From a virus: 64,000 nucleotides of DNA. Of this stretch, positions 1-64,000 are shown piece after piece (within the stretch, counting starts at the first letter, position 1; each line of letters opens with the position of its first letter). The notes under the pieces are model-generated. The model saw only the letters and a list, made by a program, of their open reading frames with translations. It was not told the origin of the DNA and searched no databases. The stretch is from positions 44,458-108,457 of IMG/VR virus record IMGVR_UViG_3300042879_004946. One strand, given 5' to 3'. The position numbers and the translations under genes are program-made.

Positions 1-1
1 A

Positions 2-364
2 GAAACTTTAGGTTTTGAACTTTGTGGTCAAAATATTAAAAATTTTGATATCCCATTTTTAGCGAAAAGATACGTTATTAACGGGTTAAAACCACCAAAG
101 TTGTTTCCAAACCACAACACTAAACCTTGGGAGTTAAAAGTTGTCGATACCAGAGACGTTTGGAATTTTGGCGGTAAGAGCATTGGTTCTTTGGATTTGA
201 TATGTAGTGTTTTAAAAGTTGATTCTCCTAAAAACGGTGAAGTTAAGGGTGATAGTGTGACTACTAATTTTTGGGAAGGTAAATACGAAGAAATTAAAAC
301 TTATTGTCAAAAAGACGTTAAAGCTTTAGTAGATATTATAACAAAATTTAATAATTTAAAATGA
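2..364 (+). CDS. 3'-5' exonuclease, DnaQ/PolB-like, 5'-truncated
   Basis: The reading frame is open from base 2, so the gene starts upstream of the window. The visible 120 residues carry NIKNFDIPFLAKR, which looks like the Exo II motif (N-x3-F/Y-D) of DEDD 3'-5' exonucleases. YCQKDVKALVDI near the C-terminus looks like Exo III (Y-C-x2-D-V). The Exo I Asp/Glu motif would be outside the window. The family removes nucleotides from DNA 3' ends, as a proofreading or repair nuclease. The stop overlaps the next start (ATGA), so it is probably co-translated with the dUTPase. The family is fairly sure; the exact role is not. Confidence 0.75.
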   Translation, partial: ETLGFELCGQNIKNFDIPFLAKRYVINGLKPPKLFPNHNTKPWELKVVDTRDVWNFGGKSIGSLDLICSVLKVDSPKNGEVKGDSVTTNFWEGKYEEIKTYCQKDVKALVDIITKFNNLK

Positions 365-957
365 AAAGTGATTTAGAAAATTATATTAAAGAATTAGTTC
401 ACAGAAAAAAATTAGGTTTAATTTCAAATGACGAAATCACGGAATTAGACAGGCTCTTAAATGTAACAAAAAATATGGAATCATCTTTTAAATCTGAAAA
501 TGTTGATTGGGGTAAATTACAAATAAAATTTGTAAATCTATCTGACAACCCTGATCCTATTTGGGCTAAAGAAGGTGATTCTGGTTTTGATTTAAGAGCT
601 AACGAAAGTGGCATATTAAAACCGTTGGAAAGAATGTTAATTTCTACTGGGTTGTTTTTTGAAATACCTAAAGGATATGATATCGAAGTAAAATCTAGAA
701 GTGGTTTAGCTTTTAAACATGGTATAGGTGTTTTAACTGGTACTATAGACCAAAATTACAGAGGTGAAGTAAAAGTACTATTATTTAATATTAGTAATGA
801 AAATTTTGAATTTAAAAAAGGTGATAGAATTGCACAAGCTATTGTTAGAAATAGAATAAGTGACGATTTTGGTGCCTTAATTAAATTACAAGAGCTAAAT
901 CAACTTTCAGAAACTGAACGTGGTTCAGGTGGCTTTGGATCAACTGGTAAAAATTAA
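361..957 (+). CDS. dut: dUTP diphosphatase (dUTPase)
   Basis: Hydrolyses dUTP to dUMP and pyrophosphate. This keeps uracil out of phage DNA and feeds dTMP synthesis; a thymidylate synthase lies at 58964-59836. All five motifs of the trimeric family are visible: DSGFDLRA (res 73-80), RSGLA (113-117), GTIDQNYRGEV (127-137), GDRIAQ (154-159) and the Gly-rich C-terminal arm RGSGGFGSTG (187-196). The first ~50 residues are an extra N-terminal extension, mostly charged and helical-looking, that is not part of the usual ~150-residue enzyme. It overlaps the upstream exonuclease by 4 bases. Confidence 0.95.
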   Translation: MKSDLENYIKELVHRKKLGLISNDEITELDRLLNVTKNMESSFKSENVDWGKLQIKFVNLSDNPDPIWAKEGDSGFDLRANESGILKPLERMLISTGLFFEIPKGYDIEVKSRSGLAFKHGIGVLTGTIDQNYRGEVKVLLFNISNENFEFKKGDRIAQAIVRNRISDDFGALIKLQELNQLSETERGSGGFGSTGKN

Positions 958-961
958 TATT

Positions 962-1267
962 ATGTCACATTATAGGCCACTACCCGATTACTTAACAATT
1001 AAAGCATCAACAATAGATGGCCTTGGTTTGTTTACTAATGTAGATATCGACGCTAATTTTGTAATCGGTATTACACATGTTTTAGACAGTCGTTTTGAAG
1101 ACCACTACATTAGAACACCACTAGGTGGTTTTTTTAACCACTCAGAAACACCAAATTGTGAAGTTATTTATGATAATGATTTTATAAAATTAAAAACAAT
1201 TAAGAATATTAAAGCCGGTGAAGAACTAACCTCAAAGTATACACTGTATAACCCAATAAAAGAATAA
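962..1267 (+). CDS. SET-domain protein (putative lysine methyltransferase)
   Basis: A 101-residue minimal SET domain. GLGLFTNVDI matches the N-terminal SET strand. FFNHSETPNCEV is the N-H-S-x2-P-N-C pseudoknot motif, and ELTSKY is the C-terminal E-L-x3-Y motif that forms the SAM/lysine channel. Known SET proteins transfer methyl from SAM to protein lysines; the target here is unknown. The ATG at 962, right after the dUTPase stop, is preferred to an upstream GTG at 920 that would run through the dUTPase end. Stand-alone small SET proteins occur in bacteria and large phages. Confidence 0.8.
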   Translation: MSHYRPLPDYLTIKASTIDGLGLFTNVDIDANFVIGITHVLDSRFEDHYIRTPLGGFFNHSETPNCEVIYDNDFIKLKTIKNIKAGEELTSKYTLYNPIKE

Positions 1268-1271
1268 AAAT

Positions 1272-1508
1272 ATGAAAATAAAATTAATTGTTATTGTTTT
1301 TTCACTTTTTTTGTTGTTAACATCTTGTTTTTCTTTAACGGATGTGCCAACGAACAATCTTTATCCTTACCATTATTATAGGCCAAATTGGTATTCGCCT
1401 TACTGGTACTCACCTTACTGGCCAAATAATAACTATTACTATTTAGACCAATACGGTTGGCAATATAGAACTTACCCCAGAGCCTGGAGACACCCTAGAA
1501 GAAGATAA
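1272..1508 (+). CDS. Tyr/Trp/Pro-rich small lipoprotein
   Basis: A 78-residue protein with a classic lipoprotein signal: MKIK, a hydrophobic stretch, then LLTSC, where the Cys would be lipidated. The mature part is very rich in Tyr, Trp, Pro and Asn, with repeats such as YSPYW, and ends in a basic PRRR tail. This suggests an envelope-anchored, surface-exposed peptide. A superinfection-exclusion or cell-surface role is possible but not shown. It sits between the SET gene and the proteasome-like gene with gaps of 4 bases. Confidence 0.7.
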   Translation: MKIKLIVIVFSLFLLLTSCFSLTDVPTNNLYPYHYYRPNWYSPYWYSPYWPNNNYYYLDQYGWQYRTYPRAWRHPRRR

Positions 1509-1512
1509 AATT

Positions 1513-2004
1513 ATGTCAGTAGTAGCAGTAAAAGTTGAAAAAAATAAAATTGTAATTGGTGCTGATTCAGTGCTTATAAATGGTTATACACAAGAAAAAG
1601 ATAAAATGGCAAAACTGTTCCAAAATGAATGGTTAATTTGCGGTGATGTCGGTGAGGCCCAAGAAGGTGCTCTTTTTCAAATATTTTCAAAAACAAGAAA
1701 ACCCAGAGAGGCTTCGGTTGAAGCGGTGACAGAATATCTTTTTGATTTTTTTTCCTGGAAAAGAGAAAAAACTGATGCCGATAAATTAGAAAATAGTTAC
1801 ATTATTATTTTTAATAAAAAGGTTTTTCTAATTGAAGGTTTTTACGTTAAGGAAGTTACGGATTATGCGGCTATTGGTGCTGGGATGGATTTTGCTCTTG
1901 CAGCTCTATATCTAGGTTCCTCAGTAAAAGACGCGATTAAAGCTGCTTGCCATTTATCAATTTTATGTGAAGAACCTGTTAATATTATTACTGTTGAAAT
2001 TTAA
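1513..2004 (+). CDS. Proteasome beta/HslV-like Ntn hydrolase
   Basis: A 163-residue protein resembling the 20S proteasome beta/HslV family. It starts MSVVAVK, so Ser2 may be the N-terminal nucleophile after Met removal (Thr is usual). VIGADS follows at ~res 14-19, where the catalytic Asp lies in the family, then KMAKLF with a possible catalytic Lys. AAIGAGMDFALAAL matches the conserved Gly-rich segment. Family members are self-compartmentalising proteases. No unfoldase partner gene is seen in the window. The fold is likely; activity is inferred. Confidence 0.7.
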   Translation: MSVVAVKVEKNKIVIGADSVLINGYTQEKDKMAKLFQNEWLICGDVGEAQEGALFQIFSKTRKPREASVEAVTEYLFDFFSWKREKTDADKLENSYIIIFNKKVFLIEGFYVKEVTDYAAIGAGMDFALAALYLGSSVKDAIKAACHLSILCEEPVNIITVEI

Positions 2005-2016
2005 AAAATAAAAAAT

Positions 2017-2190
2017 ATGGAAAATTTATACGATTATTATTTTCACTACAACACTTACACAAAAGAGTGGAATGCTTTTTTAAGAACCGAAAATTCAAAA
2101 TATCTGAATGGTGAAGCCAAAATTTATAGTGACGAAGATATTAATAATTTGATTAAAAAAATCAAAGAAGTAGAAAAAGTAGAATCTTAA
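2017..2190 (+). CDS. Small acidic protein, unknown function
   Basis: A 57-residue ORF (MENLYDYYFHYNTYTKEWNA...) in the 185-base space between the proteasome-like gene and the first glycosyltransferase. The N-terminal half is rich in Tyr and Asn; the C-terminus is a Lys/Glu helix. Its stop TAA shares a base with the ATG of the next gene (TAATG), which supports translational coupling. The A-rich leader before its ATG is like its neighbours'. Function is not recognised. Confidence 0.6.
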   Translation: MENLYDYYFHYNTYTKEWNAFLRTENSKYLNGEAKIYSDEDINNLIKKIKEVEKVES

Positions 2191-3776
2191 TGGTAAGTGT
2201 TGTTTACTCAACTAGGAAACCCAATAAAGAGTTTCAAGAGTACATTAAAAAAACCATTGGTTTAAAAGATTTTGAAATCTATGAAATTGTTAACAATGGT
2301 CAAAAATCTTTAACCCAATGTTATAATGAAGGGTTAGATAATACCAAAAATAACATTGTTGTTTTTTGTCACGATGATATTCTTTTAAAAGAAGGTTGGG
2401 GTAAAAAAATTATAAAACATTTTCAAAATACTGATTATGGTATTTTGGGGATGGCAGGAACTACCGACATGGCAGAAACAGGTCGTTGGTGGGAAGATCA
2501 ATCAAAAATGGTTGGCATTGTTTCTCATTCTCACCAAGGAAAAACCTGGGAAAATAGGTATTCTGAAAATTTTGGTGATGATATTATTGAAACAGTGATT
2601 CTTGATGGTTTATTTTTTGTTGCCCATAAAGACAGAATTAAAAAAAGATTTGATGAATCATTTAAAGGTTTTCATCTTTATGATGTTGATTTTACGTTTA
2701 ATAACCATTTAAATGGTGTTAAAGTTGGGGTTATGTTTGATATTAAGATAACCCATAAATCAATTGGGATGACCAACGAAGAGTGGGAAAAAAACCGTGA
2801 ACAGTTTGTCCAAAAATATAAGGGTAAACTTCCCTATAAAATTAAACCTGAATTAAGGTATGAAACTAAATTTAAAGCTTTAAAAGAATACCCTAAGTTA
2901 TCCATTATAATCCCAACCAAAGGTAACATAGATTTAGTTAAACAATGTGTTGACTCACTTTATAAACAAGGTGGATATATTGGTATGGCAATGAGAACTA
3001 TTATTGCTGACACTGGCTCAACACCTGAAGAATTAGCTGAGTTAAAAGATTATGTAGATGGGTTACAGTTTAAGTCGGATCAACATTACTGGGTTAAAAT
3101 AGTTGAATACGACTTTTATAATTTTGCAGTTATTAACAATGATGTGGTAGAAAACCATATTGAAAAAGATACAGAAGTTTTATTGTTCTGCAATAATGAT
3201 ATCAAAGTCGTTAACAATGCCATCAACTTAATGGTGGGTACTTATCTTAAAAACAAAAAAACAGTTGGTACTATTGGTGCTCGTTTACATTTTGGTGACA
3301 ATACGGTACAACATTCAGGTATTAGAGTTTTTTTAAATCAAGAACCAAATGGTATGTATCGAATAATGTTAACACACAAAGGTTTAAAAAGTTATTATTC
3401 TTTCTATGGTGACAATAGAAAAATATTTGGTAATACTGGTGCGTTTTTAATGATTAACAAAGAATTATTTTTAAAAATTGGCGGCTTTAATACGAACTAT
3501 AGAGAATGTTTTGAAGATGTCGAATTAAATATTCAATGTTTAAACCATAATAAAGAAAATATTTTTTGTGGTGATGCAGTTTGTTATCACTATGAAAGTC
3601 AAACCAGAAACAAAGATGAAAAAAAGGCCAGAAGAGAATATGAAGATTATTCAAGACTATTAATCCCTTTTGTTGTTAATAATAAAAAAACTTATCATTA
3701 TTTTGATAATATTGATGCCAAAAATTTAGATCACATTATTAAAATATCAGATGAGTTAAAACAATTTTTAAGATAG
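2190..3776 (+). CDS. Glycosyltransferase family 2, two GT-A domains
   Basis: A 528-residue protein with two GT-A-like halves. The N-terminal half (res 1-~215) has VVYSTRKPN and VVFCHDDILL, a DD motif like a metal-binding DxD. The second half (from ~res 235) starts LSIIIPTKGNIDLVKQCVDSL, the canonical GT2 start, with NND and ADTGS motifs and GGFNTNYRECFEDVEL near the end, typical of GT2 acceptor-side residues. It likely adds sugars to a glycan, cytoplasmic or on virion or cell surface. It is the first gene of the long glycan module and is coupled to the small gene before it. Confidence 0.85.
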   Translation: MVSVVYSTRKPNKEFQEYIKKTIGLKDFEIYEIVNNGQKSLTQCYNEGLDNTKNNIVVFCHDDILLKEGWGKKIIKHFQNTDYGILGMAGTTDMAETGRWWEDQSKMVGIVSHSHQGKTWENRYSENFGDDIIETVILDGLFFVAHKDRIKKRFDESFKGFHLYDVDFTFNNHLNGVKVGVMFDIKITHKSIGMTNEEWEKNREQFVQKYKGKLPYKIKPELRYETKFKALKEYPKLSIIIPTKGNIDLVKQCVDSLYKQGGYIGMAMRTIIADTGSTPEELAELKDYVDGLQFKSDQHYWVKIVEYDFYNFAVINNDVVENHIEKDTEVLLFCNNDIKVVNNAINLMVGTYLKNKKTVGTIGARLHFGDNTVQHSGIRVFLNQEPNGMYRIMLTHKGLKSYYSFYGDNRKIFGNTGAFLMINKELFLKIGGFNTNYRECFEDVELNIQCLNHNKENIFCGDAVCYHYESQTRNKDEKKARREYEDYSRLLIPFVVNNKKTYHYFDNIDAKNLDHIIKISDELKQFLR

Positions 3777-3816
3777 AATAAATTTACATTTTTAAAAAAA
3801 AAATTAATTTTAAATT

Positions 3817-4218
3817 ATGGGACACCTTATACAAAACTTTAAAACAAAAAAAATAGAAGATATTATTGAGAACTGGGAACACACAGGTCTAATATCTAAT
3901 GAAATGGTAAAAAATAAACAAAATGTTGCACTTTCTTATGAGTTAACCGCGTTGTATCTTTTATCAAAAAGTGATTTTGATAGTGACAAAAACGACCTAT
4001 CAACATTAATTTTCCCTGTTATGTGTAGGATTTTTAGTAAATACGAGGAAAATTTAACAACTGATACCATTTTTGAAGAGGTTGTTAAAATAATAAAAGA
4101 ATTCCAAACAAAATTAGAATCTACCGACAAAACTGAATGGTTAAAACCTTTTGTGGATACTGATTATGAGGCAGAATTTATTGTCGATTTCTGTGCTAAT
4201 TATAGTATAAAAAAATAA
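3817..4218 (+). CDS. Hypothetical protein
   Basis: A 133-residue protein, mostly charged and helical-looking, with no motif I recognise. It starts at an ATG after an A-rich leader (AAATTAATTTTAAATT). It lies 40 bases after the GT2 gene and 5 bases before the next glycosyltransferase-like gene, so it is probably in the same transcript. No signal peptide or membrane segment is seen. Confidence 0.55.
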   Translation: MGHLIQNFKTKKIEDIIENWEHTGLISNEMVKNKQNVALSYELTALYLLSKSDFDSDKNDLSTLIFPVMCRIFSKYEENLTTDTIFEEVVKIIKEFQTKLESTDKTEWLKPFVDTDYEAEFIVDFCANYSIKK

Positions 4219-4223
4219 AATAT

Positions 4224-4997
4224 ATGAAATTAGGGGTATCTTACAACTTATGGGATGGTGAAGAGTTATTAGAAGGTTCTATTAAACAAATAAGGCAACA
4301 TGTGGATTACATAAGTGTTGTTTATCAAACAATATCAAATTTTGGTAACCCGTGTAACCCTGAATTGGTTCCACTTTTAGAAAGATTAAAATCAGAGGGT
4401 TTAGTAGATGAATTATTTGAATATTCACCTAAAATCAATAAAGGTGGACATTTCAATGAAATTCAAAAAAGAAATATTGGGTTATCCTTATCTCAAGGTG
4501 CCGGATGTACACATCATATGTCTATGGATTCTGACGAATATTATATCACGTCAGAATTTGAGAATCTTAAAAAAATAGTAGAAGATGGTGATTACGATTC
4601 CTCTTATTGTCAAATGCAAACTTACTACAAATCTTGGGAATACGCTTTAGACCCTCCAGAAACCTATTACGTCTCATTAATATTTAAAATCAAAAATGAA
4701 TCTAATTATGTTATCGGAGCTCCGGTACCAGTTTTGGTTGACCCAACAAGAAGAATGTCACCCAGTGATAAACCATTGGTTTTAAAACGTGAACAAATAC
4801 AAATGCATCATGGTTCTTATATTAGAAATGATATAAGAATTAAACTAACCAATAGTTCAGCTTCTGTTAATTTTAATAAAGATATTAATAGAATTGTTAG
4901 TCATTATGCTAATTGGAGATACCCCCAAAAAGTATTATGGGGTGGATTACCAAGTACATTACATAAAGTTAAAAAAGTTGAGGGTTTATTTGTATGA
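4224..4997 (+). CDS. GT-A-like glycosyltransferase
   Basis: A 257-residue protein starting MKLGVSYNLWDGEELLEGS. This resembles enzymes that open with a statement strand and then act on an activated sugar. MSMDSDEYY (~res 93-101) gives a D-S-D-E metal-binding motif as in GT-A enzymes, followed by a QMQTYYKSWEY segment as in GT2/GT92-like proteins. A second acidic segment lies at NFNKD. It overlaps the GT25 gene by 4 bases. Sugar donor and acceptor are unknown. Confidence 0.6.
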   Translation: MKLGVSYNLWDGEELLEGSIKQIRQHVDYISVVYQTISNFGNPCNPELVPLLERLKSEGLVDELFEYSPKINKGGHFNEIQKRNIGLSLSQGAGCTHHMSMDSDEYYITSEFENLKKIVEDGDYDSSYCQMQTYYKSWEYALDPPETYYVSLIFKIKNESNYVIGAPVPVLVDPTRRMSPSDKPLVLKREQIQMHHGSYIRNDIRIKLTNSSASVNFNKDINRIVSHYANWRYPQKVLWGGLPSTLHKVKKVEGLFV

Positions 4998-5632
4998 AAT
5001 TAAATGATTTTTTTGATGGTATATACTGTATTAACCTTGATGAACGAACAGATAGATGGGGGCAAGCCCAAAAAGAATTCAGGAAATTAGGCATTACCGA
5101 TGTTAATAGATTTTCAGCAATAAAACACGAAAAAGGGGCTATCGGTTGTAGAGAAAGTCATTTAGGTGTTATTACTGAGGCTAAGAAACTAGGTCTTAAA
5201 AATGTCCTTATCTTTGAAGATGACTTATTGGTGATTGGTGAAGACGTAAAGAAGTTAGAAGAGACATTAAACGACATCGAAGAACTTGATTGGGATTTAT
5301 TTTATTTGGGTGCTACTGTGGACCCTAACGTTAGTAGGTTACAGTATGTGACCCCTAATGTCGTTAAAACAAATTTCGCTTATACTACCCACGCGTACGC
5401 TATTAATAGTACAGCTTTCGATACAATTTTAGAACAAGCCCCATACCATGGGATAATAGACGTTTTCTATTGTCGACACATAATACCAAGAGGTAAGTCA
5501 TATATAATAAACCCAATGATGTGTATTCAACAAGAGAGTTGGAGTGATATAGAAAAACACCACGCTGACTATTGGTGGATGGTCGACTTTTTTAATCAAA
5601 TTAAATTAAAAAGCGGTATTAATGATAACTAG
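4994..5632 (+). CDS. Glycosyltransferase family 25 (LPS-type)
   Basis: A 212-residue protein with the hallmark GT25 start FDGIYCINLDERTDRW, then GAIGCRESHLGVI and VLIFEDDLLV, where E-D-D is the metal-binding motif. GT25 enzymes in bacteria add galactose or glucose to LPS cores. Phage copies probably modify host surface glycan or virion glycoproteins. It overlaps both neighbours (4 bases before, 11 after), so it is in a tight operon. Confidence 0.9.
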   Translation: MKLNDFFDGIYCINLDERTDRWGQAQKEFRKLGITDVNRFSAIKHEKGAIGCRESHLGVITEAKKLGLKNVLIFEDDLLVIGEDVKKLEETLNDIEELDWDLFYLGATVDPNVSRLQYVTPNVVKTNFAYTTHAYAINSTAFDTILEQAPYHGIIDVFYCRHIIPRGKSYIINPMMCIQQESWSDIEKHHADYWWMVDFFNQIKLKSGINDN

Positions 5633-6437
5633 TTATTTACAGGGTGGATTAGGTAATCAAATGTTTCAAATAGCTGCTGCCTATGCTCACGCTAAAAAAA
5701 ATTATGATACAGCAGTATTCGATTTAAATAATTCATATACACCACACCAAGGTCAAAATATTTCCAAGTATAAAACTAATATATTTAATGGTTTTAATCA
5801 TATGGATAATGTTTATGATTTATGTAATAACACATTTACACAACCAAGTCATTCATATTGTGATATTCCGTATTTTAATAACCAACAATTACAAGGATAC
5901 TTTCAATCTGAAAAATTTTTTATAAATAATAAAACTGAGTTGATAAATTTGTTTATCGAAGGATTAAAATCACATAAATCTTGGTTCGAAGTTGAAAAGG
6001 ATTTTAAAGACATTAGACTGTTATTACGTGGGGAAATACCCATAGTATCGATACATATTAGACGAGGTGATTACCTTAAATTTTTAGGGATACATGACCC
6101 CTGTCCTATTGAATACTATCAAGAGTCTATCAAATTAATGAAGGATAAAATAGGTAATTTCCAACCTTATTTCATATCAGATGATATAGAGTGGTGCAAA
6201 ACAGCTTTCAATGGTATTGGTATGTATTCTAATAAAAAAGACGAATTAGAAGACATGATTATAATGTTAAATTGTGATCATAATATAATCGCTAACAGTA
6301 GTTTTAGTTGGTGGGGGGCTTATTTAAATAATAATAATAATAAAATTGTCATTGGACCTGAAAAATGGTTTGGACATTACGGGCCAAAAGACCAAGATGA
6401 TATAATACCAATTAATTGGATTAAAATATGGAAATAA
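5622..6437 (+). CDS. Alpha-1,2-fucosyltransferase, GT11
   Basis: A 271-residue GT11 member. The start GGLGNQMFQIAAAYAHA is the N-terminal family motif. IHIRRGDYLKF is the GDP-fucose-binding HxRRxD motif, and IANSSFSWWGAYLN is the third conserved motif. GT11 enzymes transfer L-fucose from GDP-fucose to galactose O2. A GT10 fucosyltransferase follows directly with a 10-base overlap, and a second GT11-like gene is at 13870-14793, so fucosylation is a theme here. Confidence 0.9.
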   Translation: MITSYLQGGLGNQMFQIAAAYAHAKKNYDTAVFDLNNSYTPHQGQNISKYKTNIFNGFNHMDNVYDLCNNTFTQPSHSYCDIPYFNNQQLQGYFQSEKFFINNKTELINLFIEGLKSHKSWFEVEKDFKDIRLLLRGEIPIVSIHIRRGDYLKFLGIHDPCPIEYYQESIKLMKDKIGNFQPYFISDDIEWCKTAFNGIGMYSNKKDELEDMIIMLNCDHNIIANSSFSWWGAYLNNNNNKIVIGPEKWFGHYGPKDQDDIIPINWIKIWK

Positions 6438-7243
6438 AATGTGATCTTCACGGAAGTCACTTAATACCAAGAGATGAAAATGATGAAATTTGGGATTGGT
6501 ATTATAGTAAAAAAGTTAGTGTATCTTTCGATGTTCTTAATTTTACGCATGACGCTGACGTAAAAGTGTGGATTCAAATTGAATCACCTAGTGTTATTGA
6601 TAACACAGCCGGTATAATCGGTCAAAAAAATAATTTTGACCTAATATTAACATTTAGTGATGAGGTGTTAAATAATTGTAACCAGTCTAAAAAATTCATC
6701 TTTGGTGGTTGTATGTTAGACTTAAAAACACTATCATTAAATAAGAAAGATGAGATATCATATATTATGTCCAGTAAAAATTTCGCACCAGGTCATAGGT
6801 TTAGACACGAAATATGGGATAAATATAGTGATTTAAAAGATATAAATGGATTAACCACTAGATTTGTAAAAACAGGTCCATTTTGGTTACCGAATAAAAA
6901 CGAATTATTTGAGAATGCTAAATTTCATATAGTGGTAGAAAATTTAATAACTAACAGTTATATTACCGAAAAAATTGTTGATTGTTTTTTAAGTAAGACT
7001 GTACCCATATATTGGGGGTGTTCAAATATAGGTGAATTTTTTAACACAGATGGGATATTACAGTTTAATAATTTACATGAATTAGATGAACAACTAAATA
7101 AAGTTAATAGTGGTTTATATGAACAATTAACTGATGTTATAGAAGAAAATTATCAGACAGCTCAAAAATATAAAAACCTATATGTTAGAATTGATGATAC
7201 TATTAAGGATTTCATTTTGACTAAATACGGAAATAATAATTAA
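6428..7243 (+). CDS. Alpha-1,3/4-fucosyltransferase-like, GT10
   Basis: A 271-residue protein whose C-terminal half carries the GT10 signature: HIVVENLITNSYITEKIVD, then FLSKTVPIYWGC. These match the conserved 'E-N...Y-x-T-E-K...P-I-Y-x-G' block that binds GDP-fucose. The N-terminal half is the acceptor domain and is divergent. Bacterial members (Helicobacter, Bacteroides) build Lewis-type antigens. Its overlap with the GT11 gene suggests that both fucosylate the same glycan. Confidence 0.85.
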   Translation: MEIKCDLHGSHLIPRDENDEIWDWYYSKKVSVSFDVLNFTHDADVKVWIQIESPSVIDNTAGIIGQKNNFDLILTFSDEVLNNCNQSKKFIFGGCMLDLKTLSLNKKDEISYIMSSKNFAPGHRFRHEIWDKYSDLKDINGLTTRFVKTGPFWLPNKNELFENAKFHIVVENLITNSYITEKIVDCFLSKTVPIYWGCSNIGEFFNTDGILQFNNLHELDEQLNKVNSGLYEQLTDVIEENYQTAQKYKNLYVRIDDTIKDFILTKYGNNN

Positions 7244-7256
7244 AAATAAATAAAAT

Positions 7257-8591
7257 ATGTTAGAAAACACAGAATCAAATAATACACAAGAAAGAGGATT
7301 AACTGAGATATTAAGTGAACTTAATGATTATATAAGAGATAATAAACCAGATTATCTCTATAATCAAAAATTTGAACCCGGCAAAAGTCAGGTTCTATAT
7401 TCAGGACCTTATTGGGATGAAGAGGAGATTATGGCCGCCATTAAAACTTTTGTTAAAGGTAAATGGGTGGTAGCTGGTGAAAATGTTTTCATGTTTGAAA
7501 GAAAATTCGCTAAAATCTTTGGGGCTAAATACGCACAAATGGTGAATTCAGGTAGTTCAGCTAATCTTGTGTTAATTGCTGGATTGAAAAAATATTTTGG
7601 ATGGGAGGATGATGATGAAGTTATCGTCTCCCCAGTTGGGTTCCCAACAACAATATCGACTATCGTACAAAATGGGTTAAAACCTGTGTTTATCGATATT
7701 GAATATGAAACACTAAATTTTGATATAACTAAAATTGAAGAGAAAATAACTAATAGAACTAAAGCTATTTTTGTTTCACCAGTATTAGGTAATGTACCAG
7801 ATATGGATTTTTTAAAAGAGTTATGTGAAAGACGTGGACTTCAATTAGTTGGTGATAGTTGTGATAGTCTAGGTTCTAAATGGGATGGTAAACATCTTAG
7901 TGAATATTATGTCGCTTGGTCTTCATCATTCTATCCAGCGCATCACATCTCAACAGGTGAAGGTGGGATTATTTGTACTAATATAGAAGAATTAAAAAAG
8001 AACTTTACAAGTTTTGCTTGGTGGGGTAGAGATTGTTATTGTGTTGGTTCAGCTAATTTACTTTCATGTGGTACATGTGGTAAAAGATTTGATAATTGGT
8101 TGGACTCTTATAATGGTATTATTGACCATAAATACGTTTTCACCAACATGGGGTATAACCTTAAACCAATGGATTTACAAGGTTCAATTGGTTTGGTTCA
8201 GTTAAAAAGATTCGAAGAGATTGATACTAAACGAAAAATTTCTAAAAATAGAATGGAAAGTATCCTTTTAAAAAATGTAAAAGGTTTATCTGGTGTTAAA
8301 ATGTTAGAGAAAGCTGATACGTGTTGGTTTGGTACACCTTTTATTTGTGAGAAAAAAGAATTAAAAAATAAATTAGTTTCCTTTTTAGAAGTTAATAAAA
8401 TACAAACTAGAAATTATTTCGCTGGTAATATATTAATGCATCCAGGATATAAACACCTAGATGATTTAACTAAATACCCTAATGCTAATGAAGTATTAGA
8501 TAAGGTATTTTTCTTGGGTGCCGCACCACATTATGATGAACAAGTTTTTAATTACATAGAGGAAATTTTTGCTGAAAAATGGATAAATTAA
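7257..8591 (+). CDS. CDP-4-keto-6-deoxyglucose 3-dehydrase (E1/RfbH-type), [2Fe-2S]
   Basis: A 444-residue DegT/DnrJ/EryC1-fold protein of the E1 (RfbH/DdhC) subgroup. FYPAHHISTGEGG (res 225-237) puts His where aminotransferases have the PLP-binding Lys, as in the PMP-dependent dehydrase. The cluster Cys pattern is visible: Cys202, then 57 residues, Cys260, one residue, Cys262, then Cys271/Cys274 in TCGKRF. The C-x57-C-x-C part equals that of E1; the last spacing is longer by about four residues. The family removes the C3 hydroxyl to make 3,6-dideoxyhexose precursors. No E3 reductase gene is seen in the window. It overlaps the RmlD-like gene by 13 bases. Confidence 0.88.
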   Translation: MLENTESNNTQERGLTEILSELNDYIRDNKPDYLYNQKFEPGKSQVLYSGPYWDEEEIMAAIKTFVKGKWVVAGENVFMFERKFAKIFGAKYAQMVNSGSSANLVLIAGLKKYFGWEDDDEVIVSPVGFPTTISTIVQNGLKPVFIDIEYETLNFDITKIEEKITNRTKAIFVSPVLGNVPDMDFLKELCERRGLQLVGDSCDSLGSKWDGKHLSEYYVAWSSSFYPAHHISTGEGGIICTNIEELKKNFTSFAWWGRDCYCVGSANLLSCGTCGKRFDNWLDSYNGIIDHKYVFTNMGYNLKPMDLQGSIGLVQLKRFEEIDTKRKISKNRMESILLKNVKGLSGVKMLEKADTCWFGTPFICEKKELKNKLVSFLEVNKIQTRNYFAGNILMHPGYKHLDDLTKYPNANEVLDKVFFLGAAPHYDEQVFNYIEEIFAEKWIN

Positions 8592-9280
8592 AAGTACTTG
8601 TATTGGGTGATGGATTACTTGGAAGTGAAATAGTAAAACAAACTGGATGGGATTATATCTCAAGAAAAAACAATAATTTTGATATCAATAATTTAAGAAT
8701 TTCTATACCTAAAGACGAATATCAAAATCCAATTCACAATGTTATTATTAATTGCGTTGCAAATACAGATACTTACTCAAATGATAAAGATTCACATTGG
8801 AATGTAAATTATAAAATGGTTGATGAATTGATTATTTTCTGTAATGATTATAATATAAAATTAGTTCACATATCAACAGATTATTTATATGCTGGGTCAA
8901 TTAATGAAGCTAGTGAAAATGACGTACCAGTTCATTGTAATACTTGGTACGGTTATACTAAATTATTAGCTGATGGTTTGGTACAACTAAAAACAAAGAA
9001 TTATTTAATTTGTAGGTGTACACATAAACCTAATCCTTTTCCATACGATAATGGTTGGATTGACCAAATAGGAAACTTTGATTATGTGGATAATATAACA
9101 TCATTGATAATACTAATGATAAATAAAGATTTATCCGGTGTTTATAATGTTGGAAATGGAGTTAAGACAATGTATGAACTAGCATCTGAAACAAATGACA
9201 ATGTTAGAGTTTCTTTTGCACCACCACATGTACCTAAAAATTTATCAATGAATACTAAAAAACTATGGAGTCAAATTTAA
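8579..9280 (+). CDS. RmlD-like NAD(P)-dependent sugar reductase (SDR)
   Basis: A 233-residue extended-SDR protein. VLVLGDGLLGSEIV is the Rossmann nucleotide-binding loop, variant G-x-G-x2-G. VHISTDYLYAG and WYGYTKLLAD give the S-T-D and Y-x3-K catalytic motifs of the dTDP-4-dehydrorhamnose reductase group. It is shorter than typical RmlD (~290 residues), mostly at the substrate side. Overlap with the E1-type dehydrase suggests it reduces the keto-sugar made next door, but this is inference. Confidence 0.8.
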   Translation: MDKLKVLVLGDGLLGSEIVKQTGWDYISRKNNNFDINNLRISIPKDEYQNPIHNVIINCVANTDTYSNDKDSHWNVNYKMVDELIIFCNDYNIKLVHISTDYLYAGSINEASENDVPVHCNTWYGYTKLLADGLVQLKTKNYLICRCTHKPNPFPYDNGWIDQIGNFDYVDNITSLIILMINKDLSGVYNVGNGVKTMYELASETNDNVRVSFAPPHVPKNLSMNTKKLWSQI

Positions 9281-9966
9281 ACCAACCATTTTTTTCTATA
9301 GCCATCCCAACTTATGGGTATAATGGGAAAGGTGTTGAATTTTTAGAACATAATTTAAATATTTTGTTTAAACAAAAATTTACTGATTTTGAAATTGTAA
9401 TATCAGACCATAGTGTTGACGATACCATTTTTGAAGTAACTAAAAAGCATCCAACTATAAAATACGTTAAATGTGAACATGGTCGTGGTATTATTTCACC
9501 CAATTTAAATAATGCAATGAAACACTGCCAAGGTAAGTGGATTAAAGTTTTGTTTCAAGATGATTTTTTATATGATGAAAATTCTCTTCAAAAACAATAT
9601 GAAATACTTAATGAAAACCCAGATATAAAATGGTTGGTAACATCGTTTCAACACAGTAATGATGGTAGTACTTTTTATAGATTATATAACCCAACTTATA
9701 GTGATAATATATGGACTGGAAATAATACACTTGGTAATCCGAGTAACCTAACATTAAAAAATGAAGATTTACTTTTTTTTGATGAAGAGTTAAATTGGTT
9801 AGTAGATTGTGAATACTATTACAGAATGTATTTAAAACACGGAAAACCAACAATAATTAATGAGGTGACAGTTGTTAATAGAACTCATGGTGGTGGCTTA
9901 ACCGATACGACCCCAAGTAGTATTAAAAATCACGAATTAAAAAAAATAATTGAAAAATATGTTTAA
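9265..9966 (+). CDS. Glycosyltransferase family 2
   Basis: A 233-residue single-domain GT2. FFSIAIPTYGYNGKG starts the GT-A fold, DFEIVISDHSVDDT is the nucleotide-binding strand, and WIKVLFQDDFLYD carries the D-D metal motif. NWLVDCEYYYRM is the acceptor-side acidic segment. It overlaps the genes on both sides, so it is part of the same tight operon. Donor and acceptor are unknown. Confidence 0.85.
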   Translation: MESNLNQPFFSIAIPTYGYNGKGVEFLEHNLNILFKQKFTDFEIVISDHSVDDTIFEVTKKHPTIKYVKCEHGRGIISPNLNNAMKHCQGKWIKVLFQDDFLYDENSLQKQYEILNENPDIKWLVTSFQHSNDGSTFYRLYNPTYSDNIWTGNNTLGNPSNLTLKNEDLLFFDEELNWLVDCEYYYRMYLKHGKPTIINEVTVVNRTHGGGLTDTTPSSIKNHELKKIIEKYV

Positions 9967-10618
9967 ATTACATAACGTAACACTTATTGCACTTACTTCA
10001 GTAAAAATAGATAAAACAATTAAAGCTTTATCACACAGTTGTAAGGATATAGAATTTGGTGCTGTTAAATTAGTGTCAGATATTAAACCAGATAATATAA
10101 CCTATCCAATTTATCATGAATATTGTCCTAAGATGAGTAATATTGATGAATGGAATTACGCCGCTATTTATGAACTACCAAAACATGTCGAAACAGAATT
10201 TTGTATCTTGATACATGATGATGGTTTTATCGTTAATGCTGATTCATGGAGAACTGAATTTTTAGAATACGATTATATTGGGGCTCCTTGGCCTTTACCT
10301 AATGACGATTTTTCTTATAGAGATATAAACGGTGAACTTATTAGGGTTGGAAATAGTGTATCACTTAGAAGTAAGAAATTACTTGATTTAGCAATTGATT
10401 TACCATTAGAATGGAAACCATTTCACGGATATTATAATGAAGATGGGTTTATTTGTGTTAATAATAGACATATTTATAAACAACACGGGTGTAAGTTTGC
10501 AGATATAGATGTTGCTAAATATTTTTCACACGAAACAATGATACCAGAAATTGAAGATATCAAACCTTTTGCTTTTCATAGATATGCTGGGACTAATAAT
10601 AAGTACATAAAATTTTAA
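9959..10618 (+). CDS. DUF5672-like putative glycosyltransferase
   Basis: A 219-residue protein (MFKLHNVTLIALTSVK) resembling DUF5672, a GT-like family common in glycan clusters. Visible family features are CILIHDDGFIVN (a D-D motif), DYIGAPWPL, VGNSVSLRSKKLLDL and NEDGFICV, with a late AFHRYAGT. I chose the ATG at 9959 over a TTG at 9950; it overlaps the GT2 stop by 8 bases. DUF5672 proteins are thought to transfer sugars, but the activity is not established. Confidence 0.75.
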   Translation: MFKLHNVTLIALTSVKIDKTIKALSHSCKDIEFGAVKLVSDIKPDNITYPIYHEYCPKMSNIDEWNYAAIYELPKHVETEFCILIHDDGFIVNADSWRTEFLEYDYIGAPWPLPNDDFSYRDINGELIRVGNSVSLRSKKLLDLAIDLPLEWKPFHGYYNEDGFICVNNRHIYKQHGCKFADIDVAKYFSHETMIPEIEDIKPFAFHRYAGTNNKYIKF

Positions 10619-10637
10619 ATTACCTTTAAATATAGAT

Positions 10638-11297
10638 ATGAAAAAAAAGATGATAATAAGTAGGTATAATGAAGATATTTCTTGGGTTAAAGAATATGAG
10701 AAAGATTTTGATTATATCATATATAATAAAGGTAAAAAGTTAGAAACAGGATATAAATCATTGGACGTAGATAATATAGGTAATAATCAAAGAGATATTT
10801 TCCATTTTATATATGAGAACTATAGTGACCTACCAGATATAATGATATTTGTACAAGGTCACCCATTTGACCACTGTAAAAAAGATTCGTTTGATAAATT
10901 GGTCTATAATGAAACGTTGACATCTTTAGAGGATTTAAGACACCTTCAAAATATGATGGATGAAAATGGTGGATACCAAGAAGGTAATGATTCTTGGTAT
11001 GTAAATGCTCATAACAATACATGGAATCAAACTTGTAAGTGGAATACTCTTGATGAGTTTATGGATAAAACATTTACTAATTATAAAAAATTGGATAAGA
11101 TTAGATTTACGCCAGGCTCACAGTATATAATAACCAAAGACATAGCTAAACACTACTCTAAAAACTTTTGGTTATACATGATGGATATTTTACATAAAAA
11201 TAATATGACAGAAGGTCACATTATAGAACGATCTCTATTGGAGATATTAAAATGTTATTTAGAACCGATAAATGAATTAAAAGATGATAACACTTAG
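10638..11297 (+). CDS. DUF3431-like protein
   Basis: A 219-residue protein with IISRYNEDISWVKEYEKDF, YIIYNKGKK, NNQRDIFHFIYENY and IMIFVQGHPFDHC. These look like the DUF3431 family, found in glycan clusters and in fungi and phages, with a likely glycosyltransferase-like fold. Function is not established. It overlaps the next gene by 14 bases. Confidence 0.7.
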   Translation: MKKKMIISRYNEDISWVKEYEKDFDYIIYNKGKKLETGYKSLDVDNIGNNQRDIFHFIYENYSDLPDIMIFVQGHPFDHCKKDSFDKLVYNETLTSLEDLRHLQNMMDENGGYQEGNDSWYVNAHNNTWNQTCKWNTLDEFMDKTFTNYKKLDKIRFTPGSQYIITKDIAKHYSKNFWLYMMDILHKNNMTEGHIIERSLLEILKCYLEPINELKDDNT

Positions 11298-12045
11298 TTC
11301 TATTATTTACGAAGGAAATTTTGATACATTTTTATCAGATGATTGTTGGTTTATGAAATTCAAATCACCATTAATTACTAATAAAATTATTGTGGTTAAT
11401 AACCTAACGTCTAAAGAGCTTTTTTTAGCTAAGGTAAACGATTTACTAACCAGACATGATTTCGAAGTAATTTATGTTAATGAAATTAAAGATATTGTAA
11501 TTAACAAATACAAACTTGGGATTAACGAATCAACACATGGGTATTATTATACAATACCTTATTTTTGTTTATTTGAAAAAGTAAAAACAAAATATGTTTT
11601 TAATGTTGCTAGTGACTGTATGTCTGATATTAAAATTAGTGAAACATTTCTAAATTTATCTGTTAATGAACTAGAAACAAATAACCGTTGTTCAACAACT
11701 ATGGTGGCTTGGGTAAAAAATAACCGTATCATGTCAAATAATCTTACTGTTGGGCAATCCGAAAATATAGAAACATTTAAACAACTATGTCTTAACTATA
11801 TTGAGTCTGAAAACTTCAACTATACCTTTGGCTTTACTGACCAATTTTTTATTGGGGATGTTGAAAGATTAAGGAATACGGATTTTAACATCCCAACACA
11901 TATCTCTGAACAGATATATCATGGACCTGATTATGGGGGTAATTGTTTTGAAAAAAGAATGGTAGGGCAACAAATACAAAATAATATTTTTAATTGTATA
12001 TATAAAGGTAGTGATTATTATATACATTCAGGAAATCTACATTAA
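11284..12045 (+). CDS. Putative glycosyltransferase, GT-A-like
   Basis: A 253-residue protein with KYVFNVASDCMSD, which resembles the strand plus D-x-D region of GT-A enzymes, and FTDQFFIGDVERLR, like the acceptor segment of GT2-type proteins. There is no clear family motif. Its position in the glycan operon (14-base overlap with the DUF3431-like gene) is the main support for a sugar-transfer role. Confidence 0.5.
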   Translation: MITLSSIIYEGNFDTFLSDDCWFMKFKSPLITNKIIVVNNLTSKELFLAKVNDLLTRHDFEVIYVNEIKDIVINKYKLGINESTHGYYYTIPYFCLFEKVKTKYVFNVASDCMSDIKISETFLNLSVNELETNNRCSTTMVAWVKNNRIMSNNLTVGQSENIETFKQLCLNYIESENFNYTFGFTDQFFIGDVERLRNTDFNIPTHISEQIYHGPDYGGNCFEKRMVGQQIQNNIFNCIYKGSDYYIHSGNLH

Positions 12046-12062
12046 ATTTAAATAATTAAACT

Positions 12063-13163
12063 ATGGGATTAGAAGAGTCAAAAAGAATTAACGAAGAAGG
12101 TATAGTTGAAGGTAAAACCTACACCAGTAATGTTAGTAAACTACTAAAACACTTACCTAAAATAAAGAGATTACAAGATGGTATGAGACCATCACCAGTG
12201 ATGTTTCATATGTCACCAGCTAATCCATGTAATATGACATGTAGTTTTTGTTGTTTTGCTAATAGAACACTTAAAGAAATGTTAACATATGAACAGATGA
12301 CAAAAGCTATCGATTCATTCGTTGAATTAGGGGCTACAGGTATGGAGTTAACTGGTGGTGGAGAACCAACATTACATCCCGATTTTGGTAAAGTAGTTAA
12401 TTACGCTTATGAAAAGGGTTTAAAAATTGGTGTTGTAACAAATGGGACTATGATAACTAAGTGGCATAAAGTTGGTGGTGTATGGGATAAACTTGAATGG
12501 ATACGATTGGGTATGTATGGGTTCTATGAAGGGTATACTTACGATATTGAAGCTTTAAGAACCTACCCTAATTTAACAATTGGTGCCGCCTATATTTGGG
12601 ATGAAAATTTTGAACATTCTGATAACCCAAATGTTACTGGTAAATGGGAAACAAAAGAAGGTGATAAAAAAGGTAAAAAATTAGCTAAAAATAGACAAAC
12701 ACCAGAACATTTCGAAAGAATGTTAGAGTGGGTTGAGAAGGAAAAAATACCAACAAGAATCGCTTTCAATTCAATCAAAGTATCTGATATAATTAAAGAG
12801 GATATAAGTTTAATCAAAGATAGAATCAAAGATAGAAACTTAAAGTATGCTTTCTTATCTGATTTCAATTGGAAAGGTGAGAGAAGAGATAGTAAATGTT
12901 ATATGCACAACTTCAAACCGTTTGTTTTTACCGATGGTAATGTTTATGTATGTCCATGTGCTGAAATGTCGGTAGAAAATGCATATAGAGTTAATTCGGA
13001 GTTTAAAATTTGTGATATTGATGGTATATTAGACTTTTATAACAGTGTACAAGCTAATAATGGTGTTGAAAGGACACATGCTTGTACCTATTGTAAATAT
13101 GCAGCACAAAATGAATTAATTGGTGATGCTATGACAGAAACACAACATAATGATTTCGCTTAA
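12063..13163 (+). CDS. Radical SAM enzyme with SPASM-like C-terminus
   Basis: A 366-residue protein. CNMTCSFC (~res 56-63) is the C-x3-C-x2-C site for the [4Fe-4S] cluster, followed by TGGGEPTLHPDFG, the SAM-binding GGE motif. A Cys-rich C-terminus (CYMHNF, VYVCPCAEMS, ACTYCKY) looks like SPASM/twitch auxiliary-cluster ligands. Such enzymes do radical chemistry on peptides or sugars. In this sugar-gene context it could modify a nucleotide sugar or a glycan methyl group; this is inference. It is followed by a SAM methyltransferase. Confidence 0.85.
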   Translation: MGLEESKRINEEGIVEGKTYTSNVSKLLKHLPKIKRLQDGMRPSPVMFHMSPANPCNMTCSFCCFANRTLKEMLTYEQMTKAIDSFVELGATGMELTGGGEPTLHPDFGKVVNYAYEKGLKIGVVTNGTMITKWHKVGGVWDKLEWIRLGMYGFYEGYTYDIEALRTYPNLTIGAAYIWDENFEHSDNPNVTGKWETKEGDKKGKKLAKNRQTPEHFERMLEWVEKEKIPTRIAFNSIKVSDIIKEDISLIKDRIKDRNLKYAFLSDFNWKGERRDSKCYMHNFKPFVFTDGNVYVCPCAEMSVENAYRVNSEFKICDIDGILDFYNSVQANNGVERTHACTYCKYAAQNELIGDAMTETQHNDFA

Positions 13164-13174
13164 AAACACAAGAA

Positions 13175-13873
13175 ATGAAAAAAATTAATATTGAAGAATT
13201 AAAAAATAAGAATGTTTACAATAATGAACACTTAGACACACCTTTTGAAGGAACATTCTATGATGCTGACTATTTTGAAAATGGTCAAGAATCCGGTAAA
13301 GGATGGTTGGAAAATTATAGATGGATGCCTAGAAGAACTTTTAGAGAAGCCTTAGGTATTATAGATTATCTAGAATTAGATGACAATAGTTATGTATTAG
13401 ATGTTGGTTGTGCGAAGGGATTTATTGTTAGAGCTTTAAGAGAGTTAGAGATAAAAGCTGACGGTTGTGATATTAGTGATTACGCTTTATCTTTTGCACC
13501 TGAAGGTTCATGGAATTGTACATCATGGGAAAGTCATTATAATTTTGGTTATACCCATATTATGGTAAAAGATATGTTGGAACATTTAACTATGAACCAA
13601 CTAAATGAAATGTTACAAACGATAAAGAAAGTTGGTAATACACTATTGGTTGTTGTCCCTATTGGTGATAAGGGTGTATATAGAATACCTGAATATCACA
13701 TGGAGATATCACACTTAATCGCTGAAGATGAAGATTGGTGGATGAATAAATTTATTGAAAATGGTTGGGAAATATATAAACATTGCCCATCAATCCCAGG
13801 AATGAAAGATAATTGGGATTCTCATGCTAATGGTTTAGGTAATCACGTATTTGTACTAAAAATTAAATCATGA
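13175..13873 (+). CDS. Class I SAM-dependent methyltransferase
   Basis: A 232-residue protein. YVLDVGCAKGFIVRALREL (~res 72-90) is motif I of the Rossmann-like methyltransferases. ADGCDISDYAL is motif II, with Asp binding the ribose, and MVKDMLEHLT is the motif IV/V region. Substrate is unknown; a sugar is likely given the flanking radical SAM and fucosyltransferase genes. Its stop overlaps the next start by 4 bases. Confidence 0.85.
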   Translation: MKKINIEELKNKNVYNNEHLDTPFEGTFYDADYFENGQESGKGWLENYRWMPRRTFREALGIIDYLELDDNSYVLDVGCAKGFIVRALRELEIKADGCDISDYALSFAPEGSWNCTSWESHYNFGYTHIMVKDMLEHLTMNQLNEMLQTIKKVGNTLLVVVPIGDKGVYRIPEYHMEISHLIAEDEDWWMNKFIENGWEIYKHCPSIPGMKDNWDSHANGLGNHVFVLKIKS

Positions 13874-14793
13874 TAACAGCAAATTTAACTGGAAATTTAG
13901 GAAATCACATGTGGCAATATGCTGTATGTAGAACCGTAGCAGAAAAATTAGGGTATGAGTGGGGTATTAATTCATCACCATCACACGATTACCATCAAGG
14001 TCAAAATCAAATGTATTTTATGGATGTTGACTTTGGTAAGCCAGTTGAAGGTATTTTACATGAATATCGTGAACCGTGGAAAGAAATATCACATGTCGAT
14101 AGGGTTAATATCACTATGTTGAATCCATCCTTATATGAGATACAAGATAACACTCTACTTGTTGGTGATAGAAATATTAATCCAGGTGCAGTTGGTGGTT
14201 TATTTCAATCAGAAGATTATTTAATTGATAGGAAAGAAGATGTGCAAAAATGGTTTAAGATTAGACCAGAGAATAAAGAAATATATGACAAAAAATTATC
14301 TGATTTAGGTATTGTGTTAGATGATAATTTATGTGTGATTAATTTTAGGGGTGGTGAATATCGTGGCCTTCATAACGTTATTTTAAGAAAAGAATATTGG
14401 CGAGATTCCATTAATCACATGTTATCTATTAATAATAATATGAAATTTTTGGTCATTACAGACGATATTGAATGGTCTAAAAATTTTATGCCATTTGAAA
14501 TTGATACGGTACATGTTGATATTGGATTTGATTTCTACGTTGTCAATCAAGCTAAATGGGTCATCCTTTCAAATTCATCATTTGGGTGGTGGGCAGCGTG
14601 GTTGAATATTAACTCTAATAAAATAATCGCACCAAAGTATTGGGCTAGACATAATGTTAGTGATGGGTATTGGGCTACTGGTGATGTATACACTAGGACA
14701 TTCACATATATGGATAGAGAAGGTAATCTATCTGATTATGAAACTTGTAGACGTGAGGCTGAAGATTATTATAGAGTAAAAAACATTATTTAA
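13870..14793 (+). CDS. Second GT11-like fucosyltransferase, diverged
   Basis: A 307-residue protein related to GT11. TGNLGNHMWQYAVCRTVA replaces GGLGNQMFQ; INFRGGEYRGL replaces HIRRGDY; LSNSSFGWWAAWLN matches the third motif well. The HxRR motif is changed (FRGGEY), so the donor specificity may differ from the GT11 at 5622-6437. Overlaps link it to both neighbours. Confidence 0.8.
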   Translation: MITANLTGNLGNHMWQYAVCRTVAEKLGYEWGINSSPSHDYHQGQNQMYFMDVDFGKPVEGILHEYREPWKEISHVDRVNITMLNPSLYEIQDNTLLVGDRNINPGAVGGLFQSEDYLIDRKEDVQKWFKIRPENKEIYDKKLSDLGIVLDDNLCVINFRGGEYRGLHNVILRKEYWRDSINHMLSINNNMKFLVITDDIEWSKNFMPFEIDTVHVDIGFDFYVVNQAKWVILSNSSFGWWAAWLNINSNKIIAPKYWARHNVSDGYWATGDVYTRTFTYMDREGNLSDYETCRREAEDYYRVKNII

Positions 14794-15662
14794 TGAGAAA
14801 GATTTATGATTGTTTTTTATTTTTTAATGAATTAGATTTATTAGAACTTAGACTTAATATATTAGATGATTATGTCGATTATTTCGTATTAGCTGAGGCA
14901 TCTGTAACACATAGTGGTTTAGATAAACCATATTATTTTGAAGACAACAAAAAGAGGTACTCTAAATTTTTACATAAAATTATTCATGTAAAATCAAATG
15001 ATATACCTAATGATTTTAATAACTTACCTAGTATTGGTAGTACTAATGCATTCGATGATAAAGCTGTTAAACAAATCCATGATTTTATAAATACACAAAC
15101 ACATAGATTCAATAGAACAACCGAACCACATTTTGGTCGGGATTTTTTTCAAAAAGAGTCGATTAGAAGAGGTCTCATGAATTGTAATGATGAAGATATA
15201 ATTCTATCGTCAGATTTAGATGAAATACCAAACCCAGAAATTTTAAAACAAGTGGATGAAATATTAAGTAGTGGTAAATTTTTTACATTTAATCAAACCA
15301 CGTATTATTACTATTTAAATTTATTAAAAGAGTATGATTGGCAAGGTACTAGAATGGGTAAATATGGTGATTTAAAAAATTATTCATACAATGAATTAAG
15401 AGCTCAACAAAACATACGACTATCTAATGGTGGATGGCATTTTAGTTTCCAAGGTGGGTTAGAAAAAGTTAAAACCAAAATTAAATCATATTCACATCAA
15501 GAAATGAATACACCAGATATTTTTGAAAAATTACATAATAATATAGAAAATAATATCGACCCATTTAATCGCGGGTTATTAAATCTTGTTGAGATAGATA
15601 ATACATATCCAAAATATCTGTTGGAGAATAAAGAAAAGTATAAACATATGATAAAATCATGA
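14793..15662 (+). CDS. Glycosyltransferase family 17
   Basis: A 289-residue GT17 member. It has KIYDCFLFFNELDLLELRLN at the N-terminus, YFVLAEASVTHSG, then IILSSDLDEIPN, the metal-binding D-x-D-E-I-P motif typical of the family. GT17 includes beta-1,4-N-acetylglucosaminyltransferases; bacterial and viral copies have uncertain donors. The ATG shares one base with the previous stop. Confidence 0.88.
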   Translation: MRKIYDCFLFFNELDLLELRLNILDDYVDYFVLAEASVTHSGLDKPYYFEDNKKRYSKFLHKIIHVKSNDIPNDFNNLPSIGSTNAFDDKAVKQIHDFINTQTHRFNRTTEPHFGRDFFQKESIRRGLMNCNDEDIILSSDLDEIPNPEILKQVDEILSSGKFFTFNQTTYYYYLNLLKEYDWQGTRMGKYGDLKNYSYNELRAQQNIRLSNGGWHFSFQGGLEKVKTKIKSYSHQEMNTPDIFEKLHNNIENNIDPFNRGLLNLVEIDNTYPKYLLENKEKYKHMIKS

Positions 15663-16201
15663 AATATAATTCACAAATGGGCCAAGACAAGTTTGTTGTT
15701 GAACAGTTAAAAAATAAAAAAAATGGGATATTTGTTGATATTGGGGGGGCACATCCTATTTCCATAAATAATACATACACTTTAGAAAAGGATTTAGATT
15801 GGACAGGCATATCTTTCGATATAGGTCCACCACATACTCACGGATGTGAAACAATGTCTATTGATGAATATAAAATCTATTGGAACTCTAATCGGATAAC
15901 CCCGATAATTTGTGGGGATGCTTTAAAACAAAATTATAGTCAGAAGTTTAAAGAATATGACCTACCTAAACGTATGGATTATTTATCAATAGATTTAGAA
16001 CCACCTAAAGTAACTTTTGATTGTTTAATGTTAATACCATTTAATGAATATATCTTTAATGTGATAACGTTTGAAACAGATTATTATAGAGATCCAACAA
16101 CTAGAGAACCATCACGTCAATTATTATATTCACATGGATATAAATTAGTGACGTTTGATAATCAAGAGGATTGGTATGTACATAACACATTAAATTTATA
16201 G
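15659..16201 (+). CDS. FkbM-like SAM methyltransferase
   Basis: A 180-residue protein. SQMGQDKFVVEQL followed by GIFVDIGGAHPISINNTYTLEK is typical of FkbM-like methyltransferases. MDYLSIDLEPP and VITFETDYYRDPTTREPS match later family blocks. It probably O-methylates a sugar of the glycan made by the surrounding enzymes. It overlaps the GT17 gene by 4 bases. Confidence 0.8.
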   Translation: MKYNSQMGQDKFVVEQLKNKKNGIFVDIGGAHPISINNTYTLEKDLDWTGISFDIGPPHTHGCETMSIDEYKIYWNSNRITPIICGDALKQNYSQKFKEYDLPKRMDYLSIDLEPPKVTFDCLMLIPFNEYIFNVITFETDYYRDPTTREPSRQLLYSHGYKLVTFDNQEDWYVHNTLNL

Positions 16202-16209
16202 TTTTTTTA

Positions 16210-17214
16210 ATGAAGAAAATAGTAGTCCTAGGTGGTGGTGGTTTTATTGGTTCACATTTAGCGAAAAGATTAAAAAAAGATGGTCATCATATCACAGTTT
16301 GTGATATTAAAAATCATGAATATCTTAACCATGATGAGTTTTGTGATGAATTTATTGTTGGGGATCTTAGAGACCCTGTGACAGTAAGCATGGTAATTAA
16401 ACAGAGTACGGACGAAGTATATCAATTGGCAGCGGATATGGGTGGTGCGGGTTATATTTTTACAGGTGAAAATGATGCAAATGTGATGCATAATTCAGCT
16501 TTAATAAATTTAAATGTCGCACATGAATGTGTGAAAAAGAAAATAAATAAAGTTTTTTATTCTTCATCTGCTTGTATGTATCCAGAACATAATCAATTAG
16601 ACCCTAATAACCCTAACTGTGAAGAATCTTCAGCTTATCCTGCAAATCCAGATTCTGAATATGGTTGGGAAAAATTATTCAGTGAGAGACTTTATTTAGC
16701 TTTTCAAAGAAATTATGGTTTAAATGTTAGAATCGCTAGGTTTCATAACATTTTTGGACCTTATGGTACTTGGAAAGGAGGTAAAGAAAAAGCACCGGCA
16801 GCTATGTTAAGAAAAGTTTCTGAAATCAATGAAAAGGGTGAAATAGAAGTTTGGGGTGATGGAACTCAAACTAGGTCTTTTTTATATGTTGACGAATGTG
16901 TTGAAGCGGTTTTAAAATTAATGGAATCAGATTTTATTGGTCCTGTTAATATTGGATCAGAAGAAATGGTTACCATTAATCAACTAGCACAAATAGCAAT
17001 AGATATATCAGGAAAAAAGGTAAAAATTAAAAATATTTATGGGGACGAATTTTTTCAAAAATACGGACATAAATGTCCTATAGGTGTTAAAGGTAGAAAT
17101 TCTGATAATAAATTATACAAAGAAAAAATTGGTTGGGTAGTTTCAGAACCACTTAAAAATGGTATGGAAAAAACTTACAAATGGATTAATAGTATGGTAA
17201 AAAAATATAATTAA
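16210..17214 (+). CDS. GDP-mannose 3,5-epimerase-like enzyme
   Basis: A 334-residue extended SDR. VVLGGGGFIGSHLAKRL binds NAD. LAADMGGAGYIFTGEND, SSSACMYPEHNQ, SEYGWEKLFSERLYL (Y-x3-K) and RFHNIFGPYGTWKGGKEK match GDP-mannose 3,5-epimerase closely, including the Cys in SSSACMYPE used as acid/base in the plant enzyme. The enzyme turns GDP-mannose into GDP-L-galactose or GDP-L-gulose. With three fucosyltransferase-like genes nearby, it may supply an unusual GDP-sugar to them. Confidence 0.85.
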   Translation: MKKIVVLGGGGFIGSHLAKRLKKDGHHITVCDIKNHEYLNHDEFCDEFIVGDLRDPVTVSMVIKQSTDEVYQLAADMGGAGYIFTGENDANVMHNSALINLNVAHECVKKKINKVFYSSSACMYPEHNQLDPNNPNCEESSAYPANPDSEYGWEKLFSERLYLAFQRNYGLNVRIARFHNIFGPYGTWKGGKEKAPAAMLRKVSEINEKGEIEVWGDGTQTRSFLYVDECVEAVLKLMESDFIGPVNIGSEEMVTINQLAQIAIDISGKKVKIKNIYGDEFFQKYGHKCPIGVKGRNSDNKLYKEKIGWVVSEPLKNGMEKTYKWINSMVKKYN

Positions 17215-18006
17215 ATGACAAATAGACGAAGAAATAAAAAATTAACCGAAGAAGAAATACAAGAAATTGAATCTTTCATTGGTAAACACCCAGAAGAAGG
17301 TAAAATAATAAATCAATTAAAAATTGAAATTAAACCAAAAACTGAGAATCAAAAAAAATTAATCCAAGCGATCAAAGAAAATGAAATTATTATTGCTTCA
17401 GGTTTTCCTGGTAGTGGTAAAACTTTTCTTAGTTGTGCGGAAGCCCTCAAATTAATTAAAAATCCACAAACACCATATAAAAAAATTATTCTTGTTAAAT
17501 CGGTAACTACGTTAAAAGATGAAGAAATTGGTTTTTTAAAAGGAACAATGGAAGAAAAAATGGAACCCTTTATGGATTCTTTTTTGGATAATTTTAATAA
17601 AATTATTGGTGAGTATTTAACAGGTAAATTAAGAGAACAAAAATTAATTGAAATTAAGCCAATAGCTTACGTCAGAGGGCGAAGTATTGATAATTCAGTT
17701 ATCATTATTGATGAAGCACAAAATATTTCTTTGGATAATATGCGTACCTTAATGACCAGAATCGGTGATAATTCAAAATTAATTATTTTAGGTGATATTA
17801 AACAAAAAGACATTCGTAATAAACGTGAAAGCTCTTTGGAGATTGTTTTAAACAGGTTTAAAGATAAAAACAGTTTTGGTATTGTCGAACTTAGAAACGA
17901 AGAAGACATTGTTAGAAATCCAATTATTAAAGTTATCGAAGAAATTTTTGACCAAATAGATGACGAAAAAAGTAATAATGGTAAAAAACAAATATTAAAA
18001 GATTAG
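17215..18006 (+). CDS. phoH: PhoH-like ATPase
   Basis: A 263-residue protein. IASGFPGSGKTFLSC is Walker A, and SVIIIDEAQNISL is Walker B with the D-E-A-Q box of PhoH/SF1-like ATPases. KSVTTLKDEEIGFLKGTMEEKMEP is the conserved PhoH segment between them. PhoH is common in marine and T4-like phages; its role is linked to RNA metabolism and is not settled. The stop shares a base with the next start. Confidence 0.9.
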   Translation: MTNRRRNKKLTEEEIQEIESFIGKHPEEGKIINQLKIEIKPKTENQKKLIQAIKENEIIIASGFPGSGKTFLSCAEALKLIKNPQTPYKKIILVKSVTTLKDEEIGFLKGTMEEKMEPFMDSFLDNFNKIIGEYLTGKLREQKLIEIKPIAYVRGRSIDNSVIIIDEAQNISLDNMRTLMTRIGDNSKLIILGDIKQKDIRNKRESSLEIVLNRFKDKNSFGIVELRNEEDIVRNPIIKVIEEIFDQIDDEKSNNGKKQILKD

Positions 18007-18602
18007 TGAGAAAATATAAAAATATTAGATTGAGAAAATCACCAATAGTAGAAGAAAGGGTGAAATTAATCAATAGAATTATTAAAGAAACTATTAATGA
18101 AAGTTTTGAATCTGTGATTAATACCGATTATGAGTTAATAGAAGAAAATTCAAATATTTTAATATATAGATTTAAAACAAATAGTGGTTATAGTTACGAT
18201 TTAGAATTTATTACAGATTTTATTGAGAATGATAAAAAATTTTATAATGGAAAAATTTTAAAAGACTATATCGATTCCGATTATATTGAACCTACCATAG
18301 ACATCGCTTTTGTGCCTTCTGAGGTTAACATGGAAGATAGAGATTCACCTGAATTATATACAAAAGAAACGAATAGGTATGAAACTATTGAATTAATGGG
18401 TAGAATATCTTTTTTAATAGAAGAGTTTATAAAAAACAATCCAAGAATAAAAGTTTATATTATTGGTAAAAATACCAAAGAAATTAAATTAAGTATTTAT
18501 TTAAAAATATTTGATAATATATTTTCTGATAACTTTTATAAAACAGAAGGTCGTAGTTTAGGTTATCCCAGCGGTGCTTTTTATTTTATAAAAAAACAAT
18601 AA
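18006..18602 (+). CDS. Hypothetical protein, GTG start
   Basis: A 198-residue protein of unknown family. The start is GTG within TAGTG, sharing one base with the phoH stop; the first ATG is ~100 codons in, so the GTG is the best choice and suggests re-initiation. It is Lys/Ile/Asn-rich with an even helical and strand character and no membrane segment. The C-terminus (GRSLGYPSGAFYFIKKQ) looks like a strand-rich end. No function is proposed. Confidence 0.55.
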   Translation: MRKYKNIRLRKSPIVEERVKLINRIIKETINESFESVINTDYELIEENSNILIYRFKTNSGYSYDLEFITDFIENDKKFYNGKILKDYIDSDYIEPTIDIAFVPSEVNMEDRDSPELYTKETNRYETIELMGRISFLIEEFIKNNPRIKVYIIGKNTKEIKLSIYLKIFDNIFSDNFYKTEGRSLGYPSGAFYFIKKQ

Positions 18603-18628
18603 CAATAAAAACAAATATTAAAAACTTA

Positions 18629-19294
18629 ATGACAATAGGTGTTTCAGTTAACGGCGTACTCCGTGATTACTTTGGCAAAATAGAAAAAACACACACGAAA
18701 TATTTCAATCCTGAAGATGGGCAAGAAATAAAAATTAAAGATTATGATTTGGAAAAATGGATAAAATTTCCTGAAGAAGAAATTGTAAGACAAGAAATTG
18801 AATTTAATCCTGATTTTAATTTAAAAGATTTTGTGCAAACAGATTCTAGTTTTAAAATCGAAGAAGTTAAAGATGATCCAATAACGGTTGATGATTTTAT
18901 CTACGATAAATGTTGTTTGGAAATTTTTGGTTATGCAGAAGAAGAAATGGATGGTATTGTACAAGCTCTAAATGATTTTGATCTTCATTTAAAAATGTTA
19001 AAGAAAGATTATGAAGTAGTAATCACCAGTAGAGAGGCAGGTCGAAGTGTACCCGCAACTCTTTTCTTTTTATCAAAAACAGGTTGTATGATACAAAACG
19101 TTAAATTCACAATGGGAACCACTGATTGTTGGGATTTTGTTGATATTATGATTACAGATCATCCTGAAATTTTATCAACTAAACCAGAAAATAAAATTAC
19201 AATTAAAGTCGAAAAACCGTTTAACTCCCATATAGATTCTGATTACACTGTTAGAAGTATTAAAGAACTTACTGGTTTGGGGGTTTTTAATTAA
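18629..19294 (+). CDS. HAD/5'-nucleotidase-like protein (tentative)
   Basis: A 221-residue protein starting MTIGVSVNGVLRDYFGK. This resembles the first strand of HAD or 5'(3')-deoxyribonucleotidase proteins, but the catalytic D-x-D is replaced by S-V-N. YEVVITSREAGRSVPATLFFLSK looks like the HAD motif II region, and DIMITDHPEIL like the motif IV region. If homologous, it has lost the nucleophile and may be structural or binding. The similarity is weak. Confidence 0.45.
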   Translation: MTIGVSVNGVLRDYFGKIEKTHTKYFNPEDGQEIKIKDYDLEKWIKFPEEEIVRQEIEFNPDFNLKDFVQTDSSFKIEEVKDDPITVDDFIYDKCCLEIFGYAEEEMDGIVQALNDFDLHLKMLKKDYEVVITSREAGRSVPATLFFLSKTGCMIQNVKFTMGTTDCWDFVDIMITDHPEILSTKPENKITIKVEKPFNSHIDSDYTVRSIKELTGLGVFN

Positions 19295-19330
19295 CGTTTA
19301 CTTATAAAAAAACTTATATAATTTTAAAAT

Positions 19331-19711
19331 ATGAATAAATTTAAAAAAAATGATAATCCAGAAATGTTTGCCATCGCTGGTAGTCAATACTATTTCGACT
19401 TGGACGAATTAAGTCGTTATATCAGGGTTGAAAAAACTGAAAGTGTTGAAGATATTCTTAATGAAGCGAAAAAAGAAATGACTGGAGACCCTGAAAACGC
19501 CGAAGAAGATGCTGAGATCTTAGGTCAAATAGTAGATGTCACCAAATGGGAAACCATTAAAGTTATGTTTGAATGTGTTTTAAGCGACCAAGGGCCAATA
19601 GATGAGGCTATGGGTATAGCGAGCCTTTCAAATCAATTATCAATACCTTTTAAATTATCATTTAATACATTACTAAAAAATAATATAATAAAACAACAAT
19701 ATGGAAAATAA
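19331..19711 (+). CDS. Hypothetical acidic protein
   Basis: A 126-residue acidic protein with no recognised domain. It includes SQYYFDLDELSRYI and a helical middle rich in Glu and Ala. The ATG follows an A/T-rich leader 36 bases after the previous stop. It overlaps the next glycosyltransferase by 11 bases, so it may be part of the same operon. Function is unknown. Confidence 0.5.
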   Translation: MNKFKKNDNPEMFAIAGSQYYFDLDELSRYIRVEKTESVEDILNEAKKEMTGDPENAEEDAEILGQIVDVTKWETIKVMFECVLSDQGPIDEAMGIASLSNQLSIPFKLSFNTLLKNNIIKQQYGK

Positions 19712-20780
19712 CACAAAAGAACTAATCAAAAACGCGATTCAAAATCTAGAAAAAAAAGATTTTAGAATTTTTTTCTTTGTTATGGATACAAAGGGAAATG
19801 CTGTTGCCAGTTTGGCAAATATCTATGAACATGCCAGAATTTTACGTCAATTAGGTTATGATGCACAAATTCTACATGAAAAAAATGATTATCCAGCCAT
19901 TGGGCCAATTTTAGGTGAAATTTACGCTGAAATACCACATGTATCTGCTGAGGGGCAACAATTAAAAGTAAATACACAAGATTTTATTGTGATACCAGAG
20001 ATTTTTGCAAACGTTATGGAACAAACAGCAAAATTACCGAGCAAAAGAATCGTTTTTGTTAACTCATATGATTATATTTTTGAAATGTTAATGCCTGGTA
20101 AGAATTGGGTAGAATACGGTATCACCGATGTCATCACTACAAATGAAAAACAAAAAGAATATATTACCGATTTATTTTCTAACAGAATTAACGTTGAAGT
20201 AGTACCTGTTAGTATACCTGAATATTTTAAACCTTCTGAAAAACCTAAAAAACCGATTATTGCGATTGCGACTCGTGATCAAAGAGATTTGGTGAAAATA
20301 TATAAAAGATTTTATCTTAAATATCCACATTTAAAATGGGTTTCATTCCGTGATATGCGTGGATTACCAAGAGAGGTTTTTGCGAATTCATTAGCTGAAT
20401 GTTGTTTGGCAATATGGGTTGACGATATCGCTGGGTTTGGTACTTTTCCGGTGGAAGCAATGAAATGTGACGTTCCAGTTTTAGGTCTTGTACCTAACAT
20501 GTTACCAGAATGGATTTCAGATAAAAATGGCCTTTGGACACATGAGACCAACAAAATTAGTGATTTAGCTGCCAATTATTTTCAAGCCTGGTTGGAGGAC
20601 GCTGAACCTGAAGAAATTTACACTGAAATGGCTAAGATGAAAGATTCTTACACTTTGGAACAACAAACACTTAAAGTACAGGAAGTTTATAACAAAATTT
20701 TTGAAAAAAGAATTGAAGAATTAAAATCAGTGATCCCTGTTGAAATAGAAGTTGAAAATAATGTAGAAATTGAAAAATAA
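19701..20780 (+). CDS. Glycosyltransferase, GT-B fold
   Basis: A 359-residue protein with GT4/GT1-like features. An N-terminal Rossmann-like domain contains SLANIYEHARILRQLGYDAQ. A C-terminal donor domain contains LAIWVDDIAGFGTFPVEAMKC, a variant of the GT-B 'E-x7-E/G-F-x-x-x-E-A-M' donor motif with GFGTFPVEAM. Family members use nucleotide sugars and need no metal. It is the only clear GT-B enzyme of the module. Confidence 0.8.
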   Translation: MENNTKELIKNAIQNLEKKDFRIFFFVMDTKGNAVASLANIYEHARILRQLGYDAQILHEKNDYPAIGPILGEIYAEIPHVSAEGQQLKVNTQDFIVIPEIFANVMEQTAKLPSKRIVFVNSYDYIFEMLMPGKNWVEYGITDVITTNEKQKEYITDLFSNRINVEVVPVSIPEYFKPSEKPKKPIIAIATRDQRDLVKIYKRFYLKYPHLKWVSFRDMRGLPREVFANSLAECCLAIWVDDIAGFGTFPVEAMKCDVPVLGLVPNMLPEWISDKNGLWTHETNKISDLAANYFQAWLEDAEPEEIYTEMAKMKDSYTLEQQTLKVQEVYNKIFEKRIEELKSVIPVEIEVENNVEIEK

Positions 20781-20786
20781 AAAAAT

Positions 20787-21587
20787 ATGAATACCACAAA
20801 AACCACTGTTATTATACCAATCCATAAAATGGATGATAGTTTACAAAATTACTTTGAAAACGCAATTAAAAGTATTGAATCACAAAAAGTAAGGCCTGAA
20901 GAGGTTTTAATTGTAACCACAAAAGATGTGGAAATAAATAAAAGTGTTTTAGAAAACATTAAACACAGAATTGTCATTAACGAAGGTAAAACCGATTTTT
21001 GTTCCCAAGTTAATTTAGGGGTTGAAAATGTTAAAACTGAATATTTTAGTATTTTAGAAGTCGATGACGAATATTCTAAAATTTGGTTTAGTAATGTCAT
21101 TAAATACCTTGAACATTATCAGGAAGTTGATACCTTTTTACCAATTGTTTTGGATGTCAACACTGAAGGTCGTTTTTTACACTTTACAAATGAACCAGTT
21201 TGGGCAAAAGAATTTTCTGATAAATTAGGTTTTCTAGATAATGATTCTTTATTAAATTTTCCTAACTTCCAATTAAGTGGTGCGGTAATTAAAAAAGAGG
21301 CTTTTGAAGCAGTTGGTGGTTTAAAGCCTAGTATTAGACTACATTTTGTGTATGAGTTTTTCCTTAGAATGACTTATTATGATAAAAAAATCATGACAAT
21401 ACCAAAATTAGGTTACAAAAAAACTAACATGCGACCTGATTCACTTTTCTTTAACTACTACAATGAAGGTTCAGAAAAAATTGATGTTATTGAAGCCAGA
21501 TTTTGGTATAATACCGCTAGAAAAGAGTGTTATTTCCGTGCTGACAGAGGTATAAAATTCGATAGAGCGACTGCCACGATAGTTTAA
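20787..21587 (+). CDS. Glycosyltransferase family 2
   Basis: A 266-residue GT2. TTVIIPIHKMDDSLQNYFENAI starts the GT-A fold, and YFSILEVDDEYSKIW has the D-D metal motif. LSGAVIKKEAFEAVGGLKP is the family's conserved 'G-x-x-x-x-x-x-x-G-G' acceptor segment. This is the last gene of the glycan module; a 164-base gap with a hairpin follows before the late sigma gene. Confidence 0.85.
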   Translation: MNTTKTTVIIPIHKMDDSLQNYFENAIKSIESQKVRPEEVLIVTTKDVEINKSVLENIKHRIVINEGKTDFCSQVNLGVENVKTEYFSILEVDDEYSKIWFSNVIKYLEHYQEVDTFLPIVLDVNTEGRFLHFTNEPVWAKEFSDKLGFLDNDSLLNFPNFQLSGAVIKKEAFEAVGGLKPSIRLHFVYEFFLRMTYYDKKIMTIPKLGYKKTNMRPDSLFFNYYNEGSEKIDVIEARFWYNTARKECYFRADRGIKFDRATATIV

Positions 21588-21635
21588 ACAAGGTTTTTTA
21601 AAGCATTTCTAATAAATCTTAAAAATAGTAGCCAA

Positions 21636-21665
21636 CATGATATTTGTAATAAAAATAATATCATG
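21636..21665 (+). promoter_or_regulatory. Inverted repeat before the late sigma gene
   Basis: CATGATAT and ATATCATG form a near-perfect inverted repeat in the 164-base gap between the last glycosyltransferase and the gp55-like gene. There is no U-tract directly after it, so an operator or mRNA structure is more likely than a terminator. The rest of the gap is A/T-rich and holds no convincing ORF. Confidence 0.35.
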
Positions 21666-21751
21666 GATAAAATCAATAAATAACTGATAAAAAAAATATC
21701 AAAAGCATTGGTTCTATACCATAACAAGAAAAAAAATGATGATACGATTTA

Positions 21752-22531
21752 ATGGATGATAATCAACTAAAAAGGAGAGGTCGAAAGCCTAGTAAAGATC
21801 CTTATTTTGGTGTTGTAGAAGAATCGGCAGTTAAAGAATTTTTAACATTAGGATCCTTGATTCAGGATGAAAACTCCTCTGAAGGTTATATATGGACTGG
21901 CACGACAGCTGAAATATATCAAAGAGATAAAATTTACAGAGATCATTTAAAGGCACCTTTAGATAAAATGATTGAGAGTATTATTAGAAGATATAAATTA
22001 TACTCTAAAACAATGTCATTTGATGATCTACATTCAGACACTTTATCTTTTTTAATGGTAAAATTCCATAAATTTAAACCATCAAAAGGTAAAAAATCCT
22101 ATTCTTACTATGGTACCATTTGTAAACATTATTTATTAGGAAAACTAATGAAAGATGATAAAAAAATGAAAACTTTAATATCGTATGAAGATGTTTCTTC
22201 TGAAATTGAAGAAAATAAAGAGTTTTCATATGAAATGGAAGACGGTGAAATTAGTATTTGGATTTTAATAAATAAAATAACCGAATCCATTAAAGAAGAT
22301 ATAAAATCCAATATTTTAACAGAAAATGAAGTTAAAATAGGAAACGCTTTAGTTTCAATATTAGATAATTGGGAAAATATCTTTGAATCCCAAACTTCTA
22401 CCAACAAATACAACAAAAATTTGATTTTATATTACATACGTGAAATGACTTCTTTAGAAACTAAAGAAATTAGAAACGCAATGAAAAGATTTAAATCAAT
22501 ATATAAATTAGTTAGAAGTGGTGATTTATAA
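21752..22531 (+). CDS. Late-transcription sigma factor, T4 gp55-like (probable)
   Basis: A 259-residue protein. It starts with basic KRRGRKPSK. A central segment (FHKFKPSKGKKSYSYYGTIC, ~res 109-128) resembles sigma-70 region 2 as kept in T4 gp55, with a basic/aromatic pattern for -10 recognition; LYYIREMTSLETKEIRNAM is a helix near the end. gp55 directs host RNA polymerase to phage late promoters. It lies just before the structural genes, and many late genes here share an (G)ATATTTATA motif. The assignment is by pattern only. Confidence 0.6.
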   Translation: MDDNQLKRRGRKPSKDPYFGVVEESAVKEFLTLGSLIQDENSSEGYIWTGTTAEIYQRDKIYRDHLKAPLDKMIESIIRRYKLYSKTMSFDDLHSDTLSFLMVKFHKFKPSKGKKSYSYYGTICKHYLLGKLMKDDKKMKTLISYEDVSSEIEENKEFSYEMEDGEISIWILINKITESIKEDIKSNILTENEVKIGNALVSILDNWENIFESQTSTNKYNKNLILYYIREMTSLETKEIRNAMKRFKSIYKLVRSGDL

Positions 22532-22545
22532 AAATCACTGCTTTT
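22517..22545 (+). terminator. Possible weak terminator after the sigma gene
   Basis: GTGATTT-ATAA-AAATCAC is a perfect 7-bp stem overlapping the stop codon, followed by TGCTTTT. The stem is A/T-rich and the T-run short, so termination would be weak. Confidence 0.35.
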
Positions 22546-22555
22546 GATATTTATA
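22546..22555 (+). promoter_or_regulatory. Candidate late promoter (GATATTTATA)
   Basis: GATATTTATA lies 18 bases before the ATG at 22573, which begins the first structural-type gene. The same motif is found at a similar distance before many structural genes on both strands. Confidence 0.55.
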
Positions 22556-22572
22556 TTATAAAAACAACGATT

Positions 22573-22974
22573 ATGGCAAGACCTAAAAAAAAAGAAATTC
22601 AATTAACAACTGATAGCTTTTTATCTTTAGCACAAGAAGCTTACAATGAATTGGTGGAACAAAGAAGTACTTGTATTAGAACAATCAATGAAAATAAAAA
22701 TAAAGTTGTTATTGAAGATGTTCACGATCTCGCGAACTTAAACAAAGCAAACTCTGATTTATTAAAAATAGTGGATTCTACTATTGATAAAAAAATAACA
22801 ATGGTAAAATTATTTAGTCAATTACTATATAAATCAGAATTATCAAAAGAAAACACATCTAATAACGCTATAACGCCAGAAGATATGGCTTTATTACGTG
22901 ATATCTTTAAAGAAGACGTTAAAACAGATGGTGGTTCAAATGGCGATGATAAAAAAGAGTATAATTTAAAATAA
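22573..22974 (+). CDS. Hypothetical protein (possible small terminase or tail protein)
   Basis: A 133-residue protein with a basic start MARPKKKEIQL, like many small terminase subunits. A long helical middle (DLANLNKANSDLLKIVDSTI) could form a coiled coil, and the tail is acidic and Gly/Asn-rich. It overlaps the next structural-type gene by one base. The large terminase is far away at 45421-48552, so the small-terminase idea is only a guess. Confidence 0.4.
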   Translation: MARPKKKEIQLTTDSFLSLAQEAYNELVEQRSTCIRTINENKNKVVIEDVHDLANLNKANSDLLKIVDSTIDKKITMVKLFSQLLYKSELSKENTSNNAITPEDMALLRDIFKEDVKTDGGSNGDDKKEYNLK

Positions 22975-24380
22975 TGGCTTTTATTGATGATAAACAAAAT
23001 ATTGTTACTGGTTTAAATATTTTAGAGATTTTAAACGAATTACCTAAAAAAAAAGCAATTTCTTCTTTAGAATCTGTAAACTCTAAAGATAAAAATTTAA
23101 TACAATTTATCATTGATTTATTATCACTTACTTGTCGTGACAGCAGTACCAACCCAAAAGATAGAGGTCGTTGTGAAGCTTCTAGAATTTTAACCGAAAT
23201 ATTAACACAATTTTTTCCTGCTTTAATTAGAATATTAAAAGAAGGTATTATAAAAGCTATTAAAGCCGGTTTAATGTGTGGATCAGATTTTACAGTACCA
23301 AACATTGAACTAAAAATAAAAATGTCTGAATTGGATTATAACGGTCTTTTAAAGTTAAACCCAAATAGTCCTAATGGTTCACTTTTTTATGGTAGAAACT
23401 CATCAACAGATATTAATTGGTTTTTATATAATTTAATACAAAATGGTGGTAGTTCTAATTGGGGAAATATATTTGATTTTACTTTTGACCAATCAAATGA
23501 AGAATTAAACATCAAAACCACAAGCAATGTCCAAAATCAAAAATTTGAAGAATTCTTAACCAAATATCTGGATTCTATTGAGTTATTTTCTTCTTCCAAT
23601 TTTTTAACACGTTTAACTGATAATTTAACAGGTTCATTAACATCTAATCTTTTTCCAAGTTTAGAAAACATAATTAACCAAGAAAAAACAAATAAAGTTA
23701 TTGAGAAGATAAACAACACGGATACATGTGAAGCCGAATACGAAGTTAGTGATAATTATTTTATTTTTAGTAATGATGAATTATTTGAAATAGAAAACAC
23801 ATCGACACAAAAATTTGCTGGTGCAACAAACTTAGATTTGGGTTGTGGGACTTTTTCTTCAACAATATCAGCAGATACCTTTAAAGTTATTTTTGATAAT
23901 ATTAAAAACGCAAACCCAAATCAAATATCACAAGTAATAGAAGAATCGATAACAACAATAAATTTAAATTTAACAAGTAATGTAGGTGATGCCGATAAAA
24001 ACGTCGCCTCTAATTCGTTAAATTTAAAAATGATTAAGTCGATACCTTTAGTTTTAAGTAATGTTATTTTTGAACCTAAAATAGTTTTACTTTACTTGAT
24101 GTCACTAAAAATGGTTAAAGGGCCTTTAAATAATGACACCCCAAATCTTAGTGTTAAAAATAGTTTTGATTTTAGTAGTGCGTCAAAAGTTTTTTTTGAA
24201 TTTGTGGTTAGAGAATCTTTAGCCGCCTTATTAGAAATACTATATAATCAATTAAAAAAAGAAATTTTAAATTTATTGATATTAACAACAACCTCAATTG
24301 TTAAAGAACAATTAAAATTAAAATATAAAATATTATCAGGTTCACTTTCAACCACAAATTCGCCGATACCCCAACCCTAA
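22974..24380 (+). CDS. Probable baseplate/tail structural protein
   Basis: A 468-residue protein of unknown family. It is Ser/Asn/Leu/Ile-rich, with a long N-terminal helical region (ILTEILTQFFPALIRILKE) and two conserved-looking Cys (SLTCRDSS, GRCEAS). It lies two genes before the gp5-like baseplate protein and is co-directional with it, which suggests a virion part. No catalytic motif is seen. Confidence 0.45.
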   Translation: MAFIDDKQNIVTGLNILEILNELPKKKAISSLESVNSKDKNLIQFIIDLLSLTCRDSSTNPKDRGRCEASRILTEILTQFFPALIRILKEGIIKAIKAGLMCGSDFTVPNIELKIKMSELDYNGLLKLNPNSPNGSLFYGRNSSTDINWFLYNLIQNGGSSNWGNIFDFTFDQSNEELNIKTTSNVQNQKFEEFLTKYLDSIELFSSSNFLTRLTDNLTGSLTSNLFPSLENIINQEKTNKVIEKINNTDTCEAEYEVSDNYFIFSNDELFEIENTSTQKFAGATNLDLGCGTFSSTISADTFKVIFDNIKNANPNQISQVIEESITTINLNLTSNVGDADKNVASNSLNLKMIKSIPLVLSNVIFEPKIVLLYLMSLKMVKGPLNNDTPNLSVKNSFDFSSASKVFFEFVVRESLAALLEILYNQLKKEILNLLILTTTSIVKEQLKLKYKILSGSLSTTNSPIPQP

Positions 24381-24391
24381 CAACATAAATT

Positions 24392-24859
24392 ATGGCCAAA
24401 TGTAAAGATACTAGCGTAGGTTCTAACAATAATTGTGTTCCTAACTTTAAAAACCCAAATTCAATATTAAACAGTATTTTATGTTTATTTAATTCAACAC
24501 CAAAAGTGGGATTAACAGCAATGCCTTCTGTTTTGAATTTAAATTCTAGGTTAACAAGATGTGCTGGTGGTGGTTTAAATGCTTCAAAAGTCGCGTCAAG
24601 AATTATTCAAAGACAATCAGAGGCGGGAATACCCATTGGGCCTTTAGCCGATGGGTCGCCAAGCCCTGACGAAATAATGGAAAAAATTAGAATTGAGGAG
24701 ATTATTAACGCGATAACAACCGAAATGGTTTTAGACGTTGCAATACAACCAGGTTCTAATGTTGTTTCTACAGTTACATCTCCTGTTGGTCCTTTACCAG
24801 CAAACGGTGTTGTAACCACAATAGCTAAAGGCCAAGCAATAGTAAATCCTTGTGTTTAA
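24392..24859 (+). CDS. Hypothetical, probable virion protein
   Basis: A 155-residue protein with Cys in MAKCKDTS, NNNCVPNF, ILCLF and TRCAGG, and a Gly/Pro/Val-rich C-terminal half (PSPDEIMEKIR, then STVTSPVGPLPANGVV). A PAAR-like or DUF4280-like spike-tip role is conceivable because it sits beside the gp5-like OB-fold protein, but the sequence does not prove it. Confidence 0.4.
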   Translation: MAKCKDTSVGSNNNCVPNFKNPNSILNSILCLFNSTPKVGLTAMPSVLNLNSRLTRCAGGGLNASKVASRIIQRQSEAGIPIGPLADGSPSPDEIMEKIRIEEIINAITTEMVLDVAIQPGSNVVSTVTSPVGPLPANGVVTTIAKGQAIVNPCV

Positions 24860-24860
24860 T

Positions 24861-25043
24861 ATGGAAAATATAAAAAATAAATCAAATACAGAATTGGCTA
24901 AAATACAAAAAGATTTGGCCGATGAATACGAAAAAGTTAGACAAGATTTGTTAAAAACCTATAACTATTGGTTATCTATTGAGAAAAAATACAATGAAAT
25001 TATTGTTGAATTAAATAACAGATTTGGTGTTAATAATAAATAA
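24861..25043 (+). CDS. Small coiled-coil protein
   Basis: A 60-residue, highly charged helix (MENIKNKSNTELAKIQKDLA...) likely to form a coiled coil. The ATG at 24861 is preferred to a GTG at 24852 inside the previous gene. It lies 2 bases before the gp5-like gene. It may be a chaperone or a linker in the baseplate; no family is recognised. Confidence 0.5.
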   Translation: MENIKNKSNTELAKIQKDLADEYEKVRQDLLKTYNYWLSIEKKYNEIIVELNNRFGVNNK

Positions 25044-25045
25044 AA

Positions 25046-26125
25046 ATGGAAAATGTTAAACTTTTTAATAACAACAATGCGTTTGGTGATATAACTAATA
25101 TTATTTGGGCTTACGCAAAAGTTGTCGATATTAACGACCCTTATGACGCGGGTAGGATTAAAGTTCGTATGCCAATAGAAGATAGGGATACTAGCATAGG
25201 GCTGGAAGATTTATCACTAGATGACGGTGGTTTGCCCTGGTGTGAACCTTTGTTACCAAAATACTTAAATATAGTGCCAGAAGTTGGTCAATTAGTTAAA
25301 GTAACGACTTTTAATATAAAAAATAAAAAAATAAGAAGACAATATATAGGCCCCGGTATTTCTCAAATAGCCGCATCAGATTTATTGAATCCTGAATATG
25401 ATACTCAAAAAACCAAAATAGAATTTAGTAGTTACACGGGTAAGTGGTCAGCAAAAGGTGATGCGATTGACGGTGATTGGAAGATATATCCAGATAAAAG
25501 TGATGTTGCTTTTTTAGGAAAAAGAAATACAGATATTATTTTACGTAATAAAAATTTTTTCGATGAAATACAATTACGTGTTGGTAAAATTGACTCGGTT
25601 ACATTAAATTCAGCGTCAAACAGTTCTTTTAGGGATTCCCCTCTTATTTTAAATAAAAAAAATCCTGGTTATATTACAATAAATTTTACAGAAGCTTCTG
25701 GATTACAACAAAAAGGTATTAGTAATAACTATAAAAATTTAAATCTTCAAAAAGACAGATCACATGTTAATATTGTTGCCGACCATATTAATTTTATAAG
25801 CCATTTAACAGGTGATCAACCAAAAATTTTACAAGGTCAAAATATTGTACAACAAATAGACGTAGAAAATTCAAAATTACACCCAGTAATTTATGGGGAT
25901 GTTTTGTGGGAGTTTATGCAATTATTAAGATCTTACATTGAGGGCCATGTGCACAAAGGTGCTGGAAAAACAATACCAGACGAAAATTCAGTTAAACAAA
26001 ATTTAATTAAATGGTTTAACGATAATATGGGTACCCCTTCTAAAAAAACAACCTCAAACGGCAAGGATACTTATATTGAAATTGATAATTGTACATTTTT
26101 AAGTAAAGGCGTAAAAACTAATTAA
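25046..26125 (+). CDS. Baseplate hub/spike OB-fold protein, T4 gp5-like
   Basis: A 359-residue protein. IWAYAKVVDINDPYDAGRIKVRMP is the start of a gp5-type OB domain (V-x-D-x2-D-P-x2-A-G-R-I-K-V). GLPWCEPLLPKYLNIVPEVGQLVKV continues the OB barrel with the P-x2-G-x-x-V segment. No lysozyme domain motif is visible, so it is a hub without the T4 lysozyme insertion. The C-terminal part has HVHKGAGKTIP, similar to the N-terminus of phage spike beta-helix linkers. Confidence 0.75.
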   Translation: MENVKLFNNNNAFGDITNIIWAYAKVVDINDPYDAGRIKVRMPIEDRDTSIGLEDLSLDDGGLPWCEPLLPKYLNIVPEVGQLVKVTTFNIKNKKIRRQYIGPGISQIAASDLLNPEYDTQKTKIEFSSYTGKWSAKGDAIDGDWKIYPDKSDVAFLGKRNTDIILRNKNFFDEIQLRVGKIDSVTLNSASNSSFRDSPLILNKKNPGYITINFTEASGLQQKGISNNYKNLNLQKDRSHVNIVADHINFISHLTGDQPKILQGQNIVQQIDVENSKLHPVIYGDVLWEFMQLLRSYIEGHVHKGAGKTIPDENSVKQNLIKWFNDNMGTPSKKTTSNGKDTYIEIDNCTFLSKGVKTN

Positions 26126-26132
26126 ATCTTGG

Positions 26133-26142
26133 CATATTTATA
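26133..26142 (+). promoter_or_regulatory. Candidate late promoter (CATATTTATA)
   Basis: CATATTTATA lies 14 bases before the ATG at 26156, matching the motif found before other late genes. Confidence 0.5.
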
Positions 26143-26155
26143 GTAAAAAGATTTA

Positions 26156-27694
26156 ATGGGTATTTTACATACATATTTTACGAAAAATAATACAATAGTT
26201 AGGAATTCTTACGTTAACACGGGTAAAAATCCTGTTGTCGAGTTATTCCATGGTGGTTCATTAAATGCCGACCAAGTAACTTATTCTAGATATATATTTA
26301 GTTTTGATTTTACGGAAATACTCCAAAGGTTGAATGCTAAACAAACAACTTTGGATAAAATGTCACACACTTTAAAAATCACAAACACTTCAACATTTGA
26401 TGAAGAACAATTTTGTAAAAGTGTTAATTCTTGTATTGGGGATGTTAAAAGATCAACTTGTTTTGATTTAATTCTTTTTGAAATTCCTGAAGCTTGGGCA
26501 GAAGGTGATGGTTACGATTATACCGATGTTAAAATAAGTTGTTCTGATAGTGATAGAACTTATTGTGAGGGACCATCAAACTGGTTTCAAAGAAATAATC
26601 TAATAAATTGTTGGTCAATCCCTGGTATTTATAGTGACCCAACAAATTGGTGTTCTGGGAGCACTTCTGGAGCAACTTCAGGTGGTACTACATGTTCAGG
26701 TGGTACTAATTTAATTATTGCAACACAACATTTCGATTATGGTGACGAAAATGTTAATATCGATATCACTTCTTATATTAACAATTTAATTTTAAGTGGT
26801 TATACCGGTTTAACTTATGGTTTAGGATTGGCATACGCAAATGCTTTAGAAATTGCACCATTGGAAAACGCAGAATATGTTGGTTTTTTTAGTCGTCACA
26901 CAAATACTGTTTATGAACCTTTTTTAGAAACTAAATGGGATGACACCATAAAAGACGATAGAGACAACTTTTATTTAAATAAAGATAACAACATATGTCT
27001 TTATGTTAATGCGGGTGGACAAGCAACTAATGCAACTTTTTCAGGGGTAACCATTTACGATCAATTAGGTAATGTTTTTAAAGAAATACCACCTTCTGGA
27101 ATTACACAAGTAACCACGGGCGTTTATTGTGTTAATTTTGCGGTCGACGATAATCCGGCATCAGGTTATTGTGGCAATATCCAATTCACTGATGTGTGGC
27201 AAGACGTTACTATTGGTAACAAAAATTTAGGTGATGTTGAACTTAGTTTTATTGTTTTAGAGGCTGATGACTACTATCGTATAGGTTCTAGTAATAGTGC
27301 TGGTGCAAACGGTTTAGGTGTCGGTAAGGCTACCAATTTGTCTATTTATGAATATGATGTTAATATTCGTGGTATTAAATATAAAGAAAAAATTAAAAGA
27401 GGTGATACCAGAAGAATTAATGTTGATGTCAGAATTCCATACACATACGATTCTACTGTTACACTAGATAAGGTTTATTATCGTATGTATACTTTAGATA
27501 ATGGAACTACACAAATAGAATATATTGATTGGCAAGAAATAAGTAGAACACCAGATGGTAACTTTTTTATTGTTGACACTTCTTGGTTTATACCTAATGA
27601 TTATTTTATTGAGATTAAAATAGAATCAGGTAACGAGGTTAGGACTTTTCCACAAACAATCTCGTTTACAATTGTATCAGAAAAAAACGTATGA
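26156..27694 (+). CDS. Large virion structural protein (tail fibre/baseplate-like)
   Basis: A 512-residue Asn/Thr/Gly/Tyr-rich, strand-rich protein typical of tail fibre or baseplate parts. It has a low-complexity SGSTSGATSGGTTCSGGT linker (~res 162-179) and paired Cys segments (FCKSVNSCIGD, ISCSDSDRTYCEG). The C-terminal ~150 residues look like immunoglobulin-type beta domains (KYKEKIKRGDTRRINVDVRI). No exact family is recognised. A late promoter motif precedes it. Confidence 0.5.
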   Translation: MGILHTYFTKNNTIVRNSYVNTGKNPVVELFHGGSLNADQVTYSRYIFSFDFTEILQRLNAKQTTLDKMSHTLKITNTSTFDEEQFCKSVNSCIGDVKRSTCFDLILFEIPEAWAEGDGYDYTDVKISCSDSDRTYCEGPSNWFQRNNLINCWSIPGIYSDPTNWCSGSTSGATSGGTTCSGGTNLIIATQHFDYGDENVNIDITSYINNLILSGYTGLTYGLGLAYANALEIAPLENAEYVGFFSRHTNTVYEPFLETKWDDTIKDDRDNFYLNKDNNICLYVNAGGQATNATFSGVTIYDQLGNVFKEIPPSGITQVTTGVYCVNFAVDDNPASGYCGNIQFTDVWQDVTIGNKNLGDVELSFIVLEADDYYRIGSSNSAGANGLGVGKATNLSIYEYDVNIRGIKYKEKIKRGDTRRINVDVRIPYTYDSTVTLDKVYYRMYTLDNGTTQIEYIDWQEISRTPDGNFFIVDTSWFIPNDYFIEIKIESGNEVRTFPQTISFTIVSEKNV

Positions 27695-28068
27695 AAAACC
27701 TTATAAGAAAAATATTAAAAGAAGAATTTGATGATTTTGGTTGGGCTGAAGAATTGATTGGTAATACTAAACAATTTTCCCCCGCTGAAGAGTTCTTATA
27801 TGAAATCATGTCCAATTTAAAGGCAGTTACTTCGGAAAAAAATCCAGGTTGGATGGAGTATAAGGATGAAAGTGGGGTTATTTTAATGGCGGATAATGTG
27901 GATAGAAATGAAAAAACCCCCCATTTATGGGTTGATTATGATAAAATTTGGAGAAAATTAAATCAAAAATTTGGTCTTAACAATCAGGAAGCCAAAGACT
28001 TATGCGTGCGTATGCTGGAGATGGTTCATAAACGAAAGGTGTTGACAGCTGATGTCGGGCAGTGGTGA
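27691..28068 (+). CDS. Leader-bearing protein, paralogue of 36694-37080
   Basis: A 125-residue protein starting MKNLIRKILKE|EFDDFGW. The first 11 residues, ending L-K-E, match a leader shared by other proteins here and resemble T4 capsid-targeting peptides cut at (L/I)-x-E. FSPAEEFLYEIMSNLK and VDRNEKTPHLWVDY are shared with the paralogue at 36694-37080. The C-terminal MLEMVHKRKVL is encoded by the first 35-bp repeat of a CRISPR-like cluster, and the ORF ends in the spacer. The mature function is unknown. Confidence 0.65.
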   Translation: MKNLIRKILKEEFDDFGWAEELIGNTKQFSPAEEFLYEIMSNLKAVTSEKNPGWMEYKDESGVILMADNVDRNEKTPHLWVDYDKIWRKLNQKFGLNNQEAKDLCVRMLEMVHKRKVLTADVGQW

Positions 28069-28114
28069 CGCTTTTTTAGGCTGGAGATGGTTCATAAACG
28101 AAAGGTGTTGACAG
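28014..28114 (+). CRISPR. CRISPR-like cluster: two 35-bp repeats, one 31-bp spacer
   Basis: Two exact copies of a 35-bp unit lie at 28014-28048 and 28080-28114. The unit starts GCTGGAGATGG, has the core CATAAACGAAAGGTG and ends TTGACAG. The spacer (28049-28079) is unrelated and more GC-rich than the surroundings. The first copy encodes the end of the gene at 27691-28068. The same repeat with small changes occurs three times at 36605-36769. No cas gene is seen. The geometry fits CRISPR, but a duplicated gene tail is an alternative. Confidence 0.4.
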
Positions 28115-28140
28115 ATCCAATTATTTAGAGTATAAATAAA

Positions 28141-28166
28141 AAAACCCAGATTAATCTGGGTTTTTT
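28141..28166. terminator. Bidirectional Rho-independent terminator
   Basis: A perfect palindrome centred on CCCAGATTAATCTGGG, flanked by AAAA on the left and TTTTTT on the right. It sits between convergent genes ending at 28068 (+) and 28186 (-), so it can end transcription both ways. Confidence 0.85.
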
Positions 28167-28185
28167 CTTTTAATATTAAAAATTT

Positions 28186-28605
28186 TTAAGCGTAATATTT
28201 TCCTTTTGACATCGCATCTTCACGCTTTTTCATGTAATCCATTTTCTTTTTCTTCATGTAATCCATTTGTTGCATTTTGTTTCTTTGTTGAACAAACTTA
28301 GCAATTTTTTCTTTGGAATCCAACAACTTATTTTGAAGTGCTAAAAACTGCCTTCTCATACCATCAATATCTTTGGCAAAACCATCATTACCTGTAACTT
28401 GTTGACATAAATCACCGAATTTCTGACCAGCCCCACTAACCATTTGAATGATATCTTCTACGGAAGATAATTCACCATTATTTGTTTGTAACAACTCAAT
28501 ACTTTTTTCTTCTTTTGGTTTTGGCATCGATTGTTCTTCCTCACGAATAATTTTTTTAACCAACTTTTCAATATCGTTTTCATTTAATTTAATTATATTT
28601 TTCAT
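28186..28605 (-). CDS. Leader-bearing basic coiled-coil protein
   Basis: A 139-residue protein. The ATG at 28605 is chosen because a late promoter motif lies just upstream (28620-28629); a longer frame would run through that promoter. It starts MKNIIKLNENDIEKLVKKIIRE|EEQSMPK, a leader also seen inside 37084-37623 and ending I-R-E. The rest is helical and ends in Lys/Met-rich repeats (QMDYMKKKKMDYMKKREDAM). It may be a packaged DNA-associated head protein; this is inference. Confidence 0.65.
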   Translation of the reverse strand: MKNIIKLNENDIEKLVKKIIREEEQSMPKPKEEKSIELLQTNNGELSSVEDIIQMVSGAGQKFGDLCQQVTGNDGFAKDIDGMRRQFLALQNKLLDSKEKIAKFVQQRNKMQQMDYMKKKKMDYMKKREDAMSKGKYYA

Positions 28606-28619
28606 ATTAATGTTTTTTA

Positions 28620-28629
28620 TATAAATATC
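28620..28629 (-). promoter_or_regulatory. Candidate late promoter (GATATTTATA)
   Basis: On the minus strand GATATTTATA lies 14 bases before the chosen start at 28605. The 88-base gap to the divergent gene at 28694 probably holds promoters for both. Confidence 0.55.
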
Positions 28630-28693
28630 AACAAAAGAAATAAAATTGACAATTTCAGATAAAATTTGTAATTTTGTTTTATAAGTAAAAAAA

Positions 28694-29434
28694 ATGGCAA
28701 AAAAGAAAGATATCAAAATTCAAAACCCCAAATTTACAATTGATTTAATTGAAATTTTGGCCGAAAATGACCCAACAGATAGCAACAAATACTTACCTTT
28801 TATGGTTAAACAGGCAGAAAGTTGGGTTGATTGGTTGATAAATGAACTTAAAAATAACACTTTTAAAGACATGTTTGAAACTATAAGAGATTTTGAAGAT
28901 ATGTCTGCCAAAAATTTAATCAGCAACAAAGACATCTATTCTTATAACAACAACCAAGAAATTGTTGATTCTATAAAAATGGCAAAAGAAAAAATCACCA
29001 AAAGTCAAGTAAAAAAGAATGAAACCATAATACTACATGAAGATGACCGTTATTTGGTTTTACAACCATTAACCAGCAGAAGCTCTAACTTATATGGAAA
29101 AGCAACTAAATGGTGTGTTTCATCAGAACAAAATGATTTTAAAAAATATTTTAACCAATATATAGATTCAGGTTCTCTTGTTTTTTTTATCGATAAATCA
29201 GTTAAAGAAGAAGAGACAAGAAATGAAACACTTTCAAAAATTGCATTCCACAGAGATAACGTAAAAGGTTTAACCGTTTGGGACACCAAAGATGTTCAAT
29301 TAAATGCTGAAACCATACTTGGCTTATCGGAAATAATTCCAACAGACATATTAAGTATTATTATGAAAGCAACTAAAGATAAAACTAATAGAGAGTTGGC
29401 CGAAGAAAAAGGCATCAAAAAAGAAACTTTTTAA
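28694..29434 (+). CDS. 'TKWC'-motif protein, small paralogue of 48606-51395
   Basis: A 246-residue protein. IEILAENDPTDSNKYLPFMVKQ (~res 16-37), ITKSQVKKNETIIL and YGKATKWCVSSEQNDFKKYF with GSLVFFI are shared in order with the N-terminal ~230 residues of the 929-residue protein at 48606-51395. The conserved Gly-x-Thr-Lys-Trp-Cys box and the following aromatic residues look like an active or binding site. I do not know the activity. It lacks the leader its large relative has. Confidence 0.6.
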   Translation: MAKKKDIKIQNPKFTIDLIEILAENDPTDSNKYLPFMVKQAESWVDWLINELKNNTFKDMFETIRDFEDMSAKNLISNKDIYSYNNNQEIVDSIKMAKEKITKSQVKKNETIILHEDDRYLVLQPLTSRSSNLYGKATKWCVSSEQNDFKKYFNQYIDSGSLVFFIDKSVKEEETRNETLSKIAFHRDNVKGLTVWDTKDVQLNAETILGLSEIIPTDILSIIMKATKDKTNRELAEEKGIKKETF

Positions 29435-29445
29435 CAAAAATTAAA

Positions 29446-29709
29446 ATGGAGTTTAAAACACTAAAAGAACAATATATTGATTTGGTAACTGAAAAAGTAT
29501 CCATTAATAAAGAAGATCTTACAGAAACCGAATCCGCCATAATCGATATTGGTTACAATTTGTTGGTTGAAAAATTGGAAGATATAAAAATTCTAAAAGA
29601 TGAACTTCGTAGAATTTCCATTGATTTGGCTAACATGAAAGTTTTTAATGCAGATGTTAAAAATAAATATTGTGATGATTCCGATATCTTAGATGAAGAT
29701 TGTTTTTAA
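29446..29709 (+). CDS. Hypothetical acidic helical protein
   Basis: An 87-residue protein, highly charged and helical (LTETESAIIDIGYNLLVEKLEDIKILKDEL), ending in an acidic tail with two Cys. It begins MEFKTLKEQYIDLVTE. Its end overlaps the convergent gene 29706-30386 by 4 bases. This is where the window's coding direction turns from plus to minus. Confidence 0.55.
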   Translation: MEFKTLKEQYIDLVTEKVSINKEDLTETESAIIDIGYNLLVEKLEDIKILKDELRRISIDLANMKVFNADVKNKYCDDSDILDEDCF

Positions 29710-30386
29710 ACAATTTGACTTAAAAACTTCCTAATGGAACGACGAATGACACCTTTCTCAATATTAGGAAAATTCTCTTGTAATTCAATAAATAATTTAT
29801 TTGTTAAATAACTTTTATTACCTTCGATGAAATAAGGTTTTTCATCTACAACAATATAGGGTTTATTATCATAGATATCTGGGATTGTTAATCTATTGAT
29901 TTCATAATTATCCTCCAAATAAGAAATAATTGGATCTTCGACCCTAAAAGGATCTCTTCTGGTAAGTTCAAAAGCCCAATCATATTCTTCAGATTCTTTT
30001 AAAAATGTTGTTTTAAAAAAAGGTTCTAAAACTTTTATAAGATGTAAATATTCGTCAGAAATTTGCATATTTGTTGCTGTTCTCGCAACGTGCTCAAGTT
30101 CACTTTTAATATTTTTAATATTGAAATCTCTTGCAAACCAAGTTTCATATGTTCCAAGATTATCACGAATATGATACATATCTTGTTCAGGGAAGTCTTC
30201 ATCTCTATCAACATCAACAATAAATTTGGATCCTATAAGTGGTTTTTTATCTTTTAAAAATTTATTTAACTCTGAATAAAGTAATTCTGCCTCACTTTTT
30301 GGGTTATCTTGGTAATATTTTATTATATGATAAACCCAATCATATTCTTCAGATTCTTTTAATATTTTACGGATTAAATTTTTCAT
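29706..30386 (-). CDS. Leader-bearing protein with two LKE-SEEYDW units
   Basis: A 226-residue protein. It starts MKNLIRKILKE|SEEYDWVYHI, and a second unit FLKE|SEEYDWAFEL occurs 120 residues later. A 28-base sequence encoding this motif is exactly duplicated (29975-30002 and 30335-30362). If the phage protease cuts at L-K-E, it would release the leader and split the protein into two mature pieces. A late promoter motif is at 30391-30400. The function of either half is unknown. Confidence 0.65.
   Translation of the reverse strand: MKNLIRKILKESEEYDWVYHIIKYYQDNPKSEAELLYSELNKFLKDKKPLIGSKFIVDVDRDEDFPEQDMYHIRDNLGTYETWFARDFNIKNIKSELEHVARTATNMQISDEYLHLIKVLEPFFKTTFLKESEEYDWAFELTRRDPFRVEDPIISYLEDNYEINRLTIPDIYDNKPYIVVDEKPYFIEGNKSYLTNKLFIELQENFPNIEKGVIRRSIRKFLSQIV
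29975..30362 (-). repeat. 28-bp exact direct repeat, 360 bp apart, in frame
   Basis: The sequence starting CCCAATCATATTCTTCAGA occurs at 29975-30002 and 30335-30362. On the coding (minus) strand both encode L-K-E-S-E-E-Y-D-W. The 360-base period is exactly 120 codons. Confidence 0.85.
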
Positions 30387-30390
30387 ATAA

Positions 30391-30400
30391 TATAAATATC
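30391..30400 (-). promoter_or_regulatory. Candidate late promoter (GATATTTATA)
   Basis: TATAAATATC on the plus strand reads GATATTTATA on the minus strand, only 4 bases before the start at 30386. It also lies in the 15-base gap after the homing endonuclease stop. Confidence 0.5.
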
Positions 30401-30401
30401 C

Positions 30402-32117
30402 TTAAAAATTGATTTCGTATTTAAATAAACCACAATCCCATATCCTGTCATAACCCAAAAGTTTAACCATTTCCCACTCAGTTAATGAATTATCGAATCC
30501 ATATTTTTGTATTATTTTTTTCTTACTCAATCTGAATTTATGGAATCTATCATTAGTATTAGTTCTTTTAAAATAAAAATAACTTTGCTTACTATTACCA
30601 ATATAACTAAAACCTATTTTAGTATATAAATTATCTTGATGTGATAAAGTCCATCTTCTATCGGCGAAACTTATTATTTTTTTAGGGTTATAATCATTTA
30701 TAAATTTTTTCATCATTTTACTACCTAAACCACTTATTTTATATTGTTTACTAGTAGCAAACCTGTTTAATACAAAAACATCACTGCTATTTTTGGCATT
30801 ATTCATTCCTCTGTTATTTGAAAATGACATAACACCTACTAAAACGTCACCATAAAAAGCTCCATAATTGATGGGTGATAAATCCTCTCCTTGTATATGA
30901 TTTTCATTTAAAAAATCACATTTTAAATGGAAATCAATTTTCATAACATTGCATTTTCTGGCACCTATTTTAATACCGTCAGACTTTTTAAGTAGATTTT
31001 TTAATTTTTCTTTTACTATTTCTTTTTTTAATATCCATTCATCGGAAAAAATATGTATTAAACCATATCCAGCAAAATTCATTAATAAAGTTTTATTTAA
31101 ATGATAATTTAAATCTTTATGACCAAAATCTTCAGAGTGCCATAAAACACCATTATATTCTATACCTATTTTTAATTCAGGTATTAAAATATCAATTTCC
31201 ACACCTTTTAAAACAGTTCTATCATTAGTTATAATTTGTAAATCTAAGCTTTTTATGAAATCAATAATTTCTTTTTCTTCCTTTGATGATTTATTAAAAG
31301 TTTTAGTTTGATTAATTATTTTACAATTTTCACTTAAAAAATTTGATATTGTTTTTGAAACTATTTTTGGTGTACCATATAATTCATTATATTTTTTCAT
31401 TGTAATACCATGTTTATTTTTAAGATGAGTATTAGTTATTACACCAAACTTTTCACCACAAATCTCACATATTACATGATTCGATTTATCATTTAAAAAA
31501 TTTAATCTTTTAACTTTTTTTTCGTGTGTTGGGTGGTATACAATGTCTTCAGGGTATTCATTTAGATATTCTTCTAAGGTTTTACTGTGTTCTTTTTTTA
31601 AATGATTTTCATAATAACCACTTTTATTGTTAATATCTATTGTTTCCCATGTACAGTATCTACATTTTCTTGTTGCCACATGTTCTAATGGTATTTCTTT
31701 TAAATCAAAAAATATTTCATGCCAATACTTACCTGTGGTTTTAAATAACATACTTCTTTTATATTGCGAAGGTATTTCTATATCACCTATTATTTGTTTA
31801 ATATGTGTAAATAATACGCCCGATTTATTTGAATAATCATTAAATACCTTACCAGTAGATTTACATATTGCTATTATTTTTTTACCATTTTCTAATAAAT
31901 TTTTATTAACAACATTTTGTGTTATAATGATATCACCGTATTTTTTTTGACCACCTTTTTTATTTATTTCAATACCGTTTGACTTTAGTACGTCACTTAT
32001 TTTTTTATGACCTACTGAAAATATTTTAGCTAACTTATGTGTACTAGAAACATTACCGCTTGTATATAAATTTATTATTTTATTGATCTCTGATTGTGTT
32101 AATTTTTTTATTTTCAT
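30402..32117 (-). CDS. Free-standing homing endonuclease, Vsr-like nuclease domain
   Basis: A 571-residue protein. The N-terminus has a helix-turn-helix-like segment (SGNVSSTHKLAKIFSVGHKK). Two C2H2-like zinc fingers follow: CRYCTWET...HLKKEH and CEICGEKFG...HLKNKH. VEIDILIPELKIGIEYNG with LWHSE is the very-short-patch-repair-like nuclease core used by EDxHD homing endonucleases. The C-terminus has a GNAT-like region (VLNRFATSKQYKISGLGSKM). Such genes cut intron- or gene-less sites in related phages and spread. It sits right after the capsid gene block. Confidence 0.8.
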   Translation of the reverse strand: MKIKKLTQSEINKIINLYTSGNVSSTHKLAKIFSVGHKKISDVLKSNGIEINKKGGQKKYGDIIITQNVVNKNLLENGKKIIAICKSTGKVFNDYSNKSGVLFTHIKQIIGDIEIPSQYKRSMLFKTTGKYWHEIFFDLKEIPLEHVATRKCRYCTWETIDINNKSGYYENHLKKEHSKTLEEYLNEYPEDIVYHPTHEKKVKRLNFLNDKSNHVICEICGEKFGVITNTHLKNKHGITMKKYNELYGTPKIVSKTISNFLSENCKIINQTKTFNKSSKEEKEIIDFIKSLDLQIITNDRTVLKGVEIDILIPELKIGIEYNGVLWHSEDFGHKDLNYHLNKTLLMNFAGYGLIHIFSDEWILKKEIVKEKLKNLLKKSDGIKIGARKCNVMKIDFHLKCDFLNENHIQGEDLSPINYGAFYGDVLVGVMSFSNNRGMNNAKNSSDVFVLNRFATSKQYKISGLGSKMMKKFINDYNPKKIISFADRRWTLSHQDNLYTKIGFSYIGNSKQSYFYFKRTNTNDRFHKFRLSKKKIIQKYGFDNSLTEWEMVKLLGYDRIWDCGLFKYEINF

Positions 32118-32120
32118 GAT

Positions 32121-32229
32121 GGATTAAAGTTAAATGGTTTATTAATATAAATATAATAATAACGGATTAAAGTTAAATGGTTTATTAATATAAATATAAT
32201 AATAACGGATTAAATTTAAATGGTTTAAC
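32121..32229. repeat. 43-bp tandem repeat, 2.5 copies
   Basis: A unit starting GGATTAAAGTTAAATGGTTT lies at 32121-32163 and 32164-32206 and a shorter third copy at 32207-32229. It precedes the homing endonuclease start (32117). Each unit includes TATAAATATAATAATAA, which on the minus strand gives a TATATTTATA-like promoter motif, so promoters are duplicated. Confidence 0.9.
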
Positions 32230-32259
32230 AAAAAATAAAAAAAATATTTAAGACAATAA

Positions 32260-32287
32260 AAAAAGGGGGTAAAAACCCCCTTTTTTA
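32260..32287. terminator. Rho-independent terminator after the capsid gene
   Basis: GGGGG-TAAAAA-CCCCC flanked by A and T runs. On the minus strand it follows the capsid gene stop (32312) and separates it from the homing endonuclease. It can work in both directions. Confidence 0.85.
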
Positions 32288-32311
32288 TATAAAATATAAC
32301 TATTTTAATTA

Positions 32312-34084
32312 TTAACGTAATTCTCTAACGTCAAATGTACGTAAACCGTCAACACGAATATGCCCATAAAAGCGGTTATTCACGAACTTTTTCGCATATC
32401 TCGTCATTATCCCCTTTACGGGTACGAAGTTAAACGGGTTATACATTGTTGGTGTCAACTGCATCGGTACGTATGGAGCGTAGATGTAACCAGTGTCTAA
32501 CAATGACTTACCTTTATGACCAATAATGATAGAGTAAGCTGGAGCGTAAGGGTCACGGTAAACTTGGTAACGTCCACCTAATGCACCGATTCTCTCGATA
32601 CCCATGTTATACTGATCTTGCTCAGGAGAAGCGTTAGATACGTGGAAATATTCTAAGTCATCGAATACTGCTGATACCTCAGAAGATACAACGATGAAAT
32701 TAGCACCACCACGAAGGGTTGACTTATGGATTTGAGCTGAGATTTGGTTGATAGCGGTAATCAACGTTTGGTTCCAATCTTTTTGAGTGTAACCATTGTT
32801 GTTAGGTAGACGCTTCCATCCGTTGTAATCCCAACGTAATTGCCATGCTGCACCTTTTCTTAAGTCGATAAGGATTTCACGGTCAATTTCAGCTGCAACT
32901 TGTTCTGACAACAATGCTGTCAATTCAGCTTCAGCATCGATGTTGTGGAATGCACTAACGTCTTGTGCTAATTCAGGTGTCCAAGTAGCTCTCAACTTTC
33001 TTTCAGTCACAGAAACTGTTACAGAATCAAGTTCAAAACTTACTTCAGCAAGTGCTGATTCAGCTTCAAGGTCAGCGTACTGTCTCCAGAACACTAATGT
33101 GTTAGCTCCACCAATTGTAGTACCAGTGTAGTTAGCACCGATGTAACCATCAAAAGTGTTTTCAGAACATGTAATACAAGTTGGAGTTGTTAGATCTAAT
33201 TCGATGTAAAGGTTTCCACTAGGAGAACAAATATCACCGTAGTTAACGATACCTGTACCGTATTTTTGCGTTACCACGCGGAAAGGAATTGAATCGCCAA
33301 CGTTAAAGATTACCCTTCCTGCTGAAGTAGAAATTGTAGCGGTAGCAACAACAGTTAAAGATGCCAAGAAAGCTTCAGTATCCATTTCATTACCATCTGG
33401 GCCAGAAAGACGACCAGGTGTTGTAGTGTTAAATCCTGTTACTTGAAGAACTTGGTAACGTAATGAACCATCAGAAGATGCTGGAGTTTTACCTGCCGCC
33501 CATTCAGAACCTGAAGTACAAGCGGTCAACACATATCCAGTACCTGTAACTGCTTTCAAAGTGATTTGACCTTTTGATTGATCAAACAAACCATCGTTGT
33601 AGAATCTATCGTAAAGATTTTTAGCACAAGATGAGAAAGTAGCTGCAGATGCACAGTTAACACAAGTTGCGATTGGCATTTGAGGGTTACTAGAAGTACC
33701 ACCGTTAGTGTTACTTGCAAAACCACCCGCATCAATTCTGTCAGAAGTTTTAGGTACGAAGTAGAACAATTTACCGATTGGTAGGTTCAAAGCTTGTACA
33801 GATACGATGTCATTCGCTAACAATTTAGAGAATACACGTCTTACGATTGGGAAAACTACAGTTTCGAAAGAACCAGTAGATTGGCCACCAGTAGCTTCAG
33901 TAGTTTCGTTAATAAGAGCGCTAGCACTGTTTTCGTATAGAAGAGCAATGTTCTCTTTAATGTGGCCTTCAAGGCCTTCCAAGAATCCTAAAGATTCCCA
34001 TTTGTTGATAGTTGCTTCACGGACTGCTTTTTGATGTTTAAGCCCGATATTACCAACTTCACCTGATTTTAATAAATATCCCAT
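32312..34084 (-). CDS. Major capsid protein, T4 gp23-like
   Basis: A 590-residue protein. The N-terminal region (~60 residues, Glu/Leu-rich) looks like the gp23 delta-piece, and LINE|TTEATGG at res 57-63 is a good (L/I)-x-E prohead-protease site (T4 gp23 is cut after Glu65). FETVVFPIVRRVFSKLLANDIVSVQ and LPIGKLFYFVP match gp23-family blocks; the C-terminus has GYIYAPYVPMQLTPTMYNP. A Cys-containing insert (CVNCASAATFSSC) at ~res 139-151 is unusual. It lies next to the scaffold gene as in T4. Confidence 0.88.
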   Translation of the reverse strand: MGYLLKSGEVGNIGLKHQKAVREATINKWESLGFLEGLEGHIKENIALLYENSASALINETTEATGGQSTGSFETVVFPIVRRVFSKLLANDIVSVQALNLPIGKLFYFVPKTSDRIDAGGFASNTNGGTSSNPQMPIATCVNCASAATFSSCAKNLYDRFYNDGLFDQSKGQITLKAVTGTGYVLTACTSGSEWAAGKTPASSDGSLRYQVLQVTGFNTTTPGRLSGPDGNEMDTEAFLASLTVVATATISTSAGRVIFNVGDSIPFRVVTQKYGTGIVNYGDICSPSGNLYIELDLTTPTCITCSENTFDGYIGANYTGTTIGGANTLVFWRQYADLEAESALAEVSFELDSVTVSVTERKLRATWTPELAQDVSAFHNIDAEAELTALLSEQVAAEIDREILIDLRKGAAWQLRWDYNGWKRLPNNNGYTQKDWNQTLITAINQISAQIHKSTLRGGANFIVVSSEVSAVFDDLEYFHVSNASPEQDQYNMGIERIGALGGRYQVYRDPYAPAYSIIIGHKGKSLLDTGYIYAPYVPMQLTPTMYNPFNFVPVKGIMTRYAKKFVNNRFYGHIRVDGLRTFDVRELR

Positions 34085-34118
34085 TTTAGTTGTTTTTTGG
34101 ATTTGTTATTTGTTATTA

Positions 34119-35672
34119 TTATTTTTTGTAACCGTATTCCCAAAGTTTTTTCATGTTTTGTAACTCTGGATGTACAAAAACTGTTTGTTCACTAATTTGA
34201 ACTGATCCACTAGAAGCAGTTTTATTAAGTTTTTCCTCAACAGATTCTTTAATTGTAGGTTTTGAATTAGTAAATTCTTTAACAAGTTGTTTATAGATTG
34301 ATTGAGATTCTTTTAAAGATTTTGCCTCATCTAATCTTTTTAAAATTTCTTGTTTTTCCTCTTTTGTTGTACTTTGTTCAGTAAATAATCTAACTGCGTA
34401 AGTAAGATTGCTGTTGAAAACTGCTACTTCTTGAAGTTTATTTCTGAATTGTTTTAATGCGTCAACCATTTTTTCTTGGTTAGCTTTTAATTCTTCATTT
34501 TCACTTCTAAGAGTTGAAACAGATTCACTTAGATTTGTGTTTTCGTTGATGAGTTTGGAGATTTGTGGATTTTTAGATTCACCCATATAAGTTGAATTAC
34601 CCATTCTTGCTATTGCGTTAGGGTTGGTTCTATTACCTACACGATATCTACCTTTTGTAGATTTTGTTCTACTTGCGTAATCTTCATCACTATGCCTCAT
34701 GTAAGAAGACATTTCATCTTCGTTACCTTTTTTACGAGCCGCTATAACATCACCCATAGTAACTTTATTTTTGTCCCCATACATAGAGGCAAGTTCTTGG
34801 TTTGTATTATATTTTTTACGTTTCATATACATTGGCATTGACATTTTACGTTCATTAGAATTCATATCCATATAGTCTTCATCCATATAGTCTTCATCCA
34901 TATAGTCTTCATCCATATAGTCTTCATCCATATAGTCTTCATCCATATAGTCTTCATCCATATAGTCTTCATCCATATAGTCTTCATCCATATAGTCTTC
35001 ATCAACTACAATTTCATATATAACTTGATTGGATTCACTTAAACCTTCTTCCATAGATGACATTTCAACATCACCTACTTCACCGGTTCTAGTATTAAGT
35101 TCAATTCTATACTCAGATCCTGACTTATTATCTTTCAAGGTAACCATACCATTATCGTTAACAACTTCGATTTCATCTTCTGGTCCCATTTTTTTGAAAA
35201 CAGAGATTACATCAGCGTCGGAACTATCTGTAAGGTCGACAGTATCCATTGGTTCCATCATTCCTACATCTTCGGTTTCGTCACCTAAATCAAGGTCCAT
35301 ATCCATATCTTCCATATCTTCATCTTCTTCAGATTCCATGTCTTCCATATCAAGATCCATGTCCATGTCCTCGTCATCACCTTCTTCTGCGCCCATGTCT
35401 AAATCCAAATCCATTTCTTCTTCACCTTCTTCGGTATCCAAATCCATTTCTTCTTCATTGTCATCGTCAGAATCAAGTTCTAAGTCAATTTCCTCCTCTT
35501 CATCTTCCTTCAAACCCTTTTTTGAACCTGTAAGAGATTCCTTTACCATTTCTTCAATTTCTGAACTCATAGTGTGAGCCAGTATTTCTTTTGCGTTTGA
35601 TTTGAAAGCGGCGTCGATTTTTTCTGCCTCTAGAAGAGCTTCTTCAATAATTGATTTTTTTTCGTTTGCCAT
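34119..35672 (-). CDS. Prohead scaffold/core protein, T4 gp22-like
   Basis: A 517-residue, very acidic protein. Residues ~55-140 are Asp/Glu/Met-rich low complexity, and YMDED repeats nine times at ~res 223-270. A C-terminal coiled coil follows (SVSTLRSENEELKANQEKMVDAL). It lies directly before the capsid gene, as gp22 does in T4. Scaffold proteins fill the prohead and are destroyed by the prohead protease. The end (FVHPELQNMKKLWEYGYKK) may be the capsid-binding tail. Confidence 0.75.
   Translation of the reverse strand: MANEKKSIIEEALLEAEKIDAAFKSNAKEILAHTMSSEIEEMVKESLTGSKKGLKEDEEEEIDLELDSDDDNEEEMDLDTEEGEEEMDLDLDMGAEEGDDEDMDMDLDMEDMESEEDEDMEDMDMDLDLGDETEDVGMMEPMDTVDLTDSSDADVISVFKKMGPEDEIEVVNDNGMVTLKDNKSGSEYRIELNTRTGEVGDVEMSSMEEGLSESNQVIYEIVVDEDYMDEDYMDEDYMDEDYMDEDYMDEDYMDEDYMDEDYMDEDYMDMNSNERKMSMPMYMKRKKYNTNQELASMYGDKNKVTMGDVIAARKKGNEDEMSSYMRHSDEDYASRTKSTKGRYRVGNRTNPNAIARMGNSTYMGESKNPQISKLINENTNLSESVSTLRSENEELKANQEKMVDALKQFRNKLQEVAVFNSNLTYAVRLFTEQSTTKEEKQEILKRLDEAKSLKESQSIYKQLVKEFTNSKPTIKESVEEKLNKTASSGSVQISEQTVFVHPELQNMKKLWEYGYKK
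34866..35003 (-). repeat. 15-bp tandem repeat inside the scaffold gene, ~9 copies
   Basis: ATCCATATAGTCTTC repeats about nine times without change and encodes Y-M-D-E-D on the minus strand. Identical codons in every copy suggest recent expansion by slippage. Confidence 0.95.
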
Positions 35673-35705
35673 TTCAATTTTTTTTATTATTGTAATTAAT
35701 TATTT

Positions 35706-35724
35706 CTGGCACAAAAAGTGCCAG
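35706..35724 (-). promoter_or_regulatory. Hairpin in the scaffold gene leader
   Basis: CTGGCAC-AAAAA-GTGCCAG is a perfect 7-bp stem lying 34 bases before the scaffold start. There is no T-run next to it. It may be an mRNA structure or operator; it stands out as GC-richer than the flanks. Confidence 0.45.
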
Positions 35725-35803
35725 ATTTACAAATAAATAGTCTCAAAAAATGAAAAAAATTAATAAGTCAATATTTTTTTAATTTTTTTTTAAAAAAATA
35801 TTG

Positions 35804-35813
35804 TATATTTATT
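35804..35813 (+). promoter_or_regulatory. Candidate late promoter (TATATTTATT)
   Basis: A TATATTTATT motif lies 4 bases before the ATG at 35818, a weaker match to the late motif. Confidence 0.4.
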
Positions 35814-35817
35814 AATA

Positions 35818-36294
35818 ATGAAAGCAATAATTAAAAAAATACTTAGAGAATACGTTGAAAATAATCTTAGAAATGATGATTTTATGCGAAAAATTGATTA
35901 TGCACAAAAAAAAGCAATAATCGATTCCGAATATCCAACAGAGACAAAAGAAATTAAAAAAATAGAAAAAGATATAAAAAATAAAGTAGAAAGGGCCTAC
36001 AAAGATGTAACGGGTGAAGAACCTGAGAGTGTGGATAACATTGTTGTTAAAGTTGATGATACAATGCCACCAGAAAAAATTGGTTCATTTAAACATCCTA
36101 AAAACAAAAAAGACATCGGATTGATGAAAATTCATCCCGATGCCTTAAATGACAAAAACTATGTTAAAGATATTTTAAAACATGAGTTGATACATGCGGC
36201 TCATGGTTTGGAAGATACCACGGCAAGAAACCATGGGGGTGTTTTTCAAAAAGTTGCAGATAAAGTTGGATTGCCCAAAAAATATCGTCACTAG
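35818..36294 (+). CDS. Leader-bearing SprT-like zinc metalloprotease
   Basis: A 158-residue protein starting MKAIIKKILRE|YVENN, a leader of the capsid-targeting type. LKHELIHAAHG (~res 120-130) is the H-E-x2-H zinc motif, and NHGGVFQKVADKVG gives the third His as in SprT/WSS1-like proteases. If packaged and injected, it could act on host proteins at infection. It is an isolated plus-strand gene within the minus-strand head block. Confidence 0.7.
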   Translation: MKAIIKKILREYVENNLRNDDFMRKIDYAQKKAIIDSEYPTETKEIKKIEKDIKNKVERAYKDVTGEEPESVDNIVVKVDDTMPPEKIGSFKHPKNKKDIGLMKIHPDALNDKNYVKDILKHELIHAAHGLEDTTARNHGGVFQKVADKVGLPKKYRH

Positions 36295-36297
36295 ATT

Positions 36298-36531
36298 TTA
36301 TTTCACATCAGTTACTTCAATAACATCTTCAATTGGACTTTTACTGGTACTAACAATTTCATAATCCATAACTGAATCTTTCAAGTAAGTTCTTGCACGT
36401 GCTTCAGCCTCAGTACAAGACATTGCATCTACCAAATATTGGGTTTTAATTTTTTTAGGTTTACCATTATTTTCATTAATGGTTTCGAATTCTACTTTTA
36501 CTAAGTAGTACTTTGTTGTCATTTCATTCAT
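36298..36531 (-). CDS. DUF4494-like protein
   Basis: A 77-residue protein. YYLVKVEFE, TQYLVDAMSCTEAEARARTYL and the strand-rich ends match DUF4494, a small family seen mostly in Bacteroidota and their phages. This supports a Bacteroidota host. Function is unknown. It converges on the SprT-like gene with a 3-base gap. Confidence 0.7.
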   Translation of the reverse strand: MNEMTTKYYLVKVEFETINENNGKPKKIKTQYLVDAMSCTEAEARARTYLKDSVMDYEIVSTSKSPIEDVIEVTDVK

Positions 36532-36604
36532 AACTATATTTTTTTTATAAAATAATAATAAAAAAAATAAGTAAATATGTCAACCAATTTGATTTTTTTT
36601 TATG

Positions 36605-36769
36605 TTGTCAACACCTTTCGTTTATGGGTCATCTCCAGCGCACAAGGCCAGGGGGCTCATCGCCCCTTGCTGTAAACACCTTTCGTTTATGGGTCATTTC
36701 CAGCGGTAAATTATGCCAGACTTATTGGTGTAAGCTGACAATACCTTTCGTTTATGGGTCATTTCCAGC
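36605..36769 (-). CRISPR. CRISPR-like cluster: three 35-bp repeats, two 30-bp spacers
   Basis: Copies lie at 36605-36639, 36670-36704 and 36735-36769, a strict 65-base period. On the minus strand each starts GCTGGA(A/G)ATGACC, holds CATAAACGAAAGGT and ends near TTGACAG. Spacers at 36640-36669 (very GC-rich) and 36705-36734 are unrelated. The repeat matches that of 28014-28114. The gene 36694-37080 reads through copy three and ends in copy two. The 35/30 geometry resembles Bacteroidota type II-C or VI-B arrays, but no cas gene is visible. Confidence 0.45.
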
Positions 36770-37080
36770 ATACGCATACATAAGTCTTTGATTTCTTGTT
36801 CATTAAGACCAAATTCTTGACGTAATTTTAACCAAATTTGACGATAATCAACTAATAAATAAGGTTTTTTTTTATCTCTATCCACACTATCCGCCATTAA
36901 AGTAACCCCACTTTTATCCTTATATAACATCAAACCTGGATAATTTTTTGAAGGAACCACCTTTAAGTTTGACATGATTTCATACAAAAATTCTTCAGCG
37001 GGGGAAAATTCTTTAATTTCCCCCACCCAATCAAAATCATCAAATTCTTCTCTCAATATTTTTCTTATAAGATTTTTCAT
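36694..37080 (-). CDS. Leader-bearing protein, paralogue of 27691-28068
   Basis: A 128-residue protein starting MKNLIRKILRE|EFDDFDW. It shares FSPAEEFLYEIMSNLK, the VDRDKKKPYLLVDY region and MLEMTHKRKVL with its paralogue. The last ~25 residues are encoded by a 35-bp repeat, its spacer, and the start of the next repeat, where TGA ends the frame. The two paralogues differ in the tail according to the spacer they run into. It follows the 37084-37623 gene with a 3-base gap. Confidence 0.65.
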   Translation of the reverse strand: MKNLIRKILREEFDDFDWVGEIKEFSPAEEFLYEIMSNLKVVPSKNYPGLMLYKDKSGVTLMADSVDRDKKKPYLLVDYRQIWLKLRQEFGLNEQEIKDLCMRMLEMTHKRKVLSAYTNKSGIIYRWK

Positions 37081-37083
37081 ATT

Positions 37084-37623
37084 TTACATATAAGATTTTA
37101 TTTTATCAGAACCATAAATTTTTATTAATTTTTTAATAACTGACGCAGGATTTTTTCTCATATATTCAAGAGCTTGTGGTGGAATGTCTTCACCATATGG
37201 GCCAAAAATTGTTTTTAATTCCGATTCCCTTTGATAAGGTTCAAAACTAGATTTACGATATTTAGTTTCTTTTCTTTCTAGTTCTTTTTTTGGTGTTGCC
37301 TCATTTAATATTTTAACTACCAAGTTTTCAATATCGTTTTCGTTAAGTCTAATTATTTTACTCATTTTATTTTCTTTTAGGTTTTCCATTTTATCTTTTA
37401 AAAGTTTGATACGATTTTGTAATAACATTCTTGTACCATAAGTTGATTTACCACCTGGTGTGGCGTTACCAATCACTTTAATTTGATTTTCTATTTTAGA
37501 AATAGCTTTTTGTAAATCTTCTTTAGTTTTTAAACTTTCAACATAACCATGACTAAAGTCACTTGGTTGTATCCTACTTTTATCACCTATACGTGATGCT
37601 CTAGCCTCGTTAAGTTTTTTCAT
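37084..37623 (-). CDS. Prohead-associated protein with internal leader motif
   Basis: A 179-residue protein whose start overlaps the protease stop by 4 bases (ATGA). It begins MKKLNEARASRIGDK. A second leader-like block, MSKIIRLNENDIENLVVKI with LNE|A, lies at ~res 87-109 and is close to the start of 28186-28605. The internal ATG could be a second start giving a ~93-residue leader-bearing protein. The C-terminal part (PQALEYMRKNPASVIKKLIK) is helical. Function is unknown. Confidence 0.55.
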   Translation of the reverse strand: MKKLNEARASRIGDKSRIQPSDFSHGYVESLKTKEDLQKAISKIENQIKVIGNATPGGKSTYGTRMLLQNRIKLLKDKMENLKENKMSKIIRLNENDIENLVVKILNEATPKKELERKETKYRKSSFEPYQRESELKTIFGPYGEDIPPQALEYMRKNPASVIKKLIKIYGSDKIKSYM

Positions 37624-38411
37624 TTTAAAAATTTATTTAAACTGTCAATTATTTTTTGACTTCTATTATTTGTAATGTCTGTAAAAGATACTGTCGTAGG
37701 TTTAATATCTTCCATTAAATTCCATTGGCAAGTATAACCGTTACAACCTTTTAATTGTGATTCAGTAAAAGTTTTTAAATCACCAGAATCGGTTGAAATC
37801 CAAGACCCTGGGGTTGATGGTGAGGTTACAATATCCCAACAGATTAATTCAAAATCATCTTGAACAACGTTTTTACCATCTTCTTGTTTTAAAGAACCAA
37901 CACCGCGAGAAGAGATACCAACAGTCCAACCTTTTCTAACCATATTTACTACTTTATCACCAACAGAACTAATAATACCAAGTTTATGATAACCTGGAGT
38001 GGTGTCAATTTCCATCTCACCCATCAAAGTCCTACCATCCCACCAAGTTTTTGTGATTCTATGTGAAACACGGTCAGCATCGATAACGGAGGCTTCCGGG
38101 TGATTTAATTCACCTAAAGAAGTTCCCATTTTAATATATTCTTGATATCTAATATTTTCTCTTTCTAAAATTTCTTTGGGGTAAATTCTACCGTTTTTGT
38201 TTTCCACGCCCCATTTTTGAAGTACGGCATACATGGTGATCACCTCTGGTAATGAACCGTCTTTACCGATATTAGTACCCGATTTAAATTCTCTAATTAA
38301 ATTTTTATTACTAATTCCTTTATACGATAAATCAAGTGAAGCATAACCTGCATCATATTCTACAAGTATACCTCTCCCTAATTCTCCTGGTTTTATTATT
38401 TTCATAAGCAT
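37620..38411 (-). CDS. Prohead core serine protease, T4 gp21-like
   Basis: A 263-residue protein. GELNHPEASVIDADRVSHRI has the conserved N-H-P and S-H segments, and GWTVGISSRGVGS is the G-x-S-S-R-G-x-G-S active-site block of the T4 gp21 family. His and Ser of these blocks are the likely catalytic pair. The protease degrades scaffold and cuts capsid and internal proteins after (L/I)-x-E. It is the enzyme expected to process the leaders described here. It is translationally coupled to the next gene. Confidence 0.85.
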   Translation of the reverse strand: MLMKIIKPGELGRGILVEYDAGYASLDLSYKGISNKNLIREFKSGTNIGKDGSLPEVITMYAVLQKWGVENKNGRIYPKEILERENIRYQEYIKMGTSLGELNHPEASVIDADRVSHRITKTWWDGRTLMGEMEIDTTPGYHKLGIISSVGDKVVNMVRKGWTVGISSRGVGSLKQEDGKNVVQDDFELICWDIVTSPSTPGSWISTDSGDLKTFTESQLKGCNGYTCQWNLMEDIKPTTVSFTDITNNRSQKIIDSLNKFLK

Positions 38412-38419
38412 ATTTTTTT

Positions 38420-38429
38420 AATAAATATA
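38420..38429 (-). promoter_or_regulatory. Candidate late promoter (TATATTTATT)
   Basis: A late-type motif lies 8 bases before the protease start, after the terminator at 38440-38476. Confidence 0.4.
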
Positions 38430-38439
38430 CCATAATAAT

Positions 38440-38476
38440 AAAAAATAAAACCCCTGAGATATTTCAGGGGTTTTAT
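38440..38476 (-). terminator. Rho-independent terminator
   Basis: On the minus strand CCCCTGA-AATATC-TCAGGGG is followed by TTTTATTTTTT. It follows the gene ending at 38477 and precedes the protease gene. Confidence 0.85.
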
Positions 38477-38908
38477 TTAACTTTTTCTTTTATAAAATTT
38501 AAAATCCTCGTCTTTTTCAAAGACATTATTTATAATTTCCTCTGATATCTTGTTTAATTTTGGTAATAATTTATCAGAATTTATTGGAAGTGGTTCTTTT
38601 TGAAATAATGTCATTTCAACCGACATGTAACTTCTTTTTTTGTGACTAATACCGGAAGATGCCATATTAAAATCAATAATTATTTTAGGATAAAAATGAT
38701 TACTATCCAAAGTCTCGTATAAAAATTTTTTAACTTTTTTAGATTTTTGTTTTATTATAACTTCAAAATTATCTTCATTTTTATTTTTTAATTGACCCCA
38801 AGCAGATATTTGAATATAAATTGATTCTGGGTTCTTATTGTCGACGGTTCCTGATATAACATTGTATTCATACGGTAAGTTAAGTTTAATTTCTTTGCCT
38901 TTTTTCAT
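38477..38908 (-). CDS. Hypothetical protein in the head block
   Basis: A 143-residue Lys-rich protein with strand-helix mix (YIQISAWGQLKNKNEDNFEV, KIIIDFNMASSGISHKKRSY). No family is recognised. It lies 11 bases after the glutamine synthetase gene and is closed by a terminator, so the two may be one unit. Confidence 0.5.
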   Translation of the reverse strand: MKKGKEIKLNLPYEYNVISGTVDNKNPESIYIQISAWGQLKNKNEDNFEVIIKQKSKKVKKFLYETLDSNHFYPKIIIDFNMASSGISHKKRSYMSVEMTLFQKEPLPINSDKLLPKLNKISEEIINNVFEKDEDFKFYKRKS

Positions 38909-38919
38909 TCATTAAATTA

Positions 38920-40059
38920 TTATTCTATAGTTATGCTAACTTTATCAAAAACAGTTTCTATCATTAAGTTAGAAACTTTATAAGGATCACAATTAGCGGC
39001 TGGTCTTCTATCTTCAAAATAACCTTTTTCGTTTGTGTATGTGTGAACTGGAATACGAATGCTTGAACTTCTGTCGGAATTTCCAAAACTAAAAGAGTCC
39101 ATACTAGAGGTTTCGTGTTTGCCAGTTAAACGTTTATCATTAAATTCGCCATAACCTTCAATATGCTCTAAATGTCTTTCTTTTAACTTTTTACAGGCTT
39201 CTAAAATCTTTTTAAGACCACCTTTTTCTCGCATTTCTTTGGTGGAAAAATTAACATGACAACCGCTGCCATTCCAATCACCGTTAACTGGTTTTGGGTG
39301 ATAAGAAATTCCATAACCCCTTTTTTCTGCAACTCTTTCTAAAATATAACGAGAAACCCAGAGTTGATCAGAACCATTAAGTGCAGTCACTGGGCCTATT
39401 TGATATTCCCATTGGCCAATGAGAACTTCAGCATTAATACCACCAATACTTAAACCGATTTCTGCACATTTTTGAAGGTGTTCCTCAACTATCTCGCGAC
39501 CAACAACATTAAGGCCACCAACACCACAATAATAATCACCTTGTGGTCTTGGGTTGCCGTCTTGTGTTGTTTGAAAACCAAGCGGGATACCACCGCCGTA
39601 TTTAAATTTATTTAAAGGATTTACTGCATGTGTGATAACATACTCTTGTTCCCATCCAAACCAAGGAACTTCAGAATGGTTTGCATCAAATTCTTTAAAT
39701 TTAAGATCTGACAATAATTCACGTAATTTAAACCTGGTATTTGTTTTGTGCGGTGTAACACCATCTGGGTTAAATACCTCACAAAAAACTAATTTGTGTT
39801 TTTTACCCCTAAAAGGGTCTTCAACAACATAAACAGGTTTTAAAACGCAGTCAGTACCTTGGAATTCATATTCTTTGGTAGCTGCCTGTTTAGTAGAACT
39901 GCCGTCAAAACTCCAAAGTGGGTACGACTCTGGATAACCTTGTTTTGGATTACCTTTTGACTCCAACGTCTCAATGTCTTCGACAACTTTTGTTTTACTT
40001 CTTAAATTTTGTGGGTTATTCCCATCCAACCAAATGTACTCTAAAAAAACTTTACTCAT
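38920..40059 (-). CDS. Glutamine synthetase, GSII (eukaryotic) type
   Basis: A 379-residue enzyme joining glutamate and ammonia to glutamine with ATP. GSII marks are clear: EYIWLDGN at the start, LWSFDGSST, PWFGWEQEYV, WEYQIGP, VNGDWNGSGCHVNFSTK (ATP/glutamate site), RLTGKHETSSMDSFSFGNSD and SSSIRIP (ammonia/glutamate site). It is nearly full length (~350-370 is usual). It lies between the terminator at 40140-40163 and the 38477-38908 gene, amid head genes. A cellular GSII transfer is likely; activity in the phage is inferred. Confidence 0.93.
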   Translation of the reverse strand: MSKVFLEYIWLDGNNPQNLRSKTKVVEDIETLESKGNPKQGYPESYPLWSFDGSSTKQAATKEYEFQGTDCVLKPVYVVEDPFRGKKHKLVFCEVFNPDGVTPHKTNTRFKLRELLSDLKFKEFDANHSEVPWFGWEQEYVITHAVNPLNKFKYGGGIPLGFQTTQDGNPRPQGDYYCGVGGLNVVGREIVEEHLQKCAEIGLSIGGINAEVLIGQWEYQIGPVTALNGSDQLWVSRYILERVAEKRGYGISYHPKPVNGDWNGSGCHVNFSTKEMREKGGLKKILEACKKLKERHLEHIEGYGEFNDKRLTGKHETSSMDSFSFGNSDRSSSIRIPVHTYTNEKGYFEDRRPAANCDPYKVSNLMIETVFDKVSITIE

Positions 40060-40139
40060 ATATTTTTTTTAATATTTAAATTTTTGTTATATAAAACAAT
40101 GGTAATGAAAAATTTTATATTTGAAAACCGCTATAAACA

Positions 40140-40163
40140 AAAAAACCCCACAAATAGGGGTTC
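40140..40163 (-). terminator. Rho-independent terminator
   Basis: On the minus strand AACCCC-TATTTGT-GGGGTT is followed by TTTTT. It ends the gene at 40168-40929 and isolates the glutamine synthetase. Confidence 0.85.
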
Positions 40164-40167
40164 TTTT

Positions 40168-40929
40168 TTAAAGACTATTTTTCAAGTCATAAATTTTTAA
40201 AATATCTTCTTTAAAAGTTTCTAAATTGAATTTTGTGTTATATAAAACATCTTTAACTTCCAGTAATCTAACTTTTACCTCAAGATTATTGTTGTGTTCT
40301 TTTATAGATTTACTTAACAAATCAATAGTTTCTTGTTTTATTTCTTCTAGTGTAATTTCTTTTTCTTTACTTTTTTCGGATAGAATTGCCTTTACAATTT
40401 TCTTTTCTTCTTCAGAAATATTTGAATATTTATCATTGTATTTTTTAGTTACAATTTCTAAAAACCTATCAACATCAACATTATTTTTTTCTTTTTTAAC
40501 CTCTTCAATTTTTTTAGGTGTTACTAGCCAATTTTTAACAATCTCAAAAGATTCTGTTAAAGTTTTAATTGTATTAACGTTTTTCTCTAAAGTAATTAAA
40601 TTGTTTAAAGCTACATGTAAATTTTTAGTTTCCACCAACTTTCTTTTACCCAATGTTTTTTGTAAATTATTATTTTCTTTAATAATAATTTCTTTTTTAA
40701 ATTTATCAAAAAGGGAAATGTTTTCTTTAAGGTATTCAACTGCACTAACTTCAGAAGAGAAGTAACCGTTTTCAATATTTTTATAAACAACAAATTGTGT
40801 TTTTAAAATTTCACTCTCTGAAAGTAATTTAATAAACTTTTTATAAGTTAATTTTTCTTTTTTAGATTCATTGATATAGGAATCAATCAAAATTTTTGCG
40901 TATGTATCTTTTATTGTACCAAAATTCAT
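40168..40929 (-). CDS. Leader-bearing helical protein, possible prohead core part
   Basis: A 253-residue, Lys/Glu-rich, almost fully helical protein. The start MNFGTIKDTYAKILIDSYINE|S has an I-N-E site after a short leader, like internal head proteins. It lies between the portal and the scaffold/protease genes, where T4 has core genes 67 and 68. A late promoter motif is at 40946-40955. A core role is inference. Confidence 0.5.
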   Translation of the reverse strand: MNFGTIKDTYAKILIDSYINESKKEKLTYKKFIKLLSESEILKTQFVVYKNIENGYFSSEVSAVEYLKENISLFDKFKKEIIIKENNNLQKTLGKRKLVETKNLHVALNNLITLEKNVNTIKTLTESFEIVKNWLVTPKKIEEVKKEKNNVDVDRFLEIVTKKYNDKYSNISEEEKKIVKAILSEKSKEKEITLEEIKQETIDLLSKSIKEHNNNLEVKVRLLEVKDVLYNTKFNLETFKEDILKIYDLKNSL

Positions 40930-40945
40930 AATTATATTTTTAATA

Positions 40946-40955
40946 TATAAATATT
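40946..40955 (-). promoter_or_regulatory. Candidate late promoter (AATATTTATA)
   Basis: AATATTTATA on the minus strand lies 16 bases before the start at 40929 and overlaps the gap after the portal gene stop. Confidence 0.5.
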
Positions 40956-43900
40956 AGGAATTTAATAATAATTCATCATCACCGTTTAAATCTTCATCTT
41001 GTTCATCAATTAAACCTTTAATACCTTCAATCATCATCATAATGTCTTCATTTTTACTGATACCTTCCATTAGTAATTTATCAATAATGCTTTTATTTTG
41101 GTTACGAAATCCCTCACCAAAACCTGTTTCAGTTCCTTGTGTTTCCCCACCACCTAATTCAGTTTCCCCACCTAATTCAGTTTCCCCACCTAATTCAGCC
41201 CCACCGCCGAAACCTCCGCCACCTAATTCAGCCCCACCGCCGAAACCTCCGCCACCTAATTCAGTTCCGCCACCAAAGCCACCAGCTTCAGCCCCAGTTT
41301 CAGTTCCACCGGCCCCAACATCTCCCGCGGCAGCTTCACCGCCTGTTGGTTTAATTTCACCATATATTTTATCAACACGAGTGAATAATCCACTATTTTT
41401 AATAACTTCAGCCGTACCTTCAAGTTCTTTAGTTGCGGCACGTTCCAATCTTTGACGTTCATCATCAACTTTAATTTCTTCGTCCGTCCAGTGGAAAATG
41501 TTTTTCTTTGCCCACATATGTGATGTTGGAGCAAAACCAGAATCAATTTGTGAAACTAAGTCCTTGTATAGGGTAACTTTTTCCTTCCATTGTTCAATCT
41601 TTAACATTTCACCCTGTGTTGATGGGTTTGTAAGGTTTAAAGAAAAATTATTTAAATCATCTGTTAACCCTAAAATATACAAATGTATGATTGCAATTTT
41701 ATTCAATTCCTGAATCATTGATTGTTGGATTTTATTAATAGTTCTGGCAAAACGAATGTCTAGCAAAGAAAGCGTCTTACCTTCGCCAACGGCTTCTTCA
41801 AAACCTAAAAAGGCTTTTGGTACCCTAAGAGCTGTTAATAATTTTTTCTGAATATACTCAATATCAGCAATATCACCCAAATTAGAGGCACCTGCCAAAG
41901 TATCTATTGGGTTTGGTGCGTTAGGGTCACGAACCGGAACAAAATAATCTTGGTCAACCGCTAAAGTATTGTAGCGTAAATCTACTTGCCCTGTTTTTTG
42001 GTCAACCAATTGTTGTCTTTTAAATTTATTTGCAACTTTTTGTACATATGCATCAACATCTTTATCATCTATATTACCAACATAAATTTTAAAAACACGT
42101 CTTTCTGGTGCTCTAACAACGCGATAAACTAACATCGCATCTTCGGATAACAAAAGTTGTTTCCAAATACGTCTTGCTTTTTCTAACATTGATGTTCCAT
42201 AAGGTAAACGTCTATCATCACCCAATAAACGGAAATGAGCAACCTCCCACGGGTTAAAATCCATTGCCTTTTCACGCCAACGAAATGTAACCTGTTTTGA
42301 TTTATTCGGCTCTTGGTTTAAATTACCTTCGGGTTTTGTCGGGAACAAACCTTCTTCTTTTCTCTCAATTTCAATATTGGTTAATTGTGATGAACCAATA
42401 ATTCCTTTTTTGTTATCTATTTTTAAAAAAACGAAATTATCACCATATTTACAGTTGGACAAAAACACCCCAGAATCCCTTGAAAACAAACCATTTACAT
42501 CCTTACCTAACACTGGAAAGTTATGTCTATCATGTTCTCCATTAGGCCCAACAGCTTCTAAACAATAGACATCCGATGTTTCATTTAATTTAACAACAGA
42601 AACAACTTTATGGTTTAATAAAGCTTTTTCTGTTGTTTTACCTAAATAAATTGATTTAGCTTTTATGTAATTTTTATCTAAAATGAGACTTGATTTAATT
42701 GACAACACAAAATCAAAATAATTCTGATTTGTTTTTCTATAAATAACCTTATTTAATGTTGTCGGGTTTATCGACTTAGTAATGTCTTTTTTTAATGTGT
42801 AATTTTGATTAAATAACTCAATGAATTCAGGATCGTATTTAAGTAATTCAGATAATTTATTAATACCGACATAATTTTCAGAATTTTTTATAATATTTGA
42901 AATATATGTTAAGCATTCATCAGTTATAGTTATAGTCATACCTTTTTTGGTTTTCTCTATGAACTTATCTGAAGACCAATTGGCTAACATTTTTTTAACA
43001 CGAATTTGATTGTGTTCTGAGTGTAAATCACTATGGTTATATTGTTCAAAATATTTAGGATAAATACCAGACATTTCTTTAGATAAACGTTCTTTTCGTT
43101 TATCTGACCTTAAATATTTATCAATACCTTCCATTCTTTTTTTAACAACTTCAGGAGACCCTAGTGTTTTATCAAAATGTTCTACATGTAGTTTAAAATG
43201 GTCTGAATGTGTTAGTCTAATTAAATTATTAGGATTGTTATTTAATTTATTGAAATCATTGTGATGTGTGTCAAACTGACCTCCAATAGATTTTTCATAT
43301 TCTAAATCCCTAACACACTCATGAGCAACTAAAGAATGTGTAAATTTATATTTACTAGAATTAGGGTTATACACTTTTTCATATCCCACAATGCGGTCTT
43401 TTTTCTTCTCACTTTTTCTAGTATAAAAAGGCATTAAGGATTGGCCAGATGTTAATTCATCGGCTCTTTTATAAGAACCGTCTCTAAGCATGTATTCATG
43501 GTCTGGTGTCGTATCAATATGTGTTCCATCGTCTAAGGTAACTCTTACTAATTCACTATTTTTTCTAGTTAGGTCACACCATATTATTTTACTAGGGACA
43601 ATAGCCTTTGTACCGTCTTGAATAGCGTACGACCATATTTCTTCACCAGATTTAACTCTATTTGAGAGTTCTTTAATAGTAATTTCGGTACCATCTAACA
43701 ATGGTATCATACTATTATCCCTAATAGGTGTGTTTCTAGTCCACATAGGTAAATTTGTTTGAATATCTAAAATATTGTAAAACAAATCTTGTAACACACT
43801 TTTAACTCTTTTAGAGTCAGAATGTATGGTTAAAATATAACCTTGTTCACTTGGGGTTGTTGCCTCTTCGGAGTAAATATCTAATGCAGCGGAGATTTCC

Positions 43901-45357
43901 GGAGTATTATGTGAAAATATTGTATCTGTTGCAAAGTTTTTATACCCTGGAACTGTTAAATCATAAACTGGCATAACACCATAAGGCTCAATAGATTTTA
44001 TTTTATGATTTATAATAACAGATTCTTCAACAGGTTTTTTTCTACCCGCTTGTCCTTTTGTGATACCATAGGCTTCAGTGAATACTGTCCAATTTTTAAA
44101 ACCACCTCTTTCAATCGATCTCATTAGTTTACCTGTGGTCACATTTAAAGTTTTAGCTGTTTTTTGTATTGTGTTACATTTTTCAGCAGTTTCAACTATT
44201 AAATCCCACGGTATTAAATTAAAGTTTAAGTTTTTACGATTTTCAGCACTAGACGGGTTGTATTTTTCAATATTATAAACATCTAAAAAATCCATCCAAT
44301 TTTTAAATCCATTAAATTTTAGTTCATTTTGAATTTTGTGTATAGAAACTTTAAGGTTTTTAGCGGTCAACTCAATTGTTTTATATTTTCTAGCCGTTTC
44401 AACTATTAAATCAAAAGATAATTCTAAGTAAGAAGGATTATTCCTACCAACTCTTTTACCATCCCAGTGAAATTTACCAACATTATTACGACTAACTTCT
44501 ATCATTTTTGCCCTATATTCAGGATTTGCCCACAATTTCTCATTGTTTAATCTAGCATGGTAAGCTCTATGTTCACTTCTGTCCATTATAACCAAATTTT
44601 CTGGGTTATTATTTTTTCCATTAAAATCTTTATGATGGACCTCTTCATTTTCATTTTTAGGTCTGTAAAACCATTCGGCAATTATATCATGTTCAGGAAC
44701 CCAACCATTTTTACCTGATCCTAATTTTGAATTACAGGTATAAATCCAGTTATAATTTTGGTTATTATAAAAAGATTTACGATAGAAAGGCATCATTGAG
44801 TCCCCTTCTTTTAGTTCTTCAACTTTAGCAAAAATACCATCACGTTTTAAAAATCTATGACCATATGTTGCAACAATAAATGAATCATCATCAAAAGTTA
44901 TTTTATATGTCATTTCATCTCTTGTATAATGAGCGTTTCTGGCTTTGGCAGGAACCACTTGTTTTAAATTGTGGTCGTAAGCGTAAGTTATAAATTCATA
45001 ATCTCTACCCTTATCGGCCAACTCTTTAATAGTGATAAAACCATCTGGAGTTGCTATTTTAGTATCACCAATTATTGAAAATTCCATGCCCTCATAATCC
45101 ATATAAGACGCAATTCTAGACGTTTCGTAGTAAACTGCCTTTTGATAAAGTTCACTATCAACTCTTGCCCATTGAGCCTCAAGATAACTTTGTTGTTGTA
45201 ATTCTAATTTTTGTTTACTATAATCTTCTTTAGATTGAAACGTTAAAAGTTCTTTATCATTAAAATTATATTTTGGTGGAGTTCGTAAACTGCCTTTATT
45301 TGGACCAAAAAGATAAAATAACTTTTGGTATATTGTTAAATCTTTATTATCTGCCAT
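40954..45357 (-). CDS. Portal protein, T4 gp20-like, with two inteins
   Basis: A 1467-residue precursor. Exteins: res 1-93, 485-541 and 968-1467, about 650 residues after splicing. TPEISAALDIYSEEATTP, LPMWTRN and CKYGDNFVFLKI match gp20-family blocks, as do PYGTSMLEKARRIWKQL and VPKAFLGFEEAVGEGKTLS. The C-terminus is Gly-rich with repeated GGGFGGGAELGG units. The portal forms the ring through which DNA enters the head. Intein 1 has an HNH-type endonuclease, as has intein 2. A late promoter motif precedes the gene. Confidence 0.9.
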   Translation of the reverse strand: MADNKDLTIYQKLFYLFGPNKGSLRTPPKYNFNDKELLTFQSKEDYSKQKLELQQQSYLEAQWARVDSELYQKAVYYETSRIASYMDYEGMEFSIIGDTKIATPDGFITIKELADKGRDYEFITYAYDHNLKQVVPAKARNAHYTRDEMTYKITFDDDSFIVATYGHRFLKRDGIFAKVEELKEGDSMMPFYRKSFYNNQNYNWIYTCNSKLGSGKNGWVPEHDIIAEWFYRPKNENEEVHHKDFNGKNNNPENLVIMDRSEHRAYHARLNNEKLWANPEYRAKMIEVSRNNVGKFHWDGKRVGRNNPSYLELSFDLIVETARKYKTIELTAKNLKVSIHKIQNELKFNGFKNWMDFLDVYNIEKYNPSSAENRKNLNFNLIPWDLIVETAEKCNTIQKTAKTLNVTTGKLMRSIERGGFKNWTVFTEAYGITKGQAGRKKPVEESVIINHKIKSIEPYGVMPVYDLTVPGYKNFATDTIFSHNTPEISAALDIYSEEATTPSEQGYILTIHSDSKRVKSVLQDLFYNILDIQTNLPMWTRNTPIRDNSMIPLLDGTEITIKELSNRVKSGEEIWSYAIQDGTKAIVPSKIIWCDLTRKNSELVRVTLDDGTHIDTTPDHEYMLRDGSYKRADELTSGQSLMPFYTRKSEKKKDRIVGYEKVYNPNSSKYKFTHSLVAHECVRDLEYEKSIGGQFDTHHNDFNKLNNNPNNLIRLTHSDHFKLHVEHFDKTLGSPEVVKKRMEGIDKYLRSDKRKERLSKEMSGIYPKYFEQYNHSDLHSEHNQIRVKKMLANWSSDKFIEKTKKGMTITITDECLTYISNIIKNSENYVGINKLSELLKYDPEFIELFNQNYTLKKDITKSINPTTLNKVIYRKTNQNYFDFVLSIKSSLILDKNYIKAKSIYLGKTTEKALLNHKVVSVVKLNETSDVYCLEAVGPNGEHDRHNFPVLGKDVNGLFSRDSGVFLSNCKYGDNFVFLKIDNKKGIIGSSQLTNIEIERKEEGLFPTKPEGNLNQEPNKSKQVTFRWREKAMDFNPWEVAHFRLLGDDRRLPYGTSMLEKARRIWKQLLLSEDAMLVYRVVRAPERRVFKIYVGNIDDKDVDAYVQKVANKFKRQQLVDQKTGQVDLRYNTLAVDQDYFVPVRDPNAPNPIDTLAGASNLGDIADIEYIQKKLLTALRVPKAFLGFEEAVGEGKTLSLLDIRFARTINKIQQSMIQELNKIAIIHLYILGLTDDLNNFSLNLTNPSTQGEMLKIEQWKEKVTLYKDLVSQIDSGFAPTSHMWAKKNIFHWTDEEIKVDDERQRLERAATKELEGTAEVIKNSGLFTRVDKIYGEIKPTGGEAAAGDVGAGGTETGAEAGGFGGGTELGGGGFGGGAELGGGGFGGGAELGGETELGGETELGGGETQGTETGFGEGFRNQNKSIIDKLLMEGISKNEDIMMMIEGIKGLIDEQDEDLNGDDELLLNS
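42457..43734 (-). mobile_element. Intein 2 in the portal protein, atypical (426 residues)
   Basis: Residues 542-967. It starts TPIRDNSMIPLLDGTEITIKEL, so there is no Cys, Ser or Ala at the usual first position, and ends GVFLSN before extein Cys968. Block F reads VYCLEAVGPN with Cys at position 4, where most inteins have Asp. That Cys is the nucleophile of class 3 inteins, but the class-3 Trp in block B is Tyr here (TTPDHEYML). An HNH-like segment (THHNDFNKLNNNPNNLIRL) is in the middle. The first residue may be T542 or P543. Confidence 0.8.
43906..45078 (-). mobile_element. Intein 1 in the portal protein (391 residues)
   Basis: Residues 94-484 of the precursor. It starts SIIGDTKIATPDGFITIKEL, with Ser as first residue, and ends IFSHN before extein T485. 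VYDLTVPGYKNFATD is splicing block F. The middle holds an HNH-like endonuclease (VHHKDFNGKNNNPENLV) and two related helix-turn-helix-like repeats (TARKYKTIELTAKNL, TAEKCNTIQKTAKTL). Residues for standard splicing are present: Ser1, His-Asn at the end, Thr+1. Confidence 0.85.
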
Positions 45358-45372
45358 TATTATTTTTTTTTA

Positions 45373-45382
45373 TATAAATATC
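45373..45382 (-). promoter_or_regulatory. Candidate late promoter (GATATTTATA)
   Basis: GATATTTATA on the minus strand lies 15 bases before the portal start at 45357, within the 63-base gap after the terminase gene. Confidence 0.55.
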
Positions 45383-45420
45383 AAAATTAAAAATAAATAA
45401 ATACTTGTAAATGTGAACTT

Positions 45421-48400
45421 TCAGCCACCTAATATTGATTTATTTTTATCTTTATCTTTAAAACCAGGCATCCCAAAGAAAACCCAGTTATGTTCGGTTC
45501 TGGGTGCTTGAATATGCCTAGAAGTATCTTTATATGCTGGACTATTACTAACCATTTCTGGTATTGATTGTACTTCATTACTAGAAACAACCCAAGAATC
45601 TAACATTGCTTTTGCTTGGCCTTTACTTTTTTCAAAATCTTTAAAAGAAGTTTGACTAACATAACAACACATTGCTATTGCCATTAAGCAATCGTCATGA
45701 TAACCTTTCATGTGATCAGGTCTGCCATTTTTAAAAATAAAAGTATCCATTTCAGTAACAGACCTAATAGACCTCACTTTAAAAGAGTTCATCCTAATGG
45801 ATTCTTCTAACTTGGTAATGATGGTATTTCTGTTTTTTTGGAAATTAAGGCCAGGTAATTTACCATCATTCATAAATTTTTCTAATTTTTTATTGTTATT
45901 GACAGCATCAATACCAATAACGGTATCATAATACATCTTTTTAGATGAATACCCAAGTTCAATCATTTTTAGAACCGTTGATACGCCATAACCACCAGTA
46001 ATATCAACAACAGTAAAGGCTTCATATCGATTACCGTATTCAACAGCAATCTCACCTAACGTATCTGGAGCGACTTTACCGTGGTATTCTGCAACTTGAT
46101 TACCTGTTGTAAAATCATATATACAAATACAAGCGGAATCTTCGGCGGAACCTGAAGCTGCGTCTGCGGATAAAATGTATTCATGTCCTAGTTGAGGATC
46201 TTCCCAAATCCACATATTACCATCCAACCATTCGGTTCTAATAGGGTCTATAACATTATTTTTTCTGTGATATTCTATGTACTTACTATCGATAACATTA
46301 TCACCGGAACCGTTAAAAGCACATAACAACTCTTGAGAGATCGTTCTAGGATTGTTATTTAACTGACCACACATCATTTCAAACCAAGGGGCTGTTGGGA
46401 CCCAACCTTCTGTTTCTAATTGGTCGAAATGTTCATATTCCATATCAATTTTTTCCTCAATAACATCACCAGCCTCATTCTTTTTTTGCCATTTCATGCC
46501 TACATTATAACGTGGATCTTGAAACCATCGCATCTCTACAATGTTAAAAGGATTGTTAGTTTTTTCTTTGGTTTTTGCTGAAACGTATGTTTTATAATAA
46601 AGGGCGTCCATTCCGTTTGGTGTTTGGTGACCTAACATGCCATTATATAAAACACTATGACACCATATATCTTCTTCATTATTTGGTAATGAAAAATCAT
46701 AAGTATAATTTTTACTATCGACAATATCTTTTATCGGTACCCAAACAATATTTTCATCTACGTTATTATATTTTTCATTTATAATATCTAAATAACTCAA
46801 CAATAAACCACGACTAACATGATTAACTTTACTATTTTTTCTAGTTATATGTGATATCTTACAATTTTTGTCCGAAAAATATTTTAAACCTAAATCACTG
46901 TTACCATAAGTGGTACGAATTATATCACCACCCATAGGTACAACATCATATGGTTCATTAACTTTATGTTTAACTAAATTATATTTTTTAATATTTTTAC
47001 GTTCCAAACCAAACCCAATTAAATCATAATATAGTTTAGAGTTTTTACTGTTCATATGTAATCTATAGTTCATAGATTCCACTTTAACCAATTTAGTTAC
47101 AGGTGTCAATTTTTCTTGATACTCACATAGTATACCGATGTTCATAAATAACACCCTAAATTGTTCGATAAGTCTTTTAGATGAAGAACATAAACCAACA
47201 TTACCGTTATCACTTCTACTGTAACCATTACCATCCATAAAACCACGTATAAAGTGTATAACATTATCTTTAGATAATGAGAATATACGTTTAGGTATTA
47301 CTTTATTTTTAGCCTTTAAAGATAGATCAAAACCAATGTATTCTAAAAACTCACCCAATTCTTTTGATGACGTTGTATAATGAAATTTACCGTCATAACC
47401 ATATTTTAAGTTTAAATCCCTAAAAATTTGTGAGATATCGTCACCACAACTAATAGTTATGGATGTACCGACATGTTTACCCTTTTTGATAGATTTGTAG
47501 ACACTACCTTTGGATAAAAATAAACCCATAAAATAACTAATATCTTTTGTTATTTTATTTGGGTTAAACTTATTTTTGTTTCTACTATTTTTTTTTGGTA
47601 TAAAATCAGTACAATCATCGTCATTACCCCACATATTTTGATTATACAATACAGATACATAATCCCCTACCGATAAGTCATTTAATTTATACCAACCAAA
47701 ACTATTATCTTTTTGTGAGTAGGCATATAATTTATGGTTTAAACTACCCTCTAAATTAGTAATCTTTGTTTTTATAATTTTAGTGTCAACGTAACCGTTG
47801 TTAAACATGATATTAGAGTGTCTAACACCACCATAACCCATAACACCATAGTTATTTATAACATAACCACCATCTTTAGTGTCATCAATAAATTCTGAAA
47901 CCTCTTTTATACCTTTATCAGTAAAAACAAATGTATCTTTTGTTACACATGAAATTAATATCGCCCTACCACCAGTAGAAAGTGCGGGTTGTGCTGCCGC
48001 ATAAACTTCTTCACCACCTTCAATATATGCCGCCTCATCCATGACTAACAATGTTGGTGTATAACCACGTAATGCATCTAAAGAAGTTGCAACCGCTTTA
48101 ACTTCAGAACCATTAGTTAATCTATAGTGTTTTGCTGAATTTTTTTCTGGGTCAAACCAGGAATCACCACCACTCCAAACGTTCATCCAATTTGGTAGTT
48201 GTGCAGTAAAATCTTTTACTTTTTTTAAAAATTCAATTGCTGTTTCTTGTTTATTTGCCAAAATCAAAACCCTTTGTGGGTTATTTGGATCAGCAAATGC
48301 GGTTATAACCGCTATGTAAGCGGCCGTAGTTGTTGAAACCCCCGCCTGACGAGGTTTCATTACAATGTTAAAACGTTCTTTTTTATAAGAAGTAATTAGT

Positions 48401-48552
48401 TCCCTTTGTTTTGGAAATAATTTAAACCTAACAAAACCTTTTTGTGTTTGGTCGAAAGTTTCCAAAAAATTTTCAATTGCATAAACTGGGTCTTTAATAC
48501 ATTTACCGATTTCTAATAATTTTTGGCTTTTACTTTGTGGTGTATCCGACAT
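45421..48552 (-). CDS. Terminase large subunit, T4 gp17-like, with one intein
   Basis: A 1043-residue precursor; ~601 residues after splicing, close to T4 gp17 (610). MKPRQAGVSTTTAAYI (~res 65-80) is Walker A, LLVMDEAAYI (~168-177) Walker B, and ILIS|TPNG the coupling-motif region interrupted by the intein. The nuclease half has ILSADAASGSAEDSACI, VVDITGGYGVS and DDCLMAIAM with acidic metal ligands. It packages DNA into the prohead through the portal encoded next to it. Confidence 0.93.
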   Translation of the reverse strand: MSDTPQSKSQKLLEIGKCIKDPVYAIENFLETFDQTQKGFVRFKLFPKQRELITSYKKERFNIVMKPRQAGVSTTTAAYIAVITAFADPNNPQRVLILANKQETAIEFLKKVKDFTAQLPNWMNVWSGGDSWFDPEKNSAKHYRLTNGSEVKAVATSLDALRGYTPTLLVMDEAAYIEGGEEVYAAAQPALSTGGRAILISCVTKDTFVFTDKGIKEVSEFIDDTKDGGYVINNYGVMGYGGVRHSNIMFNNGYVDTKIIKTKITNLEGSLNHKLYAYSQKDNSFGWYKLNDLSVGDYVSVLYNQNMWGNDDDCTDFIPKKNSRNKNKFNPNKITKDISYFMGLFLSKGSVYKSIKKGKHVGTSITISCGDDISQIFRDLNLKYGYDGKFHYTTSSKELGEFLEYIGFDLSLKAKNKVIPKRIFSLSKDNVIHFIRGFMDGNGYSRSDNGNVGLCSSSKRLIEQFRVLFMNIGILCEYQEKLTPVTKLVKVESMNYRLHMNSKNSKLYYDLIGFGLERKNIKKYNLVKHKVNEPYDVVPMGGDIIRTTYGNSDLGLKYFSDKNCKISHITRKNSKVNHVSRGLLLSYLDIINEKYNNVDENIVWVPIKDIVDSKNYTYDFSLPNNEEDIWCHSVLYNGMLGHQTPNGMDALYYKTYVSAKTKEKTNNPFNIVEMRWFQDPRYNVGMKWQKKNEAGDVIEEKIDMEYEHFDQLETEGWVPTAPWFEMMCGQLNNNPRTISQELLCAFNGSGDNVIDSKYIEYHRKNNVIDPIRTEWLDGNMWIWEDPQLGHEYILSADAASGSAEDSACICIYDFTTGNQVAEYHGKVAPDTLGEIAVEYGNRYEAFTVVDITGGYGVSTVLKMIELGYSSKKMYYDTVIGIDAVNNNKKLEKFMNDGKLPGLNFQKNRNTIITKLEESIRMNSFKVRSIRSVTEMDTFIFKNGRPDHMKGYHDDCLMAIAMCCYVSQTSFKDFEKSKGQAKAMLDSWVVSSNEVQSIPEMVSNSPAYKDTSRHIQAPRTEHNWVFFGMPGFKDKDKNKSILGG
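46624..47949 (-). mobile_element. Intein in terminase, LAGLIDADG type (442 residues)
   Basis: Residues 202-643. Cys202 is the first residue (CVTKDTFVFTDKGIKEVSEF), and the end is NGMLGHQ, so the last residue is Gln and not Asn, before extein Thr644. Two LAGLIDADG-like helices are visible (SYFMGLFLSKGSVY and FIRGFMDGNGYSRSD). Joining Ser201 to Thr644 restores ILISTPNG, as in other T4-like terminases. C-terminal Gln inteins are known but less common. Confidence 0.9.
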
Positions 48553-48573
48553 AAATATCTCAATATTTTATTA

Positions 48574-48583
48574 AATAAATATC
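48574..48583 (-). promoter_or_regulatory. Candidate late promoter (GATATTTATT)
   Basis: A late-type motif lies 21 bases before the terminase start. A second copy (GATATTTATG) overlaps the start codon at 48550-48559. Confidence 0.45.
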
Positions 48584-48605
48584 CAGATATTCCGTAAACC
48601 TAATT

Positions 48606-51395
48606 TTACTCTATTTCTTCTATTTTTTCTTCTAAAATAAGAACAAAATTTCTAATAACATGATCCTCATCAGGATAATAACTATCTAATAGATATTCAA
48701 AATCAGTATCAATATACCCGTTTTTAAATCTACCAACTTCGTCTTGCATTAGGGATTCAATTAACCATTTAACGTTATCTGGCAGTTTTTCATCTTCAAA
48801 GTCTGGTGTATGGTTTACATAAGCAATAATATCATCCAAAAGAAAATCATACCTAAATTGTAATCCTGATTTTTCTTTTTTATCAAAAATAATCGTCTTT
48901 TGTCTTGAGTAGTCATCACCAAAAACATTTTCAATTTCAGAAATGGTTACATCTTTTGCATACTCAATTACAGTTGTTTCAAAAGCATTATTATAAGCTT
49001 TTTTAAATAATTTATTTAAATTATTAAAAATCGGTGCATTTTTAATTAAAATCTCTAAAAGGTAAGGTTCTAAACTAAGAATTATTTCATCATAAAGAAT
49101 AAAAGAAAACGTGCCATCGTCATCATTAATATTTTCTGCCCAATAATCAAAATCATCAACAAACTCTAAGTCCATGATGATTTTTTTATTTCTATATAAC
49201 ATTAGATATTCATTTACCATATATCTAACATCTTTATTTTCTAATAAATTAGAATACTCACCCTCAACATATGTGTTATTGTTTTTTTTATCAGTTTCTA
49301 AAACATAATAAGCATCACTAGAATTTTTAAAAAAATCACCTAAATAACTAATAAGGCCAGTAAAAACATAAAAAGTATCACCTTCTCTTTGGAGATAAAG
49401 CCTGTTTGGTGTGCCTTTTAAGGTTTGTTCTGCGATATTTAAAATCTTTTCTTTTAAACCACTTTTTTCATCTACTGGAGCATCGTCATAAGCCTTAATT
49501 AAAAATATATCATTTAATTCATTTTCTTTATTTAATTTTAAAAAATCAGAATACATTGCGTAATGATCAAAACCATAAAAAACTTTTAAAATTCTTTTTT
49601 TATTAATATCGGTATCAACATTAATATTAAAATCTGTTTTATTTTCAATAAAATTTTTAAAATTTTCATAATTTTTAAAAACTTTTTTTAACGTTCCCTC
49701 TTTTTCATCTTCTAAAATTTGATTTAAAAAATATTTGGCATCATCAGAATCAGAAACTTTTTCATTAAAATAATTTAAAAAAGCCTCTTCAGGGGACTTA
49801 CCCAAAGTTATGTAATCTTCAATTTTTAACTTATTTATTAAATTATTACTTATTAAATAGTTTAATAATTTTTCTTTATTTTCAGATTTGTTTACATAAT
49901 TTAAAACTTCTTCATTTGAAAATCCTAGACTTATTAATTGATCTTTAACACTGTCTAAATTTTTAAAAACATATTCTAAAGCCTCTTCCTGTTTAAATTT
50001 TCTTTTTAATAAGCCATTAATAGTTTTAGTATCTAAATCGGTGAAAATATTAATTCCGAAATTTTTTGCATAACCCCAAACTAAATCTATATTATCACCA
50101 AAAATTCTCATTAATTTTTGATAAACACTCGATCCTGTCCAACCACCACTACCGTATAAACCGGTTAAAATGGTGAATAAATTTTGATTTTCCCCAAATA
50201 AACTTAAAAATCTACTATCATTTATTAAATTTAAAAAATCATCTAAAGAAATTTTACCCGCTTCTATAGCATCAATAACGTACTCAGCCTTTCTACGAAG
50301 ATTAAACATGGTTGTAAGTGGATTAATACCGGCATCTTTATAACCTTGCCATATTTTAGTTGTTAAAGTTTCATAATCAACCACCTTCTCAGTACTACCG
50401 AACAAAATAAGTAAATCGTCATAATCAAAATAAGAAAAAGGATTAATATTGCGTTCTTTTAAATAATCACTTAAAATGTTTACCCCAATTTTTTCAACTA
50501 AAGCTCTTGGGCTTAAAACTTTTAATGGATCAATACCTTTTGATTTATACCATGTTAAAAGTTCAATACCGGTATATAAATTAGGAACTCCCTTGGAGTT
50601 TATTTGATATAAATAATCAACAATTACATCTCTAATAGTTGCCCATTTATCACCTAATTTTTCGGATGCAACATTTATTCGTGTTGGATTATCTGGTGCG
50701 TCAAAAGCTTCTACAGTTCCGTCGATTTCATTAACAAGAATTGCGGTTCTATACCAAGGATTACTTTGAGGTTCTTTTTTTTGTATGACATAAAATAAAG
50801 TACCCTTTCTAGTATAGCTTCTAAAATGAGAATCACTTTCTTTGTTTGTGGTACACCATTTAGTACCTGCACCGTAATAACAAGATGCTCGATGGGATTC
50901 TGGTATTACAATTAACAAATCAGGACTGTCGTATAAGATATTAGCTTCTAATTTTTTAACTTCCGATTTGGTTAATTTTTGTTTTGTATATTTTACTAAG
51001 ATCTCCATAAGGGTGATACCACCAGTACCAAAGTACGACATAATGTCTTTAGGTGCTTTATAAACTTTTTTTATCGTCTTACCCACCGGAGAACTTTCAA
51101 GAGGATCTAAATATGGGATAAAATTTTCTCTTTTGGCAATATCTTCTAATAACTCAGCATCTATTTTTGGTAAATTTTTATGAAAATCTTGTACAGTTTG
51201 AATTAAATTATCATTAAACAAAGTACTTGTTTTTGAATAGTTTTTTACTAAAAATTCTAAATATTTGTTATTACCAGAAGGATCGTCTTCTGACAGACTA
51301 TCTATTATTTCAGCTGGTACTGTTTTATATTTATTTTTAATATCGTCTAATCGACCCTCAAAAAGTATATCTTCTAATAAAAAATAATTTTTCAT
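48606..51395 (-). CDS. Large leader-bearing 'TKWC' protein
   Basis: A 929-residue protein. The ATG at 51395 is preferred to a TTG at 51401. It starts MKNYFLLEDILFEGRLDD, similar in style to T4 capsid-targeting leaders. Res ~25-235 are homologous to the 28694-29434 protein: EDDPSGNNKYLEFLVKN, LTKSEVKKLEANIL and YGAGTKWCTTNKESDSHF with GTLFYVI. The rest is Leu/Lys/Asp-rich, helical and repetitive, without known domains. Its size, leader and late promoter (51400-51409) fit a virion or injected protein. Activity is unknown. Confidence 0.65.
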   Translation of the reverse strand: MKNYFLLEDILFEGRLDDIKNKYKTVPAEIIDSLSEDDPSGNNKYLEFLVKNYSKTSTLFNDNLIQTVQDFHKNLPKIDAELLEDIAKRENFIPYLDPLESSPVGKTIKKVYKAPKDIMSYFGTGGITLMEILVKYTKQKLTKSEVKKLEANILYDSPDLLIVIPESHRASCYYGAGTKWCTTNKESDSHFRSYTRKGTLFYVIQKKEPQSNPWYRTAILVNEIDGTVEAFDAPDNPTRINVASEKLGDKWATIRDVIVDYLYQINSKGVPNLYTGIELLTWYKSKGIDPLKVLSPRALVEKIGVNILSDYLKERNINPFSYFDYDDLLILFGSTEKVVDYETLTTKIWQGYKDAGINPLTTMFNLRRKAEYVIDAIEAGKISLDDFLNLINDSRFLSLFGENQNLFTILTGLYGSGGWTGSSVYQKLMRIFGDNIDLVWGYAKNFGINIFTDLDTKTINGLLKRKFKQEEALEYVFKNLDSVKDQLISLGFSNEEVLNYVNKSENKEKLLNYLISNNLINKLKIEDYITLGKSPEEAFLNYFNEKVSDSDDAKYFLNQILEDEKEGTLKKVFKNYENFKNFIENKTDFNINVDTDINKKRILKVFYGFDHYAMYSDFLKLNKENELNDIFLIKAYDDAPVDEKSGLKEKILNIAEQTLKGTPNRLYLQREGDTFYVFTGLISYLGDFFKNSSDAYYVLETDKKNNNTYVEGEYSNLLENKDVRYMVNEYLMLYRNKKIIMDLEFVDDFDYWAENINDDDGTFSFILYDEIILSLEPYLLEILIKNAPIFNNLNKLFKKAYNNAFETTVIEYAKDVTISEIENVFGDDYSRQKTIIFDKKEKSGLQFRYDFLLDDIIAYVNHTPDFEDEKLPDNVKWLIESLMQDEVGRFKNGYIDTDFEYLLDSYYPDEDHVIRNFVLILEEKIEEIE

Positions 51396-51399
51396 ATAC

Positions 51400-51409
51400 A
51401 ATAAATATC
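51400..51409 (-). promoter_or_regulatory. Candidate late promoter (GATATTTATT)
   Basis: GATATTTATT on the minus strand lies 4 bases before the ATG at 51395. Confidence 0.45.
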
Positions 51410-51433
51410 ATAACAGAATTAAATGTGAACAGT

Positions 51434-51465
51434 TAAAAAAAAACCCACCTGGAGCGAACAGATGG
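51434..51465 (-). terminator. Rho-independent terminator
   Basis: On the minus strand CCCATCTG-TTCGCTC-CAGGTGGG is followed by nine T. It ends the unit containing 51519-53309. Confidence 0.85.
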
Positions 51466-51490
51466 GCTTGTGTGAGGAATGACCCCATAA

Positions 51491-51512
51491 CTTAACGGTC
51501 CTAAGCGTTAAG
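51491..51512. other. Hairpin containing a 23S-rRNA-like stretch
   Basis: CTTAACG-GTCCTAAG-CGTTAAG is a 7-bp inverted repeat between the gene end at 51519 and the terminator. Its plus strand holds TAACGGTCCTAAG, 13 bases identical to the conserved 23S rRNA segment that is part of the I-CeuI site, preceded by TAACT as in rRNA but one base shorter. It could be chance or a mimic of an rRNA helix. Confidence 0.4.
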
Positions 51513-51518
51513 ATTTTT

Positions 51519-53309
51519 TTAACCAAATTTTTTATCTAAAATACTTTGTAAATAAGCTACTGCTTTATAGTCACCAGAATCTAAAGCCTCATCCCTGGCG
51601 TCCTCAAGGTCTCTTTTCGACCAAGTTTCTGGGTTATCAACATTTTCTTCTTTTTTAGTGATTAAAGACTTTAGAATTGGATCTTCATCATCATCACCAC
51701 CTACAGTTTCTGGTTTATCATCATCATCGTCATCACGATATTCACTAAAGGCCTGTTCTACCGCTTCTTCATTTTTTTCTCTGATAACACCAAAAACAAT
51801 ATCTTTTAAATTTTCAATTGCCTCTGGATCGTCATTCATTAAATTATTAATTAATTCACTAAATTCTGTAGCAGGTAATTGTGATATTTTTTGTAGAATT
51901 TCAGCTTTATAAGCCAAGTGGTCAACATCTAAAATATCTAAAAACTTCTCCCAAATTCTAGAACCAAGACGAATATCCATAGTTTCAGATTCCAAATTAT
52001 CTGTTTTATCTTCAACGTAATCTCTAGTTTCTTTATCTTGTTCACGACCCCATGTGGTAATTAATTCAATGACACCTTTTGTTAATTCGTGTAATAAAAA
52101 TGGGAATGTCATTCCTTCAGCCTCAATAAGTGGTTTTTTACCCGCAGCTGGTGGTTTACCATGTGGGTAAACTCTAACTTGTCCAGCGTGAGTACCGCTT
52201 TGGCCTTCACGTTTAATAGTATCATCATCTAAAGCCCAATATATAAAATCATTGCTAGCCATAATGTTACCATAACCACTAACTAAATCAGGATCAATTC
52301 TGTTTAATTCATCTGACGCTAAATGAAATAAGTTTTGACCTTTACGAGCCGCACCATGTATCATTGCATTTATAAGCCTACGTTTTGTGACATTTGGTTT
52401 TAACTCTTCCTCTGTTTTACCTTCTGGTGGTCTTTTGGTGCCTTTGTTCATTTTTAAACCTGTTTTTGTAATTTCTCTACCACCTAGTTGTGGATGACCT
52501 GTGATTTCTGCTTTAAAATCAACACTGCCAACTGGAACGTTATATTCCTCAGACACCAATTTAATAGCTAGATTTTCTAATTCTCTTTTGTTTGCCACTT
52601 CTTTTTGTAAGACATTACTTAAACTATCAAACAAAACTCTAGTCGCATTTTGTAAGTTAACCCTTCTACCTGTTTTTGCTTCAAAATTTCTTGTAACATC
52701 ACTAATAATGTCGTTAGAAATTCTTCTAATAGTTTCAGGGTCTAAATGTTCTGAATAATCAGTCTCACCTCTTTCGATTTTACGACGTAAATTATCATCC
52801 ATACCTTCTTTTAATAGGGTTTTTTGAATATTTTCAAGAATTTCTTTTTTAGTAATTTTAGTTGGTTCCGAATTTTCTACCATTCTAAAAATATCTTTTT
52901 TTGTTAATTTTGCCATTTTTTGTTTTTTTATATTTTCTGTAACACCTGTTTTAAGTGTTGTTTCTAATTTATTTTCTTCAGTTTCTGGTGTTGATTTTAA
53001 AGCCCTAATTTCATTTTCTAAAGATGTGATTTCATTTTTTAATTGTGGCATTTGATCTTTTAAAATGTCATCAAGTTGAGCTTGCCTTTGTGATTTTTCA
53101 GCACTTTTGGCGGCTTTCGCCTTAGATTTTTCAACACTAATATTTTTTGGATCTTCAGAAGTTGTTGATGGGTTAGAAGCTTCTTTACCTAAAAGAGAAA
53201 TTTGCATATTTTTTATTTGTGCTTGTTTAGGTAAACTACTAAGCTTATCTTTTTTAACTTTTAGTTGGTCTTGTAATTCTTTTATTCTTTCTTCTTTAGT
53301 TTTAGACAT
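51519..53309 (-). CDS. Large coiled-coil protein, probable virion part
   Basis: A 596-residue protein. Res 1-130 form charged coiled coils (RIKELQDQLKVKKDKLSSL). A leader-like block KMAKLTKKDIFRMVENSEPT lies at ~res 130-149. The centre has a folded domain with FLLHELTKGVIELITTWGRE, and the acidic part near res 530 has a DDDDDD run. The C-terminus (KRDLEDARDEALDSGDYKAV) is helical. No family is known to me. It overlaps the next gene by one base. Confidence 0.5.
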   Translation of the reverse strand: MSKTKEERIKELQDQLKVKKDKLSSLPKQAQIKNMQISLLGKEASNPSTTSEDPKNISVEKSKAKAAKSAEKSQRQAQLDDILKDQMPQLKNEITSLENEIRALKSTPETEENKLETTLKTGVTENIKKQKMAKLTKKDIFRMVENSEPTKITKKEILENIQKTLLKEGMDDNLRRKIERGETDYSEHLDPETIRRISNDIISDVTRNFEAKTGRRVNLQNATRVLFDSLSNVLQKEVANKRELENLAIKLVSEEYNVPVGSVDFKAEITGHPQLGGREITKTGLKMNKGTKRPPEGKTEEELKPNVTKRRLINAMIHGAARKGQNLFHLASDELNRIDPDLVSGYGNIMASNDFIYWALDDDTIKREGQSGTHAGQVRVYPHGKPPAAGKKPLIEAEGMTFPFLLHELTKGVIELITTWGREQDKETRDYVEDKTDNLESETMDIRLGSRIWEKFLDILDVDHLAYKAEILQKISQLPATEFSELINNLMNDDPEAIENLKDIVFGVIREKNEEAVEQAFSEYRDDDDDDKPETVGGDDDEDPILKSLITKKEENVDNPETWSKRDLEDARDEALDSGDYKAVAYLQSILDKKFG

Positions 53310-53725
53310 TACTTTCTAATTTTAAAATCGTCATAATTTAAAACCAAATCAAGTGAATAGAGTTTTTCTTCAACTGATTTTTGGTTTTCACCAAATTTAA
53401 AAACCAATCTTTCTTCTGGATAATCATTACCATCTTCTAATTTCTCCCAAGCTAAAGCTATAATACCTTCAACAGCATTGTAAATTTGAAAAACACCTGA
53501 ATTTTGTATTAATTCCAAATCTAATTCTGATGTTTTTAACCCACCAACAAGTTTAATAAAACTTGAATCAGGGGTTAAGTCGTTCTTATCGTTAATAACC
53601 GAAGATTCGTACCAAGATTCGTCCCAGTCCCAGTTTGTTCTATCTGAAAACAAAAATTCAAAGATATGTTCACCTTTGAAATTTGTCCCAATTTTATTGA
53701 CGTATATAAGATATAAATCTTTCAT
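53309..53725 (-). CDS. Hypothetical protein
   Basis: A 138-residue acidic protein with aromatic strands (IFEFLFSDRTNWDWDESWYES), which looks like a compact beta-rich fold. It shares one base with both neighbouring genes, so it is in one transcript with them. Function is unknown. Confidence 0.55.
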   Translation of the reverse strand: MKDLYLIYVNKIGTNFKGEHIFEFLFSDRTNWDWDESWYESSVINDKNDLTPDSSFIKLVGGLKTSELDLELIQNSGVFQIYNAVEGIIALAWEKLEDGNDYPEERLVFKFGENQKSVEEKLYSLDLVLNYDDFKIRK

Positions 53726-55938
53726 TAATAATTTCTGTTAAATCTAGCTTTTGGTGCAGGTTCCTCACCGGGTTCAATAAAAGGCGGAGGCGTAAAAGGA
53801 CTTGGTTTAGTACCAGGTCTGGTGCCAGGCTTAATACCAGGTTCAGTTTTTGGCCTTTCTTTAGGTCTAGCGGGTGCAGGATTTCTCATATCAATATTTT
53901 TTTCATCCAAATATTCCTCAAAATCTAAATAAGAATCAACTGGTTGACCTGTAAATTTTTTATTTTTCATTTGACCCATTTCAATATCACCAACAGAATT
54001 AATTCTAACTTTTCCAACTACTTTGTTGTTTTTTTTAAGTTCTAAATAAATTGTTTTTTCTTCTGGATCGGAAGATTTGTCTTTATGACAATAACCAACC
54101 TTTAAACCGTGCTTTAATGCCATTTCTTCAACATCCATAAAAGCTTGTTCTTGTTCATAAGTTTCCATTTTATCAACCAAAGATTCTCTTATAATATTTT
54201 TTTTAGTTTTAATAGACTCATAAACATAAGAATTACATCCACTTCCATCCACAGTAAAAGGCTCGTCTACTTCATAATTTGACTCAGTTCTAGGTATAAA
54301 ACCAATACCCATACAATCGTGACAATCATTAAATTTACCTTGGCAAGTTGGGCAGGTCGTATACATTTCACTCGACATAAAATCTTCTTGGTCTCTCATA
54401 TACTCGTTATGGTATTCAGCTTTTGGTGCAGGTTCCTCACCGGGTTCAATAAAAGGCGGAGGCGTAAAAGGACTTGGTTTAGTACCAGGTCTGGTGCCAG
54501 GCTTAATACCAGGTTCAGTTTTTGGCCTTTCTTTAGGTCTAGCGGGTGCAGGATTTCTCATCATTCTTTCGTCATACATATAATCTTCACTAGAGCCCAT
54601 ATTCTCTAGAGTTCTAATGTCTCTAGCTAAATCACTAACCTCAGAGAAGTTATAAATAACAGGTTCACTAAAATCTCTCATCGCTTTTTCTTTAATGTGC
54701 TCAGGAATTTCAGAATAATTAATTTCATTTGAGATGTACATCCTATAACCGTCACGATCAATTTCAACCATACCAAACTTACCTTGAATGTCGTTATTGC
54801 CCACTTTAAATTTTTTATCCCCTCCTAACTTCCTAACCAAAGTGTTTTTTATATTTTCAATATCATAAATCTCAAGATTTCTACCTTTAATTTTTGAACC
54901 ATATTTTGTATATTTTGACATATAATCGCTTTCACCGATTTCATCGTCTAAAATTAAATCCATTTCTTTACCACCTCTCATAACTCTAATTGGTTCGGTT
55001 TCATCACCGGCAATATTTGGATTACTCGCCCCTGATAAAATTTCTTCTTTTTCTTTTTCTGACAATTCATCCCAATTAGCCATATTATCATATTTAGACA
55101 TGTAACTCATAAAATCGAATTCTTCATCAGAACTTTCACTTTTCCTTTTCTTAACCGCTCTAATGATGTCTTTTTTATCATTAGAATCCATATTTTCTAG
55201 GTCTAAAGCTGAAATTACGCTCTTAACAACCCATTTCATGGTGTCAGATGATAGATCTTCCGTGTCTCTAATTTTTTGACCTAATTTACCAGTCAATCTT
55301 TGAATATCTTTAATAGGATCATCCTCTAAATCGTAATCTTCATCGTCTTCATCAAATTCTTCCTCACTATCTTCCTCGGTTTCTTCCTCACCACCAAAAT
55401 CAAATTCTTCCTCACTATCTTCCTCGGTTTCTTCCTCACCACCAAAATCAAATTCTTCTTCACTACCTTCCTCACTACCTTCCTCACCACCAAAATCAAA
55501 TTCTTCTTCACTACCTTCCTCACCACCAAAATCAAATTCTTCCTCAGCTGGAGTTTCTTTAGCTGGTTCTGTTTTCTTTTTTTTATTTTTTAAAACAAAT
55601 TTTTTTTCGGTTATGATATCAGATGACAAAATATCATTATTTTTTTCAACACCATAAGTTCTATTAAAATCTTCGAACATAATATTAAGTCTCTTAACGG
55701 CTTCTTCATAAGATTGATATTGATTTTTTGTTTTATTAGCCAAACCACCAATATAATCGTAATCAATACCGTCATTAGATTCTTTAATGAAGTATTTTTT
55801 ATTTTCTCTCACAATGCCATAAAATTTACCGTTAGGTGATTTTTTTTGTAATTCTATTGCGGAGTTTGATATGTTTTCATTAATAGGTTTTTTAATACCC
55901 ATTAGTTCTATCATCCTTTTTAAGTCTTTGTTGGTCAT
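53725..55938 (-). CDS. Acidic-repeat protein with Cys knuckle and duplicated Pro-rich segment
   Basis: A 737-residue protein. Res ~125-205 are acidic repeats (EEEFDFGGEE). CPTCQGKFNDCHDCMGIGF is a DnaJ-like zinc-knuckle pair (C-x2-C-x-G). A 48-residue Pro/Lys segment (MRNPAPARPKERPKTEPG...) occurs twice, encoded by two identical 144-base stretches. The start MTNKDLKRMIELMGIKKPINE|N has an I-N-E leader-like end. A scaffold or packaged protein is possible. Confidence 0.6.
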   Translation of the reverse strand: MTNKDLKRMIELMGIKKPINENISNSAIELQKKSPNGKFYGIVRENKKYFIKESNDGIDYDYIGGLANKTKNQYQSYEEAVKRLNIMFEDFNRTYGVEKNNDILSSDIITEKKFVLKNKKKKTEPAKETPAEEEFDFGGEEGSEEEFDFGGEEGSEEGSEEEFDFGGEEETEEDSEEEFDFGGEEETEEDSEEEFDEDDEDYDLEDDPIKDIQRLTGKLGQKIRDTEDLSSDTMKWVVKSVISALDLENMDSNDKKDIIRAVKKRKSESSDEEFDFMSYMSKYDNMANWDELSEKEKEEILSGASNPNIAGDETEPIRVMRGGKEMDLILDDEIGESDYMSKYTKYGSKIKGRNLEIYDIENIKNTLVRKLGGDKKFKVGNNDIQGKFGMVEIDRDGYRMYISNEINYSEIPEHIKEKAMRDFSEPVIYNFSEVSDLARDIRTLENMGSSEDYMYDERMMRNPAPARPKERPKTEPGIKPGTRPGTKPSPFTPPPFIEPGEEPAPKAEYHNEYMRDQEDFMSSEMYTTCPTCQGKFNDCHDCMGIGFIPRTESNYEVDEPFTVDGSGCNSYVYESIKTKKNIIRESLVDKMETYEQEQAFMDVEEMALKHGLKVGYCHKDKSSDPEEKTIYLELKKNNKVVGKVRINSVGDIEMGQMKNKKFTGQPVDSYLDFEEYLDEKNIDMRNPAPARPKERPKTEPGIKPGTRPGTKPSPFTPPPFIEPGEEPAPKARFNRNY
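53746..54561 (-). repeat. 144-bp exact direct repeat inside one gene
   Basis: 53746-53889 and 54418-54561 are identical over 144 bases (48 codons), 672 bases apart and in the same frame. The identity at wobble positions points to recent duplication or gene conversion. Confidence 0.95.
55340..55545 (-). repeat. Acidic tandem repeat region
   Basis: Repeats of TCCTCACCACCAAAATCAAA and related units encode E-E-F-D-F-G-G-E-E blocks in the 53725-55938 gene, with a long higher-order repeat (EEETEEDSEEEFDFGG twice). Confidence 0.85.
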
Positions 55939-55958
55939 ATTTAGTTATTTTAATATAA

Positions 55959-56255
55959 TTATTTAATTGAAAAACTTCCAGGACTATTACCTTTATCACT
56001 AGATAGTGGATTCTCCCAGAAACCGATTGTTGTTCCAGAAGTGGCACCAAATTTTTTACCCCCTATTAAAAAAACATTACCACTTATTTGTGATGCATTA
56101 GCAACACCAATAGGTAAAATTATAGGTCCTACGGTGGTAGGTAATGTAACACCATTTATTGTTACTGAAGTACTACTTGGTACTAATATGGATGTATACC
56201 AGTAGTTATTAAAATTGGCCCCACTAACTGGGTGTATTATTTCTCCTTGTGTCAT
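55959..56255 (-). CDS. Small beta-rich virion-like protein
   Basis: A 98-residue Gly/Ser/Thr/Ile-rich protein (VSGANFNNYWYTSILVPSST...), with alternating strands as in phage fibre or decoration proteins. It is preceded by a late promoter motif (56267-56276). No family is recognised. Confidence 0.5.
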   Translation of the reverse strand: MTQGEIIHPVSGANFNNYWYTSILVPSSTSVTINGVTLPTTVGPIILPIGVANASQISGNVFLIGGKKFGATSGTTIGFWENPLSSDKGNSPGSFSIK

Positions 56256-56266
56256 TTTTATTTTTT

Positions 56267-56276
56267 TATAAATATC
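56267..56276 (-). promoter_or_regulatory. Candidate late promoter (GATATTTATA)
   Basis: GATATTTATA on the minus strand lies 11 bases before the ATG at 56255. Confidence 0.55.
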
Positions 56277-56294
56277 TATTAATTTGTATTATTT

Positions 56295-57077
56295 TTATTT
56301 TTTATTAGTTGATGGTAAAGAAACTTGTTTATCATATGCAACCGTTTTAATATCTGATAATCTTTCTAACATACCATTACGTCTTAAAACTTTAAAAACC
56401 ATATTCTCAACAGAAAATTCACCGGCCTTATCTAGACCTGCTTGACGCATTTTTTTTATTTTATCTTTAATTTTATCAGCTTTTTGAACGATATTTTCGT
56501 AATTTTTTTCTTTTTTCATCTCATCATATAAATCATCAATACTATCCATTATACGATTAGATTTTAATTTAACATTAATATTGTCAATTTTTATTGGTTT
56601 TTTTTCAGGCTTAACTATCCATTTATTTTTTAAAATAGAATAGACGCCAGTTGAAACATGTTCTTCCGCTATGTCTTGAACGTAAAGTTCTACATCGTAA
56701 CCATAGATTTTAACATCGTGATTTTGATTCCAACTAGTGCTTTTTGTTTTTAAAAAATCTTGAACCAATCTTTCATCAACCGGAACTTCTTTATAATCAA
56801 TAAGTATGTGTAAATCAACATCTGAATATTTAGACCAATTATAATTTGCTAAACTACCAGTAAAAGTAACGTCTTCAATGTCAACGCCTGGTAATTCTAA
56901 ACTTTCAAAATAATCATCAGCAATTTTAAGTAAATTTTTTCTAATTTCCGGTTGTAAAATATCACCACCCCAAATTCTAGGGTTTAATTTTTTTTGGGTT
57001 TGAAAGCCTGTTAGATCAACTTCCCTATCACTTTGTGTAATTTTTTTTATTTCATTTATTAATTGATATTTTTTCAT
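56295..57077 (-). CDS. Nucleotidyltransferase-fold protein
   Basis: A 260-residue protein. FTGSLANYNWSKYSDVDLHILIDY (~res 70-93) is the G-S-x-x-x-x-x-S-D-x-D-L motif of the pol-beta NTase superfamily; the acid residues bind metal. VELYVQDIAEEHVSTG gives the third acidic strand. The N-terminus MKKYQLINEIKKITQ has an I-N-E like other leaders. Substrate (tRNA, nucleotide or protein) is unknown. It diverges from 57117-57449 over a 39-base gap. Confidence 0.75.
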   Translation of the reverse strand: MKKYQLINEIKKITQSDREVDLTGFQTQKKLNPRIWGGDILQPEIRKNLLKIADDYFESLELPGVDIEDVTFTGSLANYNWSKYSDVDLHILIDYKEVPVDERLVQDFLKTKSTSWNQNHDVKIYGYDVELYVQDIAEEHVSTGVYSILKNKWIVKPEKKPIKIDNINVKLKSNRIMDSIDDLYDEMKKEKNYENIVQKADKIKDKIKKMRQAGLDKAGEFSVENMVFKVLRRNGMLERLSDIKTVAYDKQVSLPSTNKK

Positions 57078-57102
57078 GATCTTAAATATTCTTAAAATTA
57101 AA

Positions 57103-57112
57103 GATATTTATA
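57103..57112 (+). promoter_or_regulatory. Candidate late promoter (GATATTTATA)
   Basis: GATATTTATA lies 4 bases before the ATG at 57117 in the short divergent gap. Confidence 0.5.
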
Positions 57113-57116
57113 ATTT

Positions 57117-57449
57117 ATGAAAAAGAAATTTATTTTAACAGAAAACCAAGTTAAAAAATTATTAGAAATGAGGGTCAATGACTTTAATTTAGAAGACATT
57201 GTAAAGCATTTAGAATCTATTGAATGTACCGGTGATGATTTAAAATATTTAGTTAAAGATGTTTTATTTAAATATGGTTACGAAGATATCTCTGTTATTT
57301 TTTTAGGGCACGAAGAAAAAACTAAAAATTTAAAATATATCGCATACACTGAAGGCCCTATTTTTATTTATAAAACAAAATCAGATGTCTCTATCGACGA
57401 TAGGCCTTGTTTAACTATTTATGATGTTAAAGCCTATCAAGAGATATAA
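57117..57449 (+). CDS. Leader-bearing hypothetical protein
   Basis: A 110-residue protein starting MKKKFILTENQVKKLLEMRV, like the LNENDIEKLVKKI leader type but without a clear cut site. The rest is mixed helix and strand (LKYLVKDVLFKYGYEDISVI). It is a lone plus-strand gene; its end overlaps the convergent gene 57427-58047 by 23 bases. Function is unknown. Confidence 0.55.
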   Translation: MKKKFILTENQVKKLLEMRVNDFNLEDIVKHLESIECTGDDLKYLVKDVLFKYGYEDISVIFLGHEEKTKNLKYIAYTEGPIFIYKTKSDVSIDDRPCLTIYDVKAYQEI

Positions 57450-58047
57450 TATCTTTTGATTCTAATAATGTCAAACTAAAAGAATTACCATGTATTTTTG
57501 CTGCTTTTTTACATATTGACATAAAAGCATCAAAATCCATAACTCTTTTAAAAACTAAACAACCTGCTGACCAATTTTCCACCCAGGTAGAATCACGGCC
57601 AGCTTTATGTATATTAATACCGTATAAGCCTTCAGTTATCTTGTTTTCATCATATTCTAGATCAAAATCATCATCACGATAAACTTTAACATTTCTTTGT
57701 TGGCGAAGGGCTTCGTATCTGCCTTGATGTAATCCTATTGTGTGTGAACCTCGGTATTGTCCAGGTATTAATCTAGCACAACCACCAGTTATACCCATTT
57801 TTTGCCATTCTAACATACTTTTTTTACCTGGGTCTGTTGTTGCTGACCAAATATGGAATTTCCAAATACCATTTTCTTTATAAGAAATGGTTAACCAATC
57901 ATCAAATACATTAGTGACATTTTTACCTGTTGAGGAATTTCTAATACCTATGATATTAACATCGTAACCTTTGTTTTCCGCATCTTCAAACCAAACGTAA
58001 CCTTTTGATTTTACGGTCTTTTCGATTTGCTCTCTTGTATAACTCAT
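57427..58047 (-). CDS. L,D-transpeptidase-like protein
   Basis: A 206-residue protein. GINIHKAG (His147) followed by WSAGCLVF (Ser160-x-Gly-Cys163) fits the YkuD H-x(12-17)-[S/T]-x-G-C catalytic motif. ITGGCARLIPGQYRGSHTIG precedes it. These enzymes act on peptidoglycan peptides. In a phage it may work in lysis or in wall modification. No signal peptide is seen, so export would need a holin or entry with the virion. Confidence 0.65.
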   Translation of the reverse strand: MSYTREQIEKTVKSKGYVWFEDAENKGYDVNIIGIRNSSTGKNVTNVFDDWLTISYKENGIWKFHIWSATTDPGKKSMLEWQKMGITGGCARLIPGQYRGSHTIGLHQGRYEALRQQRNVKVYRDDDFDLEYDENKITEGLYGINIHKAGRDSTWVENWSAGCLVFKRVMDFDAFMSICKKAAKIHGNSFSLTLLESKDIISLDRL

Positions 58048-58063
58048 GACATTTATTTTAATA

Positions 58064-58073
58064 AATAAATATC
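58064..58073 (-). promoter_or_regulatory. Candidate late promoter (GATATTTATT)
   Basis: GATATTTATT on the minus strand lies 16 bases before the start at 58047. Confidence 0.45.
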
Positions 58074-58103
58074 ATGAATTTTACCTTTTAAAAGATTATA
58101 TGT

Positions 58104-58190
58104 CTAGTAATCGATAAATTGAGTATCCCCATTAGGTGACATCACAATATAACCACCTTTCACTCCATTTATTATAGTAATTTCCCACAT
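58104..58190 (-). CDS. Mini-ORF, 28 residues
   Basis: MWEITIINGVKGGYIVMSPN... ends in TAG. It is 4 bases downstream of the 47-residue ORF and looks like a single beta-hairpin. Coding is plausible because of composition and close spacing, but not certain. Confidence 0.4.
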   Translation of the reverse strand: MWEITIINGVKGGYIVMSPNGDTQFIDY

Positions 58191-58194
58191 AATT

Positions 58195-58338
58195 TTATTT
58201 TTTTATTGAAATATATAAACCATTATACCATCCGAAAATTTCAGTATCAAATTCTCGGTTTTTTTTAAAATCTTTAAAATCAATTTCGATTTCTATAAAA
58301 AAAGATTCATTTGGGAACCTTGCTAATATTTTTTTCAT
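58195..58338 (-). CDS. Mini-ORF, 47 residues
   Basis: MKKILARFPNESFFIEIEID... is basic at the start and aromatic at the end (FGWYNGLYISIKK). It follows 58365-58940 by 26 bases and has an ATG after an A/T-rich leader. It is too small for domain assignment. Confidence 0.5.
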   Translation of the reverse strand: MKKILARFPNESFFIEIEIDFKDFKKNREFDTEIFGWYNGLYISIKK

Positions 58339-58364
58339 ATAAATTAATTAATTTTAGTTTATAT

Positions 58365-58940
58365 TTATAACTTTACTTTTTCAATTATATTTTTTACTTG
58401 TTGTAAATTAAACTCACAGTCTCTTTTGTATCTTTGTAATCTATCAATTATATAGTATTGTTCATGTTTATCATCTATTAGATTTTCATCGGTAGTTGGG
58501 TACCCGCTATGTAATGTCCAATAATCTTTATGAATATAAATTGGGTTTAATTTACTTTGTGGTGGTCTTATTAACATAATTGTACCACCATCCCTAATAG
58601 TTGATATATTGTATATTGACCATAGGACACCACCTTCTTTAACATACTCTTTAATATAACCTTCTTTTTCAAAAATATCAACTTCTGGGAATATAAGTTT
58701 AGCTGAATTATTTGGTGTAAAGTTTACCCTATCGTATCCTGATGTTATAATTTCGAAATCAACTTCCAAACCTTCTTTAAGTACGTTATATTTAATTTCA
58801 CCATCTTTAATGTACTTGATTGAATTACTATCATTAGATAGTTCTGTATAAGACCAATGCCATCCGTGACCGAATGAATGTAAATCGGACCATTTTACCA
58901 TCCAAATGCCTTGTTCGTCCCTTGTTAATATTCCTTTCAT
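58365..58940 (-). CDS. Hypothetical protein
   Basis: A 191-residue protein with SH3-like strands at the start (IWMVKWSDLHSFGHGWHWSY) and a helical C-terminus (YKRDCEFNLQQVKNIIEKV). No known family. It lies 23 bases after the thymidylate synthase gene. Confidence 0.55.
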   Translation of the reverse strand: MKGILTRDEQGIWMVKWSDLHSFGHGWHWSYTELSNDSNSIKYIKDGEIKYNVLKEGLEVDFEIITSGYDRVNFTPNNSAKLIFPEVDIFEKEGYIKEYVKEGGVLWSIYNISTIRDGGTIMLIRPPQSKLNPIYIHKDYWTLHSGYPTTDENLIDDKHEQYYIIDRLQRYKRDCEFNLQQVKNIIEKVKL

Positions 58941-58963
58941 AACTTAATTTTTTATTATATAAC

Positions 58964-59836
58964 TTATATCGCTAACTCTAATTTTGAATTTAATTTAGTG
59001 ATGCCTTCCGTTCCAACAATTTCAAAATCATCAATAATGTAATGATAAAAATTCTTATTTTCTTTTAAGATTAATTTTGGTTGAATATCCAATGGTGTTT
59101 TATTTAATAACTCGGAAACCGCATCAAAATGTCTGTCGTAAATGTGAAGATTCTGAACCAAATGACAAAATTTACCAACCTTGTAATTGCAATGTTGAGC
59201 AACCATCATTAAAAGAGCCAGATATTGTACCTTATTAATGTAACCGGCAACTAAATAATCTGATGAGCGTTGAATTAATGTCATATCAAGAATTAATCCG
59301 TCGCCGCTCTTTCTTACCGAAAACATAACTTCATAAGCACAAGGATGGAGCCCTTTTGTTTCCTCCAGATCTGAATACTGGTACATATTAATAATGTGTC
59401 TACGACTAAATGGATCTTTTAATAAACCACTCAATAATTTATCCATCAATTGGTATTTAGCGATCGTTCTTCCGTATCTTTGGCCAATTGTACCATCACC
59501 AATGTCCCATTCGTCCCACCAATTAATTCCCATTTTATGGGCAACATCAAGTGATGATGATTGTTCTTGGTATATCCAAAATACTTCACTTATTCCCGTC
59601 TTAATTGCGGTGTTTCTTATAGTTGGAATAGGAAATTCCCCTTTTGATATATCATATTCTTCAAACACTTGTGTTATAAATCTAGAATAAGCTGGTGTTC
59701 CGTCAGGGTATTTTGGCCTTGGATTTTCATCCCAAGAACCTTCTGACATAATTTTTTGAATATTTTGGATATAGTATTTATCAGCTTTATTAAACATCTT
59801 ATGTGTTTTTATAAGTCCATGAATAGGGTGCTCCAC
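58964..59836 (-). CDS. Thymidylate synthase, ThyA-like
   Basis: A 290-residue enzyme making dTMP from dUMP and methylene-THF. LHPCAYEVMFSV holds the catalytic Cys (classic enzymes have P-C-H). QRSSDYLVAGYINKVQYLALL is the dUMP/folate block with the conserved R-S-x-D and N. HIYDRH is the D-x-H-x-Y-like end block in changed form. DPFSRRHIINMYQYSD gives the R-R motif for the phosphate. The His to Ala change after the Cys is unusual. It pairs functionally with the dUTPase. Confidence 0.85.
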   Translation of the reverse strand: MEHPIHGLIKTHKMFNKADKYYIQNIQKIMSEGSWDENPRPKYPDGTPAYSRFITQVFEEYDISKGEFPIPTIRNTAIKTGISEVFWIYQEQSSSLDVAHKMGINWWDEWDIGDGTIGQRYGRTIAKYQLMDKLLSGLLKDPFSRRHIINMYQYSDLEETKGLHPCAYEVMFSVRKSGDGLILDMTLIQRSSDYLVAGYINKVQYLALLMMVAQHCNYKVGKFCHLVQNLHIYDRHFDAVSELLNKTPLDIQPKLILKENKNFYHYIIDDFEIVGTEGITKLNSKLELAI

Positions 59837-59837
59837 C

Positions 59838-60140
59838 TTAATATGGTGTACTTGTGGTGTTTGTTTTTATTTTACCGCTATTTCTATCAACAAGTTTATT
59901 TCCGATAACACAACCACAAATTCCACTTCCACCATTTTTAGGGTTACAACCACAAATTTCAAAATAAGGAACTTTATCATCAACAGGTTTATTGGTTGGT
60001 TGATTTGGCACAAAAAAGGGTGGTGTTGATTCTGATGCGTATAAATCGATTAGTCTATACACCTCTACTTTAAATTGTGAAATGGTTTCACTCCTTTCAA
60101 ACTCAACTTCAATTAATTTTTTTAAGGTTTCTATATTCAT
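59838..60140 (-). CDS. Small Cys-rich-tailed protein
   Basis: A 100-residue protein. A helical N-terminus (METLKKLIEVEFERSET-like) is followed by a Pro-rich linker and ICGCNPKNGGSGICGCVIGN, where four Cys could hold a metal. It lies 2 bases before the thymidylate synthase start (minus strand). Function is unknown. Confidence 0.5.
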   Translation of the reverse strand: MNIETLKKLIEVEFERSETISQFKVEVYRLIDLYASESTPPFFVPNQPTNKPVDDKVPYFEICGCNPKNGGSGICGCVIGNKLVDRNSGKIKTNTTSTPY

Positions 60141-60176
60141 TTTTCTTTTGTTAATGTGTACACCGAATTTTTAGTT

Positions 60177-60638
60177 TTAATGTGTGTTGTTTATTAAACT
60201 AATGCCATGCTTGATACCGAAAATAAATTCTGAAATTTCGTGGTCTTTTATATTTTCTATAGATTTACCTATAGCAATACCGATTTCATTTCCAATATCG
60301 GAGATATCACCATTATTATATTTAACAATCATAAGCATTTGACTAATACTTTTTAATGTTTTTTGAAAATCGAGTTCTCTATCAGAATGTTCGTAAGCTC
60401 CATCAGGGCCTATTTGAAAATCATCACTAATATATGGAGGTTCTTCTTCCAATCCATCCATTAAAGTAACATCCCAGTGTCCCAATTCTTCTTCATACTC
60501 ATCAAGAGATCTAAGACCGTTATGAGGTGGTGGAAGTTCCATATTAGAAAATTTCCATTCAGACCATTCTTCAAAAGTAAATGTGGATTCTGGATTTTCT
60601 TTAAGATAGTTTTGATATTGTGTTTGTAGAGTACTCAT
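60177..60638 (-). CDS. Hypothetical acidic protein
   Basis: A 153-residue protein with FTFEEWSEWKFSNMELPPPHN at the start and helical ends (FQKTLKSISQMLMIVKYNNG). It contains no known motif. It lies 49 bases downstream of the recombinase gene. Confidence 0.5.
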   Translation of the reverse strand: MSTLQTQYQNYLKENPESTFTFEEWSEWKFSNMELPPPHNGLRSLDEYEEELGHWDVTLMDGLEEEPPYISDDFQIGPDGAYEHSDRELDFQKTLKSISQMLMIVKYNNGDISDIGNEIGIAIGKSIENIKDHEISEFIFGIKHGISLINNTH

Positions 60639-60687
60639 AATTATTTTCTATGCTATAAATATACGAATAAAAATTTAGTAAGCCAAA

Positions 60688-61488
60688 TTAAATGGGTAAA
60701 TTAACTTTGTTTAAGAGTTGATTTGAAACATGTGTGTAAATTTCTGTTGTTTTCACATTAGAGTGTCCTAATATTTTCTGAATTATTTTTAAATCAGTAC
60801 CATTCTCTAAAAGATTTGTTGCACAACTATGTCTCAACTGGTGGATGTGATATTTCTCACCTAAATATTTTTTAACAATTTTATTACAACTCCCTGAACT
60901 ATATTTTAAACTATTCTGACCGTTGAATAGGTACTCTTTAGGTTTATATTTTATAAAATATTCTCTAAGTAATTCCAAAATTTTTTGTGATAGAGGAACC
61001 ACTCTGTCTTTTCTACCTTTGGCGTTTTTAATATGGATAATCATTCTTTTGGAATCGATATCTTCAATTTTAAGGTTAATTACTTCAGACACTCTTAATC
61101 CAACTGAATAGGTTAAAGATAATATTGATTTGTGTTTAATATTTTCAATTTTAGATAATTGTTCTTTAATATATTCTCCATCAATAACCTGTGGTAATTT
61201 CTTCTCTGATTTGGGTCTCTTAAATGAGACTTTATCGTATTTCTTATTAAGTCCGAATTTGTAGAGGAAACGGATTGCATTTATTACTTGATTTTGTTGA
61301 GAAACTGAGGTGAATTGATAATTATCTAAATAAGATTGGAAATCATTAGATGTTAATCTTGTTGGTGGTATTGAAGCACCCTCCAAAAATTGATTTATGT
61401 AAAAAAGGTAGGATTTTATTGATCTATCCGAGTAGTTTAAGTACTTCAATTTTTGATTACAAATTTTGTAATAATCTGTTTTTTTCAT
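60688..61488 (-). CDS. Tyrosine recombinase next to the attC-like array
   Basis: A 266-residue Xer-type recombinase. SAM-like N-terminal domain res 1-~95. Catalytic set visible: Arg132 (GLRVSEV), Lys158 (NAKGRKDR), His216-x2-Arg219 (HQLRHSCATNLLENG), His242 (LGHSNVKTTE), Tyr251 (IYTHVS). The ~20-residue extra domain that marks IntI integron integrases between patch II and HxxR is absent. It points away from the array, as intI does, with a candidate attI core 52 bases from its start. It may move the cassettes; this is inference. Confidence 0.85.
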   Translation of the reverse strand: MKKTDYYKICNQKLKYLNYSDRSIKSYLFYINQFLEGASIPPTRLTSNDFQSYLDNYQFTSVSQQNQVINAIRFLYKFGLNKKYDKVSFKRPKSEKKLPQVIDGEYIKEQLSKIENIKHKSILSLTYSVGLRVSEVINLKIEDIDSKRMIIHIKNAKGRKDRVVPLSQKILELLREYFIKYKPKEYLFNGQNSLKYSSGSCNKIVKKYLGEKYHIHQLRHSCATNLLENGTDLKIIQKILGHSNVKTTEIYTHVSNQLLNKVNLPI

Positions 61489-61514
61489 TACTAAAACATT
61501 GGTTTTAAAGGGTT

Positions 61515-61550
61515 TTTAGCCACTTGTTGATATATGATAGTTATAGTGAA
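61515..61550 (+). other. Candidate attI site
   Basis: GTTATAG at 61540-61546 lies 52 bases from the recombinase start and at the outer end of the first cassette. ATATATGATA to its left is loosely like the right arm of the attC at 61789-61945. No left partner arm is visible, as in attI sites of integrons. The stop codon of 61541-61879 lies in the core. Confidence 0.45.
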
Positions 61551-61879
61551 TTTTGTTTCTTCCACTTATCTAATTCTTCTCGTGTTGGTGCCGAATATAT
61601 ATCTTCGTGTATATTATTGTAGTTTTTTAATTTACCAACATAAATACCCTTATCACCAGCATACATTATACCAACTTCATCTTCTGATAATTCTTTACCT
61701 AAATAATAGTGGAATGTTGGTAAATTAAAACCAACTTTCTTTAATTTTTTAGCAGATTTCTTATCAACTACATCACCAACAAAACTCACTATAACATCAG
61801 ATATATTCAATTTTTTCTTTGAATTTTCTGTAAGGAAGTTCCTAAAGTTGTCAATGTGTTCTCTCATTTCTTTGCTCAT
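61541..61879 (-). CDS. Cassette gene F: leader MSKEMR-HID plus unknown domain
   Basis: A 112-residue protein starting MSKEMREHIDNFRNFLTE|NS, then LNISDV. The start and first ~25 codons lie inside attC F. The first part equals that of 61952-62173 in most positions and ends F-L-T-E, a likely prohead-protease site. The remainder (VKKVGFNLPTFHYYLGKELSEDE-like) is different from the neighbour. A late promoter motif is upstream at 61894-61903. The payload function is unknown. Confidence 0.65.
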   Translation of the reverse strand: MSKEMREHIDNFRNFLTENSKKKLNISDVIVSFVGDVVDKKSAKKLKKVGFNLPTFHYYLGKELSEDEVGIMYAGDKGIYVGKLKNYNNIHEDIYSAPTREELDKWKKQNSL

Positions 61880-61945
61880 AATTTTATTTTATATATAAAT
61901 ATTGAAAATTCAGAAAAAACTAAATATATCTGAGTATCGTTAGTG
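61789..61945 (+). other. attC-like site F (157 bp)
   Basis: Left arm CTATAAC then ATCAGATATATTCA; right arm TAAATATATCTGAGTAT then CGTTAGTG. The arms pair over ~12 bp (TCAGATATATT). The loop holds the promoter, start codon and N-terminal leader of the cassette gene F. Confidence 0.65.
61894..61903 (-). promoter_or_regulatory. Late promoter motif inside attC F
   Basis: AATATTTATA on the minus strand, 14 bases before the ATG at 61879. 61861-61902 is nearly identical to 62155-62196 (about 40 of 42 bases). Confidence 0.55.
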
Positions 61946-61951
61946 ATAATT

Positions 61952-62173
61952 TTATTTTGAATATTTGTGTTTGAACCATTTTTCAAATTCTTCTAACAAT
62001 TCTTCTTCATTATAAGGTTGATTACTAATACTTGTGAAAGCATAGTGTGAAAATGCTTCAAACAAGTCTTTTTTAGTAAAACTATCACTAACATCAGATA
62101 TATTCAAGTTTTCTGATTCAGTTAGTTTAAACTTGTTAAATTTGTCTATGTGTTGTCTCATTTCTTTGCTCAT
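61952..62173 (-). CDS. Cassette gene E: leader MSKEMR-HID plus helical tail
   Basis: A 73-residue protein starting MSKEMRQHIDKFNKFKLTE|SE, then LNISDV, then a short helical part (FEAFSHYAFTSISNQPYNEE) ending FEKWFKHKYSK. The start and leader lie in attC E. The leader is shared with 61541-61879, the tail is not. Late promoter motif at 62188-62197. Confidence 0.65.
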   Translation of the reverse strand: MSKEMRQHIDKFNKFKLTESENLNISDVSDSFTKKDLFEAFSHYAFTSISNQPYNEEELLEEFEKWFKHKYSK

Positions 62174-62230
62174 AATTTTGTTTTATATATAAATATCAGA
62201 AAACCTAAATATATCTGAGAAACGTTAGGT
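62086..62230 (+). other. attC-like site E (145 bp)
   Basis: Left arm CACTAAC then ATCAGATATATT; right arm AAATATATCTGAGAAA then CGTTAGGTGC. Left spacer 1, right spacer 5 bases, as in the others. The loop carries promoter, start and leader of gene E. Confidence 0.7.
62188..62197 (-). promoter_or_regulatory. Late promoter motif inside attC E
   Basis: GATATTTATA on the minus strand, 14 bases before the ATG at 62173; same place as in attC F. Confidence 0.6.
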
Positions 62231-62271
62231 GCAATAAAAAATAAATTTCCCACCGCACCCTACCATCAACA

Positions 62272-62583
62272 TTAGTCCTCAAATTCAAAATATTCATCCT
62301 GTGCTGGAATAATCTTTCCATAAATAGGTTCTGACTTATTCCATTTACCATCAACACAACTGTAAATGATTTTCACAGCCCTTTCATCGTGATAAGGCGG
62401 CAATCCTCCAGTTCTTGAAAATTGTGAAGTTTGAGTGTAAATCATTTCGATTGTTTCTCCTACCTCATTTACCTCTTTGAATACCATTGGATTCCATAAT
62501 CCACCGTGTGCCGTTGTTCCGCTTGCAATCGTTGATGTCATTGCACCTGAAGCTGTGTTTGTTTTAATGTTTAATGTTTCCAT
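62272..62583 (-). CDS. Cassette gene: unknown, GC-richer
   Basis: A 103-residue protein (METLNIKTNTASGAMTSTIA...) with Thr/Ser/Ala-rich start and strands (VKIIYSCVDGKWNKSEPIYG). Base composition is richer in G and C than its neighbours, suggesting a different origin. It lies between attC D and attC E. No family is recognised. Confidence 0.55.
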   Translation of the reverse strand: METLNIKTNTASGAMTSTIASGTTAHGGLWNPMVFKEVNEVGETIEMIYTQTSQFSRTGGLPPYHDERAVKIIYSCVDGKWNKSEPIYGKIIPAQDEYFEFED

Positions 62584-62633
62584 TTTCGTGTTATTTAAAA
62601 TTTAAGCCCACGCTAAATTTATTTTTTACAGAC

Positions 62634-62731
62634 ACCTAACAGCAGGTAGGCAAAATGCCGCTATGAGCCTGAGTGCTTTGATTTAAAATTTGTGGTAAGC
62701 GGCACTATCGCCTACCTGCAAAACGTTAGGC
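62634..62731 (+). other. attC-like site D (98 bp), best stem
   Basis: ACCTAAC, then GCAGGTAGGC at left; GCCTACCTGC, AAAAC, then GTTAGGC at right. Inner segments TGCCGCT and AGCGGCA also pair, with one more base on one side (AAAA against GATAG), like the extrahelical bases of integron attC. It is GC-rich and clearly a folded single-strand site. Confidence 0.8.
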
Positions 62732-62736
62732 ACAAT

Positions 62737-62985
62737 TTATGAAATGGTAATAGGTTTTACTATAACCGTTGCGCCATAACTTGCAAAATCAGTTGCACTA
62801 TATGTACCATCTTTTCGTTCTCTAAGTTCTGTATCTTTATGAAAGAACCTTGTTTTGATATAATTAGTTGCAACTGATTTTGCTTCATCTAAATCAAACT
62901 TATAACCTAATTCTTCAAACACCATTTCATCTGAGTCTCTGGTCGTGTCTGCCAAATTTCGCTCTGTGTAAATTCTATATGCCAT
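62737..62985 (-). CDS. Cassette gene: unknown
   Basis: An 82-residue protein (MAYRIYTERNLADTTRDSDE...). It starts 11 bases from attC C and stops 6 bases from attC D, filling the cassette. It looks like a small mixed alpha/beta protein. Function is unknown. Confidence 0.6.
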   Translation of the reverse strand: MAYRIYTERNLADTTRDSDEMVFEELGYKFDLDEAKSVATNYIKTRFFHKDTELRERKDGTYSATDFASYGATVIVKPITIS

Positions 62986-62995
62986 AATAAACTGT

Positions 62996-63119
62996 GCCTA
63001 ACAAAGTGTATAAGCAATAGCCGTTAGGCATTTTAAACTATTGCAGTTGTTAATATTTAATTTTCTACTTCTAATTAAGTTTTGTGTTCGGCTACTGCTC
63101 ATACACTCAACCGTTATGT
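62996..63119 (+). other. attC-like site C (124 bp)
   Basis: GCCTAAC, AA, then AGTGTATAAGCAATAGCCG at left; CGGCTACTGCTCATACACT, CAACC, then GTTATGT at right. The arms match over 19 positions with two changes. A second core-like GTTAGGC (63023-63029) lies within the loop. Confidence 0.8.
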
Positions 63120-63134
63120 TTAATTTTAAAAATT

Positions 63135-63503
63135 TTATGATTGTTTTATACAAAACTTATCATTTAATTCTTTTGACCATTCTTGTAACGAACCCATATT
63201 GCTATCAACCCTTACCCAATCACCATAAGTTTTGTGTTCCCAATAAATAGAACCATCATATTTTTCATTGTATAAAAACTTACTTTCATTGTCTTGTTTT
63301 TCATTCCAAGTTTCACCATCATTTATCATAAAAGTAATTTTCTCACCTTGTTTAAGTTTTGAAATAATATCTTTTATAGAATATCCTTCTCTGTTAATTG
63401 CTAAATTAACTTTATTTACATTATTGTAATCAAAATCATATTCAAAACTTAAACCACTATCAAGTAAGTTTTTTATTTCTATTTCTGCTTTTTTTGTTTC
63501 CAT
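63135..63503 (-). CDS. Cassette gene: unknown acidic protein
   Basis: A 122-residue protein. The ATG at 63503 (METKKAEIEIKNLLDSG...) is chosen because a longer frame would start inside attC B. It has KLKQGEKITFMINDGETWNE and YWEHKTYGDWVRVDSN, a beta-rich fold. Function is unknown. Confidence 0.6.
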   Translation of the reverse strand: METKKAEIEIKNLLDSGLSFEYDFDYNNVNKVNLAINREGYSIKDIISKLKQGEKITFMINDGETWNEKQDNESKFLYNEKYDGSIYWEHKTYGDWVRVDSNMGSLQEWSKELNDKFCIKQS

Positions 63504-63542
63504 ATATTTATTTTTTATTTGTATAAAATTTTTAAAACTAAA

Positions 63543-63596
63543 ACATAACAACAAATAAAACACATTAAAACGATGTTTTATTTGCAACCGTTATGT
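63543..63596 (+). other. attC-like site B (54 bp)
   Basis: ACATAAC, AA, CAAATAAAACA at left; TGTTTTATTTG, CAACC, GTTATGT at right: an 11-bp perfect stem, left spacer 2, right spacer 5. This is the shortest site, near the minimum size of integron attC. The stop codon of the 63591-63830 gene lies in its right core. Confidence 0.8.
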
Positions 63597-63830
63597 GTAA
63601 TGATTTATAACAATATCACAAAGAATTTTAGAAGTAGTCTTTATATCTTCCACTTGTTTATTTATAAATTCATCTTTAGTAATTATACCTTTCATCAATT
63701 CTTTATGAATTAACGTTATATAAAAATTGTGTCTAATTAATTCCTTTTCGAAATCACTACACATAACATCAGATATATGTAATTTTTTATCTGTGTTATC
63801 AACTTCTGTGTTATTATTTACTTCTTCCAT
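63591..63830 (-). CDS. Cassette gene: unknown
   Basis: A 79-residue protein (MEEVNNNTEVDNTDKKLHISDVM...). The LHISDV segment is encoded by the left arm of attC A and recalls LNISDV in the E and F genes. The C-terminal part is helical (KELMKGIITKDEFINKQVED). No promoter motif of the late type is seen here. The stop TAA lies inside the attC B core. Confidence 0.55.
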   Translation of the reverse strand: MEEVNNNTEVDNTDKKLHISDVMCSDFEKELIRHNFYITLIHKELMKGIITKDEFINKQVEDIKTTSKILCDIVINHYT

Positions 63831-63890
63831 ATTATTTAAGTTTTATGTTTCAATTTAAGAAAAAACTACATATATCTGTGACCGTTATAT
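63771..63890 (+). other. attC-like site A (120 bp)
   Basis: ACATAAC, AT, CAGATATATGTA at left; TACATATATCTGTGA, CC, GTTATAT at right: a 12-bp stem. The loop contains the start of the 63591-63830 gene. Confidence 0.75.
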
Positions 63891-63912
63891 GCAATTTTCA
63901 GTTTGTTTTGAA

Positions 63913-63999
63913 TTATTTAATAAATCTGCATCGCACCCAATAAATAATATCACCATTTGGTTCGTGTTGTGTATATAAAGATAGAAAATAACATTTGGT
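63913..63999 (-). CDS. C-terminal fragment of a further cassette gene (tentative)
   Basis: A frame open from the window edge encodes ...LYTQHEPNGDIIYWVRC..., ending FIK-stop, between attC A and the edge. A second open frame ends in the attC A core. The array therefore seems to go on beyond the window. The start is not in the window. Confidence 0.35.
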   Translation of the reverse strand, partial: TKCYFLSLYTQHEPNGDIIYWVRCRFIK

Positions 64000-64000
64000 A

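Follow-up and report, generated by a model that had tools for sequence, protein, structure and literature searches.

Can a phage possess an integron of its own, served by a recombinase that lacks the domain specific to integron integrases? This question is raised by a stretch of viral DNA of 64,000 nucleotides (hereafter the window) from IMG/VR record IMGVR_UViG_3300042879_004946, near the end of which a tyrosine recombinase gene adjoins small genes separated by imperfect palindromes. A first-pass annotation, made from the letters alone, read these features as an integron-like array of cassettes and attC sites in a T4-like phage. It proposed a search with attC covariance models, folding of the bottom strands, and a comparison of related phages for whole cassettes gained or lost exactly at G|TT; it named as contrary outcomes a lack of model matches, borders that do not fall at GTT, and misassembly with host DNA. 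Here, we analysed the window and its related loci. The covariance model, the bottom-strand folds and the G|TT borders of the cassettes all support that reading, and none of the contrary outcomes was found. The locus is very probably an integron that belongs to a T4-like phage and is complete in itself, in which cassettes would be exchanged through recombinase, attI and attC.

Recombinase, attI core and attC hairpins

The recombinase gene [60688-61488], on the minus strand, encodes a tyrosine recombinase of 266 amino acids that can be described as an insert-less integron integrase. It matches PF00589 (2e-39) and has a SAM-like N-terminal domain. The residues R-H-R-H-Y are kept, and both inserted IntI stretches are absent when the protein is aligned with IntI1, IntI2 and Bacteroidota IntI; this absence, already noted in the first-pass annotation, holds throughout the family. 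The IntI model TIGR02249 gives the protein 158 bits, below its cut-off of 265, while the best-scoring model is that of archaeal XerA (195 bits); the XerC and XerD models also match. The IntI domain is reported to be needed for the activity of known IntI (cited in PMC9668308). The phage integrases form their own branch, which adjoins Bacteroidota recombinases that likewise lack the insert and stand at the head of attC arrays. We infer that the window recombinase carries out cassette recombination.

Upstream of the recombinase gene, at 51 bp from its start, lies an attI-like core [61520-61546] on the plus strand, beside the gene as the annotation had placed it, with its crossover at G61540|T61541. 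The core is kept in 43 loci, where it is conserved up to G|TTA, with no similarity beyond. The R'' of attC 1 is exactly complementary to the box GTTATAGTGA of the core, and GTTA is all that attI and the attC sites have in common. An attI beside the integrase gene, with a G|TT crossover, is one part of the canonical definition of an integron, and the nearby recombinase separates the locus from CALINs, which have none.

Six attC sites follow on the plus strand. All six palindromes of the first-pass annotation are present, and five of its starts are right, but the sixth palindrome starts at 63761, not 63771. A covariance model trained on 27 bacterial attC sites only matched five of the six, all on the minus strand. 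These are attC 2 [62085-62231] (E=7e-5; model span 62083-62233), attC 3 [62633-62732] (E=6e-11; 62631-62734), attC 4 [62994-63120] (E=1e-11; 62993-63122), attC 5 [63542-63597], of the short 41-nt class (E=1e-4; 63540-63599), and attC 6 [63759-63891] (E=4e-6; 63758-63893). The hairpin of attC 1 [61787-61946], with the G of its R' at 61939, came next in the ranking (span 61786-61948) at E=1 only, and chance matches follow at 2.5 and 3.4. The same model found 106 sites in the related loci searched, a few of these loci being bacterial, and 0 sites on class 1 integron loci. The bottom-strand folds of four of the five sites tested, attC 2 to attC 5, were better than all 200 shuffles (z of -3.9, -4.0, -3.5 and -4.5, respectively), and that of the fifth, attC 6, had a z of only -1.6. 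The poor score of attC 1 and the missing IntI domain are counterpoints to the integron reading.

An unbiased hairpin detector, which requires AAC and an arm followed by an arm and GTT, with spacers of 1-3 on the left and 4-6 on the right, found all six window sites on the plus strand and no site on the minus strand. Across 44 phage loci, it found 186 sites, compared with 1 in locally shuffled sequence. Chance hairpins are ruled out by the shuffles and the covariance model. The sites are asymmetric hairpins of 41-190 nt with the arrangement R''-L''-loop-L'-R', of the bottom-strand type seen in canonical integrons, and their bottom strand would be the recombination substrate. The detector also gave three further plus-strand matches in the window, at 21114, 47525 and 62360, the last of which lies within cassette 3 and is probably false.

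The matches of the recombinase to the XerA, XerC and XerD models could point to Xer/dif-type modules, in which dif-like sites flank small genes that are moved by XerC/XerD-like enzymes, and not to an integron. Such modules, known from Acinetobacter plasmids as pdif modules, likewise combine small genes with a Xer-family enzyme, but the phage system differs from them in site type, strand asymmetry and its single attI. No short dif-like site recurs on both sides of every module; instead, long asymmetric hairpins are matched by the attC model, the one fixed attI is unlike every attC beyond GTTA, and the borders, with the one-cassette shift described below, obey the integron rule. We regard Xer/dif modules as an extremely unlikely explanation.

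Cassette borders and exchange between phages

The window holds six complete cassettes, each with its longest ORF on the minus strand. Cassette 1 [61541-61939], bounded by G|TT, has an ORF of 112 amino acids [61541-61879] that starts inside attC 1. Cassettes 2 [61940-62224], 3 [62225-62725] and 4 [62726-63113] have ORFs of 73, 103 and 82 amino acids [61952-62173, 62272-62583 and 62737-62985], respectively. The ORF of cassette 5 [63114-63590] is located at about [63135-63503] and has 122 amino acids counted from ATG, and that of cassette 6 [63591-63884] has 79 [63591-63830]. The array extends past the contig end, which cuts cassette 7 [63885-64000] after its start; this start opens with TTATATGCAATTTT, like the other cassettes.

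As in canonical integrons, cassettes are bounded by G|TT and the R'' box is complementary to the first bases of its own cassette. In the 44 phage loci, the R'' box is complementary at 6/6 bases to the box that opens its cassette in 66% of cases, and to its own R' in 2%; counted as perfect complementarity, the previous boundary reaches 95/143, the own R' 3/143 and random boxes 1/143.

Related phages have gained and lost whole cassettes, and they part at G|TT. Two of them (L004 and L005) are 99.75% identical over 6850 bp, and their first cassettes are unrelated, with an abrupt change from G|TT. L007 and L010 are 100% identical over 2648 bp and also have unrelated first cassettes, while L007 and L009 have cassette 1 in common and diverge exactly at the next G|TT. 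A 956-bp cassette is the first in one phage (L014) and the eighth in another (L019), with exact ends. Cassette 5 of the window recurs in L029/L145, 99.8% identical, with base-exact ends and unrelated flanks, and the recombinase of the phage that shares it is only 66% identical to that of the window. At its 3' end, cassette 1 has a stretch of 153 bp, with attC 1 inside it, that is 98.7% identical to L043. Since viruses that are otherwise identical differ in gene content, with cuts at the same base, accessory genes appear to be traded between such viruses as modules.

In the mechanism that we propose, the insert-less recombinase would recombine circular cassettes at G|TT, joining the short attI beside its gene to attC hairpins folded from the bottom strand, and phages would gain, lose and exchange cassettes through these sites. 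Part of the exchange could be due to homologous recombination of similar attC copies, which would not explain the swaps at attI. The array could alternatively be a fossil, its cassettes inserted by host integrons or by an enzyme that was active in the past, so that homologous recombination alone shuffles them today; similar attC copies do recur in many cassettes, and all evidence of activity comes from sequence. However, the reading frame and the catalytic residues of the recombinase are intact in most of the family, and near-identical phages differ at attI, where homology cannot place the breaks because attI shares only GTTA with attC. A fossil array is therefore quite unlikely.

The unit of recombinase, attI and array forms a family of 49 IMG/VR loci, on contigs of up to 464 kb. 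The window encodes a T4-type major head protein [32312-34084] on the minus strand (phrog_138, 2e-62), and a T4-type head protein was found in 16 of the 26 carrier contigs tested, in agreement with the T4-like phage first suspected. Since the array is located at the contig end, and other contigs likewise end nearby, an assembly artefact or a captured segment of a host integron could be considered; a few phages with captured host integron pieces are known (PMC9892861). Against this stand the recurrence of the same unit in many other loci, a good part of them internal to contigs of 60-460 kb, the head proteins of the carriers, and the separate branch formed by these phages' integrases, so that we give this explanation almost no weight. 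At the level of sequence, the architecture, the exact borders, the cassette turnover and the spread of the family are all established, and an integron of their own is highly likely in the large T4-like viruses that infect Bacteroidota-type bacteria.

Cassette genes and N-terminal leaders

The cassette genes all point toward the recombinase, as first noticed: this holds for 6/6 complete window cassettes, and in the phages 88 of the 92 cassette ORFs of 60 amino acids or more are antisense to the usual direction. In canonical integrons, by contrast, cassette genes are mostly read from the attI side toward attC, and they are mostly sense in the bacterial relatives as well. Because the phage cassette genes are oriented like the phage genes next to them and opposite to normal integron cassettes, their expression would probably come from phage transcription or from their own promoters. 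A search for promoter motifs upstream of the cassette genes gave nothing convincing except attC words.

The cassettes encode mostly small proteins with no assigned function, and also DNA methyltransferases; no T6SS immunity families were found among the cassettes tested. The protein of cassette 3 has relatives in 9 other phage contigs and no match in 296 Bacteroidota genomes, in a search run without a positive control. Judging from the few annotated cassettes, the stock most likely serves as a set of genes that can be exchanged quickly and that act against the host or its defences.

In several phages, some of the cassette proteins share an N-terminal leader that resembles the T4 capsid-targeting sequence. 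The leader motif was found in 30 of 96 ORFs, compared with 12.7 expected, and in loci with a defined side the leader families are confined to the array side (17/17 distinct leaders). The internal head proteins of T4 likewise have variable bodies behind a short conserved N-terminal leader, with a gp21-type protease in the phage (PMC3012670), although here the resemblance is at the sequence level only. The window has a head maturation protease [37620-38411] on the minus strand (phrog_207, 2e-40). This resemblance of motifs suggests that leader-bearing cassette products may be injected. The leader peptide had no match in cultured phages, as a query too short to be informative, and the structures predicted for two leader-bearing cassette proteins (pLDDT of 33 and 35) were too poor for use.

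Relation to known integrons and to Bacteroidota arrays

The phage system shares with canonical integrons, of class 1 or of the Vibrio-type chromosomal kind, an integrase, an attI, R''/L''/L'/R' hairpins, G|TT borders and the polarity of the array. It differs in the integrase without the IntI-specific insert, in the reversed cassette genes, and in that it lies in genomes of phages and has an attI and an integrase clade of its own. The first-pass annotation knew of no described phage integron of this kind. Phage-borne integrons and CALINs are in fact known, the latter also from virulent phages (Qi et al. 2023, PMC9892861), and like the present phages they have attC sites and cassettes, including methyltransferase cassettes. 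Their temperate phages, however, have a bacterial IntI, and the others no integrase, whereas in the present system dozens of related loci have the integrase, attI and the array together as a single unit. No precedent for a self-contained phage integron of the present type was found in the literature consulted.

Relatives of the recombinase that also lack the insert stand at the head of arrays on chromosomes and plasmids of Bacteroidota, one of them a T6SS-immunity (rAID-like) cluster. In one set of such arrays (L057, L097, L099, L100, L102, L103 and L106), the recombinases are 43-48% identical and the attC sites, of about 118 nt, have mostly 1-3/5 spacers and G|TT borders, like those of the phages; the arrays, however, lie downstream of the recombinase, with genes mostly sense. 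Canonical IntI genes were found in 84 of the 296 Bacteroidota genomes, and a chain detector, run without a positive control on canonical arrays, found at most 2 linked sites near twelve of these genes. The phage system is not an isolated oddity: it belongs, as one branch, to a broader lineage of insert-less integrons in Bacteroidota.

It is possible, and we propose it tentatively, that this lineage is a second kind of integron, native to Bacteroidota and their phages and served by XerA-like recombinases that lack the IntI domain. It would include the rAID arrays and also the reversed cassettes of large T4-like phages, many of which would code for head-packed, injected proteins. Integron recombination could then proceed without the IntI domain. 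Since integron software and definitions demand this domain, insert-less members would be overlooked or taken for attC clusters that have no integrase. Should the enzyme prove active, integron recombination can do without a domain thought necessary for it, and natural insert-less forms would allow tests of how integron integrases arose out of Xer enzymes. Large phages would have a cassette system that swaps accessory genes at a single fixed site, and natural populations show this swapping.

The clusters of recombinase-associated acquired interbacterial defence (rAID) of Bacteroidales have a related insert-less tyrosine recombinase, with 42% identity (L060), and repeated intergenic motifs (PMC12247911), as does the window. 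They differ in that their array, of co-oriented T6SS orphan immunity genes, lies downstream of the recombinase and has A|TTA in place of G|TTA, while the window array lies upstream. How rAID immunity arrays are assembled is an open question in the literature (PMC12247911), and cassette recombination would offer a concrete mechanism for it in gut Bacteroidales. The rAID intergenic hairpins have the same one-cassette shift as the phage sites, with 6/6 bases at 4/4 tested sites.

Architecture of the recombinase-attI-array unit

The unit studied here is composed of an insert-less tyrosine recombinase, i.e. one without the additional domain specific to the canonical integron integrases (IntI), an attI-like core, attC hairpins and small-gene cassettes bordered by G|TT. 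The recombinase, which has 266 amino acids, is encoded on the minus strand at 60688-61488. The attI-like core, whose crossover falls at G61540/T61541, precedes the recombinase start by 51 bp. It reads GATATATGATA|GTTATAG in the window, and the family consensus is TATATATGATA|GTTATAG. The core is followed by six hairpins, in which the G of R' is at 61939, 62224, 62725, 63113, 63590 and 63884; the hairpin coordinates of the first-pass annotation stand, except that the sixth hairpin starts at 63761. Six cassettes, 285-501 bp long, are complete in the window, and the single main ORF of each is on the minus strand; the array, at the right end of the contig, continues past the contig end. In the phages, the array lies upstream of the recombinase and 88 of 92 cassette ORFs run antisense to what is usual in integrons. 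Thirty-six of these 88 begin within an attC, and some antisense ORFs translate an attC arm as the peptide LNISDV.

An integron cassette starts with TTRRRY and finishes at the G of its own attC. Consequently, R'' is expected to pair with the box that opens its own cassette, one site earlier in the array (shift rule). Direct reading of the sequence shows this pairing at all six window sites, the R''/box pairs being GTTATAGTGA/TCACTATAAC, GTTAGTGA/TCACTAAC, GTTAGGTG/CACCTAAC, GTTAGGCAC/GTGCCTAAC, GTTATGTTT/AAACATAAC and GTTATGTGT/ACACATAAC. Among 143 site pairs, detected without use of the outer boxes compared, a match of 6/6 bases was found with the previous boundary in 95, with the own boundary in 3 and with a random boundary in 1.

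A chance origin of the hairpins is excluded. Our hairpin detector, which ignores the outer boxes and in which the left spacer (1-3) and the right spacer (4-6) are fixed by the search design, found 186 hairpins in 44 phage loci versus one in shuffled sequence, and none on the opposite strand of the window. The attC identity proposed in the first-pass annotation was borne out by a covariance model for which 27 sites of six Bacteroidota genomes served as the training set. It matched five of the six window sites, all on the bottom strand (E-values of 1e-11 to 1e-4); the remaining site came next in the ranking (E = 1). The model also had matches in 12 of 12 additional contigs of 117-465 kb. Contigs G313, G301 and G304 (phage loci L035, L016 and L021) have extra attC-model clusters distant from the integrase, so one phage is able to hold several arrays.

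The recombinase and its insert-less relatives in Bacteroidota

The recombinase matches Pfam Phage_integrase (2e-39), and its best NCBIfam models, XerA (195 bits) and integron integrase (158 bits), are both below cut-off. Alignment with IntI1, IntI2 and Bacteroidota IntI shows that the catalytic residues are retained and that both stretches distinguishing these integrases are missing, in agreement with the earlier observation that the enzyme lacks the IntI-specific insert. In a quick tree, canonical IntI forms a single clade (SH-aLRT 100), and 31 of 32 phage rows form a group with two integrases of cultured phages, one Sunxiuqinia row and one Bacteroidota row (support 95). This group sits beside insert-less Bacteroidota enzymes in a tree where several inner branches are open and the group order is unsettled; together with IntI, both are separate from XerC/XerD (support 98). 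Earlier work has described phage integrons with a bacterial IntI as well as attC clusters that lack an integrase in virulent phages (PMC9892861), whereas the present phages encode an insert-less recombinase. No phage-encoded insert-less integron was found in the literature searched, which took in few subscription journals. Since the field defines IntI by its additional domain (PMC9668308), insert-less integrons are prone to be overlooked.

Chains of 3-7 shift-rule sites were found near insert-less Bacteroidota recombinases (loci L057, on a Chryseobacterium plasmid, L060, L097, L099, L100, L102, L103 and L106), versus chains of 1-2 in shuffled controls; around some other insert-less relatives, the same search detected no chain. 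L060 (4848-8510), on a Parabacteroides plasmid, has SUKH and Tdi1-type immunity genes and resembles rAID, the recombinase-associated acquired interbacterial defence clusters of Bacteroidales that contain T6SS immunity genes. Its attC-like hairpins follow the shift rule at A|TTA, with 6/6 bases at 4/4 sites tested, and rAID arrays may be insert-less integrons. Unlike in the phages, the array in the Bacteroidota relatives is downstream of the recombinase and its genes are mostly sense; whichever the layout, transcription of the recombinase and of the cassette genes mostly runs in the same direction. Canonical IntI with the insert is common in the sample (84 of 296 Bacteroidota genomes), and a detector without positive control on canonical arrays found no chain of more than 2 sites in 12 canonical IntI neighbourhoods.

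The L057 array also contains two copies of a 135-bp GC-rich inverted-repeat site (5928-6063 and 10404-10539), whose outer boxes are likewise linked by the shift rule. In L055 (4046-6150), an Acinetobacter plasmid locus, a recombinase 48% identical to the phage enzyme adjoins tet(X3), which has a G|TTA box ahead of it and a half site resembling attC R''-L'' after it. These boxes mismatch each other, and a past of tet(X3) as a cassette of an insert-less integron is only a lead.

Cassette turnover and cargo

The attI side is kept across 43 loci and similarity ends at G|TTA. Gain and loss of whole cassettes at G|TT, which the first-pass annotation had proposed to look for, was found in related phages. 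L004 and L005 (99.75% identity over 6850 bp) and L007 and L010 (100% over 2648 bp) have first cassettes that are unrelated from TT on, while L007 and L009 have attI and cassette 1 in common and diverge at the next G|TT. The breaks at attI are not attributable to homologous recombination, because attI and attC sites have only GTTA in common. Cassettes also change position and carrier: the first cassette in L014 is the eighth in L019, and window cassette 5 has a counterpart in L029 (99.8% identity over 487 bp), the flanks being unrelated on both sides and the integrases 66% identical.

The cassette products are mainly small proteins without known identity. The named ones are two DNA methyltransferases (PF01555 and PF02086), a 5'-deoxynucleotidase-like protein and a phosphoheptose isomerase/HAD-like protein; a PARP-like match is weak (2e-5) and below cut-off. 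Two recurrent types of N-terminal leader, MKDLRKFIKTTIREFLNE and MSKEMREQIDRIKNFKQFxNE, stand in front of bodies unrelated to one another and are limited to the array side of the loci. The motif occurs in 30 of 96 ORFs, versus 12.7 in shuffles, with a shuffle maximum of 23. This arrangement resembles that of the T4 internal proteins, which have only a short capsid-targeting sequence in common, are injected and act against host restriction (PMC3012670). Together with the head maturation protease of the phage, the T4-like leaders suggest that cassette products may be injected into the host.

The carrier phage

The window, the right-hand 64 kb of a 108,457-bp IMG/VR virus record, encodes a T4-type major head protein, a portal protein, a large terminase, the head maturation protease and a thymidylate synthase. 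Among cultured phages, the head protein has its nearest relatives in Microcystis phage Mel-JY01 and Flavobacterium phage immuto (37-41% identity). The recombinase is encoded in 49 IMG/VR loci, and a T4-type head protein is also present in 16 of 26 recombinase-bearing contigs tested; the rest could be fragments. In contigs of at least 20 kb, the window included, the contig end often curtails the array side, which is compatible with variable, repetitive arrays.

The portal ORF (40954-45357, 1467 amino acids) has HNH endonuclease matches within it, and in the large terminase ORF (45421-48552, 1043 amino acids) the terminase matches are split; in both ORFs, the pattern suggests an insertion of an intein or a homing endonuclease. 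A homing endonuclease gene (30402-32117) adjoins the major head protein gene. The ORF at 53725-55938 contains acidic repeats, and a stretch of nearly 50 residues, rich in proline, occurs in it twice.
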